From Qipengyuania oceanensis (GTDB taxonomy: Bacteria > Pseudomonadota > Alphaproteobacteria > Sphingomonadales > Sphingomonadaceae): a DNA stretch of 64,000 bases. The first letter of the stretch is position 1, and each line of letters starts with the position of its first letter. A model generated the notes under the pieces. It did no database searches, was not told the origin of the DNA, and was given only the letters and a program-made list of their open reading frames with translations. The DNA is taken from positions 1-64,000 of the forward strand of contig NZ_WTYN01000004.1 in assembly GCF_009827535.1 (NCBI RefSeq), given 5' to 3'. The translations under genes were made by a program, and so were the position numbers. This document shows, piece after piece, positions 1 through 64,000 of the stretch.

Positions 1-861
1 TCAGGCCGCCCAGCAGGGCGACAACAACCGCCGGAACTCTAACTTAACCGGTGGACCACCCTAATGGGGCAGGTCAGGGATCGGACCCAACTATCACAAG
101 TTCGGCGGTAGTGTTCGCTATCATATGGACGAGATCAAGCGCTTCGAAGAAGCGTGGTCCACCTGCCTCAAAGACATCTGACGAGTTCGCTTCCGCAGCT
201 CCGCTGCGGTCGGCGCATTCGTTTGGTTTGAAACGTTTGGGGATGCGCCCAAAACATTTCCGCTACCAAATGGGGTGAGATCATAGCGGAAGCCCGAGTC
301 CGAAAGGCAGAGCGGGGATCTCCGGATCGGCACATAGTTTCGAGAAGCAGCTGCTAAGCAGGTGGGCCAGTGCCGGCACCACTTGCGCCCGAATGCGACG
401 GCTGGCTCCGAGGAGCATCTCACACGCATCTGGGGAGGGCCAACCCGGCCACTTGGCGGGGGTTGGTCGTCCTATGCCCTCCGCTCCGACTTCACCAAGG
501 ATCATTGAGGGATGTTCAGGGAGGAGGTCCAGGGAATGCCTGCGACGCGGGAGTAATCCAAATAGCGGAGCGGCGCAGGCATTCCCGTTGGCCAAACGAT
601 TAAGAAAGAGGAGCGAGCGCGCATGCGTCAGCATGCGCGCTCGCTCGATAGCTGGAGAGGGGGAGGGGGGGGATTCAAAACCCTGGCACCTTTTGAGCGG
701 ACACCGGCGTGGGGCAAAAATTTGTCTAAGGACGATATTTTCAATTTCGCATCGGTACCGCCGACCACTTTGGTGTCCGTTTCTACAACGCCCAACGTTT
801 TCAAACTTTCTCCCGTGCTTACCGCAGCAGTCGAGCGATTCAGCTCTTGGAGGAAAGATAA
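1..861. other. Gene-poor stretch, no convincing CDS
   Basis: No open frame here has a ribosome binding site and codon use that convince me. Several frames of 70-160 codons overlap on both strands, but none shows a recognisable motif. A short frame at 126-182 (18 codons, start ATG GAC GAG) could be the broken 5' end of a gene. The stretch holds a strong 16-bp inverted repeat (611-646) and a G-rich run at 655-672 just before the terminase gene. I read it as eroded accessory DNA next to a prophage remnant. Confidence 0.5.
611..646. repeat. Perfect 16-bp inverted repeat with 4-nt loop
   Basis: Arms GAGCGAGCGCGCATGC (611-626) and GCATGCGCGCTCGCTC (631-646) are perfect complements around the loop GTCA. 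Read on the minus strand, the hairpin is followed by CTCTTTCTTAATC, so it could be an intrinsic terminator for minus-strand transcription, but no minus-strand gene is visible to its right. It might also be a protein binding site or an element end. The repeat itself is certain; its role is unknown. Confidence 0.6.
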
Positions 862-1314
862 ATGGGACGTCGTAAAAAGCCCACCAATCTGAAACTGATC
901 GAGAACTCTCGCGATCGAAGGCATCTGATGTTGATCAAGGGCGAACCACTTCCATCAACACCAATTGGCAGCGCACCCGCTCATTTCTCATTAGAGGAGC
1001 GAGCGACATGGGACGATGTCGTCGAAAACGCCCCCCGCGGGATGCTGAAGGCATTGGATCGATACGTTCTGGAGGCATTCGTTGAAGCCTGGGAAACGCG
1101 CAGACAAGCTCAGGAGAAACTGCGGAGGTCGCCGATGGTCATCCGCACGCCGTCCGGCAGTGCGGTGCCGTCGCCCTACGTGCGCATCGTGAACCAGCAG
1201 ACGGTGATTATAAAAAGCTTGATCGCTGAGTTAGGCTTCTCTCCCGCTGCTCGAACCAGCATCGCGATTGAAGAAGAACCTGACGAAGATCCGACCGATC
1301 GCTTTTTCCGGTAA
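862..1314 (+). CDS. Phage terminase small subunit, P27 family
   Basis: A 150-residue protein matching the P27 terminase small-subunit pattern: a basic N-terminus (MGRRKKPTNLKLI), a central helical region with a W followed by an acidic stretch, and an LGFSPAAR motif near residue 135 that is typical of the family C-terminal half. In phages this subunit recognises the packaging site and recruits the large ATPase subunit. The start is supported by GGAGGAAA eight bases upstream. No large terminase, portal or capsid gene follows, so this is an orphan prophage remnant, although the reading frame is intact. Confidence 0.8.
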   Translation: MGRRKKPTNLKLIENSRDRRHLMLIKGEPLPSTPIGSAPAHFSLEERATWDDVVENAPRGMLKALDRYVLEAFVEAWETRRQAQEKLRRSPMVIRTPSGSAVPSPYVRIVNQQTVIIKSLIAELGFSPAARTSIAIEEEPDEDPTDRFFR

Positions 1315-1578
1315 TAGGTCCCGCGAGCGGCAGCCTGGCGCGTATTTTGCGCACGTCCAGGGCCATGAACGTTTGAGAGACGGATGACCCTTTAGTTGCC
1401 GCCTGCTACCACCGAGTTTCGTTTGGCATTATTTGGGCTCAATGCGCGCTGCTTTGGCTTTTTTACTGGCGGGCAGTCGTCGGAAAGTGGGCCGATAGCG
1501 GAAGGTCTGCTGTTGGCTTTACCTCCGGCGATATCGACTTCCACGGGCCCATAAGTTGGTGCGAGACGTTACCATTAC

Positions 1579-2370
1579 ATGACCATGTACTACACGCGCG
1601 CAGGGCGCGGAAAACCCCTCCTCCTTGTCCATGGACTGGGGGCAACTGGCGGCTCGTGGGACACGATCTCGCCTTCGCTTTCTCGAGTCAGGGAGGTAAT
1701 CGCCGTGGACTTGCCTGGCCACGGGCAGACATCCGAAGAGGCCGACAGCGGTACGTTCAACGGGCTGGCGCGCAGTCTGGACGACTGGCTCCGCACCGAA
1801 AATCTCGTCGGGATCGATATGGTGGGCAGTTCGCTGGGTGCTCGCCTGGTGCTCGAGATGGCGCGGCGCGGCCAAGCGGGGGCGGTTGTCGCACTCGACC
1901 CGGGCGGCTTCTGGCAGGGGTGGGAGCGCACCTTCTTCAAATCCACCATAACGCCATCGATTGCTTTAGTTCGCGCTCTGCGACCGGCGCTTTCTGCCAT
2001 CACCGGAAATGTCGCAGGCCGGACCGCGCTCATGGCCCAGCTCTCTGCAAGGCCGTGGGCGCTCGACCCGGCCTTCGTTGCGCGTGAACTGAAGTCATTG
2101 GCTGCTACGCGCACCGTCAATTCGCTTGTGAAAGATCTCGCCAACGGCGCAATGCAGGAGGGCCCTGCGAACACGGCTGCGCCCGTTGTCATCGGCTGGG
2201 GGCGCAAGGACCGGCTGTGTCTACCGCAGCAGGCGGATCGCGCGATGAAAGCCTTCCCTGAAGCGACATTGCATTGGTTCGAGCGTAGCGGACACTTCCC
2301 GATGTGGGATCAGCCGGAGGAGACCGTTCGCGTGATCCTGGATGCAACGAGCATCTCGAAATCGACGTAA
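1579..2370 (+). CDS. Alpha/beta-fold hydrolase
   Basis: A 263-residue single-domain alpha/beta hydrolase without a signal peptide, so probably cytoplasmic. Visible motifs are the oxyanion loop HGLG near residues 18-21, the nucleophile elbow GSSLG at about residues 82-86, an acid in GWGRKD near 210 and the catalytic His in SGHFPMWD near 235. These give a complete Ser-Asp-His set. Substrate cannot be told from sequence; esterases, lactonases and C-C hydrolases all share this layout. No good Shine-Dalgarno precedes the ATG, and the gene stands alone, with 264 bp of empty sequence before it and 189 bp after it. Confidence 0.85.
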   Translation: MTMYYTRAGRGKPLLLVHGLGATGGSWDTISPSLSRVREVIAVDLPGHGQTSEEADSGTFNGLARSLDDWLRTENLVGIDMVGSSLGARLVLEMARRGQAGAVVALDPGGFWQGWERTFFKSTITPSIALVRALRPALSAITGNVAGRTALMAQLSARPWALDPAFVARELKSLAATRTVNSLVKDLANGAMQEGPANTAAPVVIGWGRKDRLCLPQQADRAMKAFPEATLHWFERSGHFPMWDQPEETVRVILDATSISKST

Positions 2371-2559
2371 TGCTGCTGCACATGAGCGGTTAGCAAGACG
2401 AGGGCTATGCAGGAGCTGCCCCTATCGTAGGGTCCTTTGTTGGGCCGGTTTCGCACCGCCCGCTTCCACGCGTGAGGCGTGACGATGGGCTCAGCTGCCG
2501 TTTGGTCGGTTAGTTGCGTTAGTCGGTACCGCTGACAAAGCCGTCATTCACTGGAGGCT

Positions 2560-3501
2560 TCATGTGGATTGCCGTGTTGTCGTGTCGTTGCCTCCGGGTG
2601 GTGTACCCTGCGCAGCGGCCATGGAGTCTCTAGACCATAACAACAGGAGCAGCGTGGCTGCAGCCAGAAGGCCGATCGTCAGCACACTGCTCTCCGGCCC
2701 AGCGGGTCCGCCGGTAAGGACGTCCGGGCCGGAAGGCGTCAGTTGCACAAGCAAGGCCGGCAACTGCAGATCGAGCCCGGTTATCGGCACGGCGAAGCCG
2801 ACGCCAGTGAACCAGTTCCAGCCCGCATGCCAGCCCATCACGCCCCAGATGCTGCCAGCACGCCAGGCCCAGGCGCAGGCAAACATCCCGAAGGTGAACG
2901 TCATGACAATTTCGCGGACCGGCTGGTGCGGTGAAAAGTGAAGAAATGTGAAAGCAATCGAACTGGCGATGAACCCGGCTGTCAGGTTCCAGCGGCGCGT
3001 GGCCGCCGATAGCAGCCAGCCGCGAAAGATGAACTCCTCCGCGCCTGACTGGAAGGCGAAGCAGGGCAGCAGGATCGCAATCCAGAACAGCGATGCTGGC
3101 GAGGAAAGGGCGGGAAGGATATCTCCGCCGACATAGCCACCGGCGAGCCAGACCGAGCCGACCGCCAGGGCGATCATGCCGACTCCTATCGCCAATCCGG
3201 TCAGATACTTGCGCAGCCTTTGCCCGCCGGTGAGGCCCAAGGTAGCAAGGCTGCGGCGCTCGACAAACCGCGACCAGGCCCAGACGGCAGCGCCCATCGC
3301 CGCGAATGGCAACAGCAGGAACACGCAAAGCTCGAATGCGGACACTGGCTTTCCCTCGGCATCGACCACGCCGATCCATTCAAGACCAATATCGATCGGG
3401 ACACTGGAGAAGGCGACAAGCAGGATGCAGACCACTGGCGAAATCCAGGCCCAGGGCAGCCAGCCGCGATGCGGTTCGGGCGAAAAGATTGTATGTTTCA
3501 T
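2560..3501 (-). CDS. CPBP family intramembrane metalloprotease
   Basis: A 313-residue polytopic membrane protein with about eight hydrophobic segments. The CPBP (Rce1-like, formerly Abi) signature is intact: motif 1 is EEFIFRG (EExxxR), motif 2 is the FLHF region and motif 3 is WHAGWNW (HxxxN). These residues hold the catalytic site within the membrane. Bacterial members process peptides or lipoproteins, and some act in bacteriocin self-immunity; the substrate here is unknown. It lies 31 bp downstream of an AraC regulator on the same strand and is probably co-transcribed with it. Confidence 0.88.
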   Translation of the reverse strand: MKHTIFSPEPHRGWLPWAWISPVVCILLVAFSSVPIDIGLEWIGVVDAEGKPVSAFELCVFLLLPFAAMGAAVWAWSRFVERRSLATLGLTGGQRLRKYLTGLAIGVGMIALAVGSVWLAGGYVGGDILPALSSPASLFWIAILLPCFAFQSGAEEFIFRGWLLSAATRRWNLTAGFIASSIAFTFLHFSPHQPVREIVMTFTFGMFACAWAWRAGSIWGVMGWHAGWNWFTGVGFAVPITGLDLQLPALLVQLTPSGPDVLTGGPAGPESSVLTIGLLAAATLLLLLWSRDSMAAAQGTPPGGNDTTTRQST

Positions 3502-3532
3502 TCCGGCTGTTTAGCCCGGGGGCTGGTCAGGC

Positions 3533-4348
3533 TTATAGAATGATTGTGCGCGGCTGCCCGGGCCGGTGCCAGGCCAATGGCGTGGTCCCGAAAGTGCGCC
3601 TGAAGACCCGGCCGAAGTGGCTCTGATCCGCGAAACCGGCCTCGTGGGCAGCTGCGGCCATGCCAAGCCCGCTGCGCAGAAGCTGTCCAGCTAGCTCAAG
3701 TCTGCGGCATTGCAGATAGCGATAGGGACTGGTCCCAAGCAGCGCACGGAAGTCGCGCGAAAGTTGCCAGCGGTCATAGCCGGCGAGTTCTTCGAGCTGA
3801 TCGAGGTTCGTCTCGGGGCCCGGAACGCCGTCGAGGAATTCCTGCACCCGCATCACGGCTTCGCGATTGACACTCCGCCTGGCCGGCGGGCCGTCTTCGC
3901 ACCGCTGCATCGCAGACACGAACTGGTGGAGTGCGTCCTGATAGCCGAACAGCTCATTCCCGGCAGAACACATCGCGATCAGGCGAAGCACCGAGCCGAC
4001 CAGATCGGCGTCGGTTGAAACCCCTTCGGCCAGAAATGGAAGCGCCGCGCCCCCGATCACGGTCTGGACATGGGCAGGCGGCAGATAGGCCGCCCGATAG
4101 GAAAAGCCCGTCTGGTTGCAGCAGTACCCATCGTGCACTTCGTCAGGATGCAGGATCACCACTTGCCCGGGCAGCGACTGCCAACGCTTACCGCGGTAAT
4201 TGAACGACTGGACGCCAGACGTGGTCACCGCGATTGTATAGGTATCGTGGCGGTGCGGCGAAAACGCACCCACGCGAAGCTGCGCGTCAATCAGCTCAAC
4301 TCTGGAACCATGCAGGCCGACATCTTGATTTTCCGATTTGGACTGCAT
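3533..4348 (-). CDS. AraC family transcriptional regulator
   Basis: A 271-residue regulator. The N-terminal half carries a cupin-type ligand domain (HRHDTYTIAVTTSG, then PGQVVILHPDEVHDG), and the C-terminal third has the two helix-turn-helix units of AraC/XylS proteins (LDQLEELAGYDRWQLSRDF and AAAAHEAGFADQSHFGRVF). It is followed at once by the CPBP protease gene, which is its most likely target besides itself. The inducer is unknown. The ATG has no clear ribosome binding site, so a slightly different start is possible. Confidence 0.88.
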   Translation of the reverse strand: MQSKSENQDVGLHGSRVELIDAQLRVGAFSPHRHDTYTIAVTTSGVQSFNYRGKRWQSLPGQVVILHPDEVHDGYCCNQTGFSYRAAYLPPAHVQTVIGGAALPFLAEGVSTDADLVGSVLRLIAMCSAGNELFGYQDALHQFVSAMQRCEDGPPARRSVNREAVMRVQEFLDGVPGPETNLDQLEELAGYDRWQLSRDFRALLGTSPYRYLQCRRLELAGQLLRSGLGMAAAAHEAGFADQSHFGRVFRRTFGTTPLAWHRPGQPRTIIL

Positions 4349-4590
4349 CCAAGCGATATTGCCCCGGAACCGGGGGTTCGCAAGTGCCTTGACCTTCCGC
4401 CAGTTTCGAATTGATGTCCGCTTTCAGGCAATCGGTTGCAGATCGCCAATTGGGGTGCAAAGCGGACCGTCTGGAACTGGGCCGTAAGTTGTTAGTCAGC
4501 TTCGGGTGATTGAGCTTCGGAAGGGGCCATTCCGCGAACGACCCAATGCGGACGCTGCCGGACAATTTGACCGCTTCTCAACACGGTCAT

Positions 4591-4938
4591 TCAGCTATCA
4601 ACGACGTTGACGAGATTTCCTGCCGGATCGCGAAAGAAGAAACGTCTCAGCCCCCACTCTTCTTTCACTGGACCGTAAACGATCTCAGCACCCGCAGCTC
4701 GGATCGCTTCTTCGCATCCTTCGAGATCGTCCACTCCAATTGAGATTACCGGCACGTCGGTTCCATTGCCGCCCTGGGAAGCCGCGTGCATCTCCACTTT
4801 CTGTTGGGAGTCGCCTTCCAGAAATGTGATCCAGCCCATGTCCAATGCCAAATGAAGGCCGAAGACCCGACGGTAGAAGTCAGCAATTCGGGCTGGATTT
4901 TCTGCTCGAAGGTTTGCGACGATCCGCGTGACAGCCAT
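4591..4938 (-). CDS. VOC (glyoxalase/bleomycin resistance) family protein
   Basis: A 115-residue protein with the paired beta-alpha-beta-beta-beta pattern of the VOC superfamily: N-terminal half with ADFYRRVFGL, C-terminal half with FFFRDPAGNLVNVVD, the usual metal-site end. The frame is open upstream, but I place the start at 4938 because GGAG lies eight bases before that ATG. Members include glyoxalases, dioxygenases and antibiotic-binding proteins, and nothing here identifies the substrate. It is a single gene whose upstream region holds no other CDS. Confidence 0.8.
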   Translation of the reverse strand: MAVTRIVANLRAENPARIADFYRRVFGLHLALDMGWITFLEGDSQQKVEMHAASQGGNGTDVPVISIGVDDLEGCEEAIRAAGAEIVYGPVKEEWGLRRFFFRDPAGNLVNVVDS

Positions 4939-5250
4939 GAGGTTTTCTCCGATCGAAGAACATTGATCTGGCAAATTCAAATTACGGTCAACTTCCGGTT
5001 CTCCTCCAAGAACCAGACTGTCCGCTTTCCACCTACTTCTCGCCGTTCCAAAGTTCTTCGGATTTTATTGAAAGCGGTCGTCGAGAAAGCTTCATGTGCT
5101 TGTTATGCAATTTGGCCGCTGGCCGTCCGCGTATATGCCGATGCTCGGTATGAGCAGCCCTTTTGCAGGGGTTAAACACAAAGCCTTTTTGGTATCTGAC
5201 TGTGAGACTTCACAGATCACTTCGAACACTTGCTTGCAGCTACAAACCGA

Positions 5251-5272
5251 TTATATGATGCCTATCATATAA
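5251..5272. promoter_or_regulatory. Palindromic operator upstream of the TetR gene
   Basis: TTATATGAT (5251-5259) and ATCATATAA (5264-5272) form a perfect 9-bp inverted repeat with a 4-bp spacer, ending 14 bp before the TetR start codon. Size, symmetry and position fit a TetR-family autoregulatory operator controlling the following three-gene operon. Binding is inferred. Confidence 0.65.
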
Positions 5273-5286
5273 AAAAGGGCCGTTTG

Positions 5287-5883
5287 ATGCGCTACCCGAA
5301 GGATCAGAAGGCTGACACCAAGCGACATATCCTCGAGGTGGCTGCGCGAAGCTTCCGGGCGAAGGGGCCCGACCATGTTTCGGTCGGCGAAGTCATGTCC
5401 GAAGCCGGACTGACCCACGGCGGGTTTTACGCGCACTTCAAATCGAAGGATGCTCTGGTAGCTGAATCTGTAGCCGCTATGTTCAGCGACGCCCGAAGCC
5501 GGACCTCACCACTCGACGACGCATTGGCCGGAGCGGGAAGCGACGTGCGCGACGCACTTCTGCGGTACTGCCGATCGTACCTCTCCTCCGCCCATCGTGA
5601 TCGACCAGAGCGTGGTTGCCCGCTGCCATCGCTGTCGGCGGATGTCGCGCGAAAGGGCGGCGCGGCAGCAGACGCACTAACGCGGGGACTTGGCGCCATG
5701 TCGGATCGCATGGCCCGCGTTCTCGACCGGCTTGGAGAAGACGATGCAATCAACAAGGCGACAGCGATAGTGGCGCAAATGGTCGGCGCAATCACCCTGG
5801 CACGGACGCTTGGCCAAACACCTGAGTCCGACACACTTCTGAACGCCTGCTACGATGACTTGGCGCGGAGATACGGAGCGTGA
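5287..5883 (+). CDS. TetR/AcrR family repressor of the MATE operon
   Basis: A 198-residue TetR protein. The N-terminal DNA-binding domain covers about residues 5-55, with the recognition helix region VGEVMSEAGLTHGGFYAHF. The C-terminal ligand domain includes an RPERGCPLPSLSADVAR stretch found in a common TetR subgroup. I chose the ATG at 5287, because it is the first codon of a normal TetR N-terminus and leaves the palindrome at 5251-5272 outside the gene; an upstream ATG at 5230 in the same frame would run through it. The stop overlaps the next start by four bases. It probably represses its own operon, with an efflux substrate as inducer. Confidence 0.88.
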   Translation: MRYPKDQKADTKRHILEVAARSFRAKGPDHVSVGEVMSEAGLTHGGFYAHFKSKDALVAESVAAMFSDARSRTSPLDDALAGAGSDVRDALLRYCRSYLSSAHRDRPERGCPLPSLSADVARKGGAAADALTRGLGAMSDRMARVLDRLGEDDAINKATAIVAQMVGAITLARTLGQTPESDTLLNACYDDLARRYGA

Positions 5884-6317
5884 GTGCTGTGACTGAACTC
5901 ACCGGGCTCGAAAAAGTCAGGGTCTTGCTCGCTACGGGCGGACGCCCCCCGATCGGGGAACGGCTGGAATTTTCGCTCGTCGAAGTCGAATTGGGCAGTG
6001 CAGTGTTCGAAAGCGTGCCGGGTCGTTTCGCTTACAACCCTATGGGCATAGTGCATGGCGGATATGCGGCAACACTGCTCGATTCGGCATGCGGCATCGC
6101 GACCGCCAGCATGCTGGATCCGGGAGAAAGTTTCACGACGCTAGAGCTCAAGGTCGCCTATCACCGCTCGATGAACGAACTGACAGGGATGGTCAGAGCC
6201 CAAGGGAACGTCGTCACGTTGGGAAGGCGTATCGCCTATTGCGAGGCGAAGCTGACGGACACGAGCGGACGGTTGCTCGCGTCGGCGACATCTACCCTGC
6301 TGAGGATCCCAGCATGA
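5880..6317 (+). CDS. PaaI family thioesterase (hotdog fold)
   Basis: A 145-residue hotdog-fold protein with the PaaI signature NPMGIVHGGYAATLLDSA, in which HGG and the following Asp shape the active site. It would hydrolyse small acyl- or aryl-CoA thioesters in the cytoplasm. The GTG start overlaps the TetR stop (GTGA), and the stop overlaps the MATE start (ATGA), so the three genes are translationally coupled. A CoA thioesterase in an efflux operon suggests that the exported compound is an acid released from its CoA ester, which is inference. Confidence 0.85.
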   Translation: MSAVTELTGLEKVRVLLATGGRPPIGERLEFSLVEVELGSAVFESVPGRFAYNPMGIVHGGYAATLLDSACGIATASMLDPGESFTTLELKVAYHRSMNELTGMVRAQGNVVTLGRRIAYCEAKLTDTSGRLLASATSTLLRIPA

Positions 6318-7717
6318 CGCAGCTCGAAACAATCGAGATTCCGGCCGAGGGACCGGAACTGGCGATCGAGGCAGAAAGCCCGGCCGAGCGGCGCGCCCGG
6401 ATGATGGTGGAGGGCCCGATCCTGGCGACGCTCGCCAAGTTGAGCGTGCCCAACCTGATATCGTTGTGCTCGGCAACGGTCGTATCGATCGCAGAGACGA
6501 CATATGTTGGGCGTCTCGGGCTCGCCTCGCTGGGCGGCATCGCCCTTGCCTTTCCGATCTTCATGCTCATGCAGATGCTATCGGCGGGCGCACTTGGCGG
6601 CACCGTTTCCGGTGCGGTCAGCCGCGCTTTCGGCGCCCACGACAAGGCGCGGGCGGAATCGGTGGCGATCAGTGCGCTTGCCATCGGTCTTGCCTTCGGG
6701 CTCGCGTTCGCCACCCTGATCCTGCTGCTTGGGTCGCCGATGTTCCGCCTGATGGGAGGCCAAGGCGACATCCTGCACGAAGCGGTCGCGTTCTCGAGCA
6801 TGGCTGCCTTGGCGGTCATTCCGATCTGGGCCACCAACATGCTGGCTTCGGCGGCGCGAGGATCGGGAAATATGGTCGTGCCCGCTTATACCTTGCTCTT
6901 GGCCGGATTGGTTCAGGTCGGCGTGGGCGGAGCGCTCGGGTTGGGCCTGGGGCCATTCCCCCGTTTTGGCATCATGGGTGTTGCCCTGGGCCAGGTCGTC
7001 GCATTCACCGGATCGGCGCTCTTTCTCGCCGCCTACCTGAGATCGGCCCGCTCGCGCCTGCGGATGACGTTCGACTTCCGCAAGGTATCGATCGCGCAGA
7101 TCGGGGCGATCATGCGTATCGGCGGGATCGCCATGTTGTCGCCTTTGCTCTCGGTTGCCGCGGTGCTGACGTTGACGACGATTGTCGCTCGGTATGGCGA
7201 TGCGGCGCTTGCGGGGTATGGCGTCGCTGTCCGGCTCGAATTCCTGCTCATACCCATAGCGTTCTCGGTTGGGGTTGCCTGTGTTCCGCTCGTCGGAACA
7301 GCAATCGGACGCGGAGACGTTACAAGGGCACGTGCAGTTGCTTGGACCGCAGGTTCACTCGCAGCGGGCGTGCTCGCAATCGTCGGCGGGCTTTTGTCGC
7401 TGTATCCAGGTCTATGGGTAGCTATTTTTACAAGCGACCCTGCGATCACGTTCGCTGCAGAGACGTACTTTCGTATCGCCGGTTTCGGCTTCCCGTTCTT
7501 CGGGCTTGGGCTGTGCTTATATTTCGCGGCCCAAGGCGCGGGGAGAGTTGGGGGACCGATCTTCGCACAGGGCCTGCGCCTCTTTCTCGTCCTGGTCGGG
7601 GGCGCATACCTGGCAATTTTCGAGACACCACTCTGGTCGGTGTTCGCCATCTCTACCGCCGCGATGATCACGATGGGAATCGGCACGGCTGTCTTCGTCA
7701 AACGGGCAAGGTGGTGA
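6314..7717 (+). CDS. MATE family efflux transporter
   Basis: A 467-residue protein with about twelve membrane segments in two similar halves, typical for MATE antiporters. The N-terminal half has LAKLSVPNLISLCSATVV, followed by the AETTYVGRLGLASLGG region typical of MATE helix 2. It would export drugs or metabolites with Na+ or H+ exchange at the inner membrane. The ATG at 6314 overlaps the thioesterase stop and starts a normal MATE N-terminus, although the frame is open further upstream. It is the last gene of the TetR-controlled operon. Confidence 0.9.
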   Translation: MTQLETIEIPAEGPELAIEAESPAERRARMMVEGPILATLAKLSVPNLISLCSATVVSIAETTYVGRLGLASLGGIALAFPIFMLMQMLSAGALGGTVSGAVSRAFGAHDKARAESVAISALAIGLAFGLAFATLILLLGSPMFRLMGGQGDILHEAVAFSSMAALAVIPIWATNMLASAARGSGNMVVPAYTLLLAGLVQVGVGGALGLGLGPFPRFGIMGVALGQVVAFTGSALFLAAYLRSARSRLRMTFDFRKVSIAQIGAIMRIGGIAMLSPLLSVAAVLTLTTIVARYGDAALAGYGVAVRLEFLLIPIAFSVGVACVPLVGTAIGRGDVTRARAVAWTAGSLAAGVLAIVGGLLSLYPGLWVAIFTSDPAITFAAETYFRIAGFGFPFFGLGLCLYFAAQGAGRVGGPIFAQGLRLFLVLVGGAYLAIFETPLWSVFAISTAAMITMGIGTAVFVKRARW

Positions 7718-7837
7718 ATCGTCGACTGATTTTCGATCAATGCAGTTTCTCGATTGACTGAGATTGGGCCGAGAGCAGAACTACGGCTTCCGACGCCAAG
7801 CACGTGTAAGCTGCCTTTAGCGAGGAGCGCCGAGGCC

Positions 7838-8044
7838 TTAGCGAAATTTCGCTATCGGGGGATCGACTGGGCCACACTCGATTTCAAACCAGTCATCGTC
7901 ATAGCGGCCTGCGCTCACAACCTTCATCGAGGTCGGCAGATGTCCCTGATCCAGCATGAGTTGGAATGAGTTGGTCTTTTTGGCAGGCGCGCTTTCTCTA
8001 CGCGCCTTCCAGTGGCGCATCTTGTTCATCCGTTCGACCGGCAT
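7838..8044 (-). CDS. Small hypothetical protein, possibly a 3' remnant
   Basis: A 68-codon frame with fairly high third-position GC and a coherent composition: a basic start (MRHWKARRESAPAKK) and an acidic, aromatic end (YDDDWFEIECGPVDPP). The same frame continues upstream of the ATG without a stop to about 8111, giving plausible residues (ITIRARELTELLSGDM), so the ATG at 8044 may not be the true start. I do not recognise the family. GGGAG precedes the ATG with only two bases between. It may be a short gene or the end of a broken one. Confidence 0.35.
   Translation of the reverse strand: MPVERMNKMRHWKARRESAPAKKTNSFQLMLDQGHLPTSMKVVSAGRYDDDWFEIECGPVDPPIAKFR
7839..7854. repeat. Perfect 16-bp palindrome TAGCGAAATTTCGCTA
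   Basis: The sequence TAGCGAAATTTCGCTA equals its own reverse complement. It sits at the 3' end of the small minus-strand frame. It could be a dimeric regulator site; no function can be assigned. Confidence 0.5.
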
Positions 8045-8509
8045 ATCTCCCGAGAGCAGCTCCGTTAGCTCGCGGGCCCTTATGGTTATCTTCGATATCG
8101 GAACACCATTTCCTCCAGAAGTTCAGCCACCACCTCAGTGTAAACCGAGCTTGTAAATCGGATCTCGAGCTCGCTGAGCCCCGTTTACCGGTGCGCAGAC
8201 CGGCGGTTGGAGCTCAGCGATGATGGCTCGAAAAATTTTTCCGGATTATCGACGGTACCTAGAGTAGGTTGAGTTCGAAAGATGGCACGACCGACGCGGC
8301 TGGGAGACTTCGTGTGGCCGAACTTCCGCTGCTCCTTATCGACGGTGATCGCGAGAATGGTATCTGCGAAGATGGACAATTTGGTCATTTGAGCGCCAAA
8401 TTCGCGCTGGGACGTGCACCGCCATGGTCGAGCGAACAGGACACGCGTTCAAAATAATCGGTAAGTCTCCACCCGAGCGATACCCGTCCAGAACTTCACG
8501 GTGGCTTCA

Positions 8510-8540
8510 AAAAAAGACGGGGCGGGTAGATCCCGCCCCG
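8510..8540 (-). terminator. Intrinsic terminator, minus strand, no visible gene
   Basis: A perfect 9-bp stem CGGGGCGGG (8518-8526) / CCCGCCCCG (8532-8540) with a 5-nt loop. On the minus strand it is followed by TC and a run of seven T, a textbook rho-independent terminator. No minus-strand CDS lies to its right, so it may end a short non-coding RNA started in 8541-8850, or be left from a lost gene. Confidence 0.7.
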
Positions 8541-8735
8541 AGTGGTCGAGGATGACCTCTCTCGATGGTATTTAGCCGATGCGTGGAAATAAATCCGATT
8601 CGACAGCATAATCAGGGTGGTTACTGTTTGGGACCATTGTAATTTCCTGAATCGCCGAAACTGCCGGAATACTGATCTTGCTATTCATTTTGGTCAGGTA
8701 ATCGTTGGTCGGAAACTGGCATCGATTATTGATTC

Positions 8736-8783
8736 CGCCGACTAACAAAAATGAGGCGTCTCATATCTTTTAGATAGTCGGCG
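8736..8783. repeat. Nested inverted repeat upstream of TonB receptor
   Basis: Outer arms CGCCGACTA (8736-8744) and TAGTCGGCG (8775-8783) are perfect complements. Inside them ATGAG (8751-8755) and CTCAT (8760-8764) form a second pair. The element lies about 75 bp before the TonB receptor start codon, where an operator or a 5' UTR structure would act. Confidence 0.55.
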
Positions 8784-8857
8784 CAAATCGCCGATGCCGA
8801 TTAAGCTTGTCCGAACGCGTGGCGCGCAAGCCATCGCAATTCGGGAGAGGAATTGAA

Positions 8858-11332
8858 ATGGGAAAATGTGGATCGAGGGCTTACTATCTGCTCGCCACAA
8901 CTGCTGTTCTGGCAATGGTCGGAACGCCGGCCCTTGCGCAGGACGCAAGCGCTGACGACTCGCAGGTCGACCGGCAGGAGGCTGCCCCGGCAGACCGGGC
9001 GGGTGGTCTGGAAGAGATCATCGTCACGGCGCGCCGTCGCGCCGAGACAGTCCAGTCGATTCCTGTATCCGTTCAGGCCATTAGCGCGGAACAGATCCAA
9101 CAGCGCGACCTGACCAGCTTGGAAAAGATCGCCGCAGCGACCCCGCAGTTTTCCATCGGCCGCTCCTCCAATGGCGCCGGTGCGCAACTCACCTTGCGGG
9201 GCATCGGTTCATCGGCAACTTCCATCGGGATCGAGCAATCGGTCGCCGTGGTCGTCGACGGAGTGTATTACGGACAGGGCCGGACCATTAACGAAGGCTT
9301 TTTCGACCTGGCGCGTGTCGAGATCCTGAAGGGCCCCCAATCGCTTTTCTATGGCAAGAATGCCACCGCCGGCGTGATCTCACTCACCACCGCCGATCCC
9401 GGCTCATTGCCCGAATACATGGCCCGCGTGGGCTACGAATTCGGTGCAGAGAATCTTTACGGCGAGGCCGTCGTCTCCCAACCGCTGACCGACAATCTCG
9501 GCGTCCGCGTTGCGGTGCGTGCATCGAAGATGTTCGGCGGCTACTATAAGAACGAGCAGGTACCGATCGATTACGGGACCCTCGATATCGCCACCGGCGA
9601 CTTCAATCCGCATGTCGCGGCGGCGGCGGCTGAAGACCAACCGCAGGAGCGCAACCTGATCGGCCGCGTGACCTTCAAGTACGAGCCGGATTCTCGTCTC
9701 ACTGCAACGCTCAAGGCTAGTGGCACGATCAACAAGACCGACGGTAACGGCTGGAACTATGTCGCGATCCGCTGTCCCAGCGGGTCGACTACGATCGCCC
9801 CCAGCTATCCGTGTGACGGCGGGTTCGTCCTCCACCAGAACGACATGCCCACCGATATTGCGGCCGTGTACCCCTATGCAAAACCCAATGGCGGCCTCTT
9901 CAACGACTACAAATCGTGGCAGGTTACCGGCAATCTCGAGTACGGGCTCGATAATGTCACGCTCACGTCGGTGACGAACTACAACAGGAACACCAACGAG
10001 TTCCTGTGCGACTGCGATTTCCTGAGCGGCGCAGTCTGGGCAACGGAGAACGCGGGCTACCGCGCCTTCAGCCAGGAATTGCGAGCGCTCACGAGCTTTG
10101 ACGGACCGGTCAACTTGCTGGTCGGTGCGCTCTATCAGGATACGCGGCGCGACTTTTTCCAAGCGGTCATGTTCGCCAATATCGAGGATTCCTCGGCCGC
10201 GCCCGAAGATCGGTATGTCGCCTACAACAAGTTGTCACAAACGGATGGCCGCACATGGTCCGCTTACGGCCAGGCGATCTGGGAAATCACTCCGACGCTC
10301 GAGGCGACTGCGGGCGTTCGGTACATTCACGAAACCAAGGACAGCTTCTTTACCCAACCTTACGTCAACGCGGCTCTGACGGGGATTTTCAGGCCCGAAG
10401 GCGCCGGGCCCAACGGCACGCTCTACGGCGATCAGACCTTCAACGATTGGTCGCCCGACATTACGCTGAGCTGGACGCCGAATGCCGACATCCTCGTCTA
10501 CGGCGCGTATAAGGCGGCCTACAAATCGGGCGGCTACTCGAACAGCGCGATCAATTCCTCGCTTGCACCAAATCCCAATGCCGATCTGCAATTCCAGCCG
10601 GAGAAGGGCAAGGGCTTCGAGGTTGGGATCAAATCCACAATCCTCGACAACCAATTGCGCGCGAATCTGACGCTTTACGACTACAAGTACACTGATCTGC
10701 AGATCGATTACTTCAACGCGCAGATCTTTGCCTACGTGACGTACAATGCGGGCCGCGCGCGAACGCGTGGGGCCGAACTCGAGCTCGAGTTTGCGCCACG
10801 TGCTGCTCCCGGGCTGACACTGTCGGGGACGCTCAACTACAACAAGGCCCGCTATTCGGACTTCATCGCGCCTTGCTATTCCGGCCAGTCGATCGCGCAG
10901 GGCTGTACGTCGATCGACGCCGATGGCGTCCCCCGCCAGGATCTCAACGGCGTCCCGACGGCGAATGCGCCCAAATGGACTGGCACGGCCGGCGTCTCCT
11001 ACGAAAGCGATATCGGGACGAATTTCCTCGTCGGCGGCAATCTCAACATGCGCTACAGCAGCTCGTATCTCGGCTCCAGCTTCGGCGACTATTATACGGA
11101 GCAGAATGCCTACGCCGTGATCGACGCGGGGCTTTACTTCGGCCCTGCCGACGAAAGTTGGCAGCTTGCGCTGATCGGCAAGAACCTGACCGACAAGTTC
11201 TATTTCATCGGCGGCGGAACGGCACCGCTCACCGGCTCGGGTACCGGCACGGCTGCCGCGGTTCCAGGCGATAACATCGGCTATGGTTCGGTGCCGCGGA
11301 CCGTGGCGGTCCAGGCAACGGTGCGCTTCTGA
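8858..11332 (+). CDS. TonB-dependent outer-membrane receptor
   Basis: An 824-residue precursor with a signal peptide ending near residue 28 (GTPALAQ), then a TonB-box-like stretch (EEIIVTARRRAETVQSIP), a plug domain (LRGIGSSATS; KGPQSLFYGKNATAGVI) and a C-terminal beta barrel ending in a terminal Phe (VAVQATVRF). It imports a substrate across the outer membrane with energy from TonB-ExbBD. GGAGAGG lies seven bases before the ATG at 8858; an earlier in-frame ATG at 8807 lacks this and would spoil the signal peptide. The oxygenase start is two bases after its stop, so the imported compound is probably the oxygenase substrate or a relative. Confidence 0.92.
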   Translation: MGKCGSRAYYLLATTAVLAMVGTPALAQDASADDSQVDRQEAAPADRAGGLEEIIVTARRRAETVQSIPVSVQAISAEQIQQRDLTSLEKIAAATPQFSIGRSSNGAGAQLTLRGIGSSATSIGIEQSVAVVVDGVYYGQGRTINEGFFDLARVEILKGPQSLFYGKNATAGVISLTTADPGSLPEYMARVGYEFGAENLYGEAVVSQPLTDNLGVRVAVRASKMFGGYYKNEQVPIDYGTLDIATGDFNPHVAAAAAEDQPQERNLIGRVTFKYEPDSRLTATLKASGTINKTDGNGWNYVAIRCPSGSTTIAPSYPCDGGFVLHQNDMPTDIAAVYPYAKPNGGLFNDYKSWQVTGNLEYGLDNVTLTSVTNYNRNTNEFLCDCDFLSGAVWATENAGYRAFSQELRALTSFDGPVNLLVGALYQDTRRDFFQAVMFANIEDSSAAPEDRYVAYNKLSQTDGRTWSAYGQAIWEITPTLEATAGVRYIHETKDSFFTQPYVNAALTGIFRPEGAGPNGTLYGDQTFNDWSPDITLSWTPNADILVYGAYKAAYKSGGYSNSAINSSLAPNPNADLQFQPEKGKGFEVGIKSTILDNQLRANLTLYDYKYTDLQIDYFNAQIFAYVTYNAGRARTRGAELELEFAPRAAPGLTLSGTLNYNKARYSDFIAPCYSGQSIAQGCTSIDADGVPRQDLNGVPTANAPKWTGTAGVSYESDIGTNFLVGGNLNMRYSSSYLGSSFGDYYTEQNAYAVIDAGLYFGPADESWQLALIGKNLTDKFYFIGGGTAPLTGSGTGTAAAVPGDNIGYGSVPRTVAVQATVRF

Positions 11333-11334
11333 CG

Positions 11335-12612
11335 ATGGACGCAATCGAGCACCAGCGTCGGAATCCGGGAGAGGATCGATGCCCCGGGCCAAGCACCCGG
11401 GACATCATCCTTGCTGACGGGTGCGAGGTCCCGGACGCGCTGGTGGCCGAAAGCTACGAATTTCTCGGCGATGGCGAGATTGCCTACGATCGCTACACCT
11501 CGACTGACGCGATGCAGCAGGAGATGGAGCGGCTCTGGCCAAAGGTATGGCAATGGGCCTGCCGGATCGAGCACGTCCAGGAACCGGGCGACTTCATCAC
11601 CTATGATATCGGTCGATATTCGGTGATCGTCACCCGGACCGAGGATGGCCGGATCAAGGCCTACCGCAATGCCTGTCTCCATCGCGGGACGCAGCTGAAA
11701 CCGCCGGCGTCGTCCGGCGCGGCAGACGATCTGCGCTGCCCGTTCCATGGTTGGACCTGGAACCTTGACGGGTCGTTGAAAAACATTCCTTGCCGGTGGG
11801 ATTTCCCGCATGTGAAGGACGAAGAATACAGCTTGCCAGAAGTGCGTGTCGACACGTGGGGCGGGTTCGTCTTCGTCAATCTCGATCCCGATTGCGCACC
11901 GCTGATCGATCACCTGGGCCCCTTGGCGGAGCATTTTTCCGACCGCTGGGACCTAACCGATCGCCGCATTCGCCTACACATCCAGAAAGAGCTGCCGACC
12001 AACTGGAAAGCCGCGCAGGAGGCGTTTCTCGAAGCCTACCACGTCTACGAAACTCATTCCCAGGCTCTGGCGACTGCGGGCGATGCCAACGCCCAGTATG
12101 ACGTATTCTGCGATACGGTGACGCGCTTCGTCCACACGATCGGAACTCAGAGCCCGCACTACGAAGGCGAGCAGACCGAGCAGGATATCCTCGATAAGAT
12201 GCGGCTGCCGGAACAGGCTAGCGTGCCGGAAGGCAAGTCGGCTCGCTCGGTGGCCGCCGACATCCTGCGCCGCCAGATTGGTGCGGCCAGCGGCGTCGAT
12301 CTTGCACGATATTCGGACAGCGAGATGCTCGATTCAATCGAGTATCATCTATTCCCCAACATGTGCCTGTTTCCGGGCGTTTCGCTGCCGATGATCTATC
12401 GCTTCCGTCCTGTCGGCGAAGACCCCGGGCGTACCGTTTTCGACCTCCTGTTTCTCGACATGGTCCCCGACGGTACGCCAATGGATTATCCGCCCGACCC
12501 AGTCGTGCTCGGCGTAGATGCCTCCTATGCCGATGCGCCGGGCATGGATCCGGGCCTGGGCGCGGTCTACGACCAAGACACTGGCAACCTCGCGCTGCCG
12601 TCGCGAAAATGA
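11335..12612 (+). CDS. Rieske-type ring-hydroxylating oxygenase alpha subunit, C-terminally truncated
   Basis: A 425-residue oxygenase large subunit. The Rieske [2Fe-2S] ligands are C114-x-H116 and C135-x2-H138. The mononuclear iron site is in EAYHVYETH, with H236 and H241. Such enzymes add oxygen to aromatic or other cyclic substrates using electrons from a reductase and ferredoxin, neither of which is encoded nearby. The protein breaks off after DQDTGNLALPSRK; relatives usually continue about 35-40 residues with a last helix ending in a YQE...H region. The stop overlaps the ATG of the next, N-terminally truncated gene, so the end is probably a deletion scar. Activity without the last helix is uncertain. 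Confidence 0.82.
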   Translation: MDAIEHQRRNPGEDRCPGPSTRDIILADGCEVPDALVAESYEFLGDGEIAYDRYTSTDAMQQEMERLWPKVWQWACRIEHVQEPGDFITYDIGRYSVIVTRTEDGRIKAYRNACLHRGTQLKPPASSGAADDLRCPFHGWTWNLDGSLKNIPCRWDFPHVKDEEYSLPEVRVDTWGGFVFVNLDPDCAPLIDHLGPLAEHFSDRWDLTDRRIRLHIQKELPTNWKAAQEAFLEAYHVYETHSQALATAGDANAQYDVFCDTVTRFVHTIGTQSPHYEGEQTEQDILDKMRLPEQASVPEGKSARSVAADILRRQIGAASGVDLARYSDSEMLDSIEYHLFPNMCLFPGVSLPMIYRFRPVGEDPGRTVFDLLFLDMVPDGTPMDYPPDPVVLGVDASYADAPGMDPGLGAVYDQDTGNLALPSRK

Positions 12613-14030
12613 AGGGAACCTACCTGCCGATCACGATCGACGGCACGGAGCCGCCGCTCGGTTTCAGGCAAGTGCAGGTTCTCCCGCTGGCCGGGTGGGA
12701 CGGCGTCCAGCAAGCGAGCGAGTTCAAGGCCCTCGTGCGGGCGATCCGGGCGCGGCTCGGCCACAGCTCGGTCCCCAAGCGTGTCGCGCCTTCGCCCGAC
12801 CAGCCGCAAACGGTATCCGCAAGGGCAATTGCCGATCATCTCGACCGACCGTCGATCGCGGTCCTTCCGTTCCGGCATCCGCCGAACGACGAAGACCAGG
12901 CCTATTTCGCTGAGGGCATGGCGGACGACATCATCGCCGGCCTGTCGCGATCGCGCCTGCTGCGCGTCACCTCGCGCCAGTCATCGCTGTCCTACGATGC
13001 CGAGTCGGCGAGCACGGCGCAGGCCTGTAGCGACCTGTCGGTCCGTTATCTCGTGCGCGGACAGATCCGGCGCATGGGAGACAAGGTGCGGGTCCGCATC
13101 GATCTCATCGACGGCGATACCGACGAAATCGTCTGGACCGGCCACCAGGACCGGCCGGTCGACGAGGTATTCGAACTGCAGGACGAGATCACGCAAGGGA
13201 TCGTCTGCACGATCGAGCCGGCCTTGCTCGGGCGCGAACAGGAACTGGCTGCGCGCCATCCGCAGGACGTCAAGCACTGGGACCTGTTCATCAGGGGGCG
13301 CCACCACTACTGGCGGTCGACCTACGAGGATTTCCGCAAGGCCGACGAACTGCTGCTGGCGGCGCTGGAACAGGATCCCGATCACGCCCCGACACTGGTG
13401 CTGCTGGCTCTGTCGAAACTCGGCAACATCTGGGGCGGCAAGACCAAGAACTTCGACAAGACCATCGGCGAGGCATTCGATTATGCCTCCCGGGCAGTCG
13501 CCGCCGATCCGCGCGATTCGGCCTCGCACCAGGCGCTGGGTGTCGTCCTTACGCTGACCGGGCAATTCGAACAGGCCACCGCGGAGCAGCGCCGTGCGCT
13601 CGATCTCAATCCCAGCAACGCGCCTGCGCTGGGCGAGCTGGGTCGACTGCTCGCCTTTCGCGGCGATCCGGAGGAGGCCATCGTGCTTTCCTCCGAGGCA
13701 TTGCGGCGCAGCCCGACCGATCCGCACGACTGGCTGTGGCTGCGCGCCATGTCGACGGCGGCGCTGCGGGCAGGCCGCCCGGTCGAGGCGCTGCGGCACG
13801 CGCATGACGCGCTATCCCGTCGGCCGGACTTCTTCTTCCTGCATTTCCAGGTGGCCGTGTGCAGTCAGCTGCTCGGCGAGACCGAGGCGGCGCGATTGGC
13901 CTGCGAGCGGGGCGTGGCGCTCAACGAGAACTATTCGCTCAAGGCGCTTCGTCTCGGATATCCCTACGCCAACGAAGAAGATCTGGACACATTCGTGAAC
14001 GCGCTGCGCGCATCGGGCTGGCAGGGGTAG
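12609..14030 (+). CDS. TolB-like/TPR protein with decapitated TIR domain
   Basis: A 473-residue protein. Residues 1-50 (GTYLPITIDGTEPPLGFRQ, then LAGWDG) match only the last strand and helix of a TIR domain as found in the well-known TIR-TolB-TPR proteins. A TolB/FlgO-like nucleotide-associated domain follows at about 75-215 (SIAVLPFRHPP; YFAEGMADDIIAGLSR; YLVRGQIRRMGDKVRV), then about six TPR units to the end. The first two-thirds of the TIR domain, including any catalytic glutamate, is absent. The frame is open upstream inside the oxygenase gene but is not TIR-like there. Genome annotation often calls such proteins adenylate cyclase; no cyclase domain is present. Confidence 0.7.
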   Translation: MKGTYLPITIDGTEPPLGFRQVQVLPLAGWDGVQQASEFKALVRAIRARLGHSSVPKRVAPSPDQPQTVSARAIADHLDRPSIAVLPFRHPPNDEDQAYFAEGMADDIIAGLSRSRLLRVTSRQSSLSYDAESASTAQACSDLSVRYLVRGQIRRMGDKVRVRIDLIDGDTDEIVWTGHQDRPVDEVFELQDEITQGIVCTIEPALLGREQELAARHPQDVKHWDLFIRGRHHYWRSTYEDFRKADELLLAALEQDPDHAPTLVLLALSKLGNIWGGKTKNFDKTIGEAFDYASRAVAADPRDSASHQALGVVLTLTGQFEQATAEQRRALDLNPSNAPALGELGRLLAFRGDPEEAIVLSSEALRRSPTDPHDWLWLRAMSTAALRAGRPVEALRHAHDALSRRPDFFFLHFQVAVCSQLLGETEAARLACERGVALNENYSLKALRLGYPYANEEDLDTFVNALRASGWQG

Positions 14031-14059
14031 CGCTTACAACAACAAGAGGGGGGGATATT

Positions 14060-16180
14060 ATGGATCAAGGCACGACGAGCAGGAAGGTGGCGATCCTCGG
14101 CGGGGGGATGGCTGCACTGGCGACCGCTTACGAGCTGAGCGCGCAGGACGACCTCGACATAACGATCCATACCCTCGGTTGGCGGCTTGGCGGCAAATGC
14201 GCATCCTCCCGCGGTCCGGATGACCGGATCGAGGAGCACGGCATCCACGGGTTCCTCGGCTCCTACTACAATGCCTGCCCGATGCTGGCGGACGTTTACG
14301 CCGAACTCGCTCGCCCGGCGGGCTCGCCGCTGGCGACGTTCGACGAGGCGATGGTCGGCATGGATGCGCTGCAGATGTACATGTACAAGAACGGCGTACC
14401 GCAACCGTTCTACGCGCGTTTCCCGCCGAACACCGACTTTCCCGATCCGGCCAAGCCGCTCGCCATCATCGGCGTCGAGGAACTGGTGCAACGCGTCATC
14501 GCCTTCTTCGAACGCGCGCACTCAATGGCAAGGCCACACCCGCACACGACCTTTCTGCGCCGTTTGTTCGACCGCGCGCTAGCAGCGCTGGAAGACGAGA
14601 TGATCCGCGAGATCGGCGCAGTCTCGAAAGCGATCCTGCCCATCCTCGACGAGGGGCACAAGCTCGTGAACGAGGTGCTCAAGCCGCTGGTGGAAGGCAA
14701 CGAGCTGTCGCTCGAGATCTTCACCATCCTCGACTGGGGCTTCGCCATCCTCCGCGGCGCTCTGGCCGACGACGTGGTCGAAAACGGCTTCGACGCGCTC
14801 GACGAGTTCATCTGGTCCGACTGGCTGGCGAAGAATGGCGCGGACCCGATCACGATCGCCTCGCCGATGGCGGTCAACACGATCAATCTCGCCTACCAGT
14901 ATCCCCACGGGAACACGAAAGAGAAGGCGACCATGGGGGCGGGCGCCTACCTGCACTGGTCGCTGCGCGGCCTCGCCTTCTGTGGCCACGCGATCTACGC
15001 CTTTGCCGCCGGGACGGGCGAGACCGTGATTGCGCCGTTCTACGAAGTCCTGCTCGCGCGCGGCGTGAAGTTCGAATTCTTCTCCAAGGTGACCGCGCTC
15101 AATCTCGATAGCGACGGCACCAGCATCGCCTCGGTCGACATCGATCTGCAGGCGACGCTGAAGCCCGGGATCGATGCCTATTCGCCGCTCATGGATCCTG
15201 CGCCGCAAGGCCTCCCGTCCTGGCCCGGGGAGCCGAACTACGAGCAGCTGAGCGAAGGCGAGGCGATGAAGGCGGCAAAGGTCGACCTGGAATCGTGGTG
15301 GACGCCGTGGCAGTCGGTCGGGAAGAAGACCCTGACCGCGGGGGAAGATTACGACGAACTGGTCTTCGCCCTGTCGATCGGCGCGGCTCCTTACGTGTGC
15401 CAGCAGCTGATCGCCAAGTCAGACGCCTGGTCGAAGATGGTCGAGGCTTTGCCCGCAGTCCAGACCCAGGCGTTCCAGATATGGCTGTCAGATTCTATGT
15501 TCGATCTCGGCTGGCCGACTCCGCTCAAGGGCCACGATACAGCGCTGGCCGATACCTACATTCCCCCGTTCTCCGGCCATTGCGAGATGCGCCACCTGAT
15601 CAAGTGGGAGGGCTGGCCGAGCGACAACAAGCCCCAATCGCTATGGTATTTCTGTGACGAGATGGCGGAAACCGGCTGCCCGCCGTCGTTCACCGACCAC
15701 GACTATCCGGCACGCATGGCCGCAAAGGTCGCTCAGAATTCGGTCGATTATCTGAACCGTGCGATCGGTCCGATGATGCCGAAGGCGATCAATCGCAATT
15801 CCGGCGGAAGCGGTCCGCCCGAAGCGCTCGATTACTCGCTGTTGGTCGATACCAGGCCCGAGCCGGGCGTCGGCGTGGAACGCTTCGCCAGCCAGTTCTG
15901 GCGCGCCAACATCGATCCGACCGAGCGGTATGTGCCGACCCCTGCGGGCAGCACGAAATACCGGCTGGCACCGTGGGAAAGCGGCTTCTCCAACCTCACG
16001 ATCGCGGGTGACTGGGTCTATACCGGTCTCAATGTGGGAAGCGTCGAATGCGCTGTGATGAGCGGGCGTCTCGCCTCGCATGCATTGACTACGCAGCCGC
16101 CGCTCGACCAGATTTGGGGCTATTCGGTCAACGGCCGGGCATCGCCGCATGATTCTCCGTCGGATCGGCGCGGGGCCTGA
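14060..16180 (+). CDS. FAD/NAD(P)-binding amine-oxidase-like oxidoreductase
   Basis: A 706-residue flavoprotein. The N-terminus has the dinucleotide-binding motif AILGGGMAALATAYEL (about residues 10-25) and WRLGGKCASSRG, as in phytoene desaturase and amine oxidase relatives. Near the C-terminus, NLTIAGDWVYTGLNVGSVECAVMSGRLAS matches the second FAD contact of that superfamily. The substrate is unknown; desaturation or oxidation of a hydrophobic molecule is likely. AGAGGGGGGG lies just before the ATG at 14060. It follows the TPR gene by 29 bp, and the acyl-CoA synthetase comes next, placing it in the catabolic island. Confidence 0.85.
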   Translation: MDQGTTSRKVAILGGGMAALATAYELSAQDDLDITIHTLGWRLGGKCASSRGPDDRIEEHGIHGFLGSYYNACPMLADVYAELARPAGSPLATFDEAMVGMDALQMYMYKNGVPQPFYARFPPNTDFPDPAKPLAIIGVEELVQRVIAFFERAHSMARPHPHTTFLRRLFDRALAALEDEMIREIGAVSKAILPILDEGHKLVNEVLKPLVEGNELSLEIFTILDWGFAILRGALADDVVENGFDALDEFIWSDWLAKNGADPITIASPMAVNTINLAYQYPHGNTKEKATMGAGAYLHWSLRGLAFCGHAIYAFAAGTGETVIAPFYEVLLARGVKFEFFSKVTALNLDSDGTSIASVDIDLQATLKPGIDAYSPLMDPAPQGLPSWPGEPNYEQLSEGEAMKAAKVDLESWWTPWQSVGKKTLTAGEDYDELVFALSIGAAPYVCQQLIAKSDAWSKMVEALPAVQTQAFQIWLSDSMFDLGWPTPLKGHDTALADTYIPPFSGHCEMRHLIKWEGWPSDNKPQSLWYFCDEMAETGCPPSFTDHDYPARMAAKVAQNSVDYLNRAIGPMMPKAINRNSGGSGPPEALDYSLLVDTRPEPGVGVERFASQFWRANIDPTERYVPTPAGSTKYRLAPWESGFSNLTIAGDWVYTGLNVGSVECAVMSGRLASHALTTQPPLDQIWGYSVNGRASPHDSPSDRRGA

Positions 16181-16298
16181 GGAGGTTCCGGCATACCAAT
16201 CGTTTGAATTGTCTTCGCGGCGCTTGCAATCCCGCTGCACTTCGACCTAATCTTGCCCGTACTCCGGAATCGAAAGCGATCCGGTGAAGGGAGAGAAG

Positions 16299-16343
16299 AT
16301 GGCTCTACGTTTGGCTACCCGACCGGCTTGGGTGGGCGCTTGA
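16299..16343 (+). CDS. 14-codon leader ORF before the acyl-CoA synthetase
   Basis: ATG GCT CTA ... GCT TGA encodes MALRLATRPAWVGA and is preceded by the strong site AAGGGAGAG five bases upstream. Its stop ends two bases before the synthetase ATG at 16346, which itself has only a weak ribosome binding site. That layout is typical of translational coupling or a leader-peptide control. Too short for any homology call. Confidence 0.5.
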   Translation: MALRLATRPAWVGA

Positions 16344-16345
16344 AG

Positions 16346-18118
16346 ATGGCGACGCAGGAAAAGAATCTGGCGACTGCGATCGGATGGGTTCCGCCGCCGG
16401 GCTGGCCCGCGCTCAGCCGTGCCGAATGCGCAGAGAAGCTTACCGCTCCCGGAATGCGCTTTGAGATGGAGACGATCGACATCGACGGGGTTCAGACCCG
16501 CGTGTGGAAGAACGCGCCGTCGAGCCTGCGCGAGATCGCCCTTGCCGGGCGCAGTCACGGCGATCGCCTGTTCACCATCTACGAAGACGAGCGGGTGACC
16601 TACGATGCCTGGTTTCGCGCCGTCGCCCGTTTGGCGGTTGAGTTCCAGGCGCGCGGCATCGCCAAGGGAGACAGGGTTGCCATCGCCATGCGCAACCTGC
16701 CCGAATGGCCCGTCGCCTTTTTCGCAGCGACCACGATCGGAGCGATCTGCGTCCCGCTCAATGCCTGGTGGACCGGGCCCGAGCTTGCCTACGGGCTCGC
16801 CAATTCGGGTACGAGGCTGCTGGTCTGCGACGAAGAGCGCTGGGACCGCATCGCCGAGCACAAGGCGGACATTCCTTCGCTCGAAACCGTCTTCGTGGCG
16901 CGCGCCGCGGGTTCGCTCGAAGGGGCCGAAACACTCGAGAGCGTGATCGGTACGCCGCCGGAATATGCCGGATTGCCGGACGCCGAATTGCCGGACGTTT
17001 CCATCGCGCCGGACGACGAGGCGACGATCTTCTACACCAGCGGGACCACCGGCAAGCCCAAGGGCGCGCTCGGCACCCACCGCAACCTGTGCACCAATCC
17101 GCTCTCCAGCGCCTATGGCGCGGCAACCGCTGCCCTGCGGCGCGGGGAAGTGCCACCTGCACCCGTGCAGAAGGTCGGCCTCACCGTCATTCCGTTGTTC
17201 CACGTGACCGCCTGTTCGGCCGGGCTGATGGGGTCGATCCTCGCCGGCAACACGATGATTTTCATGTACCGGTGGGACCCGGTCGAAGCCTTCGGGATCA
17301 TCGAACGCGAGAAGGTCAATTCGACCGGCGGCGTGCCGACGATTGCCTGGCAGCTGATCGAACATCCCGAGCGAAAGAACTACGATCTCTCCAGTCTCGA
17401 GGCGATCGCCTATGGCGGCGCGCCCTCGGCCCCGGAACTCGTGCGCAAGATCCGCGAGGTTTTCGGTGCGCTCCCCGGCAACGGCTGGGGCATGACGGAG
17501 ACCATGGCCACGGTGACGAGCCATTCTTCCGAAGACTACCTCAACCGGCCGGACAGCTGCGGCCCCCCGGTGCCGGTCGCGGATATCAGGATCATGAGCG
17601 AGGATGGCTCTCGCGAGTTGCCCACTGGCGAAATCGGCGAGCTGTGGGCGCGTGGGCCGATGGTGGTGAAGGGCTACTGGAACAATCCGGACGCCACCGC
17701 GGAAACATTCATCGACGGCTGGGTACGGACCGGTGACCTTGCTCGCGTGGACGAGGAAGGTTTCTGCTACATCGCGGACCGGGCGAAGGACATGATCATT
17801 CGCGGCGGGGAGAACATCTATTCCTCCGAAGTCGAGAACGTGCTTTACGATCACCCGGCGGTGACGGATGCCGCGCTGATCGGCCTGCCGCACCAGCAAC
17901 TCGGCGAAGAGCCGGCCGCGGTCGTCCATCTCGCTCCGGGAATGACGGCGACCGAGGAGGAATTGCAGGCGTTCGTCGCTGCCAGGCTTGCCAAGTTCAA
18001 GGTGCCGGTCAAGATTGTCTTCGTGGAGGACACCTTGCCGCGCAATGCGAATGGCAAGATACTGAAAAAAGATCTCTCATCCCTGTTCGCCAGGGAAACG
18101 GAGAGCGGCGCGACCTAG
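16346..18118 (+). CDS. AMP-dependent acyl-CoA synthetase/ligase
   Basis: A 590-residue ANL-superfamily enzyme, which adenylates a carboxylic acid with ATP and transfers it to CoA. The AMP-binding loop YTSGTTGKPKG is intact, as are GWGMTE (A5), the TGD motif in VRTGDLARVDEEGF, the hinge DRAKDMIIRGGENI and the C-terminal catalytic Lys in NGKILKKDL. Medium- or long-chain fatty acids or ring-cleavage acids are possible substrates. An in-frame ATG at 16253 exists, but the conserved N-terminus begins at 16346, right behind the 14-codon leader ORF. It lies between the FAD oxidoreductase and a TetR regulator 17 bp downstream. Confidence 0.9.
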   Translation: MATQEKNLATAIGWVPPPGWPALSRAECAEKLTAPGMRFEMETIDIDGVQTRVWKNAPSSLREIALAGRSHGDRLFTIYEDERVTYDAWFRAVARLAVEFQARGIAKGDRVAIAMRNLPEWPVAFFAATTIGAICVPLNAWWTGPELAYGLANSGTRLLVCDEERWDRIAEHKADIPSLETVFVARAAGSLEGAETLESVIGTPPEYAGLPDAELPDVSIAPDDEATIFYTSGTTGKPKGALGTHRNLCTNPLSSAYGAATAALRRGEVPPAPVQKVGLTVIPLFHVTACSAGLMGSILAGNTMIFMYRWDPVEAFGIIEREKVNSTGGVPTIAWQLIEHPERKNYDLSSLEAIAYGGAPSAPELVRKIREVFGALPGNGWGMTETMATVTSHSSEDYLNRPDSCGPPVPVADIRIMSEDGSRELPTGEIGELWARGPMVVKGYWNNPDATAETFIDGWVRTGDLARVDEEGFCYIADRAKDMIIRGGENIYSSEVENVLYDHPAVTDAALIGLPHQQLGEEPAAVVHLAPGMTATEEELQAFVAARLAKFKVPVKIVFVEDTLPRNANGKILKKDLSSLFARETESGAT

Positions 18119-18135
18119 GAAACCGGGTCGACGGC

Positions 18136-19377
18136 ATGGGAAATGGGGATCCTGTGGCAAGCAAGAGTGCGGAAACGAAGCGATACGGCGAAAAGCGGCA
18201 GGCCATAGTCCATGCCGCGTCGGTGCTGATCAACGAAGCCGGGGTCAAGGCAACGACTTTGTCCGAAGTCGCGCGCGCGATCGGGCTCAATGCGACGAGC
18301 ATCACCTATTACTTCTCGCGCAAGGAACAGCTGGTCGTCGCGGTTTACGAAGAGACGCTCGACCTGATGGAGCAGATGGCGCGCGAGGCCTTGCGCGAGC
18401 CCGACCCGGAAAGCCGCCTGCGCAAGTACATCTCGCTTCATGTCTCGCTGCGCAGGCGCATCCGCAAGGGTGCGCAGGGCCTCGTCACGGCGCTTTCGGA
18501 AATCCGCACGCTCGATCCCGAATGGCAGGACCATCTGCTGCTGCGCTATCGCGCCATCGTAGAGACCATCCGCGCCTTCTTCGGCCCGGCGAACAGCGAT
18601 GCGGAACGTGCCGCCCAGTCGGCAAAGGCCCATATCCTGCTCGAGACGATGATGTGGTGGCCGGTGTGGTCGCTGCGCTATTCGATCCTCGACTTTCCCC
18701 GGGTCGAGGACCGTCTGTTCGATGTCCTCGCGCATGGCATCCCGTCGCAAAAGGGTGCGTGGGAGCCAGTGCCGTTCGCCGAGCGGCCATGGCGCACCGA
18801 CGAGGATCACCCGCCGAGCCAGAACGAGGAGTTCCTGCGCGCGGCGACGGTCATGATCAACCAGCGTGGCTATCGCGGCGCCTCGGTCAACCGGATCGCG
18901 GAATCGCTGAACGTCACGAAGGGCAGCTTCTACCACCACCACGACGCCAAGGACGATCTGGTGCTCGCCTGTTTCCAGCACAGTTACGATCGGCTGTCGG
19001 CTGTCCAGATGGCTGGCGTGGAGGGCGAGGGCAGCTACTGGCAAAGACTCGTGAGCGTGCTGCACGAACTGCTCGACCTGCAGTTCGCAGACCCGACGCC
19101 GCTCCTGCGCACGACCGCGCTGCAGTCGCTCGATCGCGATCAGAAGACAGACGTGGTGACTCGCTCGAACAGGTTGGCCCGCCGCTTTGCCGGCATGCTG
19201 ATCGACGGCATGGCCGACGGATCGGTGCGCATGATCGACCCGCTCGTCGCCAGCCAGGTGCTTATGCCGGCGTTGAACGGGGCCTACGAGGCGCGCCGTT
19301 GGGCCGAGCGGTTCGACGATCGCGAACAGGCCATTCGCACCTACGTCGAGACGCTGTCGAAGGGCCTTCTCGACTGA
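18136..19377 (+). CDS. Double TetR-domain transcriptional regulator
   Basis: A 413-residue protein with two complete TetR halves in one chain. The first helix-turn-helix is at about residues 22-68 (LSEVARAIGLNATSITYYFSRK) and the second at about 230-280 (VNRIAESLNVTKGSFYHHHDAK), each followed by an all-helical ligand domain. A normal TetR protein of about 200 residues works as a dimer; this one would be a covalent pseudo-dimer, able to bind asymmetric sites or two ligands. It closes the TonB-to-ligase gene run and converges with the MFS genes 15 bp away, so it probably controls one or both. Confidence 0.88.
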   Translation: MGNGDPVASKSAETKRYGEKRQAIVHAASVLINEAGVKATTLSEVARAIGLNATSITYYFSRKEQLVVAVYEETLDLMEQMAREALREPDPESRLRKYISLHVSLRRRIRKGAQGLVTALSEIRTLDPEWQDHLLLRYRAIVETIRAFFGPANSDAERAAQSAKAHILLETMMWWPVWSLRYSILDFPRVEDRLFDVLAHGIPSQKGAWEPVPFAERPWRTDEDHPPSQNEEFLRAATVMINQRGYRGASVNRIAESLNVTKGSFYHHHDAKDDLVLACFQHSYDRLSAVQMAGVEGEGSYWQRLVSVLHELLDLQFADPTPLLRTTALQSLDRDQKTDVVTRSNRLARRFAGMLIDGMADGSVRMIDPLVASQVLMPALNGAYEARRWAERFDDREQAIRTYVETLSKGLLD

Positions 19378-19392
19378 CGCACCGGTCGCGGC

Positions 19393-20697
19393 TCAGTTGC
19401 GGTGGCGCGGCTCGCGCACTTTCCACACGAGCAATCCCAGCGCCGTCAGCAGCGTGCCGAGAACGAGCGCGAACAGCGGCCCGAAGCCGGTGGCGGCCAC
19501 CATCAGCCCGATGGCGACCGGCGCGACGGTCGCGATGGCCCCTTCGGCGGTAGTCATGAGTGCCAGACGCATCGGCGTGTCGGCGCTGCTGCCGAATTCG
19601 AGGACCATGGTGGTCGAGGCCAGCATCCATCCCGACGCGCCGAAACCCAGCAGCATGAAGCCGAGATAGATGGGGATCGCGCTCGATCCGAACAGCAAGG
19701 CGAGGACGCCTGCGGTCGAGCAACTCAGCGCCAGCACATAGACGCGCTTGAACCCCAGCCGGTCGCCCATCGGCCCCCAGATGGCGTTGGCGATCGTGTC
19801 CGACGCGAGAAACGCGAAACTCAGCCCGCCGATCAACGCCCCGTCGAGGCCGAGCTGGCGCCCGGCATAGACCGTCCAGAAGGGTGCGCCCGCACGGGAC
19901 ATCGTGGCGAAGCACTGGACCCAGAGGAAATTGGCGAAGTCGCGATCCTCCAGCATCTCGGGAAACTGCCGGATCCGCTGCACCAGCGGGATTTGCGGCC
20001 GGGAAATCGGCGCGGTCGGTTCCCGGATCATGGTCTTCAGCACCACCAGCCCCATGCTGGTCAGCACAAAGGCGAGCAGGAACGTGGTCGCGTACCCGTT
20101 GCCCAGCCATTTTTCCTCGATGAAATAATGACCGGCAACCCAGGCGAGGACCGCGGCGATCGCGCCCCCGGCAAGATTGCGATAGCCTTGCAGCCGCCCG
20201 CGTTTGGAAATCGGAATAAGCTTTCCCATCAGCGCCTGGAACGCGACCCGCTGTGCCCCGGTGAAGAAGCCTAGCAGCAGAAAGCAGACGAAGGTCGCCG
20301 CCAGCAGGGCATTGCCCGTCAGGAACCAGCCGGACAGCGCCAGGCCCAGGATCATCAGCCGCATCAGCGAACCGACCTTGATCGCATAGGGCAGGATATG
20401 CGTGCGATGCTCGATCCGCGCTCCGCTGACGATCGGGCTGATGGTCGCGCCAAGCTGCAGCAGCGCCGTACCGAGACCCACGGCCGCCGCGCTGCCGGTC
20501 AGCAAGACGATGTAGGCAGGAATGATGGTCGGTGCATAGATCAGCCGGAACCCGGTCATCCCGAGCACGCCGTGGATGAAGTTCGCGCGGTAGTTGCGCT
20601 GGAGGTTCTCGTCCATGAAGCGCGCGTGATCGTCCAGCGCGCGCTGATGCTCGTCCACTTGCGGAGTCAGTCCTTCGGGATCGTCAAGCGGGTCCAA
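19393..20697 (-). CDS. MFS transporter
   Basis: A 434-residue protein with about twelve membrane segments. The loop between helices 8 and 9 has GDRLGFKR, the second-half copy of the MFS loop motif. It has an N-terminal cytoplasmic tail of about 40 residues rich in acidic groups. Substrate unknown. It is the last gene of a minus-strand run (acyl-CoA dehydrogenase, MFS, MFS) that faces the TetR regulator, so it may move the island's substrate or an intermediate across the inner membrane. Confidence 0.85.
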   Translation of the reverse strand: MDPLDDPEGLTPQVDEHQRALDDHARFMDENLQRNYRANFIHGVLGMTGFRLIYAPTIIPAYIVLLTGSAAAVGLGTALLQLGATISPIVSGARIEHRTHILPYAIKVGSLMRLMILGLALSGWFLTGNALLAATFVCFLLLGFFTGAQRVAFQALMGKLIPISKRGRLQGYRNLAGGAIAAVLAWVAGHYFIEEKWLGNGYATTFLLAFVLTSMGLVVLKTMIREPTAPISRPQIPLVQRIRQFPEMLEDRDFANFLWVQCFATMSRAGAPFWTVYAGRQLGLDGALIGGLSFAFLASDTIANAIWGPMGDRLGFKRVYVLALSCSTAGVLALLFGSSAIPIYLGFMLLGFGASGWMLASTTMVLEFGSSADTPMRLALMTTAEGAIATVAPVAIGLMVAATGFGPLFALVLGTLLTALGLLVWKVREPRHRN

Positions 20698-20774
20698 GAG
20701 TACGGTCGGCTGTTCCAGTGGTTTCGATCCGGCCTAGGCCCGCCACTGCGTCTCCGCCAGTCGCAACTTGCCAA

Positions 20775-22280
20775 TCATCGCGCCGGTCCTCCGATCGGCG
20801 CATCGCGCAGCTGCTGGTCGCGCGCCTCCGCCTCGCGCGCACGCAGGATCTCGATGTTCCGCTCGTGCCGGGCCCTGGTGATCGGGTAGAAGGCGAGCAT
20901 CAGTGCGCCGATCGTCCACAAGGTGATCGAGGTCGGGATGTAATGGATCAGCAGGCTGTCGACGACTGCACGCGGTAGTGTTTCCGGGTCCGCGCGTTCG
21001 GGGAAATCGGACCAGGCGAGCACTTGGCCGGCCATGAAAATGCCGAGCGCGTTGGAGCATTGCTGCATGAAGCTCGACGCGGAGAAGAATGTGCCGGCCG
21101 TGTGCCGGCCGGTCTCGACCGCGCTGTCCTCGACGACATCGGCCAGCATGGCGGAGGTGTTGATGAGCGAGATCGCGACCATCGCACCGTAGACGGCCCC
21201 GACGATGAACAGCGTCGGCACCAGCAGCGGATCGCCCGGCACGAAGAACAGGTCGAAATAGCTGAGCACCAGCGGGGTCAGGCCGATCGATACGCCGAGA
21301 ACCGCGAAAATCATCGAACTCGCGCGCTTGCCGATGCGATCGGACAGGATCGGCGCGAGCGGCGCGGCGAGTGTTGCCGCGACGAAGCTGTCGAGCGTCA
21401 GCAGCGCCAGCGCACCGGTGCTCAGCTTGAACAGGTAGGTGCCGAAATAGAGCGTCGTCGCGCTGTAGAGGCCGATGGCGGTGTATTTGAATACGCCGAA
21501 GCCGAAGATCGCGAGAAACCCGCGGTTCTTGAAAGCAGCAAGCATTTCGCCTGCGTGCTGGCGCAACGTGAGCTTGGGCTCGCCGGTCCGCGCGTCGGCC
21601 TGCCGCATGTAGGGGATGCGGTTCTTCGTGCCGATCCCGCAGACCATGATTGCAAGGAAGATCAGCAGCGCACCGAGCCCTGCGAAATTCACGTAGCTCG
21701 CAGGGTTCAGCTGACCTTGCGGGAAGGCCTCGCTCTCGACGAAAATGAACGCGAGACTGAAGCTGGTGAAGCCGTATGCGCCGGCATAGCCGAACCAGTA
21801 GCGCAGGCTGAACAGCTTGGTCCGCTCCGAATAGACCTCCGTCAATTCCGAACCCATGGCGGAGGTGTTGATCTCGAAGGCGCTGATCGAGGCGCGCGTC
21901 GCGGCGGCGAGCGCGAAGATCCACAGGCCCAGCTGGACATGGCTCAGCCCGCCGGGCGGAAACCAGGTGAGGAAGAAGAATACGGTCGTCGGGATCGCTG
22001 CGGCGAACATGAAAGGGTGGCGACGGCCCCAGCGCGAGCGGGTGACGTCGGCCCAGCGCCCGAGGAACGGGTCGACGATCGCATCGACCAGCAGCGTGCA
22101 GGCAAGCGCCGTGCCCACGATCGCGGCGGGCACGCCGACGACCTGGTTGAAATAGAGCATCAGGTAACTGGAGAATGCGGCGCTCTTCACCCCGTTCGCC
22201 ATGGCCCCGGCGCCGAACGCCAGGCGCGTCGTGCGCGTCAGCGGCGGGATGGGTGCGGACCCGTCGATCGAAGCGGTCAT
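20775..22280 (-). CDS. GPH-type (MelB-like) MFS symporter
   Basis: A 501-residue membrane protein with twelve predicted segments. GRWADVTRSRWGRRHPFMFAA matches the cytoplasmic loop signature of the glycoside-pentoside-hexuronide:cation symporters, and LYFNQVVGVPA near residue 42 fits helix 2. Members take up sugars, but homologues beside acyl-CoA genes may carry other organic compounds. The frame is open far upstream, but the true start is the ATG at 22280, whose ATGA overlaps the stop of the acyl-CoA dehydrogenase, indicating coupling. Confidence 0.87.
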   Translation of the reverse strand: MTASIDGSAPIPPLTRTTRLAFGAGAMANGVKSAAFSSYLMLYFNQVVGVPAAIVGTALACTLLVDAIVDPFLGRWADVTRSRWGRRHPFMFAAAIPTTVFFFLTWFPPGGLSHVQLGLWIFALAAATRASISAFEINTSAMGSELTEVYSERTKLFSLRYWFGYAGAYGFTSFSLAFIFVESEAFPQGQLNPASYVNFAGLGALLIFLAIMVCGIGTKNRIPYMRQADARTGEPKLTLRQHAGEMLAAFKNRGFLAIFGFGVFKYTAIGLYSATTLYFGTYLFKLSTGALALLTLDSFVAATLAAPLAPILSDRIGKRASSMIFAVLGVSIGLTPLVLSYFDLFFVPGDPLLVPTLFIVGAVYGAMVAISLINTSAMLADVVEDSAVETGRHTAGTFFSASSFMQQCSNALGIFMAGQVLAWSDFPERADPETLPRAVVDSLLIHYIPTSITLWTIGALMLAFYPITRARHERNIEILRAREAEARDQQLRDAPIGGPAR

Positions 22281-23581
22281 TCGGCGGCTTCCGCAGCGTC
22301 GGCAAGCTCTTCGACGGGATCGTACATGTCCCTGGCGCGCGCGCGCCGCTCCAGCAGCGAGTAATCGGGGAACATGGGATCGGCGACGTCGCGATAGGCG
22401 CGCAGATGCTGCTTCGCGACGGTGACCTTGTGGACCTCGGTCGGACCATCGGCGATGCCCATGACCAGCGAGCCGATCAGGCTGCCGACGAAGGGCATCT
22501 CGTTCGATACGCCAAGCGATCCGTGGATATGGATGCAGCGGTGCGCGATGTCGTGATAGACCTTCGGCATCAATGCCTTGATCGCGGCAATGTCCTTGCG
22601 AACCTTGCGATAATCCTGGTACTTGTCGATCATCCACGCGGTTTTGAGAACGAACAGCTTGAACTGCTCGAGTTCGATGTAGCTGTCGGCAATCTGCATT
22701 TGCACCGCCTGGTAATCCGCGATCGTGCCCGTGCGCGTAGTCCGGCTGACGGCGCGGCGGCTCATCGCGTCGAGCAATCGCCGGCAATTGCCGACGGTGC
22801 GCATCGCATGATGGACGCGCCCTCCACCGAGCCGGGTCTGCGAGATCGCGAACGCACCGCCCTGCTTGCCGAGCAGGTGGTCGGCCGGCACACGCACATC
22901 GGTGTAGCGGATGTAGCTTTCCGAGCCTTCTTCCTGCCCGTAGACCCCGACATTGCGGATGATTTCCACGCCCGGTGTATCGACCGGCACGATGAACATG
23001 CTCATCCGCTCGTGGCGTGGCGCATCGGGATCGGTGACAGCCATCACGATCAGGAAATCGGCCCACTTGCCGTTGGTCGAGAACCATTTCTCGCCGTTGA
23101 TCTTCCAGTGATTGCCGTCGAGTTCGGCCTTGGTGACGAAGGCGGTCGGATCGGAGCCCCCTTGCGGCTCGGTCATGGAGAAGGCCGAGACGATCTCGTT
23201 ATTGAGCAGGGGTTCGAGATACCGCTCTTTCTGTTCGGGCGTTCCGTAATGCGCGATGATCTCCGCGTTTCCGGTATCGGGAGCCTGGCAACCGAACACG
23301 ATCGGCGCAAAGCTGGCGCCGCCCAGGATTTCGTTCATGAGACCCAGCTTGACCTGGCCGTAGCCCTGGCCGCCCAGTTCCGGGCCGAGGTGACAGGCCC
23401 ACAATCCCTTGTCCTTGACCTCCTGCTGGAGAGGCCGGACGAGTTCGTTGCGGCGCGGATTCTTCACGTCGTAGGGATGGATGCCAAGCAGGCCCAGCGG
23501 CTCCACCTTCTCGCGGACGAATCGCTCCATCCAGTCGAGCTTTTCCTGGAATTCGGCTTCGGTCTCGAAATCCCACGCCAT
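22277..23581 (-). CDS. Acyl-CoA dehydrogenase family protein
   Basis: A 434-residue flavoprotein of the acyl-CoA dehydrogenase fold: N-terminal helical domain, the middle-domain signature AFSMTEPQGGSDPTAF near residue 160, and a C-terminal helical bundle with IHGSLGVSNEMPF. It would form the alpha-beta double bond of an acyl-CoA with transfer of electrons to ETF. I set the start at 23581 because GGGAGAG precedes it; a longer frame begins 30 bases upstream. It heads the minus-strand run with two transporters and is the likely next step after the acyl-CoA synthetase of the facing operon. Confidence 0.9.
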   Translation of the reverse strand: MAWDFETEAEFQEKLDWMERFVREKVEPLGLLGIHPYDVKNPRRNELVRPLQQEVKDKGLWACHLGPELGGQGYGQVKLGLMNEILGGASFAPIVFGCQAPDTGNAEIIAHYGTPEQKERYLEPLLNNEIVSAFSMTEPQGGSDPTAFVTKAELDGNHWKINGEKWFSTNGKWADFLIVMAVTDPDAPRHERMSMFIVPVDTPGVEIIRNVGVYGQEEGSESYIRYTDVRVPADHLLGKQGGAFAISQTRLGGGRVHHAMRTVGNCRRLLDAMSRRAVSRTTRTGTIADYQAVQMQIADSYIELEQFKLFVLKTAWMIDKYQDYRKVRKDIAAIKALMPKVYHDIAHRCIHIHGSLGVSNEMPFVGSLIGSLVMGIADGPTEVHKVTVAKQHLRAYRDVADPMFPDYSLLERRARARDMYDPVEELADAAEAAE

Positions 23582-23866
23582 CGTCTCTCTCCCAACGGCC
23601 ATGCTTTGCACGTGCGCGAATCGAGCATACCCGAAATTTAGAAGACGGCAATCTACCTATTTTCACGGGCAGTCGTGCAAACGTCCCAGAGGCCATCCCG
23701 AGATTGTTCATGGACCTATGCATCTGTCTTTCGGCTCCTTGGGCGGTAGCTGATGCCGATAGTTGCCGGAAAACTTCGACGACAGGCTCATGCGCACTGG
23801 AAAACCCTTCCTGCCTGTGCAATCCACGCGCATGGCCGGGTCGCGCAGATTGGGGCCGAAGAACTG

Positions 23867-26203
23867 ATGACCAAGGCGTACAGCAACAAGGCATTGCCTT
23901 CCGGCACCATCCTGCGGGAATGGCGGCTCGAGGAAGTCCTCGGCGTGGGCGGCTTCGGCATCGTCTACAAGGGCCGCGGGATCTATTTCGACGAGCTCGT
24001 CGCGATCAAGGAATACTTCCCGAGTTCGATCAGCGAGCGCGACGCCGAAGCGACCGTCGTACCGATCGATTCCGATGCCGAGGAAGTCCACGCGCTCGGC
24101 CTGAAAAAGTTCGTCGAGGAAGCGAAGCTGCTGTGGAACCTGTCCACGCCCAGCCGCCATCCGAACATCGTGAGCGTGCGCAGTCTCTTCGAGGTTCATG
24201 GCACCGCCTACATGGTCATGGATTTCGAGGACGGCGTTTCGCTTACCGACCTGCTAAAGAAGGGCGAGACCTTCGACGAGGACAAGCTGCGCGAAATGGT
24301 GCTGCCCGTCGCTTCGGGCCTGGAACGTGCGCACCGTGTCGGCGTGCTCCACCGCGACATCAAGCCATCCAACATCCTGATTTCGGAAAGCGGCGCCCCG
24401 GTGCTGATCGACTTCGGATCGGCCCGCTTCGAAACCGAAGGCGTGACCAGCACGACGGTCACCTTCCACACGCCGCCCTACGCGGCGATCGAGCAATATG
24501 TGAAGACCTACGCGCAAGGGCCGTGGACGGATATCTATGCGCTCGGCGTGGTCCTCTATGGCTGCATCACCGGAGAGAAGCCGGCCGAAGTGCTCGAGCG
24601 GCTGCATGGCGAACAGGAACCGCCGTTGGTCGATGGCGACTGGCCCGGATACAGCCGCAAGTTCCTTGCCGCGGTCGATGCCGCGATGATCATCAAGCCG
24701 AGCGATCGACCGCAGTCGCTGGCCGAGTGGCTGGCGATGTTCGACGACGAGGGAGCGGATGCAGGTGCGGTCACGGCTGCAACCGGTTTCGACGAAGACG
24801 ACGACGAGGCGACCCGGATCGTCCCCATGACCTCGAGCGAGACGATCGTGCCGGTCAAGCCGCCTGAACCGCAGGCCGAACCGCCTGCCGCTGTCGAGCC
24901 ACCTGCGCCGGTGCCACCGCCTGCGACGAGCGCGGCGAAGCCCGAGACGCCGCTCGATCGCAAGGCCGAGGCCGTGATGGCTGCCGAAACCGCCGCAGCT
25001 GCCGCCGCGAGCAGGGGTGACACCGGATCGCGTGGCCGTCCGCCGATTGACCCGGCAGACGACACCGCGAAACCCGCTTCCGCAGGTAGCGACAAGCCGG
25101 TCCGGAAAAGCGGCACCGAGCCCGCCGCACCCAAGAAGTCGAAGATGCCGCTGTTCCTTGCCGGTGCCGTGGTCGTTGCGGGGGGTGCCTTGATCTGGGG
25201 TGCCATGGGCACAAGCGACGAGCCGCCGGCACCGGAGCAAACCGTCGCGGTGGAAGAAATCTCGCACGACGACGGGTTCGGGCCGGCGCTTACTCAGTTG
25301 GTCGCGCTTGCCCGCCAGAACGGCATCGACACCGATGCGGTCGAACTGCTCGAAACCCGAGCCCAGCGGATCGCTGGGCTGGAAGCCGAGAACGTGGCGA
25401 TCGCGGAGGATCCGGCGCGCGAGAAGGACGTCAGCTTCAACCGCTTGCGGATCGCCGACATCACCCGATCGAGCCTGGGCGCGCTGGCTATGAGCCTCGC
25501 ACGCGATCTCACTGCCGAAACGCGCCGGCTGGTCGCCGCGGCTCCGTGGGCCGATCCGCGGGTGGAGAATTCGGCGGCGGGCGAGAGCGTGCAATTGCAA
25601 CAGATCGCCGCGCGGCTGGAGCAGTCGATGCGGGCATCGCGCCAGTCGATCGAGGCCCTGCGCGGAGCGGAATCGGCAGAGGATGCCGTCCCGCTGGCTC
25701 AGGCGATGATCACCAATTACGCGGCTTACAAGGCAGCGGTGGACGATGCGATCGAAGCCAGTCCGCAGGTCTCGGTCGAACCCACCGCGACCGCATCCGC
25801 ACGCCCTGCTGCCACCGCCACCGGGACACCGATCGCGACGGAATCGCGCGAGGTCGTTCAGGAGACGAGCAGCGGCGGACGCCCCGTCGATGCCATCCGC
25901 GCCGATCTCGACCGGATTGCCGATACGGCTGAACGCTCAGCCAACGAGGTGATCCAGATTGCGCGGGCGCGCGACCCCGGTCGCAACGCCACCCCGGACC
26001 AGAAGCAGGCCTACGACACGCTGCAAGTCAACGCCAAGGCGGCCCGCGACTACAAGTCCTATCTCGACACGCTGAAACGGTCGGCCCGCGGCGCAGCCAC
26101 CTCGGCCGATGCCGAGCGCTTGCTGGCGCAGGGGCGGCAGACCAACGATTACCTTTCGGCGGTGGTCAGGAGTTCGCGAGCGGCCCGCGCCAAGCTCGAC
26201 TGA
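23867..26203 (+). CDS. Membrane-anchored Ser/Thr protein kinase
   Basis: A 778-residue Hanks-type kinase. The catalytic domain covers about residues 15-290, with glycine loop GVGGFG (26-31), AIKEYF with Lys48, the catalytic loop HRDIKPSN (H162, D164), DFGSAR (D182) and the activation segment VTFHTPPYAAIEQY. A Pro/Ala-rich linker follows, with one transmembrane helix at about 427-448, then about 330 residues outside the membrane that are Ala-rich and helical, with no family I recognise; this would be the sensor. The start at 23867 begins directly before the conserved domain. A PP2C phosphatase converges on its 3' end and an FHA protein lies 3 kb further, the classic writer-eraser-reader set. 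Confidence 0.9.
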   Translation: MTKAYSNKALPSGTILREWRLEEVLGVGGFGIVYKGRGIYFDELVAIKEYFPSSISERDAEATVVPIDSDAEEVHALGLKKFVEEAKLLWNLSTPSRHPNIVSVRSLFEVHGTAYMVMDFEDGVSLTDLLKKGETFDEDKLREMVLPVASGLERAHRVGVLHRDIKPSNILISESGAPVLIDFGSARFETEGVTSTTVTFHTPPYAAIEQYVKTYAQGPWTDIYALGVVLYGCITGEKPAEVLERLHGEQEPPLVDGDWPGYSRKFLAAVDAAMIIKPSDRPQSLAEWLAMFDDEGADAGAVTAATGFDEDDDEATRIVPMTSSETIVPVKPPEPQAEPPAAVEPPAPVPPPATSAAKPETPLDRKAEAVMAAETAAAAAASRGDTGSRGRPPIDPADDTAKPASAGSDKPVRKSGTEPAAPKKSKMPLFLAGAVVVAGGALIWGAMGTSDEPPAPEQTVAVEEISHDDGFGPALTQLVALARQNGIDTDAVELLETRAQRIAGLEAENVAIAEDPAREKDVSFNRLRIADITRSSLGALAMSLARDLTAETRRLVAAAPWADPRVENSAAGESVQLQQIAARLEQSMRASRQSIEALRGAESAEDAVPLAQAMITNYAAYKAAVDDAIEASPQVSVEPTATASARPAATATGTPIATESREVVQETSSGGRPVDAIRADLDRIADTAERSANEVIQIARARDPGRNATPDQKQAYDTLQVNAKAARDYKSYLDTLKRSARGAATSADAERLLAQGRQTNDYLSAVVRSSRAARAKLD

Positions 26204-26232
26204 GCGCCTGCCGCAGGGATTGTGCCCGGCGG

Positions 26233-26946
26233 CTAGACCACCCGGACGACGATGACGCTGACATTGTCGGGTGCGCCTCGCTGCAGCGTCATTTCGACCA
26301 GGGTTTCGCAGGCTTGGCCCGGATTGGCAGTCGAAACGACGCGGCAGATCTCATCGTCCGCGACGCAGCGGGTCAGCCCGTCGCTCGCGAGAATGAAAAT
26401 GTCGTTCGGCTGCGCGACGTCGACGACGTGATCGATTTCGAGGTCCTTGTCCGCACCCACCGCGCGCGTGATGACATTGGCGTCGGGATGGTGCACCGCC
26501 TCTTCGGGCGAGATCAATTTGTTGTCGACGAGCTTCTGCACCAGGCTGTGGTCGCGGGTGACTTGCGCGATCTCGCCGTTCCGTACCCGGTATCCCCGGC
26601 TGTCCCCCACCCAGAACATCACGTGTCGTCCGTCGTCGGCGATGAGCAGGCCGACCGCGGTGCTGCCCATCTTCTTGTTCGCCTCGCCGATCATCGCCTG
26701 GACCATCCTGGTATTGGCGGCCTGGAGCGCGGCCTCGATCTGTTGCAGCGCGGGGCCCAGTTCGATCTCGGTCACTGCGCTCTCGAGCGCGTCCACGACC
26801 ATGCCGCTCGCGACCTCGCCGGCTTCATGGCCGCCCATTCCATCGGCAACGACCCACAGCGACTGGTCCGGTCGTTCGAGCAACGCGTCCTCGTTTACCT
26901 TGCGCTTGCACCCGACATCGGTGCGACTGGCAGACTGGAACCGCAT
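26233..26946 (-). CDS. PP2C family Ser/Thr protein phosphatase
   Basis: A 237-residue soluble PP2C phosphatase (PppA/Stp type). The metal-binding residues are present: NEDA with D20, DGMGGH (35-40), GDSR near 118, SDGLT near 190 and APDN near 226. It removes phosphate from Ser/Thr and would oppose the kinase, whose gene ends 29 bp away on the other strand. About 145 bp separate it from the divergently transcribed K+ channel gene. No membrane segment. Confidence 0.92.
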   Translation of the reverse strand: MRFQSASRTDVGCKRKVNEDALLERPDQSLWVVADGMGGHEAGEVASGMVVDALESAVTEIELGPALQQIEAALQAANTRMVQAMIGEANKKMGSTAVGLLIADDGRHVMFWVGDSRGYRVRNGEIAQVTRDHSLVQKLVDNKLISPEEAVHHPDANVITRAVGADKDLEIDHVVDVAQPNDIFILASDGLTRCVADDEICRVVSTANPGQACETLVEMTLQRGAPDNVSVIVVRVV

Positions 26947-27091
26947 GACGATTTCCTAGGCCTGCCCGGGGCGCTCTGGCAATGGCTCTCGTAGCCGCGA
27001 GCCTGCATTTGCGAGCAGGGCTTGGCCCATGCGCCCCCCGCATGGCATAAGATGGTCCGGACGCGTTATCATCCAAGGGGGGAACGAGAGC

Positions 27092-27547
27092 GTGCTGATT
27101 ACGCTGGCTATCACGGTCGCGGCCATCGCTGCGTGCAATGCGGTCCATTTCCTGTCGCTGCGCCGACTGGCCCACGTGTTTCGCGACGAGGTTCCACCGG
27201 TCAAGCATCCGATGCTGGTCGTCTCTTTCGTGATCATGCTCATCCATCTGGTCGAGGTCATGATCTACGGGCTGGCGATGTGGGTCCTCGCCATGCTGGA
27301 GCGCGGCAAGCTCGCCAGCACGCACCCGATCGACTTCCACGGCCCGGCGGAATTCTTCTACTTCTCGATCGCAAGCTACACCACGCTCGGGATCGGCGAC
27401 ATCGTTCCCACCGGTCACCTGCGCATCGTGGTCGGGATCGAGGCCTTGCAGGGACTGATCCTGATCGCTTGGAGCGCGTCGTTCAGCTACCTCGTCATGG
27501 AGAAGTTCTGGAGCCGCCACGGCGGCAAGCTGCTCGACGACGCGTGA
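27092..27547 (+). CDS. Two-helix potassium channel family protein
   Basis: A 151-residue inner-membrane protein. The selectivity filter TTLGIGD (97-103) matches the TTxGxGD pattern of K+ channels, preceded by a pore helix (FHGPAEFFYFSIASY) and followed by an inner helix (about 111-135). There are one or two further hydrophobic segments before the pore. There is no RCK or other ligand domain, so gating must come from elsewhere. I chose the GTG at 27092 because AAGGGGGGA lies nine bases upstream; an ATG at 27029 in frame has none. The gene lies between the phosphatase (divergent) and the SLOG membrane protein (convergent, 19 bp). Confidence 0.82.
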   Translation: MLITLAITVAAIAACNAVHFLSLRRLAHVFRDEVPPVKHPMLVVSFVIMLIHLVEVMIYGLAMWVLAMLERGKLASTHPIDFHGPAEFFYFSIASYTTLGIGDIVPTGHLRIVVGIEALQGLILIAWSASFSYLVMEKFWSRHGGKLLDDA

Positions 27548-27566
27548 GCGATCGCCGCCCGGCTCC

Positions 27567-29354
27567 TCAGGCGGGAACCTCGAGCGAGCGTTCGCTGTAG
27601 GCGGTGGTCCATTCGTTCAGGTCGGCCAACATGATGTAGGACGTGGTCTGCAACTCCTCGGCGAGGCCTTCGATCGTGTCGATCTCGGACAGTCGGCGGG
27701 CGTTTTGGCGCAGCGCTGCTGCCGATTCCGCCGAGCGGCTGGCCTGCAACAGGTGTTCGCCATGGCCGCGCATGCCGAACACCGCAGCACCGGCAGCAGG
27801 GAGACCGGCGGTGAGCACGACCAGCAAATTGGTCATCGACTTCACGACCTCGTGCATCGCGAAATATCCGATGATGTAGAGGATGCAGGTTGCGATCACG
27901 AAGCCCATCAACAATTCGCCCACCTCGTGCAGGCGGTGATCGAGATGTCGCATACGCTCGGCATTGACGTCGTGATACTCGGCCTGCGGCATGACCTGTT
28001 CCTCGATCGCCGCCCGCGCCAGCGCGGCCACTTCGGCATCGGTCATGTCGCCGCCGGGACTCGCCATTTCGCGCCAGATTGCCGCGGCATACCAGCGGGT
28101 CCAGTCTGTACCGGCCTCGCGTCGGTGCGCACCGGATATGAAATCGGTCCGAAACGGCGGGCCCGAAAGGCCCGAGCGCTTGAGGTAGACCAGCGGCCGC
28201 AGGGATTCGGCAAGGTGGCGATATTGCAGCCACCGCCGATGCCAGTCGCCCTTCTTGCCCGCAGAGGTGTTGTAGAAGAGCAGGCCGATGAGCACGAGTT
28301 CGGTCATCACCAGGAAGATCTTGATCTCCGGTGCCAGCAGCCCGGTCAGCGCTACGATTACCGCGGCGGCGGACAGGGCGTAATTGGTGATGTGTCCCGA
28401 GCGGAACATCTGCGCATAACGGATGGCGAGGAAGTTCGCCCAGCCGTAGCTGCGCTCGAGCGGCATGCGCATCGACGGACGGAAACTGCGCCGCAGCACG
28501 GAACGTTCGCGCTCGATATCGGTCTCGATCGAATCCTGTAGCCACAGCGGCCGCGGCAGCTTCTTGATCCGCAGCAGCCAGAGGAGGACGGGATACTCGA
28601 TCCTGTAATTCCGCCGGTTCTCGATCTCGGCATAGTAATCGAGGATCTGCGCGCGCTCGATCGATTCGTGCGGAGCGAGAATGTCGGCCAGCAGGGCGGT
28701 GAAATCCTCCTGGGTCGCGAGCGGAACATAGTCAGGATCGTCGAGCGTGCCGCCGCTGATAAGGCGCGGCTCCGAAGCCGTGCCATTGCCGCGGTCGATG
28801 TGGAGATGGATGACCGGGACATTCTCGCGCAGCGCCAGTTCGACCACATGCGCCGTTCCACCGGGCCCGTTGCCGGGCTCGCCGTCCCAGATCGCCACGA
28901 TCACGTCCGATGCCGCGATCACGGCCTTGCCGACCAGCACGTAGGCATCGTGCGCCGTGCGGTCGCCAGGCAGCGTCATCACGGTATTGGCGTCGGACAG
29001 AAAGGTCTTGAACAGCGCCAGGTCCGCACCCTGGAAATCGCGCTCGTACTCCTCGATCTTGAAGGGCAGGAGAGCGCGCAATATGAAATCGTTGGCCTGC
29101 GCAGCCTCGGCCGCCAGCTGATCCGATCCGCTCGCCAGCGGCGTGTGCAGGCGGACGATGGGATCGTCGTCTGCGAAAATGGCGCTCTCACGCTCGCGCA
29201 GGTCGAAAGCTGCCTGTTTCAGCTGGGCGAAGATCCCCCGCAGCTGTTCGCGCACCGGCCCGGTGAGTTCTTCGCCGATCGCCTTCGCGCGGTGACCGGT
29301 GATCCCGACATTGAGCGCCAGCCGCGGGCGAGGCGGATGGTCGAACGTCTCCAC
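27567..29354 (-). CDS. SLOG nucleotide-sensor domain fused to four-helix membrane region (SLATT-like)
   Basis: A 595-residue protein. Residues about 10-190 look like a SLOG Rossmann-like nucleotide-binding domain: start strand LNVGITGHR (G17, G20, H21, R22), LASGSDQLAAEAA (73-85), and the phosphate-type loop DGEPGNGPGGTAHVVELA (157-174). Four membrane helices follow in two pairs, about 324-340/343-361 and 480-498/506-527, separated by about 115 soluble residues with a conserved-looking RWLQYRHLAESLR stretch, as in SLATT/DUF4231-type membrane domains found with nucleotide-sensor systems. The start is a GTG ten bases after the stop of the TIR-FHA gene, so the two are co-transcribed. Known relatives in defence systems disrupt membranes when the SLOG domain binds a NAD-derived signal; that role here is inference. 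Confidence 0.75.
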   Translation of the reverse strand: METFDHPPRPRLALNVGITGHRAKAIGEELTGPVREQLRGIFAQLKQAAFDLRERESAIFADDDPIVRLHTPLASGSDQLAAEAAQANDFILRALLPFKIEEYERDFQGADLALFKTFLSDANTVMTLPGDRTAHDAYVLVGKAVIAASDVIVAIWDGEPGNGPGGTAHVVELALRENVPVIHLHIDRGNGTASEPRLISGGTLDDPDYVPLATQEDFTALLADILAPHESIERAQILDYYAEIENRRNYRIEYPVLLWLLRIKKLPRPLWLQDSIETDIERERSVLRRSFRPSMRMPLERSYGWANFLAIRYAQMFRSGHITNYALSAAAVIVALTGLLAPEIKIFLVMTELVLIGLLFYNTSAGKKGDWHRRWLQYRHLAESLRPLVYLKRSGLSGPPFRTDFISGAHRREAGTDWTRWYAAAIWREMASPGGDMTDAEVAALARAAIEEQVMPQAEYHDVNAERMRHLDHRLHEVGELLMGFVIATCILYIIGYFAMHEVVKSMTNLLVVLTAGLPAAGAAVFGMRGHGEHLLQASRSAESAAALRQNARRLSEIDTIEGLAEELQTTSYIMLADLNEWTTAYSERSLEVPA

Positions 29355-29364
29355 GGACGCAGCC

Positions 29365-30321
29365 CTAGTCGAGGTCGGCGAATGCACGGACGCGGTGGGT
29401 GAGGACGATATCGCCCAGCTGGAGTTCGGACCCGGCTGCCAGCACCGTTGGCTCGTCGATTTGCTGGCCGTCGATGAAGGTCCCGTTCGTCGACTGGAGG
29501 TCGGTGACGACGAGTTCGCCCGCAGTAAGGTCGATCTTGCAATGCCGGCGCGAAATCCGCTTGTCGGAAAGGATGATATCGGCCGGTGCGGCACGACCGA
29601 TCTTCGCGCCGAGCAGGCCGATCGGATGGCGGACCAGGGGCGCCTCCTCGGGTCCGATCTCGAGGCAGTGGATTTCGCTGCCATGCATCCGCCGCTCGGC
29701 ATCGGCCGGTGTGTAGAACGCCGTCTGCTCGGTCTCCGAACCGGGCAGGGGTTCCGCGGCAGTGGGCTGCTTGGGGATGGACGGAATGTGCGCGGCCAAT
29801 GGTTCTGGTGCCGGCGCGATCGGTTCACGACGCGGATCGGCCCGGTAGGCCGGCGCGGCTGGCGGATCGTCTGCCAGCAGAAAGCCGCGGCTCGGCCGCG
29901 CTGGCGCGGGACGAGTGTCCGCGGGCGGGCTGACGAGGTGGCGGATATCGCCGATCAGCCGCTGCCAGATGGCCGCATTGCGATCGCCGTCCCAGCTCGA
30001 AAGATCGGTCGTATGGGTCAGCTCGAACATGATCGGCAGGTCGCACGGTTCGATGATCACCGGGCACAGGATGCCCCGGCGGTCCGCCAGGGTGGCTTCG
30101 GCGCGGACCCAACGAGAGGCGACCGAACGCGGGGACCACAGGATCACCGCCGCCCTTGCTGCACGCAGCTGCTGCTCGATCACTTCGTCGAAGGTTTCGC
30201 CCGAATGGATTGCGGCATCCCACCACACTGAGAAGCCTTCGTTCTCCAGTCGCGCGGAGATGCGTTCCGCAGCGCTGCGGTCATCCCGGCTGTAGGATAC
30301 GAATATGTCGTGCCCTCGCAC
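29365..30321 (-). CDS. TIR-FHA fusion protein
   Basis: A 318-residue soluble protein. Residues 3-135 are a TIR domain (HDIFVSYSRDD at 4-14; FSVWWD at 30-35), and SPRSVASRWVRAE has Glu75 in the S-x2-S-x2-S-x-W-x3-E arrangement of NAD-cleaving TIRs. A Pro-rich linker spans about 140-225. A C-terminal FHA domain covers 236-315 with the phosphothreonine-binding residues IGR (241-243), SRRH (257-260) and STNGT (277-281). I choose the GTG at 30321, because AAGGAG lies five bases before it; an ATG 72 bases upstream has no such site. It is upstream of and coupled to the SLOG membrane protein. The FHA domain would read kinase output; TIR activity is predicted from the motif only. Confidence 0.85.
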   Translation of the reverse strand: MRGHDIFVSYSRDDRSAAERISARLENEGFSVWWDAAIHSGETFDEVIEQQLRAARAAVILWSPRSVASRWVRAEATLADRRGILCPVIIEPCDLPIMFELTHTTDLSSWDGDRNAAIWQRLIGDIRHLVSPPADTRPAPARPSRGFLLADDPPAAPAYRADPRREPIAPAPEPLAAHIPSIPKQPTAAEPLPGSETEQTAFYTPADAERRMHGSEIHCLEIGPEEAPLVRHPIGLLGAKIGRAAPADIILSDKRISRRHCKIDLTAGELVVTDLQSTNGTFIDGQQIDEPTVLAAGSELQLGDIVLTHRVRAFADLD

Positions 30322-30482
30322 AACCACTCCTTCCGATTGTCCCTGGCCGAAACGCAGTGCGCCGACCCCCTGTAATCCCGTCTGGAAGACCACGTGCGCC
30401 CCGTCATCGCATGTTGTTCGTGGCTTCGGCGCGGCAGGCTCATGCAGCGCTCAAGGGCAAGATCTTAAATTTTTTAACCGTG

Positions 30483-30498
30483 TCTCGCAAGTGCGAGA
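30483..30498. promoter_or_regulatory. Inverted repeat in the TIR-FHA / LOV intergenic region
   Basis: TCTCGCA (30483-30489) and TGCGAGA (30492-30498) are perfect complements two bases apart, next to an AT-rich run (AAATTTTTTAA at 30466-30476) in the 309-bp gap between two divergent genes. A dimeric regulator could bind here and act on either side. Otherwise this gap holds no gene I can support. Confidence 0.4.
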
Positions 30499-30630
30499 GA
30501 AACCAAAGCGCGCAGGTGACCTGAATCGGGATTCGCGGCCGAACACAGGATTTGCCTCCTTGAAAGGACGGGCGTCTTTCGGTGGCATTTCGATTGCGTG
30601 GCATGACGCGTGGTTGTAGCGGCCGTTGAA

Positions 30631-31173
30631 ATGAAAGCGCATTTCGACGGCAACGACTTTCCGGACGGGCTCAAGAGCCTGTTCGAAAGCAGCAGGGTGT
30701 CGCTTTCCATTGCCGACTACACCGCGCCGGACTGCCCGCTGGTCGGTGTAAACGACATGTTCTGCGAGATGAGCGGGTACGAGGCCGGCGATGCATTGGG
30801 CCGCAATTGCCGTTTTCTCCAGCCGGAAGGCGGTGCGGGGCCGGTGCGGCAGCGGATGCGCGAATATCTCGCCGAAGATGGTCCTGGTAACGCCAAGTTC
30901 GTCGTACCCAATGTCCGGCGTGACGGCAGCCAGTTCCTCAACCTGCTCTACATGGCCAAGCTCACGCGCGACGGTAAGGTCCGGCTGGTCCTGGGCTCGC
31001 AATTCGCGATCGATGAAAATACGGGCGAGAGAGCCGGAGTGTACGATCTTGCCTTGCAATCGGACTTGCGCCAACTCAATCTTCTGACTGCCGACGACAA
31101 CTGGGCGCTGCTCGGCAGTTACGACGCGCTGGCGTCGAGCCATTCGATAATCGCCCAGGCGAAGCTGGACTGA
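30631..31173 (+). CDS. LOV-domain (blue-light PAS) protein
   Basis: A 180-residue protein consisting of one LOV domain and a short helical tail. The flavin motif GRNCRFLQ (57-64) contains Cys60, which forms the light-induced adduct, with N41 in VGVNDMF, N104 in QFLNLLYM and Gln124 in GSQF, the usual contacts of the flavin ring. In LOV proteins blue light changes the conformation of an attached partner. Here no output domain is attached. The stop shares a base with the next start (TGATG), so it is made together with the CheB/CheR/HWE kinase and may regulate it as a separate subunit. The start is uncertain: a GTG at 30610 is also in frame, and neither has a good ribosome site. Confidence 0.82.
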   Translation: MKAHFDGNDFPDGLKSLFESSRVSLSIADYTAPDCPLVGVNDMFCEMSGYEAGDALGRNCRFLQPEGGAGPVRQRMREYLAEDGPGNAKFVVPNVRRDGSQFLNLLYMAKLTRDGKVRLVLGSQFAIDENTGERAGVYDLALQSDLRQLNLLTADDNWALLGSYDALASSHSIIAQAKLD

Positions 31174-34100
31174 TGAATGTGCAACCCGAATTGACGCCGG
31201 ACGACAGGACCGGCTTTCCCATCATCGGTGTCGGTGCATCGGCTGGCGGCCTCGAGGCGCTGCGCGAGATGTTCGGCGGCTTCAAGGGACAGAGCGGCAT
31301 GGCCTTCGTGGTCGTCCAGCATCTCGATCCGACCCATGAATCGCTGATGGCGCAATTGATCGAGCGGTTCACCTCGATGCATGTGAAGCAGGCGGAAGGC
31401 GGCGAGACGCTGGAGCCCGATCACGTATACGTGATCCCGCCCGGCCATGGTCTCGCGCTGAACGGCGGCATTCTCAGCCTCACCGAATTCACCGATCCGC
31501 GCGGCATGCGCCGGCCGATCGACGATTTCTTCGAAAGCCTGGCGGAGGATCGCGGCGAACGCGCGGCCTGCGTCATCCTGTCGGGGACCGGGGCGGACGG
31601 CAGTCGCGGTTTGCGCGCGATCAAGGAGCACGGCGGCCTGTGCGTCGTCCAGGAACCCGACACCGCAGCCTACGACGGGATGCCGACATCGGCGATCGGG
31701 ACCGGGCTGGTGGATATCGTTGCCGAGCCCGGCAAGGTACTCGACACGCTGGCGAGCTTCTTCGATCGCGGGACGATCACCGAAGACCAGGTGGAAGAGG
31801 CGGGAGCGGTCGCAGATCACGTCGACGATCTGTGCGAAGTCCTGCGCGAAGCGGTCGGACACGATTTCTCGCGCTACAAGCGCAGCACGCTCAACCGCCG
31901 GATTGCCCGGCGCATGCAGGTCCTGGGGATAGAGGATGGGGCGGCCTATCTCGCGCGACTGCGCAGCGATGCGGACGAATGCGACGCGTTGTTCCGCGAC
32001 TTGCTGATCAACGTCACCAAGTTCTTCCGCGACCCGGAAGAATTCCAGACGCTGAACTCGCTGGTCATCGATCGCCTGGTGGCCAATGCCCGCAATCGCG
32101 AGGAGATCCGGGTCTGGGTGCCGGGCTGTTCGAGCGGCGAGGAAGCCTATTCGCTCGCGATGATGTTTGCAGCCGCCAACGAACGTCACGGCAAGCACGC
32201 CTATGTCCAGATCTTCGCGACCGACATCGACGATGCGATGCTCGATATCGCACGATCCGCGACCTATCCGGCATCCGCTCTGACGGATATCCCGGCCATG
32301 TACCGCGACGAGTACATCATCGCCGGCAGCGACAAGTTCGCGATCGCCCCGCGCGTGCGGGACATGGTCCGCTTCAGCGTGCACAATCTCGTGCGCGATC
32401 CACCCTATTCGAAAATCGATCTCGTCAGCTGCCGCAACCTGCTGATCTATTTCGACGAATCGCTACAGGAAACCGCGGTCCCGCTGTTCCATTTCGCACT
32501 CAAACAGGACGGAGCCCTGTTCCTCGGTTCGTCCGAGGCGATCGGCCGTTTCGAAGATCTGTTCGAGCCGATCGATCGCAGCGCCCGGGTATTCCGTCGC
32601 AGGAGCGTGAAGGGCAACTACAGCCTGGTCCTGCCCAATGAAACGGGCGCTACCGCGCGGCGTCGTCGGTCGCCGCGGGAAACGTCGCCGCCGGTACGCG
32701 CGGGCAGCGCCGAAATCACCGCGCTGCGGATGGTCGCCGACAAGTACGCTCCGGTCAGCTTGCTGATTGATCGCGACGGTTGCCTGCTCGACCGCTGGGG
32801 GCCGGCAGCCCGCTTCCTCGATTTCCCCGAGCGGCTCGAACGTACGGTGCACGTCCCGTCGTTGGCGAGGCCGGGGCTGCGCGAACTGATCGGTCCGCTG
32901 ATCCGCCAGGTCGGCGAAAGTGGCCGGCGTGCCGGTGCGAACGACGTCGAGATCCGCACGCAGTTCGGCGCGGTGCCCGCCCGCGTGGTCTGCGAGAAGG
33001 TGGACGAAAGCTCGTTCCTCTTCGTCATCCGGGAAACCGGCGAGCTCAAGGTAGCGGACGACGACTTCGACGAGATCGATCCGGAAGACGGCCAGCGCCA
33101 GTTCCTCGAGGAAGAGTTGCAACTGACGCGCCATCGGCTTCGCTCGACGGTCGAGGAGCTCGAGACGAGCAACGAGGAGCTGAAGAGTTCCAACGAAGAA
33201 ATGATGTCGATGAACGAGGAGCTCCAGTCGACCAACGAGGAGCTGACCACGGTCAACGACGAATTGAAGAACAAGGTCGACCAACTCACGGTCGCCAATG
33301 CCGATCTGCGAAATTTCTTCGACAGCACGCAATTGGCCGTTCTGGTCGTCGATGCCGAGATGAACCTGCGCAGCTATACCGATGCTGCCCTGGATCTTTT
33401 CCCGATCGGAGCAAATTTCATCGGACGGCCGCTCGCCGACCTGCCGAGCAAGCTCGACGCACACCGGTACGTGGACGATGCGCGTGCGGCCGCGATCGAT
33501 GGCGAGCAGACCGAAACGAGTATCCACTCGGCCGTTCTCGGTGCCGAGTTCATCCTGCGAGTACTTCCCTATCGCCTGCTCGACGGAAAGATCGATGGTG
33601 CGACGCTGGTGTTCACCGACGTTACCGAGGCACTTTCGCTCGAGCGCAACCTGCGCGAAGAGCGCGAACGCCTGCGCCTGGCGCTGGAGGTCGCGGAAAT
33701 CGGCATCTGGGAATACGAGCCGGCGACCGATCGGATCATCCTCGACGAGACTGAGCGCCGCCTTCTTGCCCTTTCGCCCGACGATCCCGGCGATTCCATG
33801 GAACGGATCCTCGCAAGGTTGACCACGGAAGATCGCGACCGGATCAACCGGGCGCTGCGCATGGCGATCGAGGGCGGTCAGGAGTTCGACGAGACTTTCC
33901 GCCTGCCGCTGGGCGACGGCGAATATCGCTGGCTTCACGGCCTCGGCAAAAAGATCGACATTGCCGGTAAACGCAAGTTCATCGGTACGACCTTCGACAT
34001 CACCTCCGATCGCATCCTGCTCGATCAGCGCGAACTGATGATCCGCGAGATGAACCACCGGGTGAAGAACCTGTTCTCGGTCATCGCCGCAATGATCACG

Positions 34101-34619
34101 ATCGCCGCGCGCGAGAAGGACGACGTCGAAAGCTTCGCCGAGAGCCTGCGCGAACGCATTCATGCGCTCGGCCGGTCACATTCGCTGACCAATGAAGCGG
34201 GCGTTAGCGGTGAAGGCCGGGTCCAGCTCGACCACCTCGTCGATACGGTCATCAAGCCGTCGCTGGCCGGTCAGTCGATCGACACCGATGGCGAACCGCT
34301 GACGATCGAGAACTACCAGATCACATCGCTCGCACTGATCCTGCACGAATGGGCGACCAATGCCAGCAAGTACGGGGCGCTGGCGACGAAAGACGGCTCG
34401 ATTCGCGTCGAGTGGGCCGAAACGGACGGCAATGTCGAACTCACCTGGACCGAGCAGGGTAGCGCTGTCGGCAATAACGAGGAACCTGCGACCCCCGGAT
34501 TCGGGACGCGCCTGGTCGAAACGGCCGCACGGCAGCTCCAGGGCAGCGCGACCGGTGGCCCGACCGAGGATGGTTACCGGCGAACGCTCACTTTCCCGAT
34601 GGCGACAACTACCGGCTGA
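31173..34619 (+). CDS. CheB-CheR-PAS-HWE histidine kinase fusion
   Basis: A 1148-residue signalling protein. A CheB methylesterase domain covers about 12-195 (GASAGG with Ser23; QHLDPTHES; GTGADGSRG). A CheR methyltransferase domain is at about 225-480 (SGEEAYSLAMMFAAANE). A long coiled coil with repeated NEEL units follows at about 645-710, then two PAS domains (about 715-830 and 835-945), and an HWE/HisKA_2 kinase with phospho-His962 in NHRVKNLFSV and the HEWATNASKYGAL box. No receiver precedes CheB. Such proteins are common in Alphaproteobacteria, and HWE kinases often feed the general stress response. It is coupled to the LOV gene; the single-domain receiver at 34626-34994 converges on it and is a likely partner. 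Confidence 0.9.
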   Translation: MNVQPELTPDDRTGFPIIGVGASAGGLEALREMFGGFKGQSGMAFVVVQHLDPTHESLMAQLIERFTSMHVKQAEGGETLEPDHVYVIPPGHGLALNGGILSLTEFTDPRGMRRPIDDFFESLAEDRGERAACVILSGTGADGSRGLRAIKEHGGLCVVQEPDTAAYDGMPTSAIGTGLVDIVAEPGKVLDTLASFFDRGTITEDQVEEAGAVADHVDDLCEVLREAVGHDFSRYKRSTLNRRIARRMQVLGIEDGAAYLARLRSDADECDALFRDLLINVTKFFRDPEEFQTLNSLVIDRLVANARNREEIRVWVPGCSSGEEAYSLAMMFAAANERHGKHAYVQIFATDIDDAMLDIARSATYPASALTDIPAMYRDEYIIAGSDKFAIAPRVRDMVRFSVHNLVRDPPYSKIDLVSCRNLLIYFDESLQETAVPLFHFALKQDGALFLGSSEAIGRFEDLFEPIDRSARVFRRRSVKGNYSLVLPNETGATARRRRSPRETSPPVRAGSAEITALRMVADKYAPVSLLIDRDGCLLDRWGPAARFLDFPERLERTVHVPSLARPGLRELIGPLIRQVGESGRRAGANDVEIRTQFGAVPARVVCEKVDESSFLFVIRETGELKVADDDFDEIDPEDGQRQFLEEELQLTRHRLRSTVEELETSNEELKSSNEEMMSMNEELQSTNEELTTVNDELKNKVDQLTVANADLRNFFDSTQLAVLVVDAEMNLRSYTDAALDLFPIGANFIGRPLADLPSKLDAHRYVDDARAAAIDGEQTETSIHSAVLGAEFILRVLPYRLLDGKIDGATLVFTDVTEALSLERNLREERERLRLALEVAEIGIWEYEPATDRIILDETERRLLALSPDDPGDSMERILARLTTEDRDRINRALRMAIEGGQEFDETFRLPLGDGEYRWLHGLGKKIDIAGKRKFIGTTFDITSDRILLDQRELMIREMNHRVKNLFSVIAAMITIAAREKDDVESFAESLRERIHALGRSHSLTNEAGVSGEGRVQLDHLVDTVIKPSLAGQSIDTDGEPLTIENYQITSLALILHEWATNASKYGALATKDGSIRVEWAETDGNVELTWTEQGSAVGNNEEPATPGFGTRLVETAARQLQGSATGGPTEDGYRRTLTFPMATTTG

Positions 34620-34625
34620 GGCAGG

Positions 34626-34994
34626 TCAAGCCTGGCCCAGTGCTGCCGAGAGAGCCGCACGGATTTCGTCCGGCGATACCGGCTTTTCCAGCTTCTGTGC
34701 GCTGGCGAACTCCTCGCACAATTCACGATGCGAGAGATTGGCGCTGACGAAGACGATCGGCCGGCCGTGTTCGGCTACCTTGCGCGCGAGCGGCCATACC
34801 GGCTCGCCGCCGACGTCGATATCGAGCAGGGCGACATCGGGTTCCGAACCGTCCAACTGTTCCAGCGCACCGGTCACGGTCGTGGAATCGGAATGGACCT
34901 GATAGCCCAGATCCTCGACCATCATCACCAGGTCGAGCAGGACCATCGCCTCGTCATCGACGACCATCACGCTCTGCATGTCGAACCTATCCAT
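34626..34994 (-). CDS. Single-domain response regulator receiver
   Basis: A 122-residue receiver domain with all key residues: acidic pair D13-D14, phospho-acceptor D58 in VALLDID, S84 in the switch position, and K104 in KLEKPVS. There is no output domain, so it acts by protein contact or as a phosphate sink. The frame is open further upstream, but the domain starts properly at the ATG at 34994 behind GGGGAT. Six bases separate it from the end of the HWE kinase gene, the probable phosphodonor. HWE kinases often use such single-domain receivers. Confidence 0.88.
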   Translation of the reverse strand: MDRFDMQSVMVVDDEAMVLLDLVMMVEDLGYQVHSDSTTVTGALEQLDGSEPDVALLDIDVGGEPVWPLARKVAEHGRPIVFVSANLSHRELCEEFASAQKLEKPVSPDEIRAALSAALGQA

Positions 34995-35143
34995 ATCCCC
35001 ATCAAGCCGGATAACTGACGATCGGCGGATCGGGTTCCTGCCGAACTGCGCGGAAAACCGATTTACCCGGCAATTGCAGCGCGTTCGCGTCACGAATGCG
35101 TCACAACCGCGCGCCAAGGTCCGTTCGAGCAGGGGCAGCGGAC

Positions 35144-35815
35144 ATGAACGTGGTCAACATATTCCTCACCGATCCGATTGGCGAGACGCTCGACCCGTTC
35201 GAGCAGGACCAGGCATGCTTCGTCTTCGACTGGCTGCCCAAGGATGGCCCGCGCCGGCTGGTCGAGGGGCCTGTCTGGGCTTTCGTCGACTGGGTCATGG
35301 ACGATATCGCCGGGCTCGAGATGTGCCGCCGCCTGCGCGCCGACCCGCGCACCAGCGATGCGCATATCACGATGGTCCTGGAAGAGGATGATGACGAGGA
35401 TCGGCGCCGGGCGCTCAAGGCCGGGGCGGACGATTACATGATCGGTCCGATCGACAGGACCGCGGTGCTCGACCGGGTGCTGGCGTTGCAGGCAGCGCCG
35501 CAGCACCGTCACGCGGCCCGGCTTATCGAGAACGGCCCGCTTGCCATCGACATGGTCGCCCTGCGCGCGAAATGGGGCGGCGTTCCGCTGGACATCCGGC
35601 CGAACGAATTCCGCCTGCTGCGCTTCTTTGCGGAGAATGCCAATCGCGTGCTCGGTCGGCAGGACCTGATCGCCGGGCTCGGCAAGCAGGAGCCGGCGAT
35701 TGACGAGCGGACGGTCGATGTGTGGATCGGGCGACTACGACGCGCCTTGCGCCGGGCGGGGGCGGGCGATCCGCTGCGCACCGTGCGATCGGTCGGCTAC
35801 GTCCTCGACCTCTGA
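35144..35815 (+). CDS. OmpR-type winged-helix regulator with degenerate receiver
   Basis: A 223-residue protein with an N-terminal receiver-like domain (about 1-115) and a C-terminal winged-helix DNA-binding domain (about 130-223: RPNEFRLLRFFAENANRVLGRQDLI, then DERTVDVWIGRLRRAL and VRSVGYVLDL). A D at position 49 could be the phospho-site, but the conserved switch Thr/Ser and the active-site Lys are replaced (MVLEEDD; YMIGPI with Gly101), so normal phosphorylation is doubtful. It is divergent from the single-domain receiver, and the 149-bp gap between them presumably holds both promoters. Target genes unknown. ATG 35144 is chosen over 35096 because AGGGG precedes it. Confidence 0.85.
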   Translation: MNVVNIFLTDPIGETLDPFEQDQACFVFDWLPKDGPRRLVEGPVWAFVDWVMDDIAGLEMCRRLRADPRTSDAHITMVLEEDDDEDRRRALKAGADDYMIGPIDRTAVLDRVLALQAAPQHRHAARLIENGPLAIDMVALRAKWGGVPLDIRPNEFRLLRFFAENANRVLGRQDLIAGLGKQEPAIDERTVDVWIGRLRRALRRAGAGDPLRTVRSVGYVLDL

Positions 35816-35838
35816 CTCCCCCAATCGTCGCAGCCGGT

Positions 35839-35871
35839 AAAAAACCGCCCCCGTCATTGCGACGAGGGCGG
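35839..35871 (-). terminator. Intrinsic terminator after the TonB receptor
   Basis: Plus-strand arms CCGCCCCCGTC (35845-35855) and GACGAGGGCGG (35861-35871) pair over 11 bp with one G-T-type mismatch around a 5-nt loop. On the minus strand the stem is followed by six T. It lies 45 bp past the stop of the minus-strand TonB receptor and would end the lipoprotein-receptor operon. Confidence 0.8.
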
Positions 35872-35915
35872 CCAGGCGGGGTCGGGACTACAGGGACCCT
35901 GTCCGTGTCGAGAGA

Positions 35916-38633
35916 TCAGAACTCCGTCGAGATGCCGAGCGAGACGCTGGTCCCGACGCGGTAGCTGTTTATCTCGATCCGGTTGTCGGCATTGGCCTGG
36001 TATTCGAAGTTGTCGCGGCCGACAATGTTGCGCACTTCGAATTCGACTTCGAACGGCCGCCCGAACGCATCGACCTCGCCGCGCGCCACGAAGTCCACCG
36101 TCAGTCCGGGATTTTCTATCACGTCGGGACGCTGGAATCCGCGGCTGGTGACGCGGTTGCTCGCATAGTTGAACAGCACGGTCATCTGCTCGGTTCTGTC
36201 CGTGTCCTCGATGCCGATCTGGAAGTTGGCCAGGTGGTCCGATTGTCCGGTCAGGCGGTCGCCGTCGTCGAAAAGCAGCGAGGCATCGGTCTGGCCGGAC
36301 GGCGGAATGAAAGTGATATCCCCTTCGGCCACCGCGATGTCGGACTGGGTATAGGTGTAGTTGGCGATCAGCATCAGCTGCTTGGTCTCGAACCAGCCGC
36401 CCCAGTCCGCCAGGTCGATGCCATAGACCGCGTCCAGTTCCGCGCCCCACAGTGTGGCGGCCGGCGCATTGGCGAAGCTGGTCAGCGTATCGCCCGCGGC
36501 AGTCGTCACGAATGCCTCGATCGGGTTGTCGATCTTCTTATAGAAACCGGCAAGGCTGACACGGTTGGCCCCGCCGAGGTAGTATTCGGCTCGGCCCTCG
36601 AAATTGGTCAGCTGGCTGTCGGTCAGGAACGGGTTGCCGCGATAGGCGCGGTTCGATTCCGGATCGAAGTAGAGCTGTTCGACCAGCTCGCGGAACTGGG
36701 GCCGGGCGATCGTCTTCGATGCGGCGGCGCGCAGTTGCAGGCTGTCGGTGACTTCCCAGGTGATGGTCGTCGCGGGAAGGATGTAATTTTCCGCGTTGTC
36801 GGTCGGCGTCGCTCCGACGATCGGCTCGTTGAAGATCGTCTGGTCGAGCGCGACGGTTTGCTTGGCGTCCTCGTAGCGTGCGCCGATTTCCACCGTCAGC
36901 CGGTCGGCGGGAAAGATCCGCGCCATGGCGTAGGCACCGTGGACTTTCAGCGCGGCGTCGAAAGCCGGAAACTGGCTCGTTTCGTCGAGCCGGATGTTGA
37001 AGGCGGCAAGGCTCGCCCCGTTGATGATGTCGCCCGGGCGGCGCAATCCGATGTAGGGCACGAAGCTGTCGTCGAGCACGTCGCCCTCGGCGCGGGGGGA
37101 ATATTCGCGGCGAACGGAATAGCGCGAGGTATCGCTGTAGGCGTAGCCGACCGTCGCGGTGACCAGATCACCGATCTGGTAGCTCGCGTCGATGCTTCCG
37201 AACCAGAGCTTCTCCGTCAGATCGTCGAAGCTGACCGAGGTAAGCCCGGTGTCGCTCTGGCGGTTGAGATAGACCGCATATTCGCTACCCAGCGGACTGT
37301 CGGCGAAATTGGTGCGGGTGTAGCTGAAGGTGGCGTTGAACGGCGCCTCGCGATCGGTCTGGGCGTAGCCACCGCGCAGGTCGAGCGAGAACGGGCCGAA
37401 CTCGAATTCGCCGACCAGCTGGCTGTCGATCAGCTGGCGCTCGAACCAGGCGGTGTTCTGCTCGGCGAAATCGAAGCCGGTCTCGCCCAGTTCGAACTTT
37501 GTGCCGGTGGCGAGCCGCGCGGTCTTGAGCGTGTCGCGGATGTAGAGGTTGGTCCAGCGGATCGTGTGTTCGCCAAAGTCGAGCCCGAAGCCGAGCAGCC
37601 CGTTCACCAGCACGTTGTTGTCGGTAATGAAGGTGCTGAAGTCCTCGGTCAGTACCGACAGGTCGGTATTGGCTGCCTGGCTGATGACGGTGCGGTTGCG
37701 CCAGCCGTTCTTGATGCTGGCAGTCGCGATCACGCCGAGGAAATTGCCGTCGCCGATTTCGAACGATGCGCCCCCGGTGATCGAGCCGGAGAAATTCGCC
37801 GGCAGGTGGTTGTCCTTCTGGAGCGTGACGAGGTTGAGGGGGAAGATCTGGCTGGCGATGCCTTCCTGCACCGCGATGCTGGAATCCTCGATCCGCTCGC
37901 CGCTGTCCCAGAAAGCCTCGAGGTTGGCCGGGATGTCGCGATTGCCGTTGTCGAAGCCGAACGGGTCGAGGTCCGATCCGTAATATGTCAGTCCGTCCTC
38001 GAGCGCGGTCAGGCTGTCGCCGCCGACGCTGGCGCTCAGTTTTAGGAAGTTCTCGGTCGGGATGGCGCGGGTCGTCAGGTTGATCACGCCGCCGCCGAAC
38101 TCGCCGGGGTAGTTGGGTGAATAGGTCTTCTGGACCAGGCTCGAAGCGACGACATTGGTCGGGAAGATGTCGAGCGGGACCACGCGGCTCAGCGGTTCGG
38201 GGCTGGGCAGCGGCAGGCCGTTCAGCAGCGCGAGCGAATAGCGATCGCCGAGGCCGCGCACGAAGACGCGCCCGTCACCGACCACCGAGAGACCGGTGAC
38301 GCGCGTCAGCGCGCCGGCGATATCGCCCTCGCCGGTCCGCGCGATGTCTTCGGCGGTCAGCACGTTGAGCACCTGGCTGGAAGAGCGGGTGGCATCGCGG
38401 AAGCGGCGCCCGGTCACGACGATCGTACCGCCCGGGGCCGAAATTTCCGGTTGCTCGACCTGTTCGTCCTGCGCGACCGGCTCGATCGCCTCGTCGATGG
38501 TGTCCTCGTCGCTCTGCTGCGTGCTGGGATCCTCGCCCGGCGGAATGCCGATATCCTGCGCGAAGGCAGTGGCGGGTATGGTCAGCGCGCTGGTTACGAG
38601 AAGCAGGCCTGCGAAACGCGTGCCGGTCGACAT
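35916..38633 (-). CDS. TonB-dependent receptor paired with a lipoprotein
   Basis: A 905-residue precursor with signal peptide (residues 1-25, ending ATAFAQ), an acidic spacer, the TonB-box-like GGTIVVTGRRFRDA, a plug domain (FVRGLGDRYSLALLNGLPLPSPEP; YPGEFGGGVINLTTRAIP) and a barrel ending in a terminal Phe. The plug is of the Xanthomonas/Caulobacter oligosaccharide- or protein-type receptor group. I set the start at 38633 behind AGGGGG; the frame is open upstream without features. A secreted lipoprotein gene lies 118 bp upstream on the same strand, an arrangement often seen for this group. Cargo unknown. Confidence 0.9.
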   Translation of the reverse strand: MSTGTRFAGLLLVTSALTIPATAFAQDIGIPPGEDPSTQQSDEDTIDEAIEPVAQDEQVEQPEISAPGGTIVVTGRRFRDATRSSSQVLNVLTAEDIARTGEGDIAGALTRVTGLSVVGDGRVFVRGLGDRYSLALLNGLPLPSPEPLSRVVPLDIFPTNVVASSLVQKTYSPNYPGEFGGGVINLTTRAIPTENFLKLSASVGGDSLTALEDGLTYYGSDLDPFGFDNGNRDIPANLEAFWDSGERIEDSSIAVQEGIASQIFPLNLVTLQKDNHLPANFSGSITGGASFEIGDGNFLGVIATASIKNGWRNRTVISQAANTDLSVLTEDFSTFITDNNVLVNGLLGFGLDFGEHTIRWTNLYIRDTLKTARLATGTKFELGETGFDFAEQNTAWFERQLIDSQLVGEFEFGPFSLDLRGGYAQTDREAPFNATFSYTRTNFADSPLGSEYAVYLNRQSDTGLTSVSFDDLTEKLWFGSIDASYQIGDLVTATVGYAYSDTSRYSVRREYSPRAEGDVLDDSFVPYIGLRRPGDIINGASLAAFNIRLDETSQFPAFDAALKVHGAYAMARIFPADRLTVEIGARYEDAKQTVALDQTIFNEPIVGATPTDNAENYILPATTITWEVTDSLQLRAAASKTIARPQFRELVEQLYFDPESNRAYRGNPFLTDSQLTNFEGRAEYYLGGANRVSLAGFYKKIDNPIEAFVTTAAGDTLTSFANAPAATLWGAELDAVYGIDLADWGGWFETKQLMLIANYTYTQSDIAVAEGDITFIPPSGQTDASLLFDDGDRLTGQSDHLANFQIGIEDTDRTEQMTVLFNYASNRVTSRGFQRPDVIENPGLTVDFVARGEVDAFGRPFEVEFEVRNIVGRDNFEYQANADNRIEINSYRVGTSVSLGISTEF

Positions 38634-38751
38634 GGTCGGGAACCCCCTGATGGAAAATCGAAGCGGGGCTCGTCCGGGCCCCGGAAGTGGTGAGGGGAGG
38701 GGCGGGCCGCCCAAGGCGGCGAGCGCGACCCTCCCCCGATGTGTCATGCGA

Positions 38752-40308
38752 TCAGTAGACCGGCAGCGTGGTGCACGCTCCGGTGCTGCTGCCGAGGTCG
38801 AGCGTCGCCGAGTTGCAGGTCCAGTTGCGATACCAGCTGTCGTTCGCACTCGAGACCGCGCCGATGAAGGTTGTGGTGTCGAAGTAGGATGACAGAGTCT
38901 TGGGATCGAAGGCCGGGACCGTCGTGGTGTAGAACAGGCCGGTCAGCGTGATGGTCGCCGCCGCATTGTTGTTCGAACCTGCGTCCCACTGCCCCTGGAC
39001 CTGTGCATTGGTCACGCCGGCGTCGCCGCGGAAGGCACTCGCCGGATCGCAATCGGCCTGGATCGAGTAGAAGTCCGGATCGGCCGAAAGCGTCACCATC
39101 TCGTCGATGCGGATGCAGGTCTCGTTGTCGGTGTCGATCACGCCATTGGCGAGCACCAGCTTGGCGCCGCCGCGGGCCCGCACCACCTGGGAATTGGCGG
39201 TGCTGCGCTCGATGAAAGTGAAGTTCGCGACCTGCAGGACCGTCTGCGGCAGGGCGGCTGTCGAGAAGTCGCCATCCGGCGAATCGAGTTCGATCAGATT
39301 GTCGCCGCCGTTCGTGCGCTGGGCGCCAATGACGTACTGCAGGTTCGCCTTCGCGCCGGTGTCGACGTCGAAGCTGTCATCGTCGGCGCCGACGGCCACG
39401 ACGTATTTCATGTTCACGCTGCCGCCGAAGAATTCCATGCCGTCGTCCGAGCTGTTGAACGACTGGAAGTGGTCGATCGTGGTGCCCGAGCCGATGCCGC
39501 CGGTGGTCAGCGACTGCAGTTCCTTGCCCGGCGCCAGGCTGAAGCCCGAATAGCGGATCTGGAAATACTTCATCGTGCCCGAGCTGTCGGCCGAGTCGGT
39601 GCCGCCGAACAGGGTGACCGTGTTCGCACCCTCGAGTTCCTGCTCGCAGCCGGCCTGGTTGAACGGCGCGCCGGTGTCGGAGTTGACCCCGCCACGGTTG
39701 AAACCGCCGAGACGGCAGTCGGAAACCGGTGCCCGGCCAAGGAGCACGAAGCCGCCCCACTGGCCGATCGAGCTGTCGGTGCTGAGGCCGAGGACGTTGT
39801 CGCGGCTGGTGAAGACGATCGGGCGGGTGGCGGTGCCGACCGCGTTGATCTTGTTGCCGCGATTGACGACGAGGAAGCTGCGGCCGGTGCCGCCGAAGAC
39901 CATCACGCCAGCTTCCATGCCGAGTGTCACGCTGGTTCCGGTGCTGGTCGCGCCGCGATCCGTGCCGACGTCGACACGGCCCGGCAGCGAGTAGAGCAGG
40001 CCCGCGATGTAGGGCAGGGTGTCGTTGGTATCGATTACCGCGGGCAGTTCGCAGACGCGATAGGTGCCCGTCGGGCCGGTGATCGTGCCGGCATCGGTCA
40101 GCCCGCCGGTCGAGTTGATGGTCGGGCATCCGGCCGCCGCGACCACGCCGGTCGAGCCGGTCGGCGTCGGGGTCGGCGTTGGCGTCGGAGCGGGGTTGTT
40201 TATGATGATGTCGCCGCTGGTTCCGGGCGAGACGATCTCGTCGCCGCCGCAGCCGGCGAGTGCTGCCAGGCTGCAACCGATGACGATGGTACGCTTGAAG
40301 TTTTTCAC
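38752..40308 (-). CDS. Secreted lipoprotein, TonB-receptor partner
   Basis: A 518-residue precursor with a lipoprotein signal: KNFKRTIVIGCSLAALAGC, where LAGC is a good lipobox (Cys19 after the GTG start). A Pro-Thr repeat tether follows (about residues 37-48), then a long Gly/Asp/Asn-rich domain with repeated strand-like segments (TLFGGTDSADSSGTMKYFQIR; HFQSFNSSDDGMEFFGG) that looks like a right-handed beta-helix. The GTG at 40308 is preceded by GAGGGGG. Proteins of this kind occur next to TonB receptors in Caulobacterales and Sphingomonadales and probably capture substrate at the cell surface. Exact function unknown. Confidence 0.82.
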   Translation of the reverse strand: MKNFKRTIVIGCSLAALAGCGGDEIVSPGTSGDIIINNPAPTPTPTPTPTGSTGVVAAAGCPTINSTGGLTDAGTITGPTGTYRVCELPAVIDTNDTLPYIAGLLYSLPGRVDVGTDRGATSTGTSVTLGMEAGVMVFGGTGRSFLVVNRGNKINAVGTATRPIVFTSRDNVLGLSTDSSIGQWGGFVLLGRAPVSDCRLGGFNRGGVNSDTGAPFNQAGCEQELEGANTVTLFGGTDSADSSGTMKYFQIRYSGFSLAPGKELQSLTTGGIGSGTTIDHFQSFNSSDDGMEFFGGSVNMKYVVAVGADDDSFDVDTGAKANLQYVIGAQRTNGGDNLIELDSPDGDFSTAALPQTVLQVANFTFIERSTANSQVVRARGGAKLVLANGVIDTDNETCIRIDEMVTLSADPDFYSIQADCDPASAFRGDAGVTNAQVQGQWDAGSNNNAAATITLTGLFYTTTVPAFDPKTLSSYFDTTTFIGAVSSANDSWYRNWTCNSATLDLGSSTGACTTLPVY

Positions 40309-40383
40309 GAGATTGGCCCCCTCATAAGGCGAGAATCGAGACGACCCGGACGGGTGTCGCAATTCGCGAGGTAGGACCCTTGC

Positions 40384-40401
40384 GTGACAGTTTGTTTGCA
40401 G
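40384..40401 (-). promoter_or_regulatory. Possible Pho box upstream of the lipoprotein operon
   Basis: On the minus strand CTGCAAA, CAAA, CTGTCAC gives two 7-mers exactly 11 bases apart, 12 of 18 positions matching the PhoB consensus (CTGTCAT-N4-CTGTCAT). It lies 75 bp before the lipoprotein start. This would place the receptor pair under phosphate control; the first half-site is poor, so confidence is low. Confidence 0.3.
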
Positions 40402-40569
40402 ATTCCCTTACGTTTTCAACGACATGAAAAAGACCGCAATGTGACAATTATGACCGCACCTGCGCGGGCACAGGCAAATGTTACGCTTCGATGACAATGT
40501 TTCATTTTTATTGCAGCCGGGCTCGTCCCGGCGCAGTCTCCGGCACAGGTAATACGTGGGAGAACTGCC

Positions 40570-40941
40570 ATGATGATCACCGCCAGCCTCGCTTTGGCCT
40601 TTCTTGCAGCCGGTCCGGCAGGTTCCGTCGAGGAAGTCGACGTGGCTTTCGAAAAGCTTGCAGCCGGTCAGAACGCAGCCGCGATCCGCCAGATCGAAGA
40701 CAACGACAATCTGCGCAGCGACGATCCGGCGCGGCTCGTGAACCTGGGCGTTGCCCATGCGCGCGAGGGCGACCTGGAAGCCGCGCGGGCCTATTTCCGT
40801 GCGGCCATGTTCAGCGACGATCGCCAGATGCTCGAGACCGCGAGTGGCGAGTGGGTCGACTCACGCGTCCTCGCTCGTCAAGCCCTGGCGCGGATCGATG
40901 CAGGGCGGTTCGACGACCAGCCCAGGATGGCAGCCCGGTAG
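40570..40941 (+). CDS. Small secreted TPR-like protein
   Basis: A 123-residue protein with a short hydrophobic N-terminus (MMITASLALAFLAAGPAGS) that looks like a signal peptide, followed by about two TPR-type helical pairs (RLVNLGVAHAREGDLEAARAYFRAAM). It would sit in the periplasm and bind a partner protein. Divergent from the lipoprotein gene and followed by a clear terminator at 40971-41001, so it is monocistronic. Close relatives are annotated only as hypothetical. Confidence 0.75.
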   Translation: MMITASLALAFLAAGPAGSVEEVDVAFEKLAAGQNAAAIRQIEDNDNLRSDDPARLVNLGVAHAREGDLEAARAYFRAAMFSDDRQMLETASGEWVDSRVLARQALARIDAGRFDDQPRMAAR

Positions 40942-40970
40942 CGCTGTTTTCCACACGGAATTCTATCGGG

Positions 40971-41001
40971 GCCCGCCTTCAACGGCGGGCCTTTTTCTTT
41001 G
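40971..41001 (+). terminator. Intrinsic terminator after the TPR gene
   Basis: Stem GCCCGCC (40971-40977) / GGCGGGC (40984-40990) with a 6-nt loop, then CTTTTTCTTTG. It isolates the small TPR gene from the secretion operon that starts 67 bp later. Confidence 0.9.
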
Positions 41002-41067
41002 TCGTGTTCAGCCGTTTGTCACCATCGTGTCATGTAGAGTATCCAGGGGAACTGGACGGAGGGCGCG

Positions 41068-41685
41068 ATGATTCTTGGCGCGAGCCTGCGGTCCTGCATC
41101 CTGGCAGGGTTCGCATGCATGTCTGCCCCGGCGTGGGCGGACGTATTGGAAATTTCAGGCGAAAGCGCGCATTGGGTAACCGGCGATCGCGCCGGTGTGC
41201 CCGTCGATGGCATGCCGGTCGCAGTGGCGGATGCAGAAGGCGTGCCTCTGCCGGCCGAAGCCATTGCCGATCCGCAAGTCCATGCTCGCGCCGTACCGGT
41301 GAACTATAGCGCGAAGGTGGCCGAACTCGCCGCTCGCTATGACCTCAGCCCGGTGCTGATCGAGGCGCTGGTCTGGCAGGAAAGCCGCTGGAACGCGGGC
41401 GCAGTGTCGCCGAAGGGCGCGCAGGGTCTGGCCCAGCTTATGCCGGGCACGGCCCGCGAACTCGGTGTCGATCCGCGCGATCCCTTTGCCAATCTCGAAG
41501 GCGGCGCGCGATACCTGCGTGCGCAGCTCGACCGGTTCGACGGCGATCTCGAAAGGGCGCTGGCTGCCTACAATGCGGGGCCCGGCCGGGTCGAGCGCGC
41601 CGGCGGCGTGCCCGACATCCGCGAAACCCGGAACTACGTGGCGGCGATCATGACCCGCCTGTCCAATCACTCACGGAGCGAATGA
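41068..41685 (+). CDS. virB1: VirB1-like lytic transglycosylase
   Basis: A 205-residue periplasmic enzyme: signal peptide (about 1-24, ending SAPAWA), then a transglycosylase SLT domain with the catalytic Glu in ALVWQESRWNAGAVSPKGAQGLAQ-type sequence (ESRW, then the G-A-x-G-L-x-Q-x-M motif) and AYNAGPGRVE. It would open the peptidoglycan for assembly of the secretion channel. First gene of an eight-gene VirB operon; its stop overlaps the virB2 start (ATGA). Confidence 0.88.
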   Translation: MILGASLRSCILAGFACMSAPAWADVLEISGESAHWVTGDRAGVPVDGMPVAVADAEGVPLPAEAIADPQVHARAVPVNYSAKVAELAARYDLSPVLIEALVWQESRWNAGAVSPKGAQGLAQLMPGTARELGVDPRDPFANLEGGARYLRAQLDRFDGDLERALAAYNAGPGRVERAGGVPDIRETRNYVAAIMTRLSNHSRSE

Positions 41686-41987
41686 CCTTGACCCAATTGC
41701 TTGCCCGCCTGGCCGCGTTCGTCGCGCTTGCCGTCCCTTCCGCGGCCATGGCCCAGACTGCCGATCCCGCGGGCTCCGGTCCGATCGTCGCCGCGCTCGG
41801 CTGGCTGCAGGGAACGCTGCTCGGCAATGTCGCGACGGCGGTCGCGGTGATGGCGGTTGCCGCGGTCGGCTTCATGATGTTGACCGGACGCCTGAACTGG
41901 CGCTTCGGCGCGACGGTGATCATCGGCGTCTTCATCCTTTTCGGCGCGGCCTCGATCGTCGCCGGTATCCAGGGCGTGGCGGCCTGA
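41682..41987 (+). CDS. virB2: VirB2/TrbC-like pilin subunit
   Basis: A 101-residue precursor with a signal sequence (about 1-24, ending AAMAQ) and two hydrophobic helices (LGNVATAVAVMAVAAVGFMML; FGATVIIGVFILFGAAS) joined by a short charged loop, the standard VirB2 pilin plan. It would form the T4SS pilus. Overlaps the transglycosylase stop and is followed one base later by virB3. Confidence 0.88.
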   Translation: MTLTQLLARLAAFVALAVPSAAMAQTADPAGSGPIVAALGWLQGTLLGNVATAVAVMAVAAVGFMMLTGRLNWRFGATVIIGVFILFGAASIVAGIQGVAA

Positions 41988-41988
41988 C

Positions 41989-42285
41989 ATGAGCGACGTG
42001 CCGACATCGCTGGTCCGGCATCCGGTCCACCGCGCGCTGACGCGGCCGCAGATGTTCGCCGGCGTCACTTATAATTTCTTCATCATCAATGCCGCGGTCA
42101 CGACCGAGATCTTCCTCATCACGGGAAGCTGGTTCGCGATCCTCGCCGCGCTGGTGATGCACGGCGTCGGCTATTTCGCGTGCCTGCGCGAGCCGCGCAT
42201 CTTCGACCTCTGGCTGACCAAGGTCAGCAAGTGCCCGCGCGTGAAGAACTACCAGCGCTGGGGCTGCAACAGTTACGCCGCGTGA
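41989..42285 (+). CDS. virB3: VirB3-like inner-membrane protein
   Basis: A 98-residue protein with HPVHRALTRPQMFAGVTYNFF, the typical VirB3 N-terminus, and two adjacent hydrophobic segments (about 35-70). VirB3 associates with the VirB4 ATPase in the inner membrane. Size and place between virB2 and virB4 fit. Confidence 0.87.
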   Translation: MSDVPTSLVRHPVHRALTRPQMFAGVTYNFFIINAAVTTEIFLITGSWFAILAALVMHGVGYFACLREPRIFDLWLTKVSKCPRVKNYQRWGCNSYAA

Positions 42286-42307
42286 CCGGCGGGAAGGAAC
42301 CGACGCG

Positions 42308-44743
42308 ATGAGCAAGTGGAAGGGAGCAGCGGCCTGGAGCGCGAAGGAAGCGCGCGCCGGCGACCGGCTGCCCTATGCCCGCCTTCTCGACGAGCACACC
42401 GTGCAACTGCGCGATGGCTCGGTGATGACCGCGCTGCAGGTGCCCGGCCTGCTGTTCGAGACCGAGGATACCGACGCGCTCAACGGCCATGCGGCGACAC
42501 GCGAGGTCATGCTCCGCTCGACGCTCGATGCGCGCTTCGTGCTCTATCATCACGTCATTCGGCGCAAGGTCGAGGTCGCACTCGATACCGAGTTTCCCGA
42601 TCCGCTGAGCCGCCACATCGATGCGCGCTGGAAGGAACGGCTGGGTTCGGGATCGCTGTTCATCAACGACCAGTTCGTCACGCTGATCCGCCGTCCCGCA
42701 CGGGGCAAGGCGGGCCTCGCCGAACGTGCCAGCAAGGCGTGGTCCAGAAAGGGCAAGCGCGAGATCGAGGCCGATCCGAAGGACATTCGCGCGCTCAAGG
42801 CCGCGGCGACCGGCCTCGTCGCCTCGCTCCAGCCCTATGGCGCACAGCTGCTTGGCGATTACGCGAACGGGCAGGGCGGCACCAATTCCGAAATGCTCGA
42901 GTTGCTCTCGGCGTTATACAATGGCGAGATGCGCCCCGTGCGCCGCCCGGTGGACGACACCGACATCGGCCAGATGCTGCCCTATCGCCGAGCGAGCTTC
43001 GGGCTCGACGCGATGGAACTGCGCGGGGCGGGCGAGCCGGATTTTTCCGCCATTCTCGGCCTCAAGGATTATCCCGAGGCGACCAGCCCGGGGATGCTGG
43101 ACGCCTTGCTGCGGCTGCCGTTCGAGATGGTGGTCAGCGAAAGCTACGCGCCGGCGGAACGCCAGACCGCGCGCGAGCGGATGAACCTGTCGATCCGGCG
43201 CCTGCGCTCGGCCGACGAGGAAGCGGCTGCGGAACGGGCCGACATGCTCGCAGCGCGCGACGCGCTGGGCAATGGCGCGGTCGGCTTCGGCGATCATCAC
43301 CTGACGGTGCTGGTGCGCGAAAGCGACCTGGCCCGCCTCGACGAAGCGAGCGCGGCCTGTGCCGCCGCCCTGGCCGACACCGGCGCGATCGCGGTGCGCG
43401 AGGATACCAATCTGGAGCCGGCCTTCTGGGCGCAATTCCCCGGCAACGAGGGCTACATCGTGCGCCGCGCGCTGATCAGCTCGGCCAACATGGCGAGCTT
43501 CGGGAGCCTGCACGGCTTTGCGCTCGGCCAGCCCGAAAGCAATCACTGGGGCCAGGCGGTCACCCTGCTGCAGACGACCAGCGCGACGCCCTTTTTCTTC
43601 AATTTCCACCACGGCGACCTCGGAAATTTCTCCGTCATCGGCCCGTCGGGTTCGGGCAAAACGGTGGTGATGAACTTCCTCGCCGCGCAGGCGCAGAAGT
43701 TCAGGCCGCGAACGATCTTGTTCGACAAGGATCGCGGTGCTGAGCTGTTCGTGCGCGGCATCGGCGGACGCTATGAACGCATCGTCTCGGGTGCGCCTTC
43801 GGGCTTCAACCCGATGGCCTTGCCGGACAGTCCGGCCAACCGCGCCTTCCTGCGCGACTGGCTCTCCGTTCTGCTCGCCGCCGACGGTCCGGAGGAACTG
43901 GCGACGATCGCGGGTGCGGTCGACGCAGCCTATGCCAACGACGCTTCGCTTCGCCGCCTGCGTCATTTCAAGGAACTGCTCGCCGGTGCGCGCCGTCCGC
44001 AACCCGGCGATCTTGCCGACCGGCTTTCCGCCTGGATCGGCAACGGCGAGCATGGCTGGCTGTTCGACAACGAGCGCGACGAGCTGGACCTGTCGACCCG
44101 CGTGCTCGGTTTCGACATGACCGCGCTGCTTGAATCGCCGCGTCTGCGTACGCCGGTCATGATGTACCTGTTTCACCGGATCGAGGAGCGGCTCGACGGC
44201 GAGCCGACGATGCTGCTGATCGACGAAGGGTGGAAAGCGCTGGACGATGCGGTCTTCGCTGACCGCATCCGCGACTGGCTCAAGACGCTGCGCAAGCGCA
44301 ATGCGCTGGTCGGCTTCGCCACCCAGAGCGCGCGCGATGCGCTGGAAAGCAAGATCGCGACCGCGCTGGTCGAACAGACGGCGACGATGGTCTTCATGCC
44401 GAACAGCCGCGCGCGTCCCGAAGACTATTGCGACGGCTTCGGCCTGACGCAGCACGAGCTCTCGGTCATTCGCACGCTGCCATCGCACAGCCGCGCCTTC
44501 CTGGTGCGCCAGCCCGACGCGAGCGTCGTCGTGCGGCTCGACCTGTCGGGCGCGCCCGAAGTGCTCACCGTGCTGTCCGGCCGCGAGCAGAGCGTGCGCC
44601 GGCTCGACCTGCTGCGCGAGGCTGTCGGCGACGCGCCGGCCGACTGGTTCCCGACGCTCACCGGCACGGCATGGCCGGGCGGGGCGAACGATAGCGGCGC
44701 CGACGACGGCGACGACTTCGCCTTCGACAGGGCCGCCGAATGA
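42308..44743 (+). CDS. virB4: VirB4-like T4SS ATPase
   Basis: An 811-residue ATPase. The N-terminal half is the CagE/TrbE/VirB domain (RPARGKAGLAERASKAW region), and the C-terminal half is a RecA-like domain with Walker A GPSGSGKT (445-452) and Walker B MLLIDEGWKAL near residues 637-647. It drives pilus assembly and substrate transfer. GGAAGGAA precedes the start. The stop overlaps the virB6 start (ATGA). Confidence 0.93.
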   Translation: MSKWKGAAAWSAKEARAGDRLPYARLLDEHTVQLRDGSVMTALQVPGLLFETEDTDALNGHAATREVMLRSTLDARFVLYHHVIRRKVEVALDTEFPDPLSRHIDARWKERLGSGSLFINDQFVTLIRRPARGKAGLAERASKAWSRKGKREIEADPKDIRALKAAATGLVASLQPYGAQLLGDYANGQGGTNSEMLELLSALYNGEMRPVRRPVDDTDIGQMLPYRRASFGLDAMELRGAGEPDFSAILGLKDYPEATSPGMLDALLRLPFEMVVSESYAPAERQTARERMNLSIRRLRSADEEAAAERADMLAARDALGNGAVGFGDHHLTVLVRESDLARLDEASAACAAALADTGAIAVREDTNLEPAFWAQFPGNEGYIVRRALISSANMASFGSLHGFALGQPESNHWGQAVTLLQTTSATPFFFNFHHGDLGNFSVIGPSGSGKTVVMNFLAAQAQKFRPRTILFDKDRGAELFVRGIGGRYERIVSGAPSGFNPMALPDSPANRAFLRDWLSVLLAADGPEELATIAGAVDAAYANDASLRRLRHFKELLAGARRPQPGDLADRLSAWIGNGEHGWLFDNERDELDLSTRVLGFDMTALLESPRLRTPVMMYLFHRIEERLDGEPTMLLIDEGWKALDDAVFADRIRDWLKTLRKRNALVGFATQSARDALESKIATALVEQTATMVFMPNSRARPEDYCDGFGLTQHELSVIRTLPSHSRAFLVRQPDASVVVRLDLSGAPEVLTVLSGREQSVRRLDLLREAVGDAPADWFPTLTGTAWPGGANDSGADDGDDFAFDRAAE

Positions 44744-45903
44744 ACGCGACCTGCCAGGGCGCCGCCCAGGAGGCAGGCACCGGGGTCGGCGCGGCACTGC
44801 GCGCGGTCGACTGCACCGCGAGCGAGATGACCGCGAGCGCTTTCGGCCGCCTGTTTGCCAGTGGCGGGGCGCTGGGCACCGTGCTCACGATCCTGCTCAC
44901 GCTGTTCATCGCCTTCTTCGCGATCGCGCTGCTGCTGGGCCGCACGAACCTGTCGGTGCGCTCGCTCACGCCGCGGATGATGACGTTGGGGCTGGTGCTG
45001 ACCTTTGCGACCAGCTGGCTCGCCTATCAGAGCGTGGTGTGGAACCTGGCAACGGGCGCGCCGGACGAGTTGGCGACGATCATCGCCGGGACCGACGGTT
45101 CGGCGACGCAGGTCTTCGCGAGCAAGCTCGATGTCGTCTTCCTGGCAATTCAGGAGACAACCCAGGGGACGCAGGATTTCTCCGCCTTCTCGCCGCCGGG
45201 AATGATGTGGCTCGGCGCAATGCTGTTGCTGCTCGGAACTGTCGGCGTTCTGGTCACCGCGCGCATAGCGCTCGCGGTGCTGGTCGCGATCGGTCCGGTC
45301 TTCGTGGTGATGGCGCTGTTCAACGGGACGCGGGGACTGTTCACCGGCTGGCTCAAGGGGCTGGTGATGCTGGCGGTCGTCCCGATCTTCGTGGTGCTCG
45401 GCGGCTCGATCATGCTCGAACTCGCCGTACCGATCCTCGCCGCGCTCACCGCGACGCCCGGGGCGATCGACCCGCAGGCCGCGATGGCTTTCTTCGTGAT
45501 CGGCGCGGTGCATTGCGCGCTGATGGCGATGATGGTGAAGGTCGGCGGCACGATGGTATCGGGCTGGACGGTCTTCGGCCTTGTGCCCGATGCGATGGAC
45601 AAGCCAGTGCGCGGGACTTCCGCTTCGGGCGCGTCCCCGGCAGCAGCCCAGGCCTATGCACGGGCGGCGGCAACGCCTTCCCAACGAAGCGAGCCCTCGC
45701 GCCAGATCGCCATTCCTGCAACCGGCACGCTCACCGCCGCAAACGACAGCGGCGCTTCAGGGTCGGTCAATCGCACGACAGTCATCCAGTCCGGATCGGC
45801 GGCAGCACCCGCCACGACCGCGAGTTCTGTTGCACCGTCCCGCGTGCAGGGAATCGGAAACCGGTTCCGGCCCGCCAATATTCGAACGGAGAAGTTCTCA
45901 TGA
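44740..45903 (+). CDS. virB6: VirB6/TrbL-like polytopic membrane protein
   Basis: A 387-residue protein with about six hydrophobic segments between residues 45 and 280, including LLGTVGVLVTARIALAVLVAIGPVFV, the core of the VirB6 family, and a hydrophilic Ser/Thr/Ala-rich C-terminal tail of about 95 residues. VirB6 forms part of the inner-membrane channel. It overlaps virB4 upstream and virB9 downstream by four bases each, leaving no room for a virB8 gene, which often follows virB6. Confidence 0.88.
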   Translation: MNATCQGAAQEAGTGVGAALRAVDCTASEMTASAFGRLFASGGALGTVLTILLTLFIAFFAIALLLGRTNLSVRSLTPRMMTLGLVLTFATSWLAYQSVVWNLATGAPDELATIIAGTDGSATQVFASKLDVVFLAIQETTQGTQDFSAFSPPGMMWLGAMLLLLGTVGVLVTARIALAVLVAIGPVFVVMALFNGTRGLFTGWLKGLVMLAVVPIFVVLGGSIMLELAVPILAALTATPGAIDPQAAMAFFVIGAVHCALMAMMVKVGGTMVSGWTVFGLVPDAMDKPVRGTSASGASPAAAQAYARAAATPSQRSEPSRQIAIPATGTLTAANDSGASGSVNRTTVIQSGSAAAPATTASSVAPSRVQGIGNRFRPANIRTEKFS

Positions 45904-46691
45904 TCCGCGCGGCTCTCATCACCTTCGCGCCTCTTGCCCTGCTCGCTGTCGCATCGCCGGCATCCGCGCAGGACAGTCGGCTGGTGGAAGTGGCCTATGA
46001 CGAGGCCCAGGTCTTCCGGCTGGAAGGCCGCGTCAACGTGCAGGCGACGATCGCCTTCGCAGACGACGAGCGGATCGAGAACGTCGCCATCGGCGATTCG
46101 CAGAGCTGGCAGATCACGCCCAACAAGCGCGCGACGCTGCTGTTCGTGAAGCCTCTTTCGCCCAGTGCTAGCACCAACATGACCGTCGTCACCGACAAGC
46201 GGACCTATCTGTTCGACCTCGTTGCCGGCCCCCGCTCGAAGCCGGTCTATGTCCTGCGCTTCAGCTACCCGGAAGAAGAGCGCAAGGCAGCATTGCAGCT
46301 GGCCCAAGGGCCGAGCGCGGAAGAACTCGCCGCTGCCACCGCGCCGGAACAGATCGTCGATCCGGCGGAACTCAATTTCGCCTGGACGACGAGCGGCGAT
46401 GCCAACCTGCTGCCGGCGCGCAGCTACGACAACGGCACGGCGACCTATCTCAGCTGGCCTGCCGGCCGCGCGGTACCGGCGATACTGATCAAGGATGCCA
46501 AGGGCACCGAGGGCCCGGTCAATTTCACCGTGCGCGGGGACACCATCGTGGTCGACGGCGTTCCGCGCGAGATCGTGCTGCGCTCGGGCAAGGATGCCGC
46601 GCTGCTGGTCAACGCCGGCCCGGCGCGAGCCGACCGTCCCCTAAGCAGCGGCAACAAGGCTGCCCTGGCCGCCAACATGGAGAGCAACTGA
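45900..46691 (+). CDS. virB9: VirB9-like outer-membrane core component
   Basis: A 263-residue periplasmic protein with a signal peptide ending near residue 24 (ASPASAQ), the N-terminal VirB9 region (WQITPNKRATLLFVKPLSPSASTNMTVVTDKRTYLFDL is the family core) and the C-terminal domain that binds VirB7/VirB10 in the outer-membrane ring (about 165-250). It overlaps virB6 and virB10. No VirB7 lipoprotein gene is recognisable nearby. Confidence 0.9.
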   Translation: MIRAALITFAPLALLAVASPASAQDSRLVEVAYDEAQVFRLEGRVNVQATIAFADDERIENVAIGDSQSWQITPNKRATLLFVKPLSPSASTNMTVVTDKRTYLFDLVAGPRSKPVYVLRFSYPEEERKAALQLAQGPSAEELAAATAPEQIVDPAELNFAWTTSGDANLLPARSYDNGTATYLSWPAGRAVPAILIKDAKGTEGPVNFTVRGDTIVVDGVPREIVLRSGKDAALLVNAGPARADRPLSSGNKAALAANMESN

Positions 46692-47827
46692 TGCGCCTCG
46701 CGATGCGCCTGCCCGCGCAAAAGGGCTCCGATGGCGTCGCCAACGATGTCGATCCGCGCGACGAGGGTACGCCCGATGTCACCGATCTCGCCAATCGCGT
46801 CTCCTATCCGGCAGTCGCCAATCGCAACACCCGCAGCGACGGCATGGGCCTTGCCGCAGGTGTGCTGATCGTCGCGGCGCTCGGTGCGGTGACGCTCTGG
46901 AGCATGAATGCCGCCCGGGTCGAGCCGCAGCAGGGCATCGGCGGCGAAGTGCAGCCGGGCCCCGCACCCGATGCCATGCCCTACGTTCCGCCCGAAGCGG
47001 TCACGGTCGTGCAGCCGGTCGAAACGCTCGCCGCCGCTCCGCAGCCGGTCGGCATGCCGCCGCCGGTCACCGCCTATGCTCCGGCCCAGCAGGCCCAGCC
47101 GTCGGGCAATCGCTACGCTTCGCCGACGGTCGTCTTCGACGCAGGCGCGATGCCGGTGGGCATAGTTCCGGCAGGCGAGGCGGTAGCTGCAGGGGAAGGA
47201 ACCGCGGCAGCAGGCGGTTCGGCCAACGATTTCGCCAGCCGGATCGGCGGCGTGGGTGGTGCGCCCGCGCAAGCGAGGGCAATGGTCAATCCGCAGACCA
47301 CGGTGACGCAGGGAACGCTGATCCCCGCGATCCTCGAAACCGCGATCGATACCAACGTCCCGGGCTATGTCCGCGCGGTCGTCAGCCAGGACGTGCGCAG
47401 CTTCGACGGCAGCCGCGTGCTGGTCCCGCGGTCGAGCCGCCTGATCGGCCAGTATCAGTCGGGGATGCAGGGCGGGCAGAAGCGCGCCTATGTCATCTGG
47501 ACCCGTCTGATCCGGCCCGACGGCGCCTCGGTGCAGCTCGCCTCGCCTGCGATCGGCTTCGACGGAACGACCGGCCTGCAAGGCAAGGTCTCGGGTAACG
47601 GTTTCTTCAAGCGCTTCGGCTCGGCCATGCTGCTGTCGGTCGTCGGAGGCCTGTCGACCATCGCGTCGGGCGGGGCATCGGTGGTGCTCGGCGGCGCGGG
47701 TTCGTCGGCAGCGGCCACTGCCGCGGAGCAGGACGGACAGCGCAGCCCGACGGTGCGCGTGCGCCAGGGCGAGCCGATCCGCATCTTCACCGCGCGCGAC
47801 CTCGACTTCAGCCAGGTCAGCGGCTGA
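46691..47827 (+). CDS. virB10: VirB10/TrbI-like envelope-spanning protein
   Basis: A 378-residue protein: cytoplasmic N-terminus, one membrane helix at about 55-75 (GLAAGVLIVAALGAVTLWSM), a Pro/Ala-rich periplasmic stretch (about 80-140) and the C-terminal VirB10 barrel domain (LIPAILETAIDTNVPGYVRA; LVPRSSRLIGQYQSGMQGGQ). It connects inner and outer membrane parts and senses ATPase action. Its start shares one base with the virB9 stop. Confidence 0.93.
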   Translation: MRLAMRLPAQKGSDGVANDVDPRDEGTPDVTDLANRVSYPAVANRNTRSDGMGLAAGVLIVAALGAVTLWSMNAARVEPQQGIGGEVQPGPAPDAMPYVPPEAVTVVQPVETLAAAPQPVGMPPPVTAYAPAQQAQPSGNRYASPTVVFDAGAMPVGIVPAGEAVAAGEGTAAAGGSANDFASRIGGVGGAPAQARAMVNPQTTVTQGTLIPAILETAIDTNVPGYVRAVVSQDVRSFDGSRVLVPRSSRLIGQYQSGMQGGQKRAYVIWTRLIRPDGASVQLASPAIGFDGTTGLQGKVSGNGFFKRFGSAMLLSVVGGLSTIASGGASVVLGGAGSSAAATAAEQDGQRSPTVRVRQGEPIRIFTARDLDFSQVSG

Positions 47828-47840
47828 GGCAAGTCCAGCG

Positions 47841-48836
47841 ATGAGCGCCGATATCCATTCCCTGCCAAGCGACAACCCGGTCGAGCGCAGCGTCTATCTC
47901 GACGCCTACCTCGCTCCATTCCGCGAATGGCTCGAGCGCGACACGGTGACCGAGATCCTGGTCAACCGGCCGGGCGAGGTGTGGGTGGAAGATGCCGCCC
48001 AGCCGGGGATGCAGAGGATCGAGACCGACGCGATCGACGACCGGCTCGTCCAGCGGCTCGCCGAACAGGTCGCGCGGGTCAGCCACCAGGGGATCAATCG
48101 CGAGCATCCGCTGCTGGGCGCCACTCTGCCTGACGGTGCGCGCGTGCAGTTCTGCGGCCCGCCCGCCAGCCGCAAGCACTGGGTCATGGCGATCCGTCGC
48201 CACCGGCGGCTCGATCTGCCGCTGGATGCCTACGACACAGGTCCGCTCGCGGGCGACCGGCACGAGGCGATGCCCGACGCGCAAGCCGAGCCGATCGCTT
48301 ACCTGCGCGAGACGATCCGCCAGCGCCGCACGATTCTGATTTCGGGCGGCACCAGCACTGGCAAGACCACCTTTCTCAACGCCATGCTGCAGGAAATCCC
48401 GCAGCACGAACGCGTCGTGCTGGTCGAGGATACGCCCGAGTTGAAGATTCCCGGTGCGAACGGCGTCGGCCTTGTCGCGGTCAAGGGCGAGCTGGGCGAG
48501 GCCAAGGTCACCGCCAACGAATTGCTGCAGGCGGCGCTACGCTTGAGGCCCGACCGGATCGTGCTCGGCGAATTGCGCGGCGCGGAAAGTGTCAGCTTCC
48601 TGCGCGCGATCAACACCGGCCACCCGGGCAGCTTCTCGACCGTTCATGCCAACAGCCTGCGCGGTGCGCTCGAACAGCTCAGCCTGATGGTGATGCAGAC
48701 CGGCATCGGCCTCACCCGCAGCGACACGATCGCCTATGCGGCGAGCGTGATCGACGTGATCGTCCAGCTGAAGCGCGATGCCAACGGCAAGCGCGGGATC
48801 GCCGCGATCGCAGAGAGCAGCACGCTGGTCGAGTGA
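47841..48836 (+). CDS. virB11: VirB11-like traffic ATPase
   Basis: A 331-residue hexameric ATPase with Walker A GGTSTGKTT (169-177), the Asp box VLVEDTPEL, the His box region RPDRIVLGELRGAES, and HPGSFSTVHANS. It switches the T4SS between pilus and substrate modes. Last gene of the operon; a VirD4 coupling protein does not follow. The next gene converges eight bases away. Confidence 0.93.
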   Translation: MSADIHSLPSDNPVERSVYLDAYLAPFREWLERDTVTEILVNRPGEVWVEDAAQPGMQRIETDAIDDRLVQRLAEQVARVSHQGINREHPLLGATLPDGARVQFCGPPASRKHWVMAIRRHRRLDLPLDAYDTGPLAGDRHEAMPDAQAEPIAYLRETIRQRRTILISGGTSTGKTTFLNAMLQEIPQHERVVLVEDTPELKIPGANGVGLVAVKGELGEAKVTANELLQAALRLRPDRIVLGELRGAESVSFLRAINTGHPGSFSTVHANSLRGALEQLSLMVMQTGIGLTRSDTIAYAASVIDVIVQLKRDANGKRGIAAIAESSTLVE

Positions 48837-48843
48837 GACTGCC

Positions 48844-49602
48844 TCAGCGCGGGCCGCCATCGACCTGCAGCAATTCGCCGGTGACATAGCTCGACGACGG
48901 GCTCGCCAGCATCAGCGCGGCGGTGACGATCTCTTCGGGCCTGCCGGGCCGACCCAGCGCGACGGGCGACGTCTCGCGCGCTTCCTGCGTCCAGGCGTTC
49001 GCGATGTCGGTCAGGAAGGGGCCGGGCACGATGGCGTTCACGCGCACCTTGGGCGCATATTCCTTCGCGAGCGATACGGTCATCGCGTTGATCGCGGCCT
49101 TCGCGCCGGAATAGGGCACGACGCCGGGCATAGCGTGGAGCGAGGCGGTGGAACTGATGTTGATGATCGTACCGCCATTGCCATCGGCCATGCGCTTGCC
49201 GACCTGGCTGGCCAGCCTGAACGGCCCCTTGAAATTGAGGTTGAGCACCGAATCGAACAATTGTTCGGTGACCTCGTGGCTCGGGCAGGCAGGCCCCATG
49301 CCGGCATTATTGATGAGGATATCGACGCGGCCGAAAGCGTCATATGCCGCAGCGATCAGCGCATCGATGTCGTCCCAACGCCCGCAGTGCGCCGCATGGG
49401 CCAGCCCCTTGCGTCCCATGCTCTCGACTTCGGCCACGACATGCTCGCAGGCATCGAGCTTGCGACTGGCGACGATGCAATCCGCGCCGCGCGCGGCGAG
49501 CGCGAGCACCATTTCGCGGCCCAGTCCGCGGCTGCCCCCGGTCACCAGCGCGACCTTGCCGGTGAAGTCGAACAGCGGGTCGCGGCTTTCCAGCGCGATC
49601 AC
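48844..49602 (-). CDS. SDR family oxidoreductase
   Basis: A 252-residue short-chain dehydrogenase. Cofactor motif TGGSRGLG (21-28), NNAG near 95, and catalytic residues Ser (in NISSTASLHA), Tyr and Lys in YSGAK. Ends in GELLQVDGG as in classical SDRs. I use the GTG at 49602, which overlaps the thiolase stop as GTGA and has GGGAG eight bases upstream; an ATG 15 bases earlier is the alternative. Co-transcribed with the thiolase-like gene, so likely a hydroxyacyl- or keto-substrate enzyme of lipid metabolism. Confidence 0.88.
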   Translation of the reverse strand: MIALESRDPLFDFTGKVALVTGGSRGLGREMVLALAARGADCIVASRKLDACEHVVAEVESMGRKGLAHAAHCGRWDDIDALIAAAYDAFGRVDILINNAGMGPACPSHEVTEQLFDSVLNLNFKGPFRLASQVGKRMADGNGGTIINISSTASLHAMPGVVPYSGAKAAINAMTVSLAKEYAPKVRVNAIVPGPFLTDIANAWTQEARETSPVALGRPGRPEEIVTAALMLASPSSSYVTGELLQVDGGPR

Positions 49603-51116
49603 GAGATGCGCTCCCAATAGGCGATGTCGTCTGTGTCGCGCACCACCGTCCCGCTGGTCCCGACCGGCTCGACCTTGCCGTCCGTCAGGAAGGCGATCGT
49701 CGCCGTGTCGTCGGGCGCGACCATCGCCAAAGTGCGCGTTCCGTCGGGCGTGCGGGCGAGCACCGTGCCCATGCGCGGGCTGCCGTCGCGGCGATAGTGC
49801 ACCGTATAGCTCTCGATCTCGGCCTTGCCTTCGTATTCCTGATCGAGATCGGGCACTTCGCCGCGGGCCTCGTCCGCTTCTGCCTGGTAGTCGAAGTCCT
49901 GCGGGAAGCTGGCAGCCGCGATCGGAGCGGAGGCGAGCAGGATGGTATGGTTGTGCGTCGCATAGCCGCCATTGGCGAAGAGCAGGCCCTTGCCGCCCGT
50001 CTCGCGCAGCTTGAGCACCATGCTGGCGACCGCGTGGCTCATGTAATTGCCGATCGGCCCGCCGCCGAACGTCAGCCCGCCGAATACCGTCATCGGCTTG
50101 TCGAGCGGCCAGTCGATCACACGCCGTGCCATCTTGGGAACGCAGGGGAAGCAGGAATAGAGCTCGATATGGTCGATGTCCGACGTCTCGACCGCGTTGA
50201 GTTCCATCGCGCGCCGCAATGAAACCGCCATGCTGGGCGAGGCTTCGAAAGTGTCGCGCTCGAGAAAATCGTCCGATTCGTGGGCCGCCGCCCCCATGCC
50301 GACATAGACGATCCTGTCGTCCGGCACGCCGCGCCGCCGTGCCTCTGCCAGGCTGGTGACGATGAAGCCCGCGCCCTGGTTGACCGATGAATTGGCGACC
50401 TGCAGCTTGGTATAGGGAAAGGCGATCGGGCGATTGTTCTCGTCGGCCGCGACGATCTCTTCGGGTTTTCGCGGATCGTGGATCCAGGCTGCCGGGTTCT
50501 CGTTCGCGACCTCGCTGAAGCCCGACCAGATGGCCCCGCTTTCCGCCTGCGCTTCTTCAAGGCTCTGCCCGTAGGCTGCGCGGCCCGCGTTCTCATAAAG
50601 CGGATAGACATCGACCGGGACGGTCAGGCCGTAGCTCTGGCGGTAGCCCTTTTTGACCCGATGCGCTGCATCGCGAAGGGCATTGGGCGTATGGTCGCTC
50701 CCGGCCTTTGCGGCCGCAGCCTTGGCGTGCGCGGCCGCTGTCCGCAGTGCTTCGGCACCGACGACGCAGGCGATCGTGCCTTCGCCCGCGCCGATCCGGT
50801 TGGCCGCGCGGTTTAGCAGCAGGATCGGGCTGTCGCCATTGGGGAGCGCCGTCTGGAAAGTGTGGGCCGGCGACATTCCGCAACCCTTCGCGACACTGTC
50901 GGTCAGGGGATTGAGCTGGGGGAACGAGAGTTGCGAGACGATCTCGAGCGAATCCGCATCCGCCAGCCAGCCGCCGCCCGCGTCCTCGTCCGCCGCACCG
51001 AGGGCGGCGACCATCAACTCGCCCGAATCCATGCCTTCGAGCGGGTCTTGGGGCCGGTCGTTGACCTGGCCTACGCCGACGATGACGGGAATGCGTTCTG
51101 GGTTCGGGTTCGCCAT
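49599..51116 (-). CDS. Thiolase-superfamily acetyl-CoA acetyltransferase-like protein
   Basis: A 505-residue protein of the thiolase fold (IPVIVGVGQVNDRP start; GGPIGNYMSHAVASMV near 320, equivalent to the GHP/His region). About 90 residues at the C-terminus form an extra domain (YTVHYRRDGSPRMGTVLA) of OB-like appearance, as in long acetyl-CoA acetyltransferases of actinobacteria and sphingomonads. I cannot clearly locate the usual nucleophilic Cys, so catalysis by the classic route is not certain. Upstream partner of the SDR; divergent from an acyl-CoA dehydrogenase, suggesting a shared fatty or isoprenoid acid pathway. Confidence 0.82.
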   Translation of the reverse strand: MANPNPERIPVIVGVGQVNDRPQDPLEGMDSGELMVAALGAADEDAGGGWLADADSLEIVSQLSFPQLNPLTDSVAKGCGMSPAHTFQTALPNGDSPILLLNRAANRIGAGEGTIACVVGAEALRTAAAHAKAAAAKAGSDHTPNALRDAAHRVKKGYRQSYGLTVPVDVYPLYENAGRAAYGQSLEEAQAESGAIWSGFSEVANENPAAWIHDPRKPEEIVAADENNRPIAFPYTKLQVANSSVNQGAGFIVTSLAEARRRGVPDDRIVYVGMGAAAHESDDFLERDTFEASPSMAVSLRRAMELNAVETSDIDHIELYSCFPCVPKMARRVIDWPLDKPMTVFGGLTFGGGPIGNYMSHAVASMVLKLRETGGKGLLFANGGYATHNHTILLASAPIAAASFPQDFDYQAEADEARGEVPDLDQEYEGKAEIESYTVHYRRDGSPRMGTVLARTPDGTRTLAMVAPDDTATIAFLTDGKVEPVGTSGTVVRDTDDIAYWERIS

Positions 51117-51234
51117 GCTCTCTCCTCTTCGCGTCCGGATTAGCGGGCCGGTAGCGTTTTGCTACCTTTACAAATGCCAGCCGAAGGGCAAGCGTAACTC
51201 GCAAGCCAATCAAGATTCCGGGAGCTTTCCAGCC

Positions 51235-52377
51235 ATGCTCGATACTGCAAACCGCACCGCCTACAACGAAGACCACGAGGCTTTCCGCGACACGGTCCGC
51301 AAGGTCTTTGCCGAGCACATGACGCCCAACCTCGACAAGCACGAGGAAGAGGGCATCGTGGGGCGCGAGGCGTGGAAGGCGCTGGGCGAGGCGGGTATGC
51401 TGTGTCCGACCGTCAAGGAAGAAAACGGCGGTCTCGGCCTGGATTTCGGATTCAATTGCGTCCTGACCGAGGAACTGAGCTACCTCGGCTCTTCCGCCGG
51501 GTTCACGCTGCAGAACGACATCACGGCCAATTATTTCGAGCGGCTCGGCACCGACGAGCAGCGCGCTAAATATCTGCCCGGCATGGTGAGCGGCGATATC
51601 ATCACCGCGATCGCCATGACCGAGCCGGGCGCGGGAAGCGATCTGCAGGGCATTCGCACGACTGCGGTCAAGGATGGCAACCACCTGGTCGTCAACGGCT
51701 CGAAAACCTACATCACCAATGGCCAGAACGCCGATGTCGTGATCGTCGTCGCCAAGACCGATCCGACTCTCGGCGCGAAGGGTACCTCGCTGGTGCTGGT
51801 CGATGCAGACACGCCCGGCTTCGAGCGCGGTCGCAATCTCGACAAGATCGGCCAGCATTCGGCCGACACGTCGGAACTGTTCTTCAACGACGTGCGCGTT
51901 CCGATGACCAATATCCTCGGGCAGGAGGGCAGGGGTTTCATCCACCTGATGGAGGAACTGCCGCAGGAGCGCCTCGGCATCGCGGTCGGTGCGCAGGCCG
52001 CCGCGCAGCGCGCCTTCGACGAAGCGGTCAAGTTCACCAAGGATCGCAAGGCATTCGGGCAGACCGTGTTCGAATTCCAGAACACCAAGTTCACGCTCGC
52101 CGATCTGAAGGCGAAGCTCCAGGTCGGCTGGGCACACCTCGATTGGGCGATCCGCAAGCATCTCTCTGGCGAACTGACCACCGACGAGGCGAGCGCCGCC
52201 AAGCTGTGGCACACCGACCTGCAGTGGGAGGCCTGCGATGCCGCGCTCCAGTTGCACGGCGGAGCGGGCTACATGAACGAATATGCCATCGCACGCTTGT
52301 GGCGCGATGCCCGCGTAACGCGCATCTTCGGGGGCACGAACGAGATCATGAAGGAAGTGATCAGCCGCTCGATCTGA
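51235..52377 (+). CDS. Acyl-CoA dehydrogenase
   Basis: A 380-residue acyl-CoA dehydrogenase of normal length. Signature AMTEPGAGSDLQGIRTTA near residue 125, and the C-terminal LQLHGGAGYMNEYAIARLWRD and FGGTNEIMKEVISR, with the usual Glu in the last helices. Flavoenzyme passing electrons to ETF. The start at 51235 is preceded by GGGAGC; a much longer in-frame region upstream is antisense to the thiolase. It is divergent from the thiolase-SDR pair with 118 bp between. Confidence 0.92.
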   Translation: MLDTANRTAYNEDHEAFRDTVRKVFAEHMTPNLDKHEEEGIVGREAWKALGEAGMLCPTVKEENGGLGLDFGFNCVLTEELSYLGSSAGFTLQNDITANYFERLGTDEQRAKYLPGMVSGDIITAIAMTEPGAGSDLQGIRTTAVKDGNHLVVNGSKTYITNGQNADVVIVVAKTDPTLGAKGTSLVLVDADTPGFERGRNLDKIGQHSADTSELFFNDVRVPMTNILGQEGRGFIHLMEELPQERLGIAVGAQAAAQRAFDEAVKFTKDRKAFGQTVFEFQNTKFTLADLKAKLQVGWAHLDWAIRKHLSGELTTDEASAAKLWHTDLQWEACDAALQLHGGAGYMNEYAIARLWRDARVTRIFGGTNEIMKEVISRSI

Positions 52378-52408
52378 GCGCGAACCAAGCATTCCGTAAC
52401 GTCGAAAA

Positions 52409-52428
52409 GCCCGCGGCGCGCCGCGGGC
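52409..52428. repeat. Perfect 20-bp GC palindrome
   Basis: GCCCGCGGCG followed directly by CGCCGCGGGC. On the minus strand it is followed by TTTTCGACG, on the plus strand by AGGCG, so it is a poor terminator for the plus-strand acyl-CoA dehydrogenase just upstream. It might still act as a weak terminator or a regulator site before the TonB receptor. Confidence 0.5.
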
Positions 52429-52547
52429 AGGCGTGGATTCGCGTCGTGCACAGGCTTGTAAAAGCCCACTTGCCAGACTGGCCGGTTGTGGCTTAGCTTC
52501 TCCATTCCACAAGCCGCGCAAAAGCGGCATGGAACAAGGAGAGGATC

Positions 52548-55473
52548 ATGAGGGTCAAAGCCGCCCTGCTTGCCGGCGTGTGCGCCGGATTCACTGCATT
52601 TCCCGCTATTGCCCAGGACGCCACGGGAGACGACCTGGAAGATCCGCAAATCAGCAGCAACACGATCATCGTGACCGCGCAGCGCCAGGCGCAAAGCCTG
52701 CAGGAAGTGCCGATCGCGGTCAGCGCGTTCGATGCCGAGGCACTCGAAGCGCAGCAGATCGAGAATGCGAGCGACCTACAGCTCACTCTTCCGAACGTGA
52801 CCTTCACCAAGGGTAACTTCACCGGCGCCAGCTTCACCATACGCGGGATCGGCGACCTTTGCGTCGGTACGACCTGCGATGCCGCAACCGGCATTCATAC
52901 GAACGGCTCGCCGCTGTTCGGCACGCGCCTGTTCGAAACCGAGTATTTCGACCTCGAGCGGGTCGAGGTCCTTCGCGGACCGCAGGGCACGCTGTTCGGT
53001 CGCAACGCGACCTCGGGCGTCGTCAACGTGGTCACCGCGAAACCCGACCTGTCCGGTTTCGGTGCAGCCGCGGAGTTCGAGTACGGCAATTACAACTCGA
53101 TGAAGGCCAAGGCGATGATCAACGTACCGATCGGGCAATCGCTCGGTCTGCGTGTCGCCGGCTTCTGGCTCGACCGGGATGGATACACCGAGAACGTCTA
53201 CAATGGCGACGATCTCGATGACCGTGAAATGTACGCGGTCCGCGGTTCGCTTCGTTTCGAACCGGGTCCCGACACCACCCTCGACCTGATGGCATACTAC
53301 TTCCGCGAGGAAGACAACCGTATGCGTATCCAGAAGCAGCTGTGCCAGCGCGATCCGGTCGGCGTCCTCGGCTGTCTCAACAACCGTCGCGATTTCGAGA
53401 AGCTCAACGCCAATTCGACCTTTACCGGCACGTTGGGTTCGCAGGAATTCTTCAACGTCATTTTCGGCGCCACGCCGCTTGGGCCGCTGACCTCGACGCT
53501 CGGGCTGAACAGCCTTTACGGGCCCGATGCCTATGCGAACTTCCAGGAGCCTGCCGACGTTCGCAAGATCAACACGCAGTTCACTCCCGAGTATTTCGCG
53601 GACGAATTGCAGTTGCAGGCGCATCTCGACCAGAACTTCGGTTCGATGAACCTGTCTCTCACGGGTATCTACCAGGAAACCACGGTCGATTCCCGCCAGG
53701 ACTACAACCAGGGCATCGGCGAAATTCCCAATGCGGCGCTCGCATTCGGGACGGTGCAGGCCTATGCGGCCGGCGCGGCGGGGCCTGGCGTCCAGGCCTA
53801 TTTCGCGCCGGTGGCAGCCGCCCTGTTCGATGGCTCAGGCAATCTGTGTACCTCTGACACCCGGCTCGACAATCTCGGTCTGTTCGAAGGCTACGGGGTC
53901 TGCACGGCCGACGGGACGCAGTTCGACCGCTCGGTATCTACGGGCGAGTCCTGGTCGGGAGAAGCCATCCTCAGCAGCGACTTCGATGGCTCGTTCAATT
54001 TCCTGCTCGGTGCGATCTATGCGGAGGCCACCGCGAAGGACACGGACTATTTCGTGAACGCTTTTGCGATCGACTACGTGTCCGGCACGCTCGGCTCGCT
54101 GCTCAGCCTCGGTGCCGGCATCGCGCCGTCCTATGCCGGGACGTCGTTCTACCGGAACAACACGCAGGACTTCAAACTGAAGAGCTACGGCATCTTCGGC
54201 GAGGTCTATTTCGACATCACCGACCGGCTCAAGCTGACCGGCGGCCTGCGCTACAACAACGACAAGAAGTCGGTCACCGCGCGCACGACGCTCGCCAACT
54301 TCTTCGTGCCCTACACGAACACCGGCGATCCGTTCGACCCGACCAACAACCCCTATTATCCGATCAATCCGTTCGGCGGTGTCTACGATGCCGACCCGGG
54401 CCTGGACGGACGGCAGGACGTGCAGCAGCGCTCGGTCGGATTCGACGAGATTACCGGCCGTGCGGTCATCGACTACGAACTGTCGCCGGACAACCACATC
54501 TACGCCTCGTATTCGCGTGGCTACAAGTCGGGCGGTATCAACCCCCCGCTGTCGCCGATCTTCGAGGTGTCCGACAGCTTCGGACCTGAATCGATCGATG
54601 CGTTCGAGATCGGCAGCAAGAACACCTTCCTGAACGGTGCTCTGCAACTCAATGCGACCGCATTCTACTACAAGTACAGCGGCCTGCAGCTGAGCCGGAT
54701 CATCGCCCGTACGTCGGTGAACGATACGATCGATGCGAACATCTGGGGCGTCGAGCTGGAATCGATCATCCGTCCGTCGGACAACTGGCTGGTCAACATG
54801 AACTTCAGCTACCTCAATGCAAAGGTTGCCGGGGACCAGTTCCAACCCGCGCGATCCGGGTGGTGGCGATCCGGATGCGGTCATCATCAAGGACATCACC
54901 AATGGTGCCTTGTGCGCGGTGACGGGTCCTGCTCCGGGTGCGGCGGATTTCTTCGTGGCCGGCTTCAACAGCGTCATCGGTCTGGGGGCTCCGGTCGAGT
55001 TCCCGTCGGACGGCGGGATCGCTTCGTCTGGTGCCTTCAGCATCTGTCAGAGCTTGGCGGACAATGCTCCGGCTGGCTTCTCGGTTCTGAGCCCCGGCGT
55101 CGAAACCAACCTCAAGGGCAACAAGCTGCCGCAGGCGCCGAACATGAAGGCATCGGTCGGTGTTCAGTACACGGCAGAGTTCGACAGCGGCATGACGCTG
55201 GTTCCGCGCGTGGACGTTGCGCTGACCGGCGAGCAGTACGGCAACGTCTTCAACGGCCGCGTCAACCGCATCGCACCCTTCGTGCAGGCGAATGCGCAGA
55301 TCCAGTTGAATTCCGCCAACGACCGCTGGTTCGCCCGCGCCTTCGTGCAGAACATCTTCGACAGCAACTCGGTGACCGGTCTTTACGTCACCGACGCCTC
55401 GTCGGGCCTGTTCACCAACATCTTCACGCTCGATCCGCGCCGTTATGGCGTGGCCGTCGGAGTGAAGTTCTAA
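52548..55473 (+). pseudogene. TonB-dependent receptor interrupted by a frameshift
   Basis: A TonB receptor of about 975 residues if repaired: signal peptide (ending FPAIAQ), NTIIVTAQRQAQSLQEVP box, plug (FTIRGIGDLCVGT; LRGPQGTLFGRNATSGV) and barrel. At about 54841-54848 the coding moves to the +1 frame: the first frame stops making sense after LNAKVAGDQFQ, and the second frame continues with NPRDPGGGDPDAVIIKD and runs to the normal end (RRYGVAVGVKF, stop at 55473). One extra base or two missing bases in TTCCAACCC explain it. Unrepaired, the first frame runs on to 55601 with a nonsense tail, and the last third of the barrel is lost. AAGGAGAGG precedes the start. A sequencing or assembly error is possible. 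Confidence 0.85.
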
Positions 55474-55501
55474 ACTCGTTACTTCTCGAGGGGAGAGGGA
55501 A

Positions 55502-55536
55502 GGGTCGGATCGAAAGATCCGGCCCTTTCGCTTTGC
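55502..55536 (+). terminator. Intrinsic terminator after the TonB receptor
   Basis: Stem GGGTCGGATC (55502-55511) / GATCCGGCCC (55516-55525) with loop GAAA and one G-T pair, then TTTCGCTTT. It lies 29 bp after the repaired receptor stop and just before the convergent transporter gene. Confidence 0.8.
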
Positions 55537-55552
55537 CCGATCGGGATAGCCT

Positions 55553-56302
55553 TCAGTCGCCGCTTCGCGCGAAGGGCGAGAAGTCGGTCGTCTCGTCGTA
55601 GATGTCGACGCCTTCGCGCCGCTTGAGCCAGCCGACCACGGCATAGGTCACCGGCGTCAGCACCGCTTCCCAGGTGGTCTTGATGAGCCACTGGGAGAGG
55701 ACCACCTGCCACAGCAGTTCCGGCGGCCAGCCGGCGATGCCGTAGAACGCCAAGGGGTAGAAGATCACGCTGTCGAGCCCCTGGCCCACGACGGTCGAGC
55801 CGATCGTGCGCATCCACAGGTGGCGTCCCTGGGTCCACACCTTCATCCTGGCGAGCACATAGCTGTTGGCGAACTCGCCCGCCCAGAAGGCGATCATTGA
55901 CGCGGCGACGATGCGCCAGGTGTTGCCGAATACCTTTTCGTAGGCTTCCTGTCCGTCCCACCCCTCGGCAGGCGGCAGTGCAACGACGACCCAGGCCATG
56001 AACGCCATGAACAGCAGCGCGGCAAAGCCGGTCCAGATGACGCGCCGCGCCCGGGCATATCCGTAGACCTCGGTCAGCACGTCCCCGATGATGTAGCTGA
56101 CGGGAAAGAACAGCACGCCCGCGCCGAACGACCACTCGGTCCCGCCGGGCAGGGTCACGTAGCTGGGCTTGGATGCGCCGATCAGATTCGACAGCAGCAG
56201 GATCGTGACGAAGCCAGCCATCACGAAGTCGTAGTAGCGGAAGCGGTGCTCCTGGCTCGCGGACAGCCTCTGCGGCGCGGAATCGGTCGGATCGGAACTC
56301 AT
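55553..56302 (-). CDS. Queuosine precursor transporter (YhhQ/VUT family)
   Basis: A 249-residue membrane protein with about six segments and the YhhQ family features: YYDFVMAGFVTILLLSNLIG, FFPVSYIIGDVLTEVYGYARAR (conserved DxxTExYG) and FANSYVLARMKVWTQGRHLWMRTIGST. It takes up queuine or preQ precursors for tRNA queuosine synthesis. I set the start at 56302 rather than an upstream ATG because the family N-terminus is short and begins here. It lies 59 bp from the tRNA-Arg gene, on the opposite strand. Confidence 0.9.
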   Translation of the reverse strand: MSSDPTDSAPQRLSASQEHRFRYYDFVMAGFVTILLLSNLIGASKPSYVTLPGGTEWSFGAGVLFFPVSYIIGDVLTEVYGYARARRVIWTGFAALLFMAFMAWVVVALPPAEGWDGQEAYEKVFGNTWRIVAASMIAFWAGEFANSYVLARMKVWTQGRHLWMRTIGSTVVGQGLDSVIFYPLAFYGIAGWPPELLWQVVLSQWLIKTTWEAVLTPVTYAVVGWLKRREGVDIYDETTDFSPFARSGD

Positions 56303-56361
56303 GGACAGGCTAGCTATCGCGATTTGCGGCGCGCGCAAAGCACGCTATGGCGCGGGTGCGC

Positions 56362-56438
56362 GCGCCCGTAGCTCATCTGGATAGAGCGCGAGACTTCTAA
56401 TCTTGAGGCAGCAGGTTCGAGTCCTGCCGGGCGCGCCA
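56362..56438 (+). tRNA. tRNA-Arg (anticodon TCT)
   Basis: A complete 77-nt cloverleaf. Acceptor stem GCGCCCG/CGGGCGC, D-arm AGCTC...GAGC, anticodon stem CGAGA/TCTTG with loop CTTCTAA (anticodon TCT), T-arm with GGTTCGAGTCC, discriminator G and encoded CCA. It decodes AGA, and AGG by wobble, which are rare codons in this GC-rich genome. Confidence 0.97.
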
Positions 56439-56472
56439 GTAATTCTGCTCGATAGCGCCGGCTATCGATAGT

Positions 56473-57255
56473 TCAGCCGCGGGCCACGGTGTCGAGCGGT
56501 TCGCCGGTCACCGGATAGCCGTGTTCGGCACCGATCTCGAGCCAGGTCTTGCCCTCGCGTTCGCCCATGAAGGGCGTGATCGTTCGAACGGGAATTGCAT
56601 CTGCCTGTGCCTTGGCCTGCTCGAAGGTCGAGAACTGGGCCAGCCGTTCGAGATTGCGGCGGGTGGGAAAAATGACCTTGATGTCGCCCCGTTCCGCCAT
56701 GTCGAGCGCCCCTTGCGCACTCGTCCAGAACAGGTGCGTGTTCTCGGAGCCGTCTTCGGCGATATCGACCGCGCCGGTCCCGAGGTCCGCGAGATAGAAG
56801 CGGGTGTCGTAGACGCGGGGGATGCGCTCGTTTTTCGGAAACCAGCGGGCAAATGGCGTCAGCTGGCCGAGATCCAGCTCCCATCCGAAATGGTCGAGCA
56901 CCGGAGCCAGTTCGCCGGTCTGCGTGAGATAGCGGCGCGCGGCACGGGCCTTGTCGGCATCGATGTCGCCCGAAAGGCCGATCACAAGGCCTGTCTCTTC
57001 CAGCGTCTCGCGCACGACGGCGATCTGGTGCGCAGCCTCGTCCGGTTCGAGCGGCCCGCCGATGCTCGCGCCGAGGTCGAAGTCGGCGGGGTCGACCCGT
57101 CCGCCTGGAAACACCGCCATGCCGCCGGCAAACACCATTTCTCTGCTTCGGATGGTCATCAGGATTTCGGCCGGGCCGTCATCGGGCCCGTTGCGAAAGA
57201 TGACTACGGTTGCGGCGGGAATGCCCTGCGGGGCGGAATCGGCTGTATCACTCAT
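56473..57255 (-). CDS. NUDIX hydrolase
   Basis: A 260-residue NUDIX protein with FPGGRVDPAD (48-57) and the metal-binding REXXEE box RETLEETGL (82-90), separated by a longer insertion than in the standard 23-residue motif, as in the CoA-diphosphatase-like and NUDT19-type members. It hydrolyses a nucleoside diphosphate linked to another group; CoA esters are possible. The frame is open upstream, but MSDTADS at 57255 is the natural start. Single gene. Confidence 0.88.
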   Translation of the reverse strand: MSDTADSAPQGIPAATVVIFRNGPDDGPAEILMTIRSREMVFAGGMAVFPGGRVDPADFDLGASIGGPLEPDEAAHQIAVVRETLEETGLVIGLSGDIDADKARAARRYLTQTGELAPVLDHFGWELDLGQLTPFARWFPKNERIPRVYDTRFYLADLGTGAVDIAEDGSENTHLFWTSAQGALDMAERGDIKVIFPTRRNLERLAQFSTFEQAKAQADAIPVRTITPFMGEREGKTWLEIGAEHGYPVTGEPLDTVARG

Positions 57256-57329
57256 CGTGTGCGACACTGCGCGCATCGCGCGCGAAAGCCAAGCGCGTAG
57301 CGCCATCGGTGTCGGGACAGTTTACATCT

Positions 57330-57487
57330 GCCGAAATCTGAAAACGGCGTTTACCATCGAGCTCCGCACGAACCCGTGGCTTGTGAGAACTGGCACGGGC
57401 CATGCATAGGAAGCTGCATCCCTTTGGGGTCTTCGAATAGAGGCGGGACCACCCTGGTCTCCCGGTCCCGCCTCCCCGAACTTTTTG
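57330..57487 (+). ncRNA. Candidate small RNA ending in a strong hairpin
   Basis: Between the NUDIX and glutaredoxin genes lies about 200 bp without a credible CDS. It ends in an 11-bp perfect stem GAGGCGGGACC (57440-57450) / GGTCCCGCCTC (57464-57474), with a smaller ACCA/TGGT hairpin option inside the loop, followed seven bases later by TTTTT. The layout resembles the C-rich-loop hairpin sRNAs of Alphaproteobacteria (suhB/mmgR type), but I cannot confirm family membership. The 5' end is a guess. The distance to the T-run is longer than ideal. Confidence 0.35.
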
Positions 57488-57505
57488 CTTCCCCGTCAGC
57501 AGATA

Positions 57506-57533
57506 CGAAAAAGCCGCCCCGAGAGGCGGCTTT
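57506..57533 (-). terminator. Intrinsic terminator after the glutaredoxin gene
   Basis: AAAGCCGCC (57510-57518) / GGCGGCTTT (57525-57533) with a 6-nt loop and five T on the minus strand. It lies just past the stop of the minus-strand grx gene and ends the bolA-grx transcript; it could also work in the other direction. Confidence 0.88.
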
Positions 57534-57559
57534 CGTGTTTCAGGGCAGTGTCGAGCGGG

Positions 57560-57892
57560 TCAGCTGTCGGCCTTGGCGACCGCCTTTTCCTGCATCAGGG
57601 CCTGCAATTCGCCGGCCTCGTACATTTCCATCATGATGTCGCTGCCGCCGACAAACTCGCCCTTGACGTAAAGTTGCGGGATCGTCGGCCAGTCGGAATA
57701 GCTCTTGATGGCCTGGCGGATTTCCATGTCCTGCAGGACGTCGACGCTGTCGTAAGCGACGCCGCAATGGTCGAGGATGGCGACCGCACGGCTGGAAAAG
57801 CCGCACTGCGGGAAAAGTGGCGTGCCCTTCATGAACAGGACTACGTCGTTGGAACCGACGATATCGTCGATGCGGGTGGAAACGTCTGACAT
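57560..57892 (-). CDS. grxD: Monothiol glutaredoxin, Grx4/GrxD family
   Basis: A 110-residue CGFS glutaredoxin: the active site CGFS (30-33) follows FMKGTPLFPQ, and WPTIPQLYVKGEFVGGSDI carries the glutathione-binding Thr-Ile-Pro loop. Such proteins bind a [2Fe-2S] cluster with glutathione and pass it on, often together with BolA. The bolA-type gene lies directly upstream on the same strand. Confidence 0.95.
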   Translation of the reverse strand: MSDVSTRIDDIVGSNDVVLFMKGTPLFPQCGFSSRAVAILDHCGVAYDSVDVLQDMEIRQAIKSYSDWPTIPQLYVKGEFVGGSDIMMEMYEAGELQALMQEKAVAKADS

Positions 57893-57924
57893 GGCTGGCC
57901 TCTCTTAAGGCGTGAACTGGTGCC

Positions 57925-58161
57925 TCAGGAGGTGGGAACGCCGGTGGTGAGTTGCAAGGCGTGAAGCGTGCCGCCCATCTTTCCGCCAAGCGCATCGTAG
58001 ACCATCCGGTGCTGCTGGATCCGGCTCTTGCCCGCAAATGCAGGGGAGACGACATGCGCGGCGTAATGGTCGCCATCGCCTGCGAGGTCGCGGATTTCGA
58101 CCTCGGCCTGCGGTAGCGAGGCCTTGATCATGCCTTCGATTTCTGAAGCCGACATTGCCAT
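57925..58161 (-). CDS. BolA family protein
   Basis: A 78-residue BolA/YrbA-type protein: EGMIKASLPQAEVEIRDLAGDGDHYAAHVVSPAFAGKSRIQQHRMVYDAL is the class-II KH-like fold with the invariant His of the RIQQHRMVY segment. It partners with CGFS glutaredoxins in iron-sulfur cluster transfer, consistent with grxD 32 bp downstream. Confidence 0.93.
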   Translation of the reverse strand: MAMSASEIEGMIKASLPQAEVEIRDLAGDGDHYAAHVVSPAFAGKSRIQQHRMVYDALGGKMGGTLHALQLTTGVPTS

Positions 58162-58171
58162 CGCGCGCGCC

Positions 58172-58495
58172 TTACGACTGTTCCATCAATTGGCGACGGG
58201 CCTGCACGGTCATCTCTTCGAGCTTGGCGCGGATATCGGCTTCGCTCACGTCGCATTCCGCAGCCGTCAGGTCGCCGAGCAGCTTGCGGATCACGTCCTC
58301 GTCACCCGCTTCCTCGAAGTCGGCCTGCATGACCGCCTTCTTGTAGGCGTCGGTTTCTTCCTCGGTCAGGCCCATCAGCCCGGCAGCCCATTCGCCAAGC
58401 AGGCGATTGCGACGCGCCGCCACCTTGAAGGCGGTTTCCTCGTCCATGGCGTACTTGGCTTCTTCGCCTTTGCGGCGATCGGTGAAATCGGTCAT
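58172..58495 (-). CDS. DUF1476 protein, F1-ATPase inhibitor zeta subunit
   Basis: A 107-residue protein matching DUF1476: TDFTDRRKGEEAKYAMDEE at the start, RRNRLLGEWAA in the middle and a C-terminal four-helix region. In alphaproteobacteria such as Paracoccus the zeta subunit inhibits ATP hydrolysis by the F1Fo-ATPase. Restricted to this class, it supports the taxonomic call. The bolA gene follows ten bases downstream on the same strand. Confidence 0.92.
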   Translation of the reverse strand: MTDFTDRRKGEEAKYAMDEETAFKVAARRNRLLGEWAAGLMGLTEEETDAYKKAVMQADFEEAGDEDVIRKLLGDLTAAECDVSEADIRAKLEEMTVQARRQLMEQS

Positions 58496-58568
58496 CGAAT
58501 GCTCCCTTGTCTCGTACCTCTCGCGATAGGCCCGGCGGGCCTTCGCGACAAGGTGCGCGCGGCGATGG

Positions 58569-59567
58569 TCAGTCCATCGTCACGACGAGCTTGCCGACAG
58601 CCTCGCGATTCTCGAGCTTGGCGATCGCCTCGCCCCCGCGTTCGAGCGGGAAGGTCTCGGAAACCAGCGGGCTGATCCGCCCTTCCTTGAGCATGGTGAG
58701 CAACTCGTCGACCTGTGCGCGATACAGTTCCGGCTCGCGCGCCGTGAACGCGCCCCAGAACACGCCCGCGATGTCGCAGCTCTTGAGCAGCGTCAGGTTG
58801 AGCGGCATCTTCGCGATGCCCGCCGGGAAGCCGACCACCAGGAAACGGCCCTCCCAGGCGATCGAGCGCAGTGCAGGCTCGGAATAGTCCCCGCCGACGA
58901 TGTCGTAGACGATATTGGCGCCTTCGGGTCCGCAGGCCGCCTTGAACGCGTTGGCGAGTTCCTTCGAAGTGTCCTTGTCGAATGGTGCGCGCGGATAGAT
59001 CACGACCTCGTCCGCGCCGGCCTTGCGGGCGACTTCGCCCTTTGCCTCGGTCGAGACAGCGGCGACGACGCGCGCGCCGAATGCCTTGGCGAGCTCGACC
59101 GCCGAGAGGCCCACGCCGCCGGCAGCGCCGAGCACCAGGACGGTGTCGCCTTCCTTGATGTGGCCGCGATCCTTCAGCCCGTGGATCGTGGTCCCATAGG
59201 TCATCAGCAGCGATGCGGCCTGCTCGAACGAAACGCCTTCGGGGATCTTGAACACCCGTCCGGCATCCATCACGACCTTTTCGGCAAGGCCGCCGTTGCC
59301 CGTACCGCCGAGCACCTTGTCGCCGACCTGCCAGCCTTCGACGCCTTCGCCGACCGCTTCGACCACGCCCGCGATCTCGCCGCCGGGCGAGAAGGGGCGG
59401 GGCGGTTTGAACTGGTACATGTCGCGGATGATCAGCGTATCGGGGAAGTTGATCGCGCAAGCCTTCACGTCGACCAGCAGCTGGCCCTTGCCGGGCATGG
59501 GAACTTCGACTTCGTCGAGGGTCAGGGTTTCGGGTCCTCCGACCTCGTGGCTGCGCAGGGCTTTCAT
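58569..59567 (-). CDS. NADPH:quinone oxidoreductase family protein (MDR)
   Basis: A 332-residue zinc-free medium-chain dehydrogenase: GroES-like half with [20 protein letters not shown] and [17 protein letters not shown], then the Rossmann half with [30 protein letters not shown]. It reduces quinones or enones with NADPH. Its start overlaps the leuD stop by four bases (ATGA), so it is co-expressed with the leucine genes. Confidence 0.9.
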
Positions 59568-60166
59568 GCGGCTTTCTCCGTTGCATCGGCGATCCAGGGA
59601 TAGCTGGCCGCCTGTGTGTGTTCGTATTTCGTGATAGCTTCGTCACGCGCGAGCGTGAGGCCGATTTCGTCCAATCCCTCGATCAGGCATTGCTTGCGGA
59701 AGGGATCGATTTCGAATGTGAAGCGGTCCTGGAAGGGGGTGGTGACGGTCTGGCTCTCGAGATCGATGCTGACCGGATCGGTCTGCGCCACCTCCATCAA
59801 TCGGTCGATCGCTTCCTGCGGGAGGGCGACGGTCAGAACGCCGTTCTTGAAGGCGTTGCCCGAAAATATGTCCGAGAAGCTCGGCGCGATGACCGCTTTC
59901 ACGCCCATGTCGAGCAGCGCCCAGGCGGCGTGCTCGCGGCTCGATCCGCAGCCGAAATTGTCGCCCGCGATCAGGATCGGCGCGCCGGCGAATTCGGGAT
60001 CGTCGAAGATATTGCCCGGCTCGCTGCGGACCGACTCGAACGCTCCCTTGCCGAGACCTTCGCGGGTGATGGTCTTGAGCCAGTGGGCCGGGATGATGAC
60101 ATCGGTATCGACGTTCTTCGCGCCGTAGGGGATGGCGCGGCCATCGATGGTGGAGACTGGGGTCAT
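59564..60166 (-). CDS. leuD: 3-isopropylmalate dehydratase small subunit
   Basis: A 200-residue Leu[17 protein letters not shown] at residues 18-33 and the hallmark [17 protein letters not shown]. With LeuC it isomerises 2- to 3-isopropylmalate in leucine synthesis. It starts at the stop codon of the upstream metallo-hydrolase gene (one-base overlap) and is separated from leuC by that gene and a small ORF. Confidence 0.96.
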
Positions 60167-61008
60167 TACTTCGCGGACTCCGGGAATGCGGGCAGCCGGT
60201 CGATATGGCGCGGATCGTGCTGGATGACGACGGTGGCATCAAGCGCGCCGGCCATGCTATCGAATCGGGCCATCGATGCGAGCGTGTCCGCACGGTCGGT
60301 ATTGAACTGGGGCACGCCGCGGTTCTCGATCTGCTCGACGAAATGGTAGAGGTCGCCGGTCAGCAGCACGTCGCCCTTCTGCGGCAGGCGCACCAGCAGC
60401 GAACTGTGACCCGGGGTGTGGCCCGGCGTGGACTTGATGACGACGCTGCCATCGCCGAACACGTCGTGGTCCTTGGGATAGGTCGTCAGTTTGGGTTTTT
60501 CGGCGGTCGTCCACGCAGCGAAAATGGCCGGATCGGCGACCGGACCGGAGGCGGGCGGATTGGTGACCGCCTGCAAGTCACGCTCGTTGATCAGCAGCGT
60601 CGATTGCGGAAAATCGGGCAGCTGGCCGATGTGATCGAAATGGTAGTGGCTGACACCGACGTAGTCGATATCGGCAGCCGTCAGGCCGAGGTCGCCGAGC
60701 TGGTCGACGATCGAGCGCTTCACGGTGACTGTGAAGGGGCCTTGGGTCATGCTGTTGCCGACCAGCGCGCCGGGCAGGCCCGCATCCCACACCATGTAAT
60801 CCTCGCCGTGCCGGATCAGGTAGCAGCTGTCGGTAAGCGTACGGGGCTGGCCATCGTAGAGATGCGCGTCGGAAAAGCTCTCCGCATCGCTCAGCTGCAG
60901 TTCGCCGCAGCCCAGCCGCCACATCTCGAGGTCGGGCGTAGTGGCATCCTGCGCGAGAGCGGGCACGGCCAGCGCCAGCGCAACGGTTCCGATCGCGAAT
61001 CTCAGCAT
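60166..61008 (-). CDS. Exported metallo-beta-lactamase-fold hydrolase (AHL-lactonase-like)
   Basis: A 280-residue precursor with signal peptide 1-20 ([10 protein letters not shown]). The zinc site HYHFDH (H121, H123, D125, H126) belongs to the HxHxDH motif, followed by HTPGHSSLL and the bridging Asp in LTGDLYHF. The closest named group is the N-acyl homoserine lactonase family, but other lactones or esters are possible. GGGAGAGA precedes the ATG at 61008; the frame is open upstream. Its place between leuC and leuD, coupled to leuD, is unusual for a periplasmic enzyme. Confidence 0.87.
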
Positions 61009-61030
61009 GATGTCTCTCCCCTCGTGACCT

Positions 61031-61189
61031 CTAGTCGGTTTCGGGTGGTTCGCCCGACGGGATCGGTCCGGGCTGCTCCGGAGCGTTCTTTTTCTTGCGC
61101 GAGCCCGCATAGAGCAGCGCGGCGGCAATGGCAGCGGATCCGATGGCAGCGCCGGCGAGGGCGGCCTTTCCGGCAAGGTTCTTGGTCAT
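61031..61189 (-). CDS. Small membrane protein between leuC and leuD
   Basis: A 52-residue protein: MTKNLAGKAALAGAAIGSAA, continuing into one Ala-rich membrane helix (about 8-29, ending LLYAG), then SRKKKN and a Pro-rich acidic tail. Similar small proteins at this site in Sphingomonadales are often named 'isopropylmalate isomerase' by transfer from neighbours, without evidence of that activity. Same strand as leuC and the lactonase-like gene. No clear ribosome binding site. Confidence 0.65.
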   Translation of the reverse strand: MTKNLAGKAALAGAAIGSAAIAAALLYAGSRKKKNAPEQPGPIPSGEPPETD

Positions 61190-61240
61190 GCGCTTACCAT
61201 GGTTCGGCGCTCGCGCGCTGGCAAGGGGTAGCTGAAGCGA

Positions 61241-62683
61241 TCAGCCATCGACCGGGGTTAGCGTTCGCACATCGGCGAGGCGTCCGGTCACCGCGGCGGC
61301 CGCGGCCATTGCGGGCGAGACGAGGTGCGTGCGCGCACCCGGGCCCTGCCTCCCGACGAAATTGCGATTGCTGGTCGAGGCGCACCGCTCGCCCGGCGGA
61401 ACCTTGTCGGGGTTCATGCCGAGACAGGCCGAACAGCCCGGCTCGCGCCATTCGAAACCGGCGTCGAGAAAGACCTTGTCCAGCCCCTCGGCCTCTGCCT
61501 GCCGCTTGACGAGCCCGGAGCCGGGGACGGCGATCGCCCATTTGACGTTCGCCGCCTTGCGCCTGCCCCGCAGGACATCGGCGGCGGCTCGCAGATCCTC
61601 GATCCGGCTGTTGGTGCAGCTGCCGATGAAGATATTCTCGACCGGGATCTCGGCGATCTTCTGGCCTGGCTCGAGCCCCATGTAATCGAGACTCTTGCGG
61701 GCGGCCTGCTGCTTGCTCGGGTCGGCGAAACTTTCGGGCGCGGGGACCACGCCACCGATCGCGACCGTGTCTTCCGGACTGGTGCCCCAGGTCACCGTGG
61801 GTTCGATCTCGCCCGCGTCGATGCGCAGGACCTTGTCGAACGCCGCGCCCGGATCGGTCATCAGCGTCTTCCAGTAGGCGACGGCCGCATCCCACTCGGC
61901 TCCCTTCGGCGCCATCGGACGGCCTTTCAGATAGGCGAAGACCGTGTCGTCGGGCGCGATTAAACCGGCCCTCGCGCCCGCCTCGATGCTCATGTTGCAA
62001 ACCGTCAGCCGACCCTCGACGCTCATCTGTTCGAACACCTTGCCGCGATATTCGATGACATGGCCGGTGCCGCCTGCCGTGCCCAGCGCGCCGACGATGT
62101 GCAGGACGAGGTCCTTGGGCGTGATGCCGGGGCCGAGATCGCCGGTGACCTCCACCGCGAGCGTCTTCGATTTCTTGAGCAGCAGCGTCTGGGTGGCGAG
62201 GACATGCTCGACCTCGCTGGTGCCGATCCCGAAAGCGAGAGCGCCGATACCGCCGTGGGCCGCGGTATGGCTGTCGCCGCACACGATCGTGGTGCCGGGC
62301 AGGGAGAAGCCCTGTTCCGGCCCGACGACATGGACGATGCCCTGCTCGGCATCGGTCGCATCGATGTAGCGGACGCCGAAATCGGGCGCGTTGCGCTCGA
62401 GCGCTTCGAGTTGCGCCGCGCTCATCGCGTCTTCGATCGGCAGGCGATTGCCCTGCGCATCCACCCGGGGAGTGGTGGGGAGATTGTGATCGGGGACGGC
62501 CAGCGTCAGGTCGGGGCGGCGCACTGGGCGGCCTTGCTGCCGCAGCGATTCGAAAGCCTGCGGGCTGGTGACCTCGTGGACGAGGTGCCGGTCGATATAA
62601 ATCAGGCTGGTCCCGTCGTCGCGGGTTTCGACGACGTGGGCATCCCAGATTTTTTCGTAGAGCGTGCGGGGCTTGCTGGCCAT
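61241..62683 (-). CDS. leuC: 3-isopropylmalate dehydratase large subunit
   Basis: A 480-residue LeuC of the aconitase superfamily: [12 protein letters not shown] start, [31 protein letters not shown], and the three [4Fe-4S] cysteines in GSCTNSR and GCSACLG. Partner of leuD. Start at 62683, since the upstream extension of the frame shows no conservation and overlaps the promoter region of the divergent thioesterase. Confidence 0.97.
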
Positions 62684-62783
62684 GGGCGCAAATGTGCCGC
62701 TCGCTGGCGATGCGCGCAAGAAATTGCGGGGTAAGAAAAAGCTTGTCACGCTATGGAAAGGTTTTCATGGCTAACTGACACTC

Positions 62784-63185
62784 ATGTCAGCAAAACCATT
62801 TGCCTTTCCGATTCAGGTCGCCCCTGAAGATATCGACTTCATGGGCCACGTGAACAACGCGCGCTACCTCAACTGGGTGCAGGACGCCGTGCTCGCGCAC
62901 TGGCGCAAGCTCGCGCCTGCCGACGAGGTCGCGACCAAGGCGTGGGTCGCGCTGAAGCACGAGATCACCTATCGCCGCCCCGCGTTCCTCGAGGACGACG
63001 TGATCGCGCAGACTGTGCTGGAGAAGTTTCACGGCGCGCGCGCTTTCTACTCCACCGTCATTCGCCGCGGAGAGGAAGTGCTGGCGGAAGTCCAGTCCAG
63101 CTGGTGCTGCATCGATGCCGAGACCCTGCGCCCCGCGCGGATCGGCGAACATCTGCGCGCCTTCTTCCTTCCCGACGGCGAGTAG
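62784..63185 (+). CDS. Acyl-CoA thioesterase (YbgC/FadM-like, 4HBT)
   Basis: A 133-residue hotdog thioesterase with the 4HBT signature EDIDFMGHVNNARYLNWVQDAVL, where the Asp and the GHVNN loop form the active site. It would hydrolyse acyl-CoA esters in the cytoplasm. Divergent from leuC with 100 bp between; the crtZ start follows 14 bp after its stop, so the two are probably co-transcribed. Confidence 0.9.
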   Translation: MSAKPFAFPIQVAPEDIDFMGHVNNARYLNWVQDAVLAHWRKLAPADEVATKAWVALKHEITYRRPAFLEDDVIAQTVLEKFHGARAFYSTVIRRGEEVLAEVQSSWCCIDAETLRPARIGEHLRAFFLPDGE

Positions 63186-63199
63186 CCTATATTCCGGGC

Positions 63200-63721
63200 A
63201 TGCCCGACTGGTTCGTCCCCCTGCTGATCGTAATCGCCACCATCCTCGCGATGGAATGGGTCGCGTGGGCGAGCCACAAGTACATCATGCACGGCTTCGG
63301 CTGGGGCTGGCATCGCGACCACCACGAACCGCACGACAATCTGTTGGAGAAGAACGATCTCTACGCCATCGTCGGCGCGGCGATGAGCATCTCGATGTTC
63401 GCGCTCGGCAGCGAATGGGTGATGGGCACCGACGCCTGGTGGCCGGCGACGTGGATCGGCCTCGGCATCATGGGTTACGGGATCATCTATACGCTGGTCC
63501 ACGACGGCCTCGTTCACCAGCGTTATTTCCGCTGGGTGCCCAAGCGTGGTTACGCCAAGCGGTTGGTCCAGGCGCACAAGCTCCACCATGCGACCATCGG
63601 CAAGGAAGGCGGGGTCAGCTTCGGCTTCATACTCGCGCGCGAGCCGGCCAAGCTGAAAGCGGAACTCAAACGCCAGCGCGAAAGCGGCGTGGCCGTGGTC
63701 CGCGACGCCGCCGGAATCTGA
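63200..63721 (+). CDS. crtZ: Beta-carotene hydroxylase, CrtZ type
   Basis: A 173-residue di-iron membrane hydroxylase of the fatty acid hydroxylase superfamily. Histidine clusters: HKYIMH (H26, H31), HRDHH (H38, H41, H42), HDGLVH and HKLHH, between about three or four membrane segments. It adds 3-hydroxyl groups to beta-ionone rings, giving zeaxanthin from beta-carotene, which fits a yellow-orange sphingomonad. No other carotenoid gene is within the window. Confidence 0.93.
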   Translation: MPDWFVPLLIVIATILAMEWVAWASHKYIMHGFGWGWHRDHHEPHDNLLEKNDLYAIVGAAMSISMFALGSEWVMGTDAWWPATWIGLGIMGYGIIYTLVHDGLVHQRYFRWVPKRGYAKRLVQAHKLHHATIGKEGGVSFGFILAREPAKLKAELKRQRESGVAVVRDAAGI

Positions 63722-63734
63722 CGATCGCCGCGGC

Positions 63735-64000
63735 TCATTCGTTGCGGGTGGTGATCCAGCTCCCGGCGATCACCAGGATCGCGATCGAAATGTAATACCA
63801 CGGCTCGCCGAGCGTCATGTAGGTAAACACCGCGCCCACCGCCATTGCGCCGATCGCCATGAGCTTGGCCGGGCGAGAGATTGCCCGCCGCTCGTTCCAG
63901 TCGCGCACCTGCGGTCCCCAGTGCGGATGGTCGAGGATTTTCTTCTCCCACTTCGGATTGCTCCGCGCGAAACAATAGACCGCGACGAGCAGGAAGGGCA
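63735..64000 (-). CDS. DUF454 family membrane protein, 5' end outside window
   Basis: The last 88 codons of a minus-strand gene. SNPKWEKKILDHPHWGPQVRDW followed by AISRPAKLMA is the DUF454 (YbaN) signature, then two membrane segments and a stop at 63735-63737. Function unknown. Convergent with crtZ, 13 bp apart. The N-terminus lies beyond position 64000. Confidence 0.87.
   Translation of the reverse strand, partial: PFLLVAVYCFARSNPKWEKKILDHPHWGPQVRDWNERRAISRPAKLMAIGAMAVGAVFTYMTLGEPWYYISIAILVIAGSWITTRNE

Follow-up and report, generated by a model that had tools for sequence, protein, structure and literature searches.

Here, we found that five genes in the window (the whole stretch of DNA that was analysed, 64,000 nucleotides) are a conserved unit, and we consider it reasonably likely that they make up a TIR signalling system gated by phosphorylation. 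The genes, the layouts of their proteins and the residues discussed below are the following:

23867-26203, plus strand: Ser/Thr kinase gene, 778 aa (Pfam Pkinase, 1.1e-36); Hanks domain at residues 20-241, an acidic linker and one transmembrane helix predicted by hydropathy near residue 429
24812..24814, plus strand: Thr316, in the D-x-A-T-R motif of the kinase linker; candidate site for FHA docking
26233-26946, minus strand: PP2C-type Ser/Thr phosphatase gene, 237 aa (Pfam PP2C, 5.7e-14)
27029 or 27092 (two candidate starts) to 27547, plus strand: ion-channel gene (Pfam Ion_trans_2, 1.3e-9)
27567-29354, minus strand: SLOG-protein gene, 595 aa (AlphaFold model and fold matches); SLOG domain at residues ~12-196, SLATT-like units of two transmembrane helices at ~301-390 and ~451-583
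29365-30321, minus strand: TIR-FHA gene, 318 aa (Pfam TIR_2, 1.5e-23; FHA, 6.3e-20); TIR at residues 6-122, a disordered linker and FHA at 240-303
29722..29724, minus strand: Thr200 in a T(Q)-aromatic/aliphatic motif directly before the FHA domain, candidate phosphosite
30097..30099, minus strand: TIR Glu75, at the position of the NADase glutamate

The five genes are intact and lie where the earlier note had placed them, and the coordinates, the Pfam scores and the SLOG fold model agree with its domain assignments. The TIR-FHA gene is located 10 bp upstream of the SLOG gene on the same minus strand. All five genes were found again in three relatives (L080, L082, L083); a fourth (L079) has the same gene row on a contig that begins within the FHA protein, and two others (L084, L131) carry four of the five genes, the channel being missing. 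A chance neighbourhood or a gene-calling artefact might be argued from the fact that the genes lie on both strands and thus do not form a single operon, but this recurrence of complete and partial rows already refutes such a reading, to which we assign hardly any probability.

Kinase orthologues were detected in 11 of 298 genomes of the family and in 10 of these 11 a PP2C gene and an FHA protein adjoin the kinase (TIR-FHA in nine, FHA-SpoIIE in one). Thus, where the kinase is present, the genes are not rarely found together and the domains are not misidentified, the two outcomes that the earlier note had named as speaking against its proposal. Among 289 genomes of the class, we observed neither a kinase of more than 46% identity nor a second TIR-FHA match spanning both domains, so that co-occurrence beyond the family was not seen there.

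For the linkage counts, we used 79 SLOG loci obtained from the 80 best matches among at least 509 relatives, a sample that leans towards the window's own kind, and all counts in this paragraph refer to it. Near copies (e.g. L117/L123, L151/L152) and loci of the same genomes (L081 = L042, L113 = L044, L134 = L043) were counted separately, loci without SLOG gene (L168, L169, L175) were excluded from the distance counts, and L173, a duplicate of the L083 locus, entered neither the distance table nor the Thr counts. A TIR gene is located within 3 kb of the SLOG gene in 56 of the 79 loci, 52 of which are without kinase, and the density of TIR reading frames is 56 per 432 kb within this distance vs. 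4 per 595 kb at 5-10 kb. At 16 loci, no TIR was present in the retrieved stretch. Nine of them (L090, L115, L118, L119, L134, L140, L146, L148, L098) have flanks of about 10 kb on each side, except that one flank of L098 is only 2.5 kb, and thus the TIR linkage is not universal. PP2C (model E <=1e-5) was found in 8/8 FHA loci and in 0/71 others, and the kinase (model E < 1e-60) at 6/8 and 0/71, respectively; the kinase of L078 is located on another contig of the same genome and that of L076 is apparently split at a contig end. The Fisher value for the FHA-type loci (3.8e-11) overstates independence since these loci are mutually related. On the SLOG tree (52 rows: the window, 48 of the 79 loci, L166, L167 and L174), the FHA label changes at least three times, as judged by a quick method without bootstrap.

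Another possibility is that two independent systems lie side by side, in which the FHA domain reads phosphoproteins of other kinases or of phages while the adjacent kinase and PP2C serve another target. Related kinases (43-44% identical), accompanied by a PP2C of their own and by several FHA proteins, do exist elsewhere in the order (L067), and the G293 kinase stands alone in its stretch. On the other hand, FHA, kinase and PP2C accompany SLOG proteins of three different types, with rearranged gene orders, and the kinase gave no hit (1e-20) in three genomes in which close SLOG relatives are paired with FHA-less TIR. We regard two independent systems as improbable. In one genome (G100), TIR-FHA, kinase and PP2C were found without a SLOG gene in the stretch, which counts against the phosphorylation-gated model, although a SLOG-channel pair is located elsewhere in the same genome.

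The kinase carries its catalytic motifs (VAIK45, HRD162, DFG182). Across 15 aligned orthologues, its catalytic domain shares 76-82% identity in all but L175 (66%), whereas the C-terminal part, presumably extracytoplasmic, shows only 19-29% identity in the same alignment. The position of Thr316 is occupied by Thr in 15 of 16 aligned kinases. The exception is the L175 kinase, which has neither an FHA nor a PP2C neighbour, and this restriction of the Thr loss to a kinase without such neighbours counts for the phosphorylation-gated model; the L175 genome is 78% complete, so that this lone kinase may have partners outside the assembled part. The conservation suggests that Thr316 may be phosphorylated. 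Pro348 and Gly440 of the linker are as well conserved, which counts against this interpretation, and the unlinked kinase of C. bisphenolivorans also has the linker Thr. The PP2C protein scored slightly below the cut-off of the NCBIfam Stp1/IreP-type model (220.7 vs. 230 bits). Among 33 kinase models matched in PADLOC, mad6 was the best (178 bits), but the kinase reached only 126 bits against a cut-off of 460 with NCBIfam MAD6 and membership in the MADS systems was rejected.

In the TIR-FHA protein, Glu75 occupies the position that we take from other TIRs to be that of the NADase glutamate. Of 83 aligned TIR domains, 81 have a letter at this position, and it is Glu in 79 of them and in 13/13 such rows of the FHA family. 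The residues at the presumed phosphothreonine-binding positions (R243, S257, R258, H260, N279, G280) are invariant in eight aligned FHA rows, and the FHA domains of GarA, OdhI, EmbR and DgcB are within the top 20 fold matches. In the TIR-FHA model, the TIR part has low confidence (mean pLDDT 61.7) and was therefore assessed from its sequence alone. Thr200 is invariant across the 8-row alignment and conserved in 14 of 15 FHA proteins, a count that no other column of the 82-residue linker exceeds; Pro170 occurs in 13/13 filled rows. Thr200 is thus a candidate for binding by the FHA domain, in cis or in trans. The lack of a pre-FHA Thr in L171 counts against the gating model, as does the low confidence of the predicted TIR structure.

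The SLOG protein has no Pfam match above cut-off (best DUF4231, 19.2 vs. 24.7), and for the full-length protein Foldseek gave nothing at E < 0.001, the matches coming from domain-level comparison. Its AlphaFold model reached a pLDDT of 90.9. The best fold match was YpsA (Z 18.2, 160 residues, rmsd 2.4), followed by DprA (Z 13-15, e.g. 14.8) and LOG proteins (~9-11), which places the domain in the Rossmann-like SLOG superfamily; ThsA (BcThsA SLOG with 3'cADPR, Z 8.2) and TRPM2 were also among the matches. The Gly-rich loop GGT and the N-terminal G-x-TGHR motif are kept (G20, H21, R22, G165, G166 and T167 in 49/49 rows), but the Glu at T+3, which we take to be the LOG hydrolase residue, is absent from all 49 (V 27, I 15, T 3, L 3, M 1). 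With NCBIfam SLATT_1 (cut-off 41), the window protein scored 26.5 bits. Of five relatives, two passed (L151, 59.6; L047, 48.1), each with two stretches, and three remained below the cut-off (L145, 30.4; L045, 23.3; L122, 14.9). The earlier description as a SLOG protein with four membrane helices was right for the SLOG domain, which has a YpsA-like fold, but the helices are probably better read as two SLATT-like 2TM units. We propose that this protein may act as a nucleotide-gated membrane effector.

A quite different division of labour would make the TIR domain a mere scaffold: TIR-FHA would be brought to the phosphorylated kinase by its FHA domain, and contact or phosphorylation would control the SLOG protein, whose SLOG domain would sense a TIR-unrelated metabolite. 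Some TIR domains are known as adaptors, and YpsA-type and LOG-type SLOG proteins bind other nucleotides. Yet the conservation of the TIR Glu described above speaks against a mere scaffold, the TIR-SLOG linkage persists over several FHA-less TIR architectures, and in L170-L172 the gene that replaces the SLOG-4TM gene beside TIR-FHA also carries a SLOG-like stretch (purpose-built model, E 3e-10 to 1e-8). This alternative is unlikely, if somewhat less so than two independent systems.

The channel has the filter TTLGIGD, presumably of the K+ type. Among its close homologues, 15 of 20 are located within 3 kb of a SLOG gene, as compared with 0/45 of the lower-scoring ones, but a channel is present at only 2 of 11 kinase loci. 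The K+ channel goes with the SLOG protein and lies outside the phosphorylation core; as a core part it was rejected. The kinase-PP2C-FHA/TIR-SLOG logic of the circuit that the earlier note had drawn is supported by recurrent co-occurrence, swapping of whole parts and the conserved threonines.

All biochemical steps of the favoured phosphorylation-gated model, including the cue, the TIR product, the SLOG ligand and the gating, we infer as follows. The receptor-like single-pass kinase would sense a cue via its variable, presumably extracytoplasmic part. The conservation of both threonines suggests that it may autophosphorylate its linker Thr and phosphorylate the pre-FHA Thr of TIR-FHA, and PP2C would reset both. 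FHA-phosphothreonine contacts, either kinase to TIR-FHA or TIR-FHA to TIR-FHA, would gather the TIR domains, a family known to be activated by self-association (PMC12847820). As the conserved Glu suggests, the TIR domain might then make an NAD-derived nucleotide, which would bind the SLOG domain of the operon partner so that the SLATT helices open or assemble. The K+ channel, where present, may serve the same membrane output.

The outputs beside kinase and PP2C vary, and they include a divergent SLOG-4TM protein, a TPR-SLOG-cyclase standing with TIR-FHA and, in one relative, FHA-SpoIIE with STAS and an ATPase (a HATPase_c_2 protein). Moreover, most SLOG-4TM loci that we inspected have an FHA-less TIR and no such kinase. 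Because of this twofold independence, the input block (kinase, PP2C, FHA) is separable from the output block (TIR plus SLOG effector). It is about an even question, leaning slightly to the negative, whether the input block is a plug-in cassette in which kinase and PP2C would write and erase phosphothreonine and FHA would relay it to exchangeable outputs (TIR plus SLOG-SLATT plus K+ channel; TIR plus TPR-SLOG-cyclase; a SpoIIE/STAS/anti-sigma-type switch). For the STAS/ATPase pair at L169, CapK/CapS (PMC13373217) is a possible parallel.

A role of the cluster in phage defence is unproven and its flanks are mostly metabolic. PADLOC was applied to 111 flanking proteins from 12 loci (flanks alone) and 20 models matched at 1e-15. 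A scan of 10 of these proteins accounted for 18 of the models: sixteen hit one L083 helicase (best HKD+Snf2, 3.7e-60), one was a partial MAD3 match to an L131 protein (86 residues), and one was a Pycsar-cyclase model matching a cyclase-like protein of L080. The remaining models, DndA and SspA, each matched three members, which are probably ordinary cysteine desulfurases (Pfam Aminotran_5 in 3 members). A defence-island neighbourhood, for which the earlier note had proposed to look, is not clearly present among these proteins. Plasmids yielded no match to the kinase (E 1e-60) or to TIR-FHA (1e-20), and the SLOG protein matched six plasmid records (24-34% identity). In viral contigs, we found only distant kinases (22 loci, <=33% identity), no TIR-FHA relative and six SLOG-domain matches (25-34%).

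These data also concern the purpose of the system. With the same wiring, it may serve a reversible envelope or osmotic stress response rather than suicide or phage defence, and SLOG-SLATT and channel would tune permeability or K+ without killing. The mainly metabolic, TonB and MFS types of the flanking genes, the missing plasmid matches of kinase and TIR-FHA and the relative's FHA-SpoIIE/STAS/HATPase_c_2 set, which resembles a stress-sigma type partner switch, argue for such a response; the combination of TIR, SLOG and SLATT, which is the parts list of abortive-infection systems, and the patchy, defence-like distribution (11/298) argue against it. We consider this purpose a serious contender, albeit one with somewhat less than an even chance.

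In the open-licence literature, we found no description of the five-gene set, in agreement with the earlier note, which knew of none. KKP is a phage-defence module that likewise combines Ser/Thr kinases with PP2C and FHA (PMC11341870), and the terms TIR and SLOG occur 0 times in the text of this paper. In KKP, PP2C is followed by two kinases, of which one carries CSD and the other FHA, whereas here there is one kinase, no CSD, and the FHA domain is on the TIR protein; KKP membership was therefore rejected. In type I Thoeris, ThsA has SLOG as its sensor, and in type II the ThsA effector is a membrane protein (PMC11204291, PMC12847820). As in types I, II and IV, a TIR gene, here apparently with the catalytic Glu, lies beside an effector with a predicted nucleotide sensor. 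The effector is SLOG-SLATT-SLATT in place of SIR2-SLOG, TM-macro or caspase-like, and the TIR carries an FHA domain and lies with a kinase and PP2C. Since SIR2, macro and caspase domains were not matched in the SLOG protein (Pfam, PADLOC, NCBIfam) and NCBIfam type III Thoeris ThcB4 scored 43.6 bits against a cut-off of 220, Thoeris membership was rejected.

With TRPM2, the SLOG protein shares a SLOG-type domain on a membrane protein (human TRPM2 with ADPR, Z 7.8, rmsd 4.1 over 178 residues), but the membrane part is different; outside the SLOG domain, most full-length TRPM alignments carry little meaning, with rmsd values of 14-33 A. The TRPM2 ligand is ADP-ribose. SLATT/SLOG conflict systems were reportedly the subject of a 2015 paper by Burroughs, Aravind and colleagues; unlike these, SLOG and two SLATT-like units are here combined in one protein with a phosphorylation input. 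In passages of PMC7159879, SLATT is predicted to be a nucleotide-responsive pore-forming 2TM effector, and for GAP1-N2 systems these passages mention a kinase with PP2C and no TIR-FHA. The SLOG-SLATT protein would be a compact system in which to ask whether a membrane pore is opened by SLOG ligands.

TIR enzymes are known to respond either to invaders that they sense directly or to partner domains that oligomerise, and we know of no earlier TIR enzyme switched by protein phosphorylation. If our model is correct, this would be, as far as we know, the first TIR enzyme under phosphorylation control, and a single modular system would connect stress-kinase signalling with nucleotide signalling of the immune type. 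Kinase, phosphatase and FHA reader would give graded and reversible control of TIR, a membrane receptor kinase feeding an immune-type nucleotide signal in bacteria would become testable, and the natural swaps (TPR for FHA, cyclase for SLATT, SpoIIE for TIR) are ready-made comparisons. GarA and OdhI, which act with mycobacterial and corynebacterial kinases, are among the top fold matches and likewise have a phosphorylatable Thr shortly before FHA, but they inhibit metabolic enzymes and carry no fused enzyme domain. Such a fusion is found in the FHA-GGDEF protein DgcB of Bdellovibrio, a messenger synthase that is controlled through binding of a Thr in its tail by its own FHA domain (PMC6733907). 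DgcB makes c-di-GMP; in the cluster described here, TIR replaces GGDEF.

The five genes that the earlier note had grouped in the window were borne out by gene calling and Pfam, and they are arranged in the following order:

23867-26203 (+), Ser/Thr kinase
26233-26946 (-), PP2C phosphatase
27029 or 27092-27547 (+), K+ channel
27567-29354 (-), SLOG protein
29365-30321 (-), TIR-FHA protein

According to gene calling, the kinase and PP2C genes are convergent with 29 bp between them. The TIR-FHA and SLOG genes are spaced by 10 bp and look like an operon. Since the five genes form more than one operon, conservation of the set is more telling. The region just upstream of the TIR-FHA gene (30610-34619, +) encodes a PAS protein, identified by Pfam, and a hybrid of 1148 aa, by eye CheB/CheR-PAS-histidine kinase. 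A gene row at 40570-48836, by eye a VirB-type secretion system, is located 10 kb from the module; the closest relative, Erythrobacteraceae E2-1, has a similar-looking row (L076:1967-8706) about 1 kb away from its own module. The gene at 12609-14030 (+) resembles TIR-TPR proteins in their C-terminal part and is a truncated gene of this kind; the first half of the TIR domain is absent in frame upstream, where the overlapping gene is by eye a dioxygenase.

Orthologues of the kinase were detected in 11 of the 298 family genomes (1e-80, 440-698 bits), with the following companions.

Genes accompanying the kinase in the family genomes
All five genes: G000, G244
PP2C, TIR-FHA, SLOG protein with membrane helices (SLOG-4TM): G255
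PP2C, TIR-FHA, SLOG-4TM only 31-33% identical to that of the window: G257, G161
PP2C, TIR-FHA, protein with SLOG-like stretch and C-terminal cyclase-like part (TPR-S and Guanylate_cyc over the Pfam cut-off in G168): G261, G297, G168
PP2C, TIR-FHA, without SLOG: G100
PP2C, FHA-SpoIIE, then STAS and HATPase_c_2 genes (Pfam): G201
Kinase alone: G293 (genome 78% complete)

Thus, the genes are linked and their parts are swapped. The one FHA-SpoIIE phosphatase fusion of the list, followed by STAS and HATPase_c_2, adjoins its kinase and PP2C at L169:5929-7844. At 1e-35, six TIR-FHA matches in the 298 genomes extended into the FHA domain, all in kinase genomes. Because the reported match stops before the FHA domain in G100, G161, and G255, we inspected 14 more loci of this search (first match per genome, G282 excepted) and found TIR and FHA in one frame in G100 and G161 only, and TIR alone in 12. 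At least three changes of the FHA label are needed on a SLOG tree of 52 rows, where it marks the distant pair L166/L167 and one main clade that encloses two members without FHA. In another family of the order, the row at L067:991-15841 holds one FHA protein with PP2C and a pair of related kinases (43-44% identical), as well as four further FHA proteins, by eye serine-protease fusions.

A single scan of genome contigs yielded 79 SLOG loci (from the best 80 of at least 509 relatives), which we annotated with HMMs built for this analysis. Eight of them carry an FHA protein (L076, L078-L080, L082-L084, L131); all eight have PP2C and six the kinase within the locus. Neither PP2C (1e-5) nor kinase (1e-60) was detected in the 71 listed loci without FHA, and the PP2C-FHA association gave a Fisher p of 3.8e-11, uncorrected for relatedness of loci. 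The contig of L076 breaks off in an apparent kinase C-terminus (by eye), and a kinase domain with 90% identity lies in this genome on another contig ending inside the gene. For L078 (Croceicoccus bisphenolivorans), the kinase is on another contig, adjoining neither PP2C nor FHA, and has thus been retained despite separation. L131 has the same genes in rearranged order. The genomes of L077, L085, and L081, where SLOG proteins 49-60% identical to that of the window are paired with FHA-less TIR, gave no kinase match at 1e-20.

The pairing of TIR with SLOG is wider. Of the 79 listed loci, 56 have a TIR ORF no more than 3 kb from SLOG (60 within 5 kb, 63 anywhere in the fetched stretch, 16 none); among the 56 loci with both flanks of at least 3 kb, the 3-kb count is 41. 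TIR density was 56 ORFs in 432 kb (up to 3 kb) versus 4 in 595 kb (5-10 kb). Outside the order, pairs occur in Lysobacter (L122, L125), Phenylobacterium (L097, L110), and Dadabacteria MAGs (L151, L152; TIR 67 bp from SLOG). Three FHA-less TIR proteins run on Pfam (L042, L045, L046) have TIR followed by TPRs, or AAA plus TPRs. With a model built here from seeds chosen by eye (L044, L045), caspase-like genes also turned up in L092, L113 (same genome as seed L044), L128, L139, and L045, at 2-5 kb from SLOG-4TM, possibly as another output or partner; in L113, L128, and L139, no TIR was seen and the flank is short on one side.

The K+ channel is present in the window as claimed, but it proved to be a companion of SLOG: 15 of its 20 best matches in the 298 genomes have a SLOG gene within 3 kb (lower-scoring, 0/45), and it occurs at 8 of the 71 listed SLOG loci without FHA. 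The channel belongs to the output side of the system.

The structure model of the SLOG protein, built on an alignment of 49 sequences including that of the window, was confident (pLDDT 90.9, pTM 0.90). Residues 12-196 best matched YpsA (Z 18.2, rmsd 2.4, 160 residues), followed by DprA and then LOG proteins; EcThsA (9.2), the BcThsA SLOG with 3'cADPR (8.2), and TRPM2 (about 8) were weaker. The SLOG fold thus stood, and the proposed four membrane helices are best taken as two 2TM units. The first matches DUF4231 at 301-379 (584-residue version), below the Pfam cut-off, and the second SLATT_1 at 451-583 (26.5 bits, cut-off 41); SLATT_1 exceeded the cut-off in two of five relatives (L151, L047), with two stretches in each. 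We read the architecture as SLOG-SLATT-SLATT. G20, H21, R22, and G165-T167 are invariant (49/49). None of the 49 has Glu where the LOG motif GTxxE places the catalytic Glu, pointing to a sensor rather than a hydrolase.

Compared with the kinase of the window, 14 of 15 orthologues share 76-82% identity in the kinase domain and 19-29% in the C-terminal part, a pattern that points to a receptor with a varying sensor. In the linker motif D-x-A-T-R, 15 of 16 kinases carry Thr316, and 14 carry Arg317 and Asp312; Pro348 and Gly440 are as frequent as the Thr (15). L175 is the sole kinase lacking Thr316, and the same one lacks FHA and PP2C neighbours; the C. bisphenolivorans kinase has the linker Thr. 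Thr200, ahead of the FHA domain, occurs in 14 of 15 FHA proteins including FHA-SpoIIE (exception L171).

As for co-occurrence beyond Sphingomonadales, it was seen for the TIR-SLOG pairs but not for the kinase and TIR-FHA. In 289 class genomes, no kinase outside the family exceeded 46% identity among the matches listed (1e-60), and no second TIR-FHA match spanned both domains (1e-25); plasmids gave no match for either. No clear defence-island setting was seen: the genes in the flanks are chiefly metabolic or code for MFS proteins and TonB receptors, and the 111 flanking proteins included one helicase of defence type plus some weaker matches. A defence role is therefore possible, without indication from the context. 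In Croceicoccus ponticola (L083:2-3313), a 1104-aa HKD+Snf2-type helicase is separated from the module by about 6 kb that include a resolvase-like gene (by eye).

Our searches of open-licence papers turned up no account of a TIR-FHA protein together with a kinase and SLOG, or of the five-gene set, in line with its presentation as an undescribed system. The chemistry of the kinase, FHA, TIR, and SLOG steps we infer. TIR enzymes are activated by self-association (PMC12847820). In the simplest reading, phosphothreonine-FHA contacts would stand in for the sensors of TPR or AAA/TPR type that other TIR partners have; the membrane kinase would set when TIR produces nucleotide, and the SLOG-SLATT protein would then exert the membrane effect. 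Among the top 20 fold matches for the FHA part are GarA, EmbR, OdhI, and DgcB; the last is a published example of a messenger synthase that is controlled by the binding of its own tail to its FHA domain (PMC6733907).
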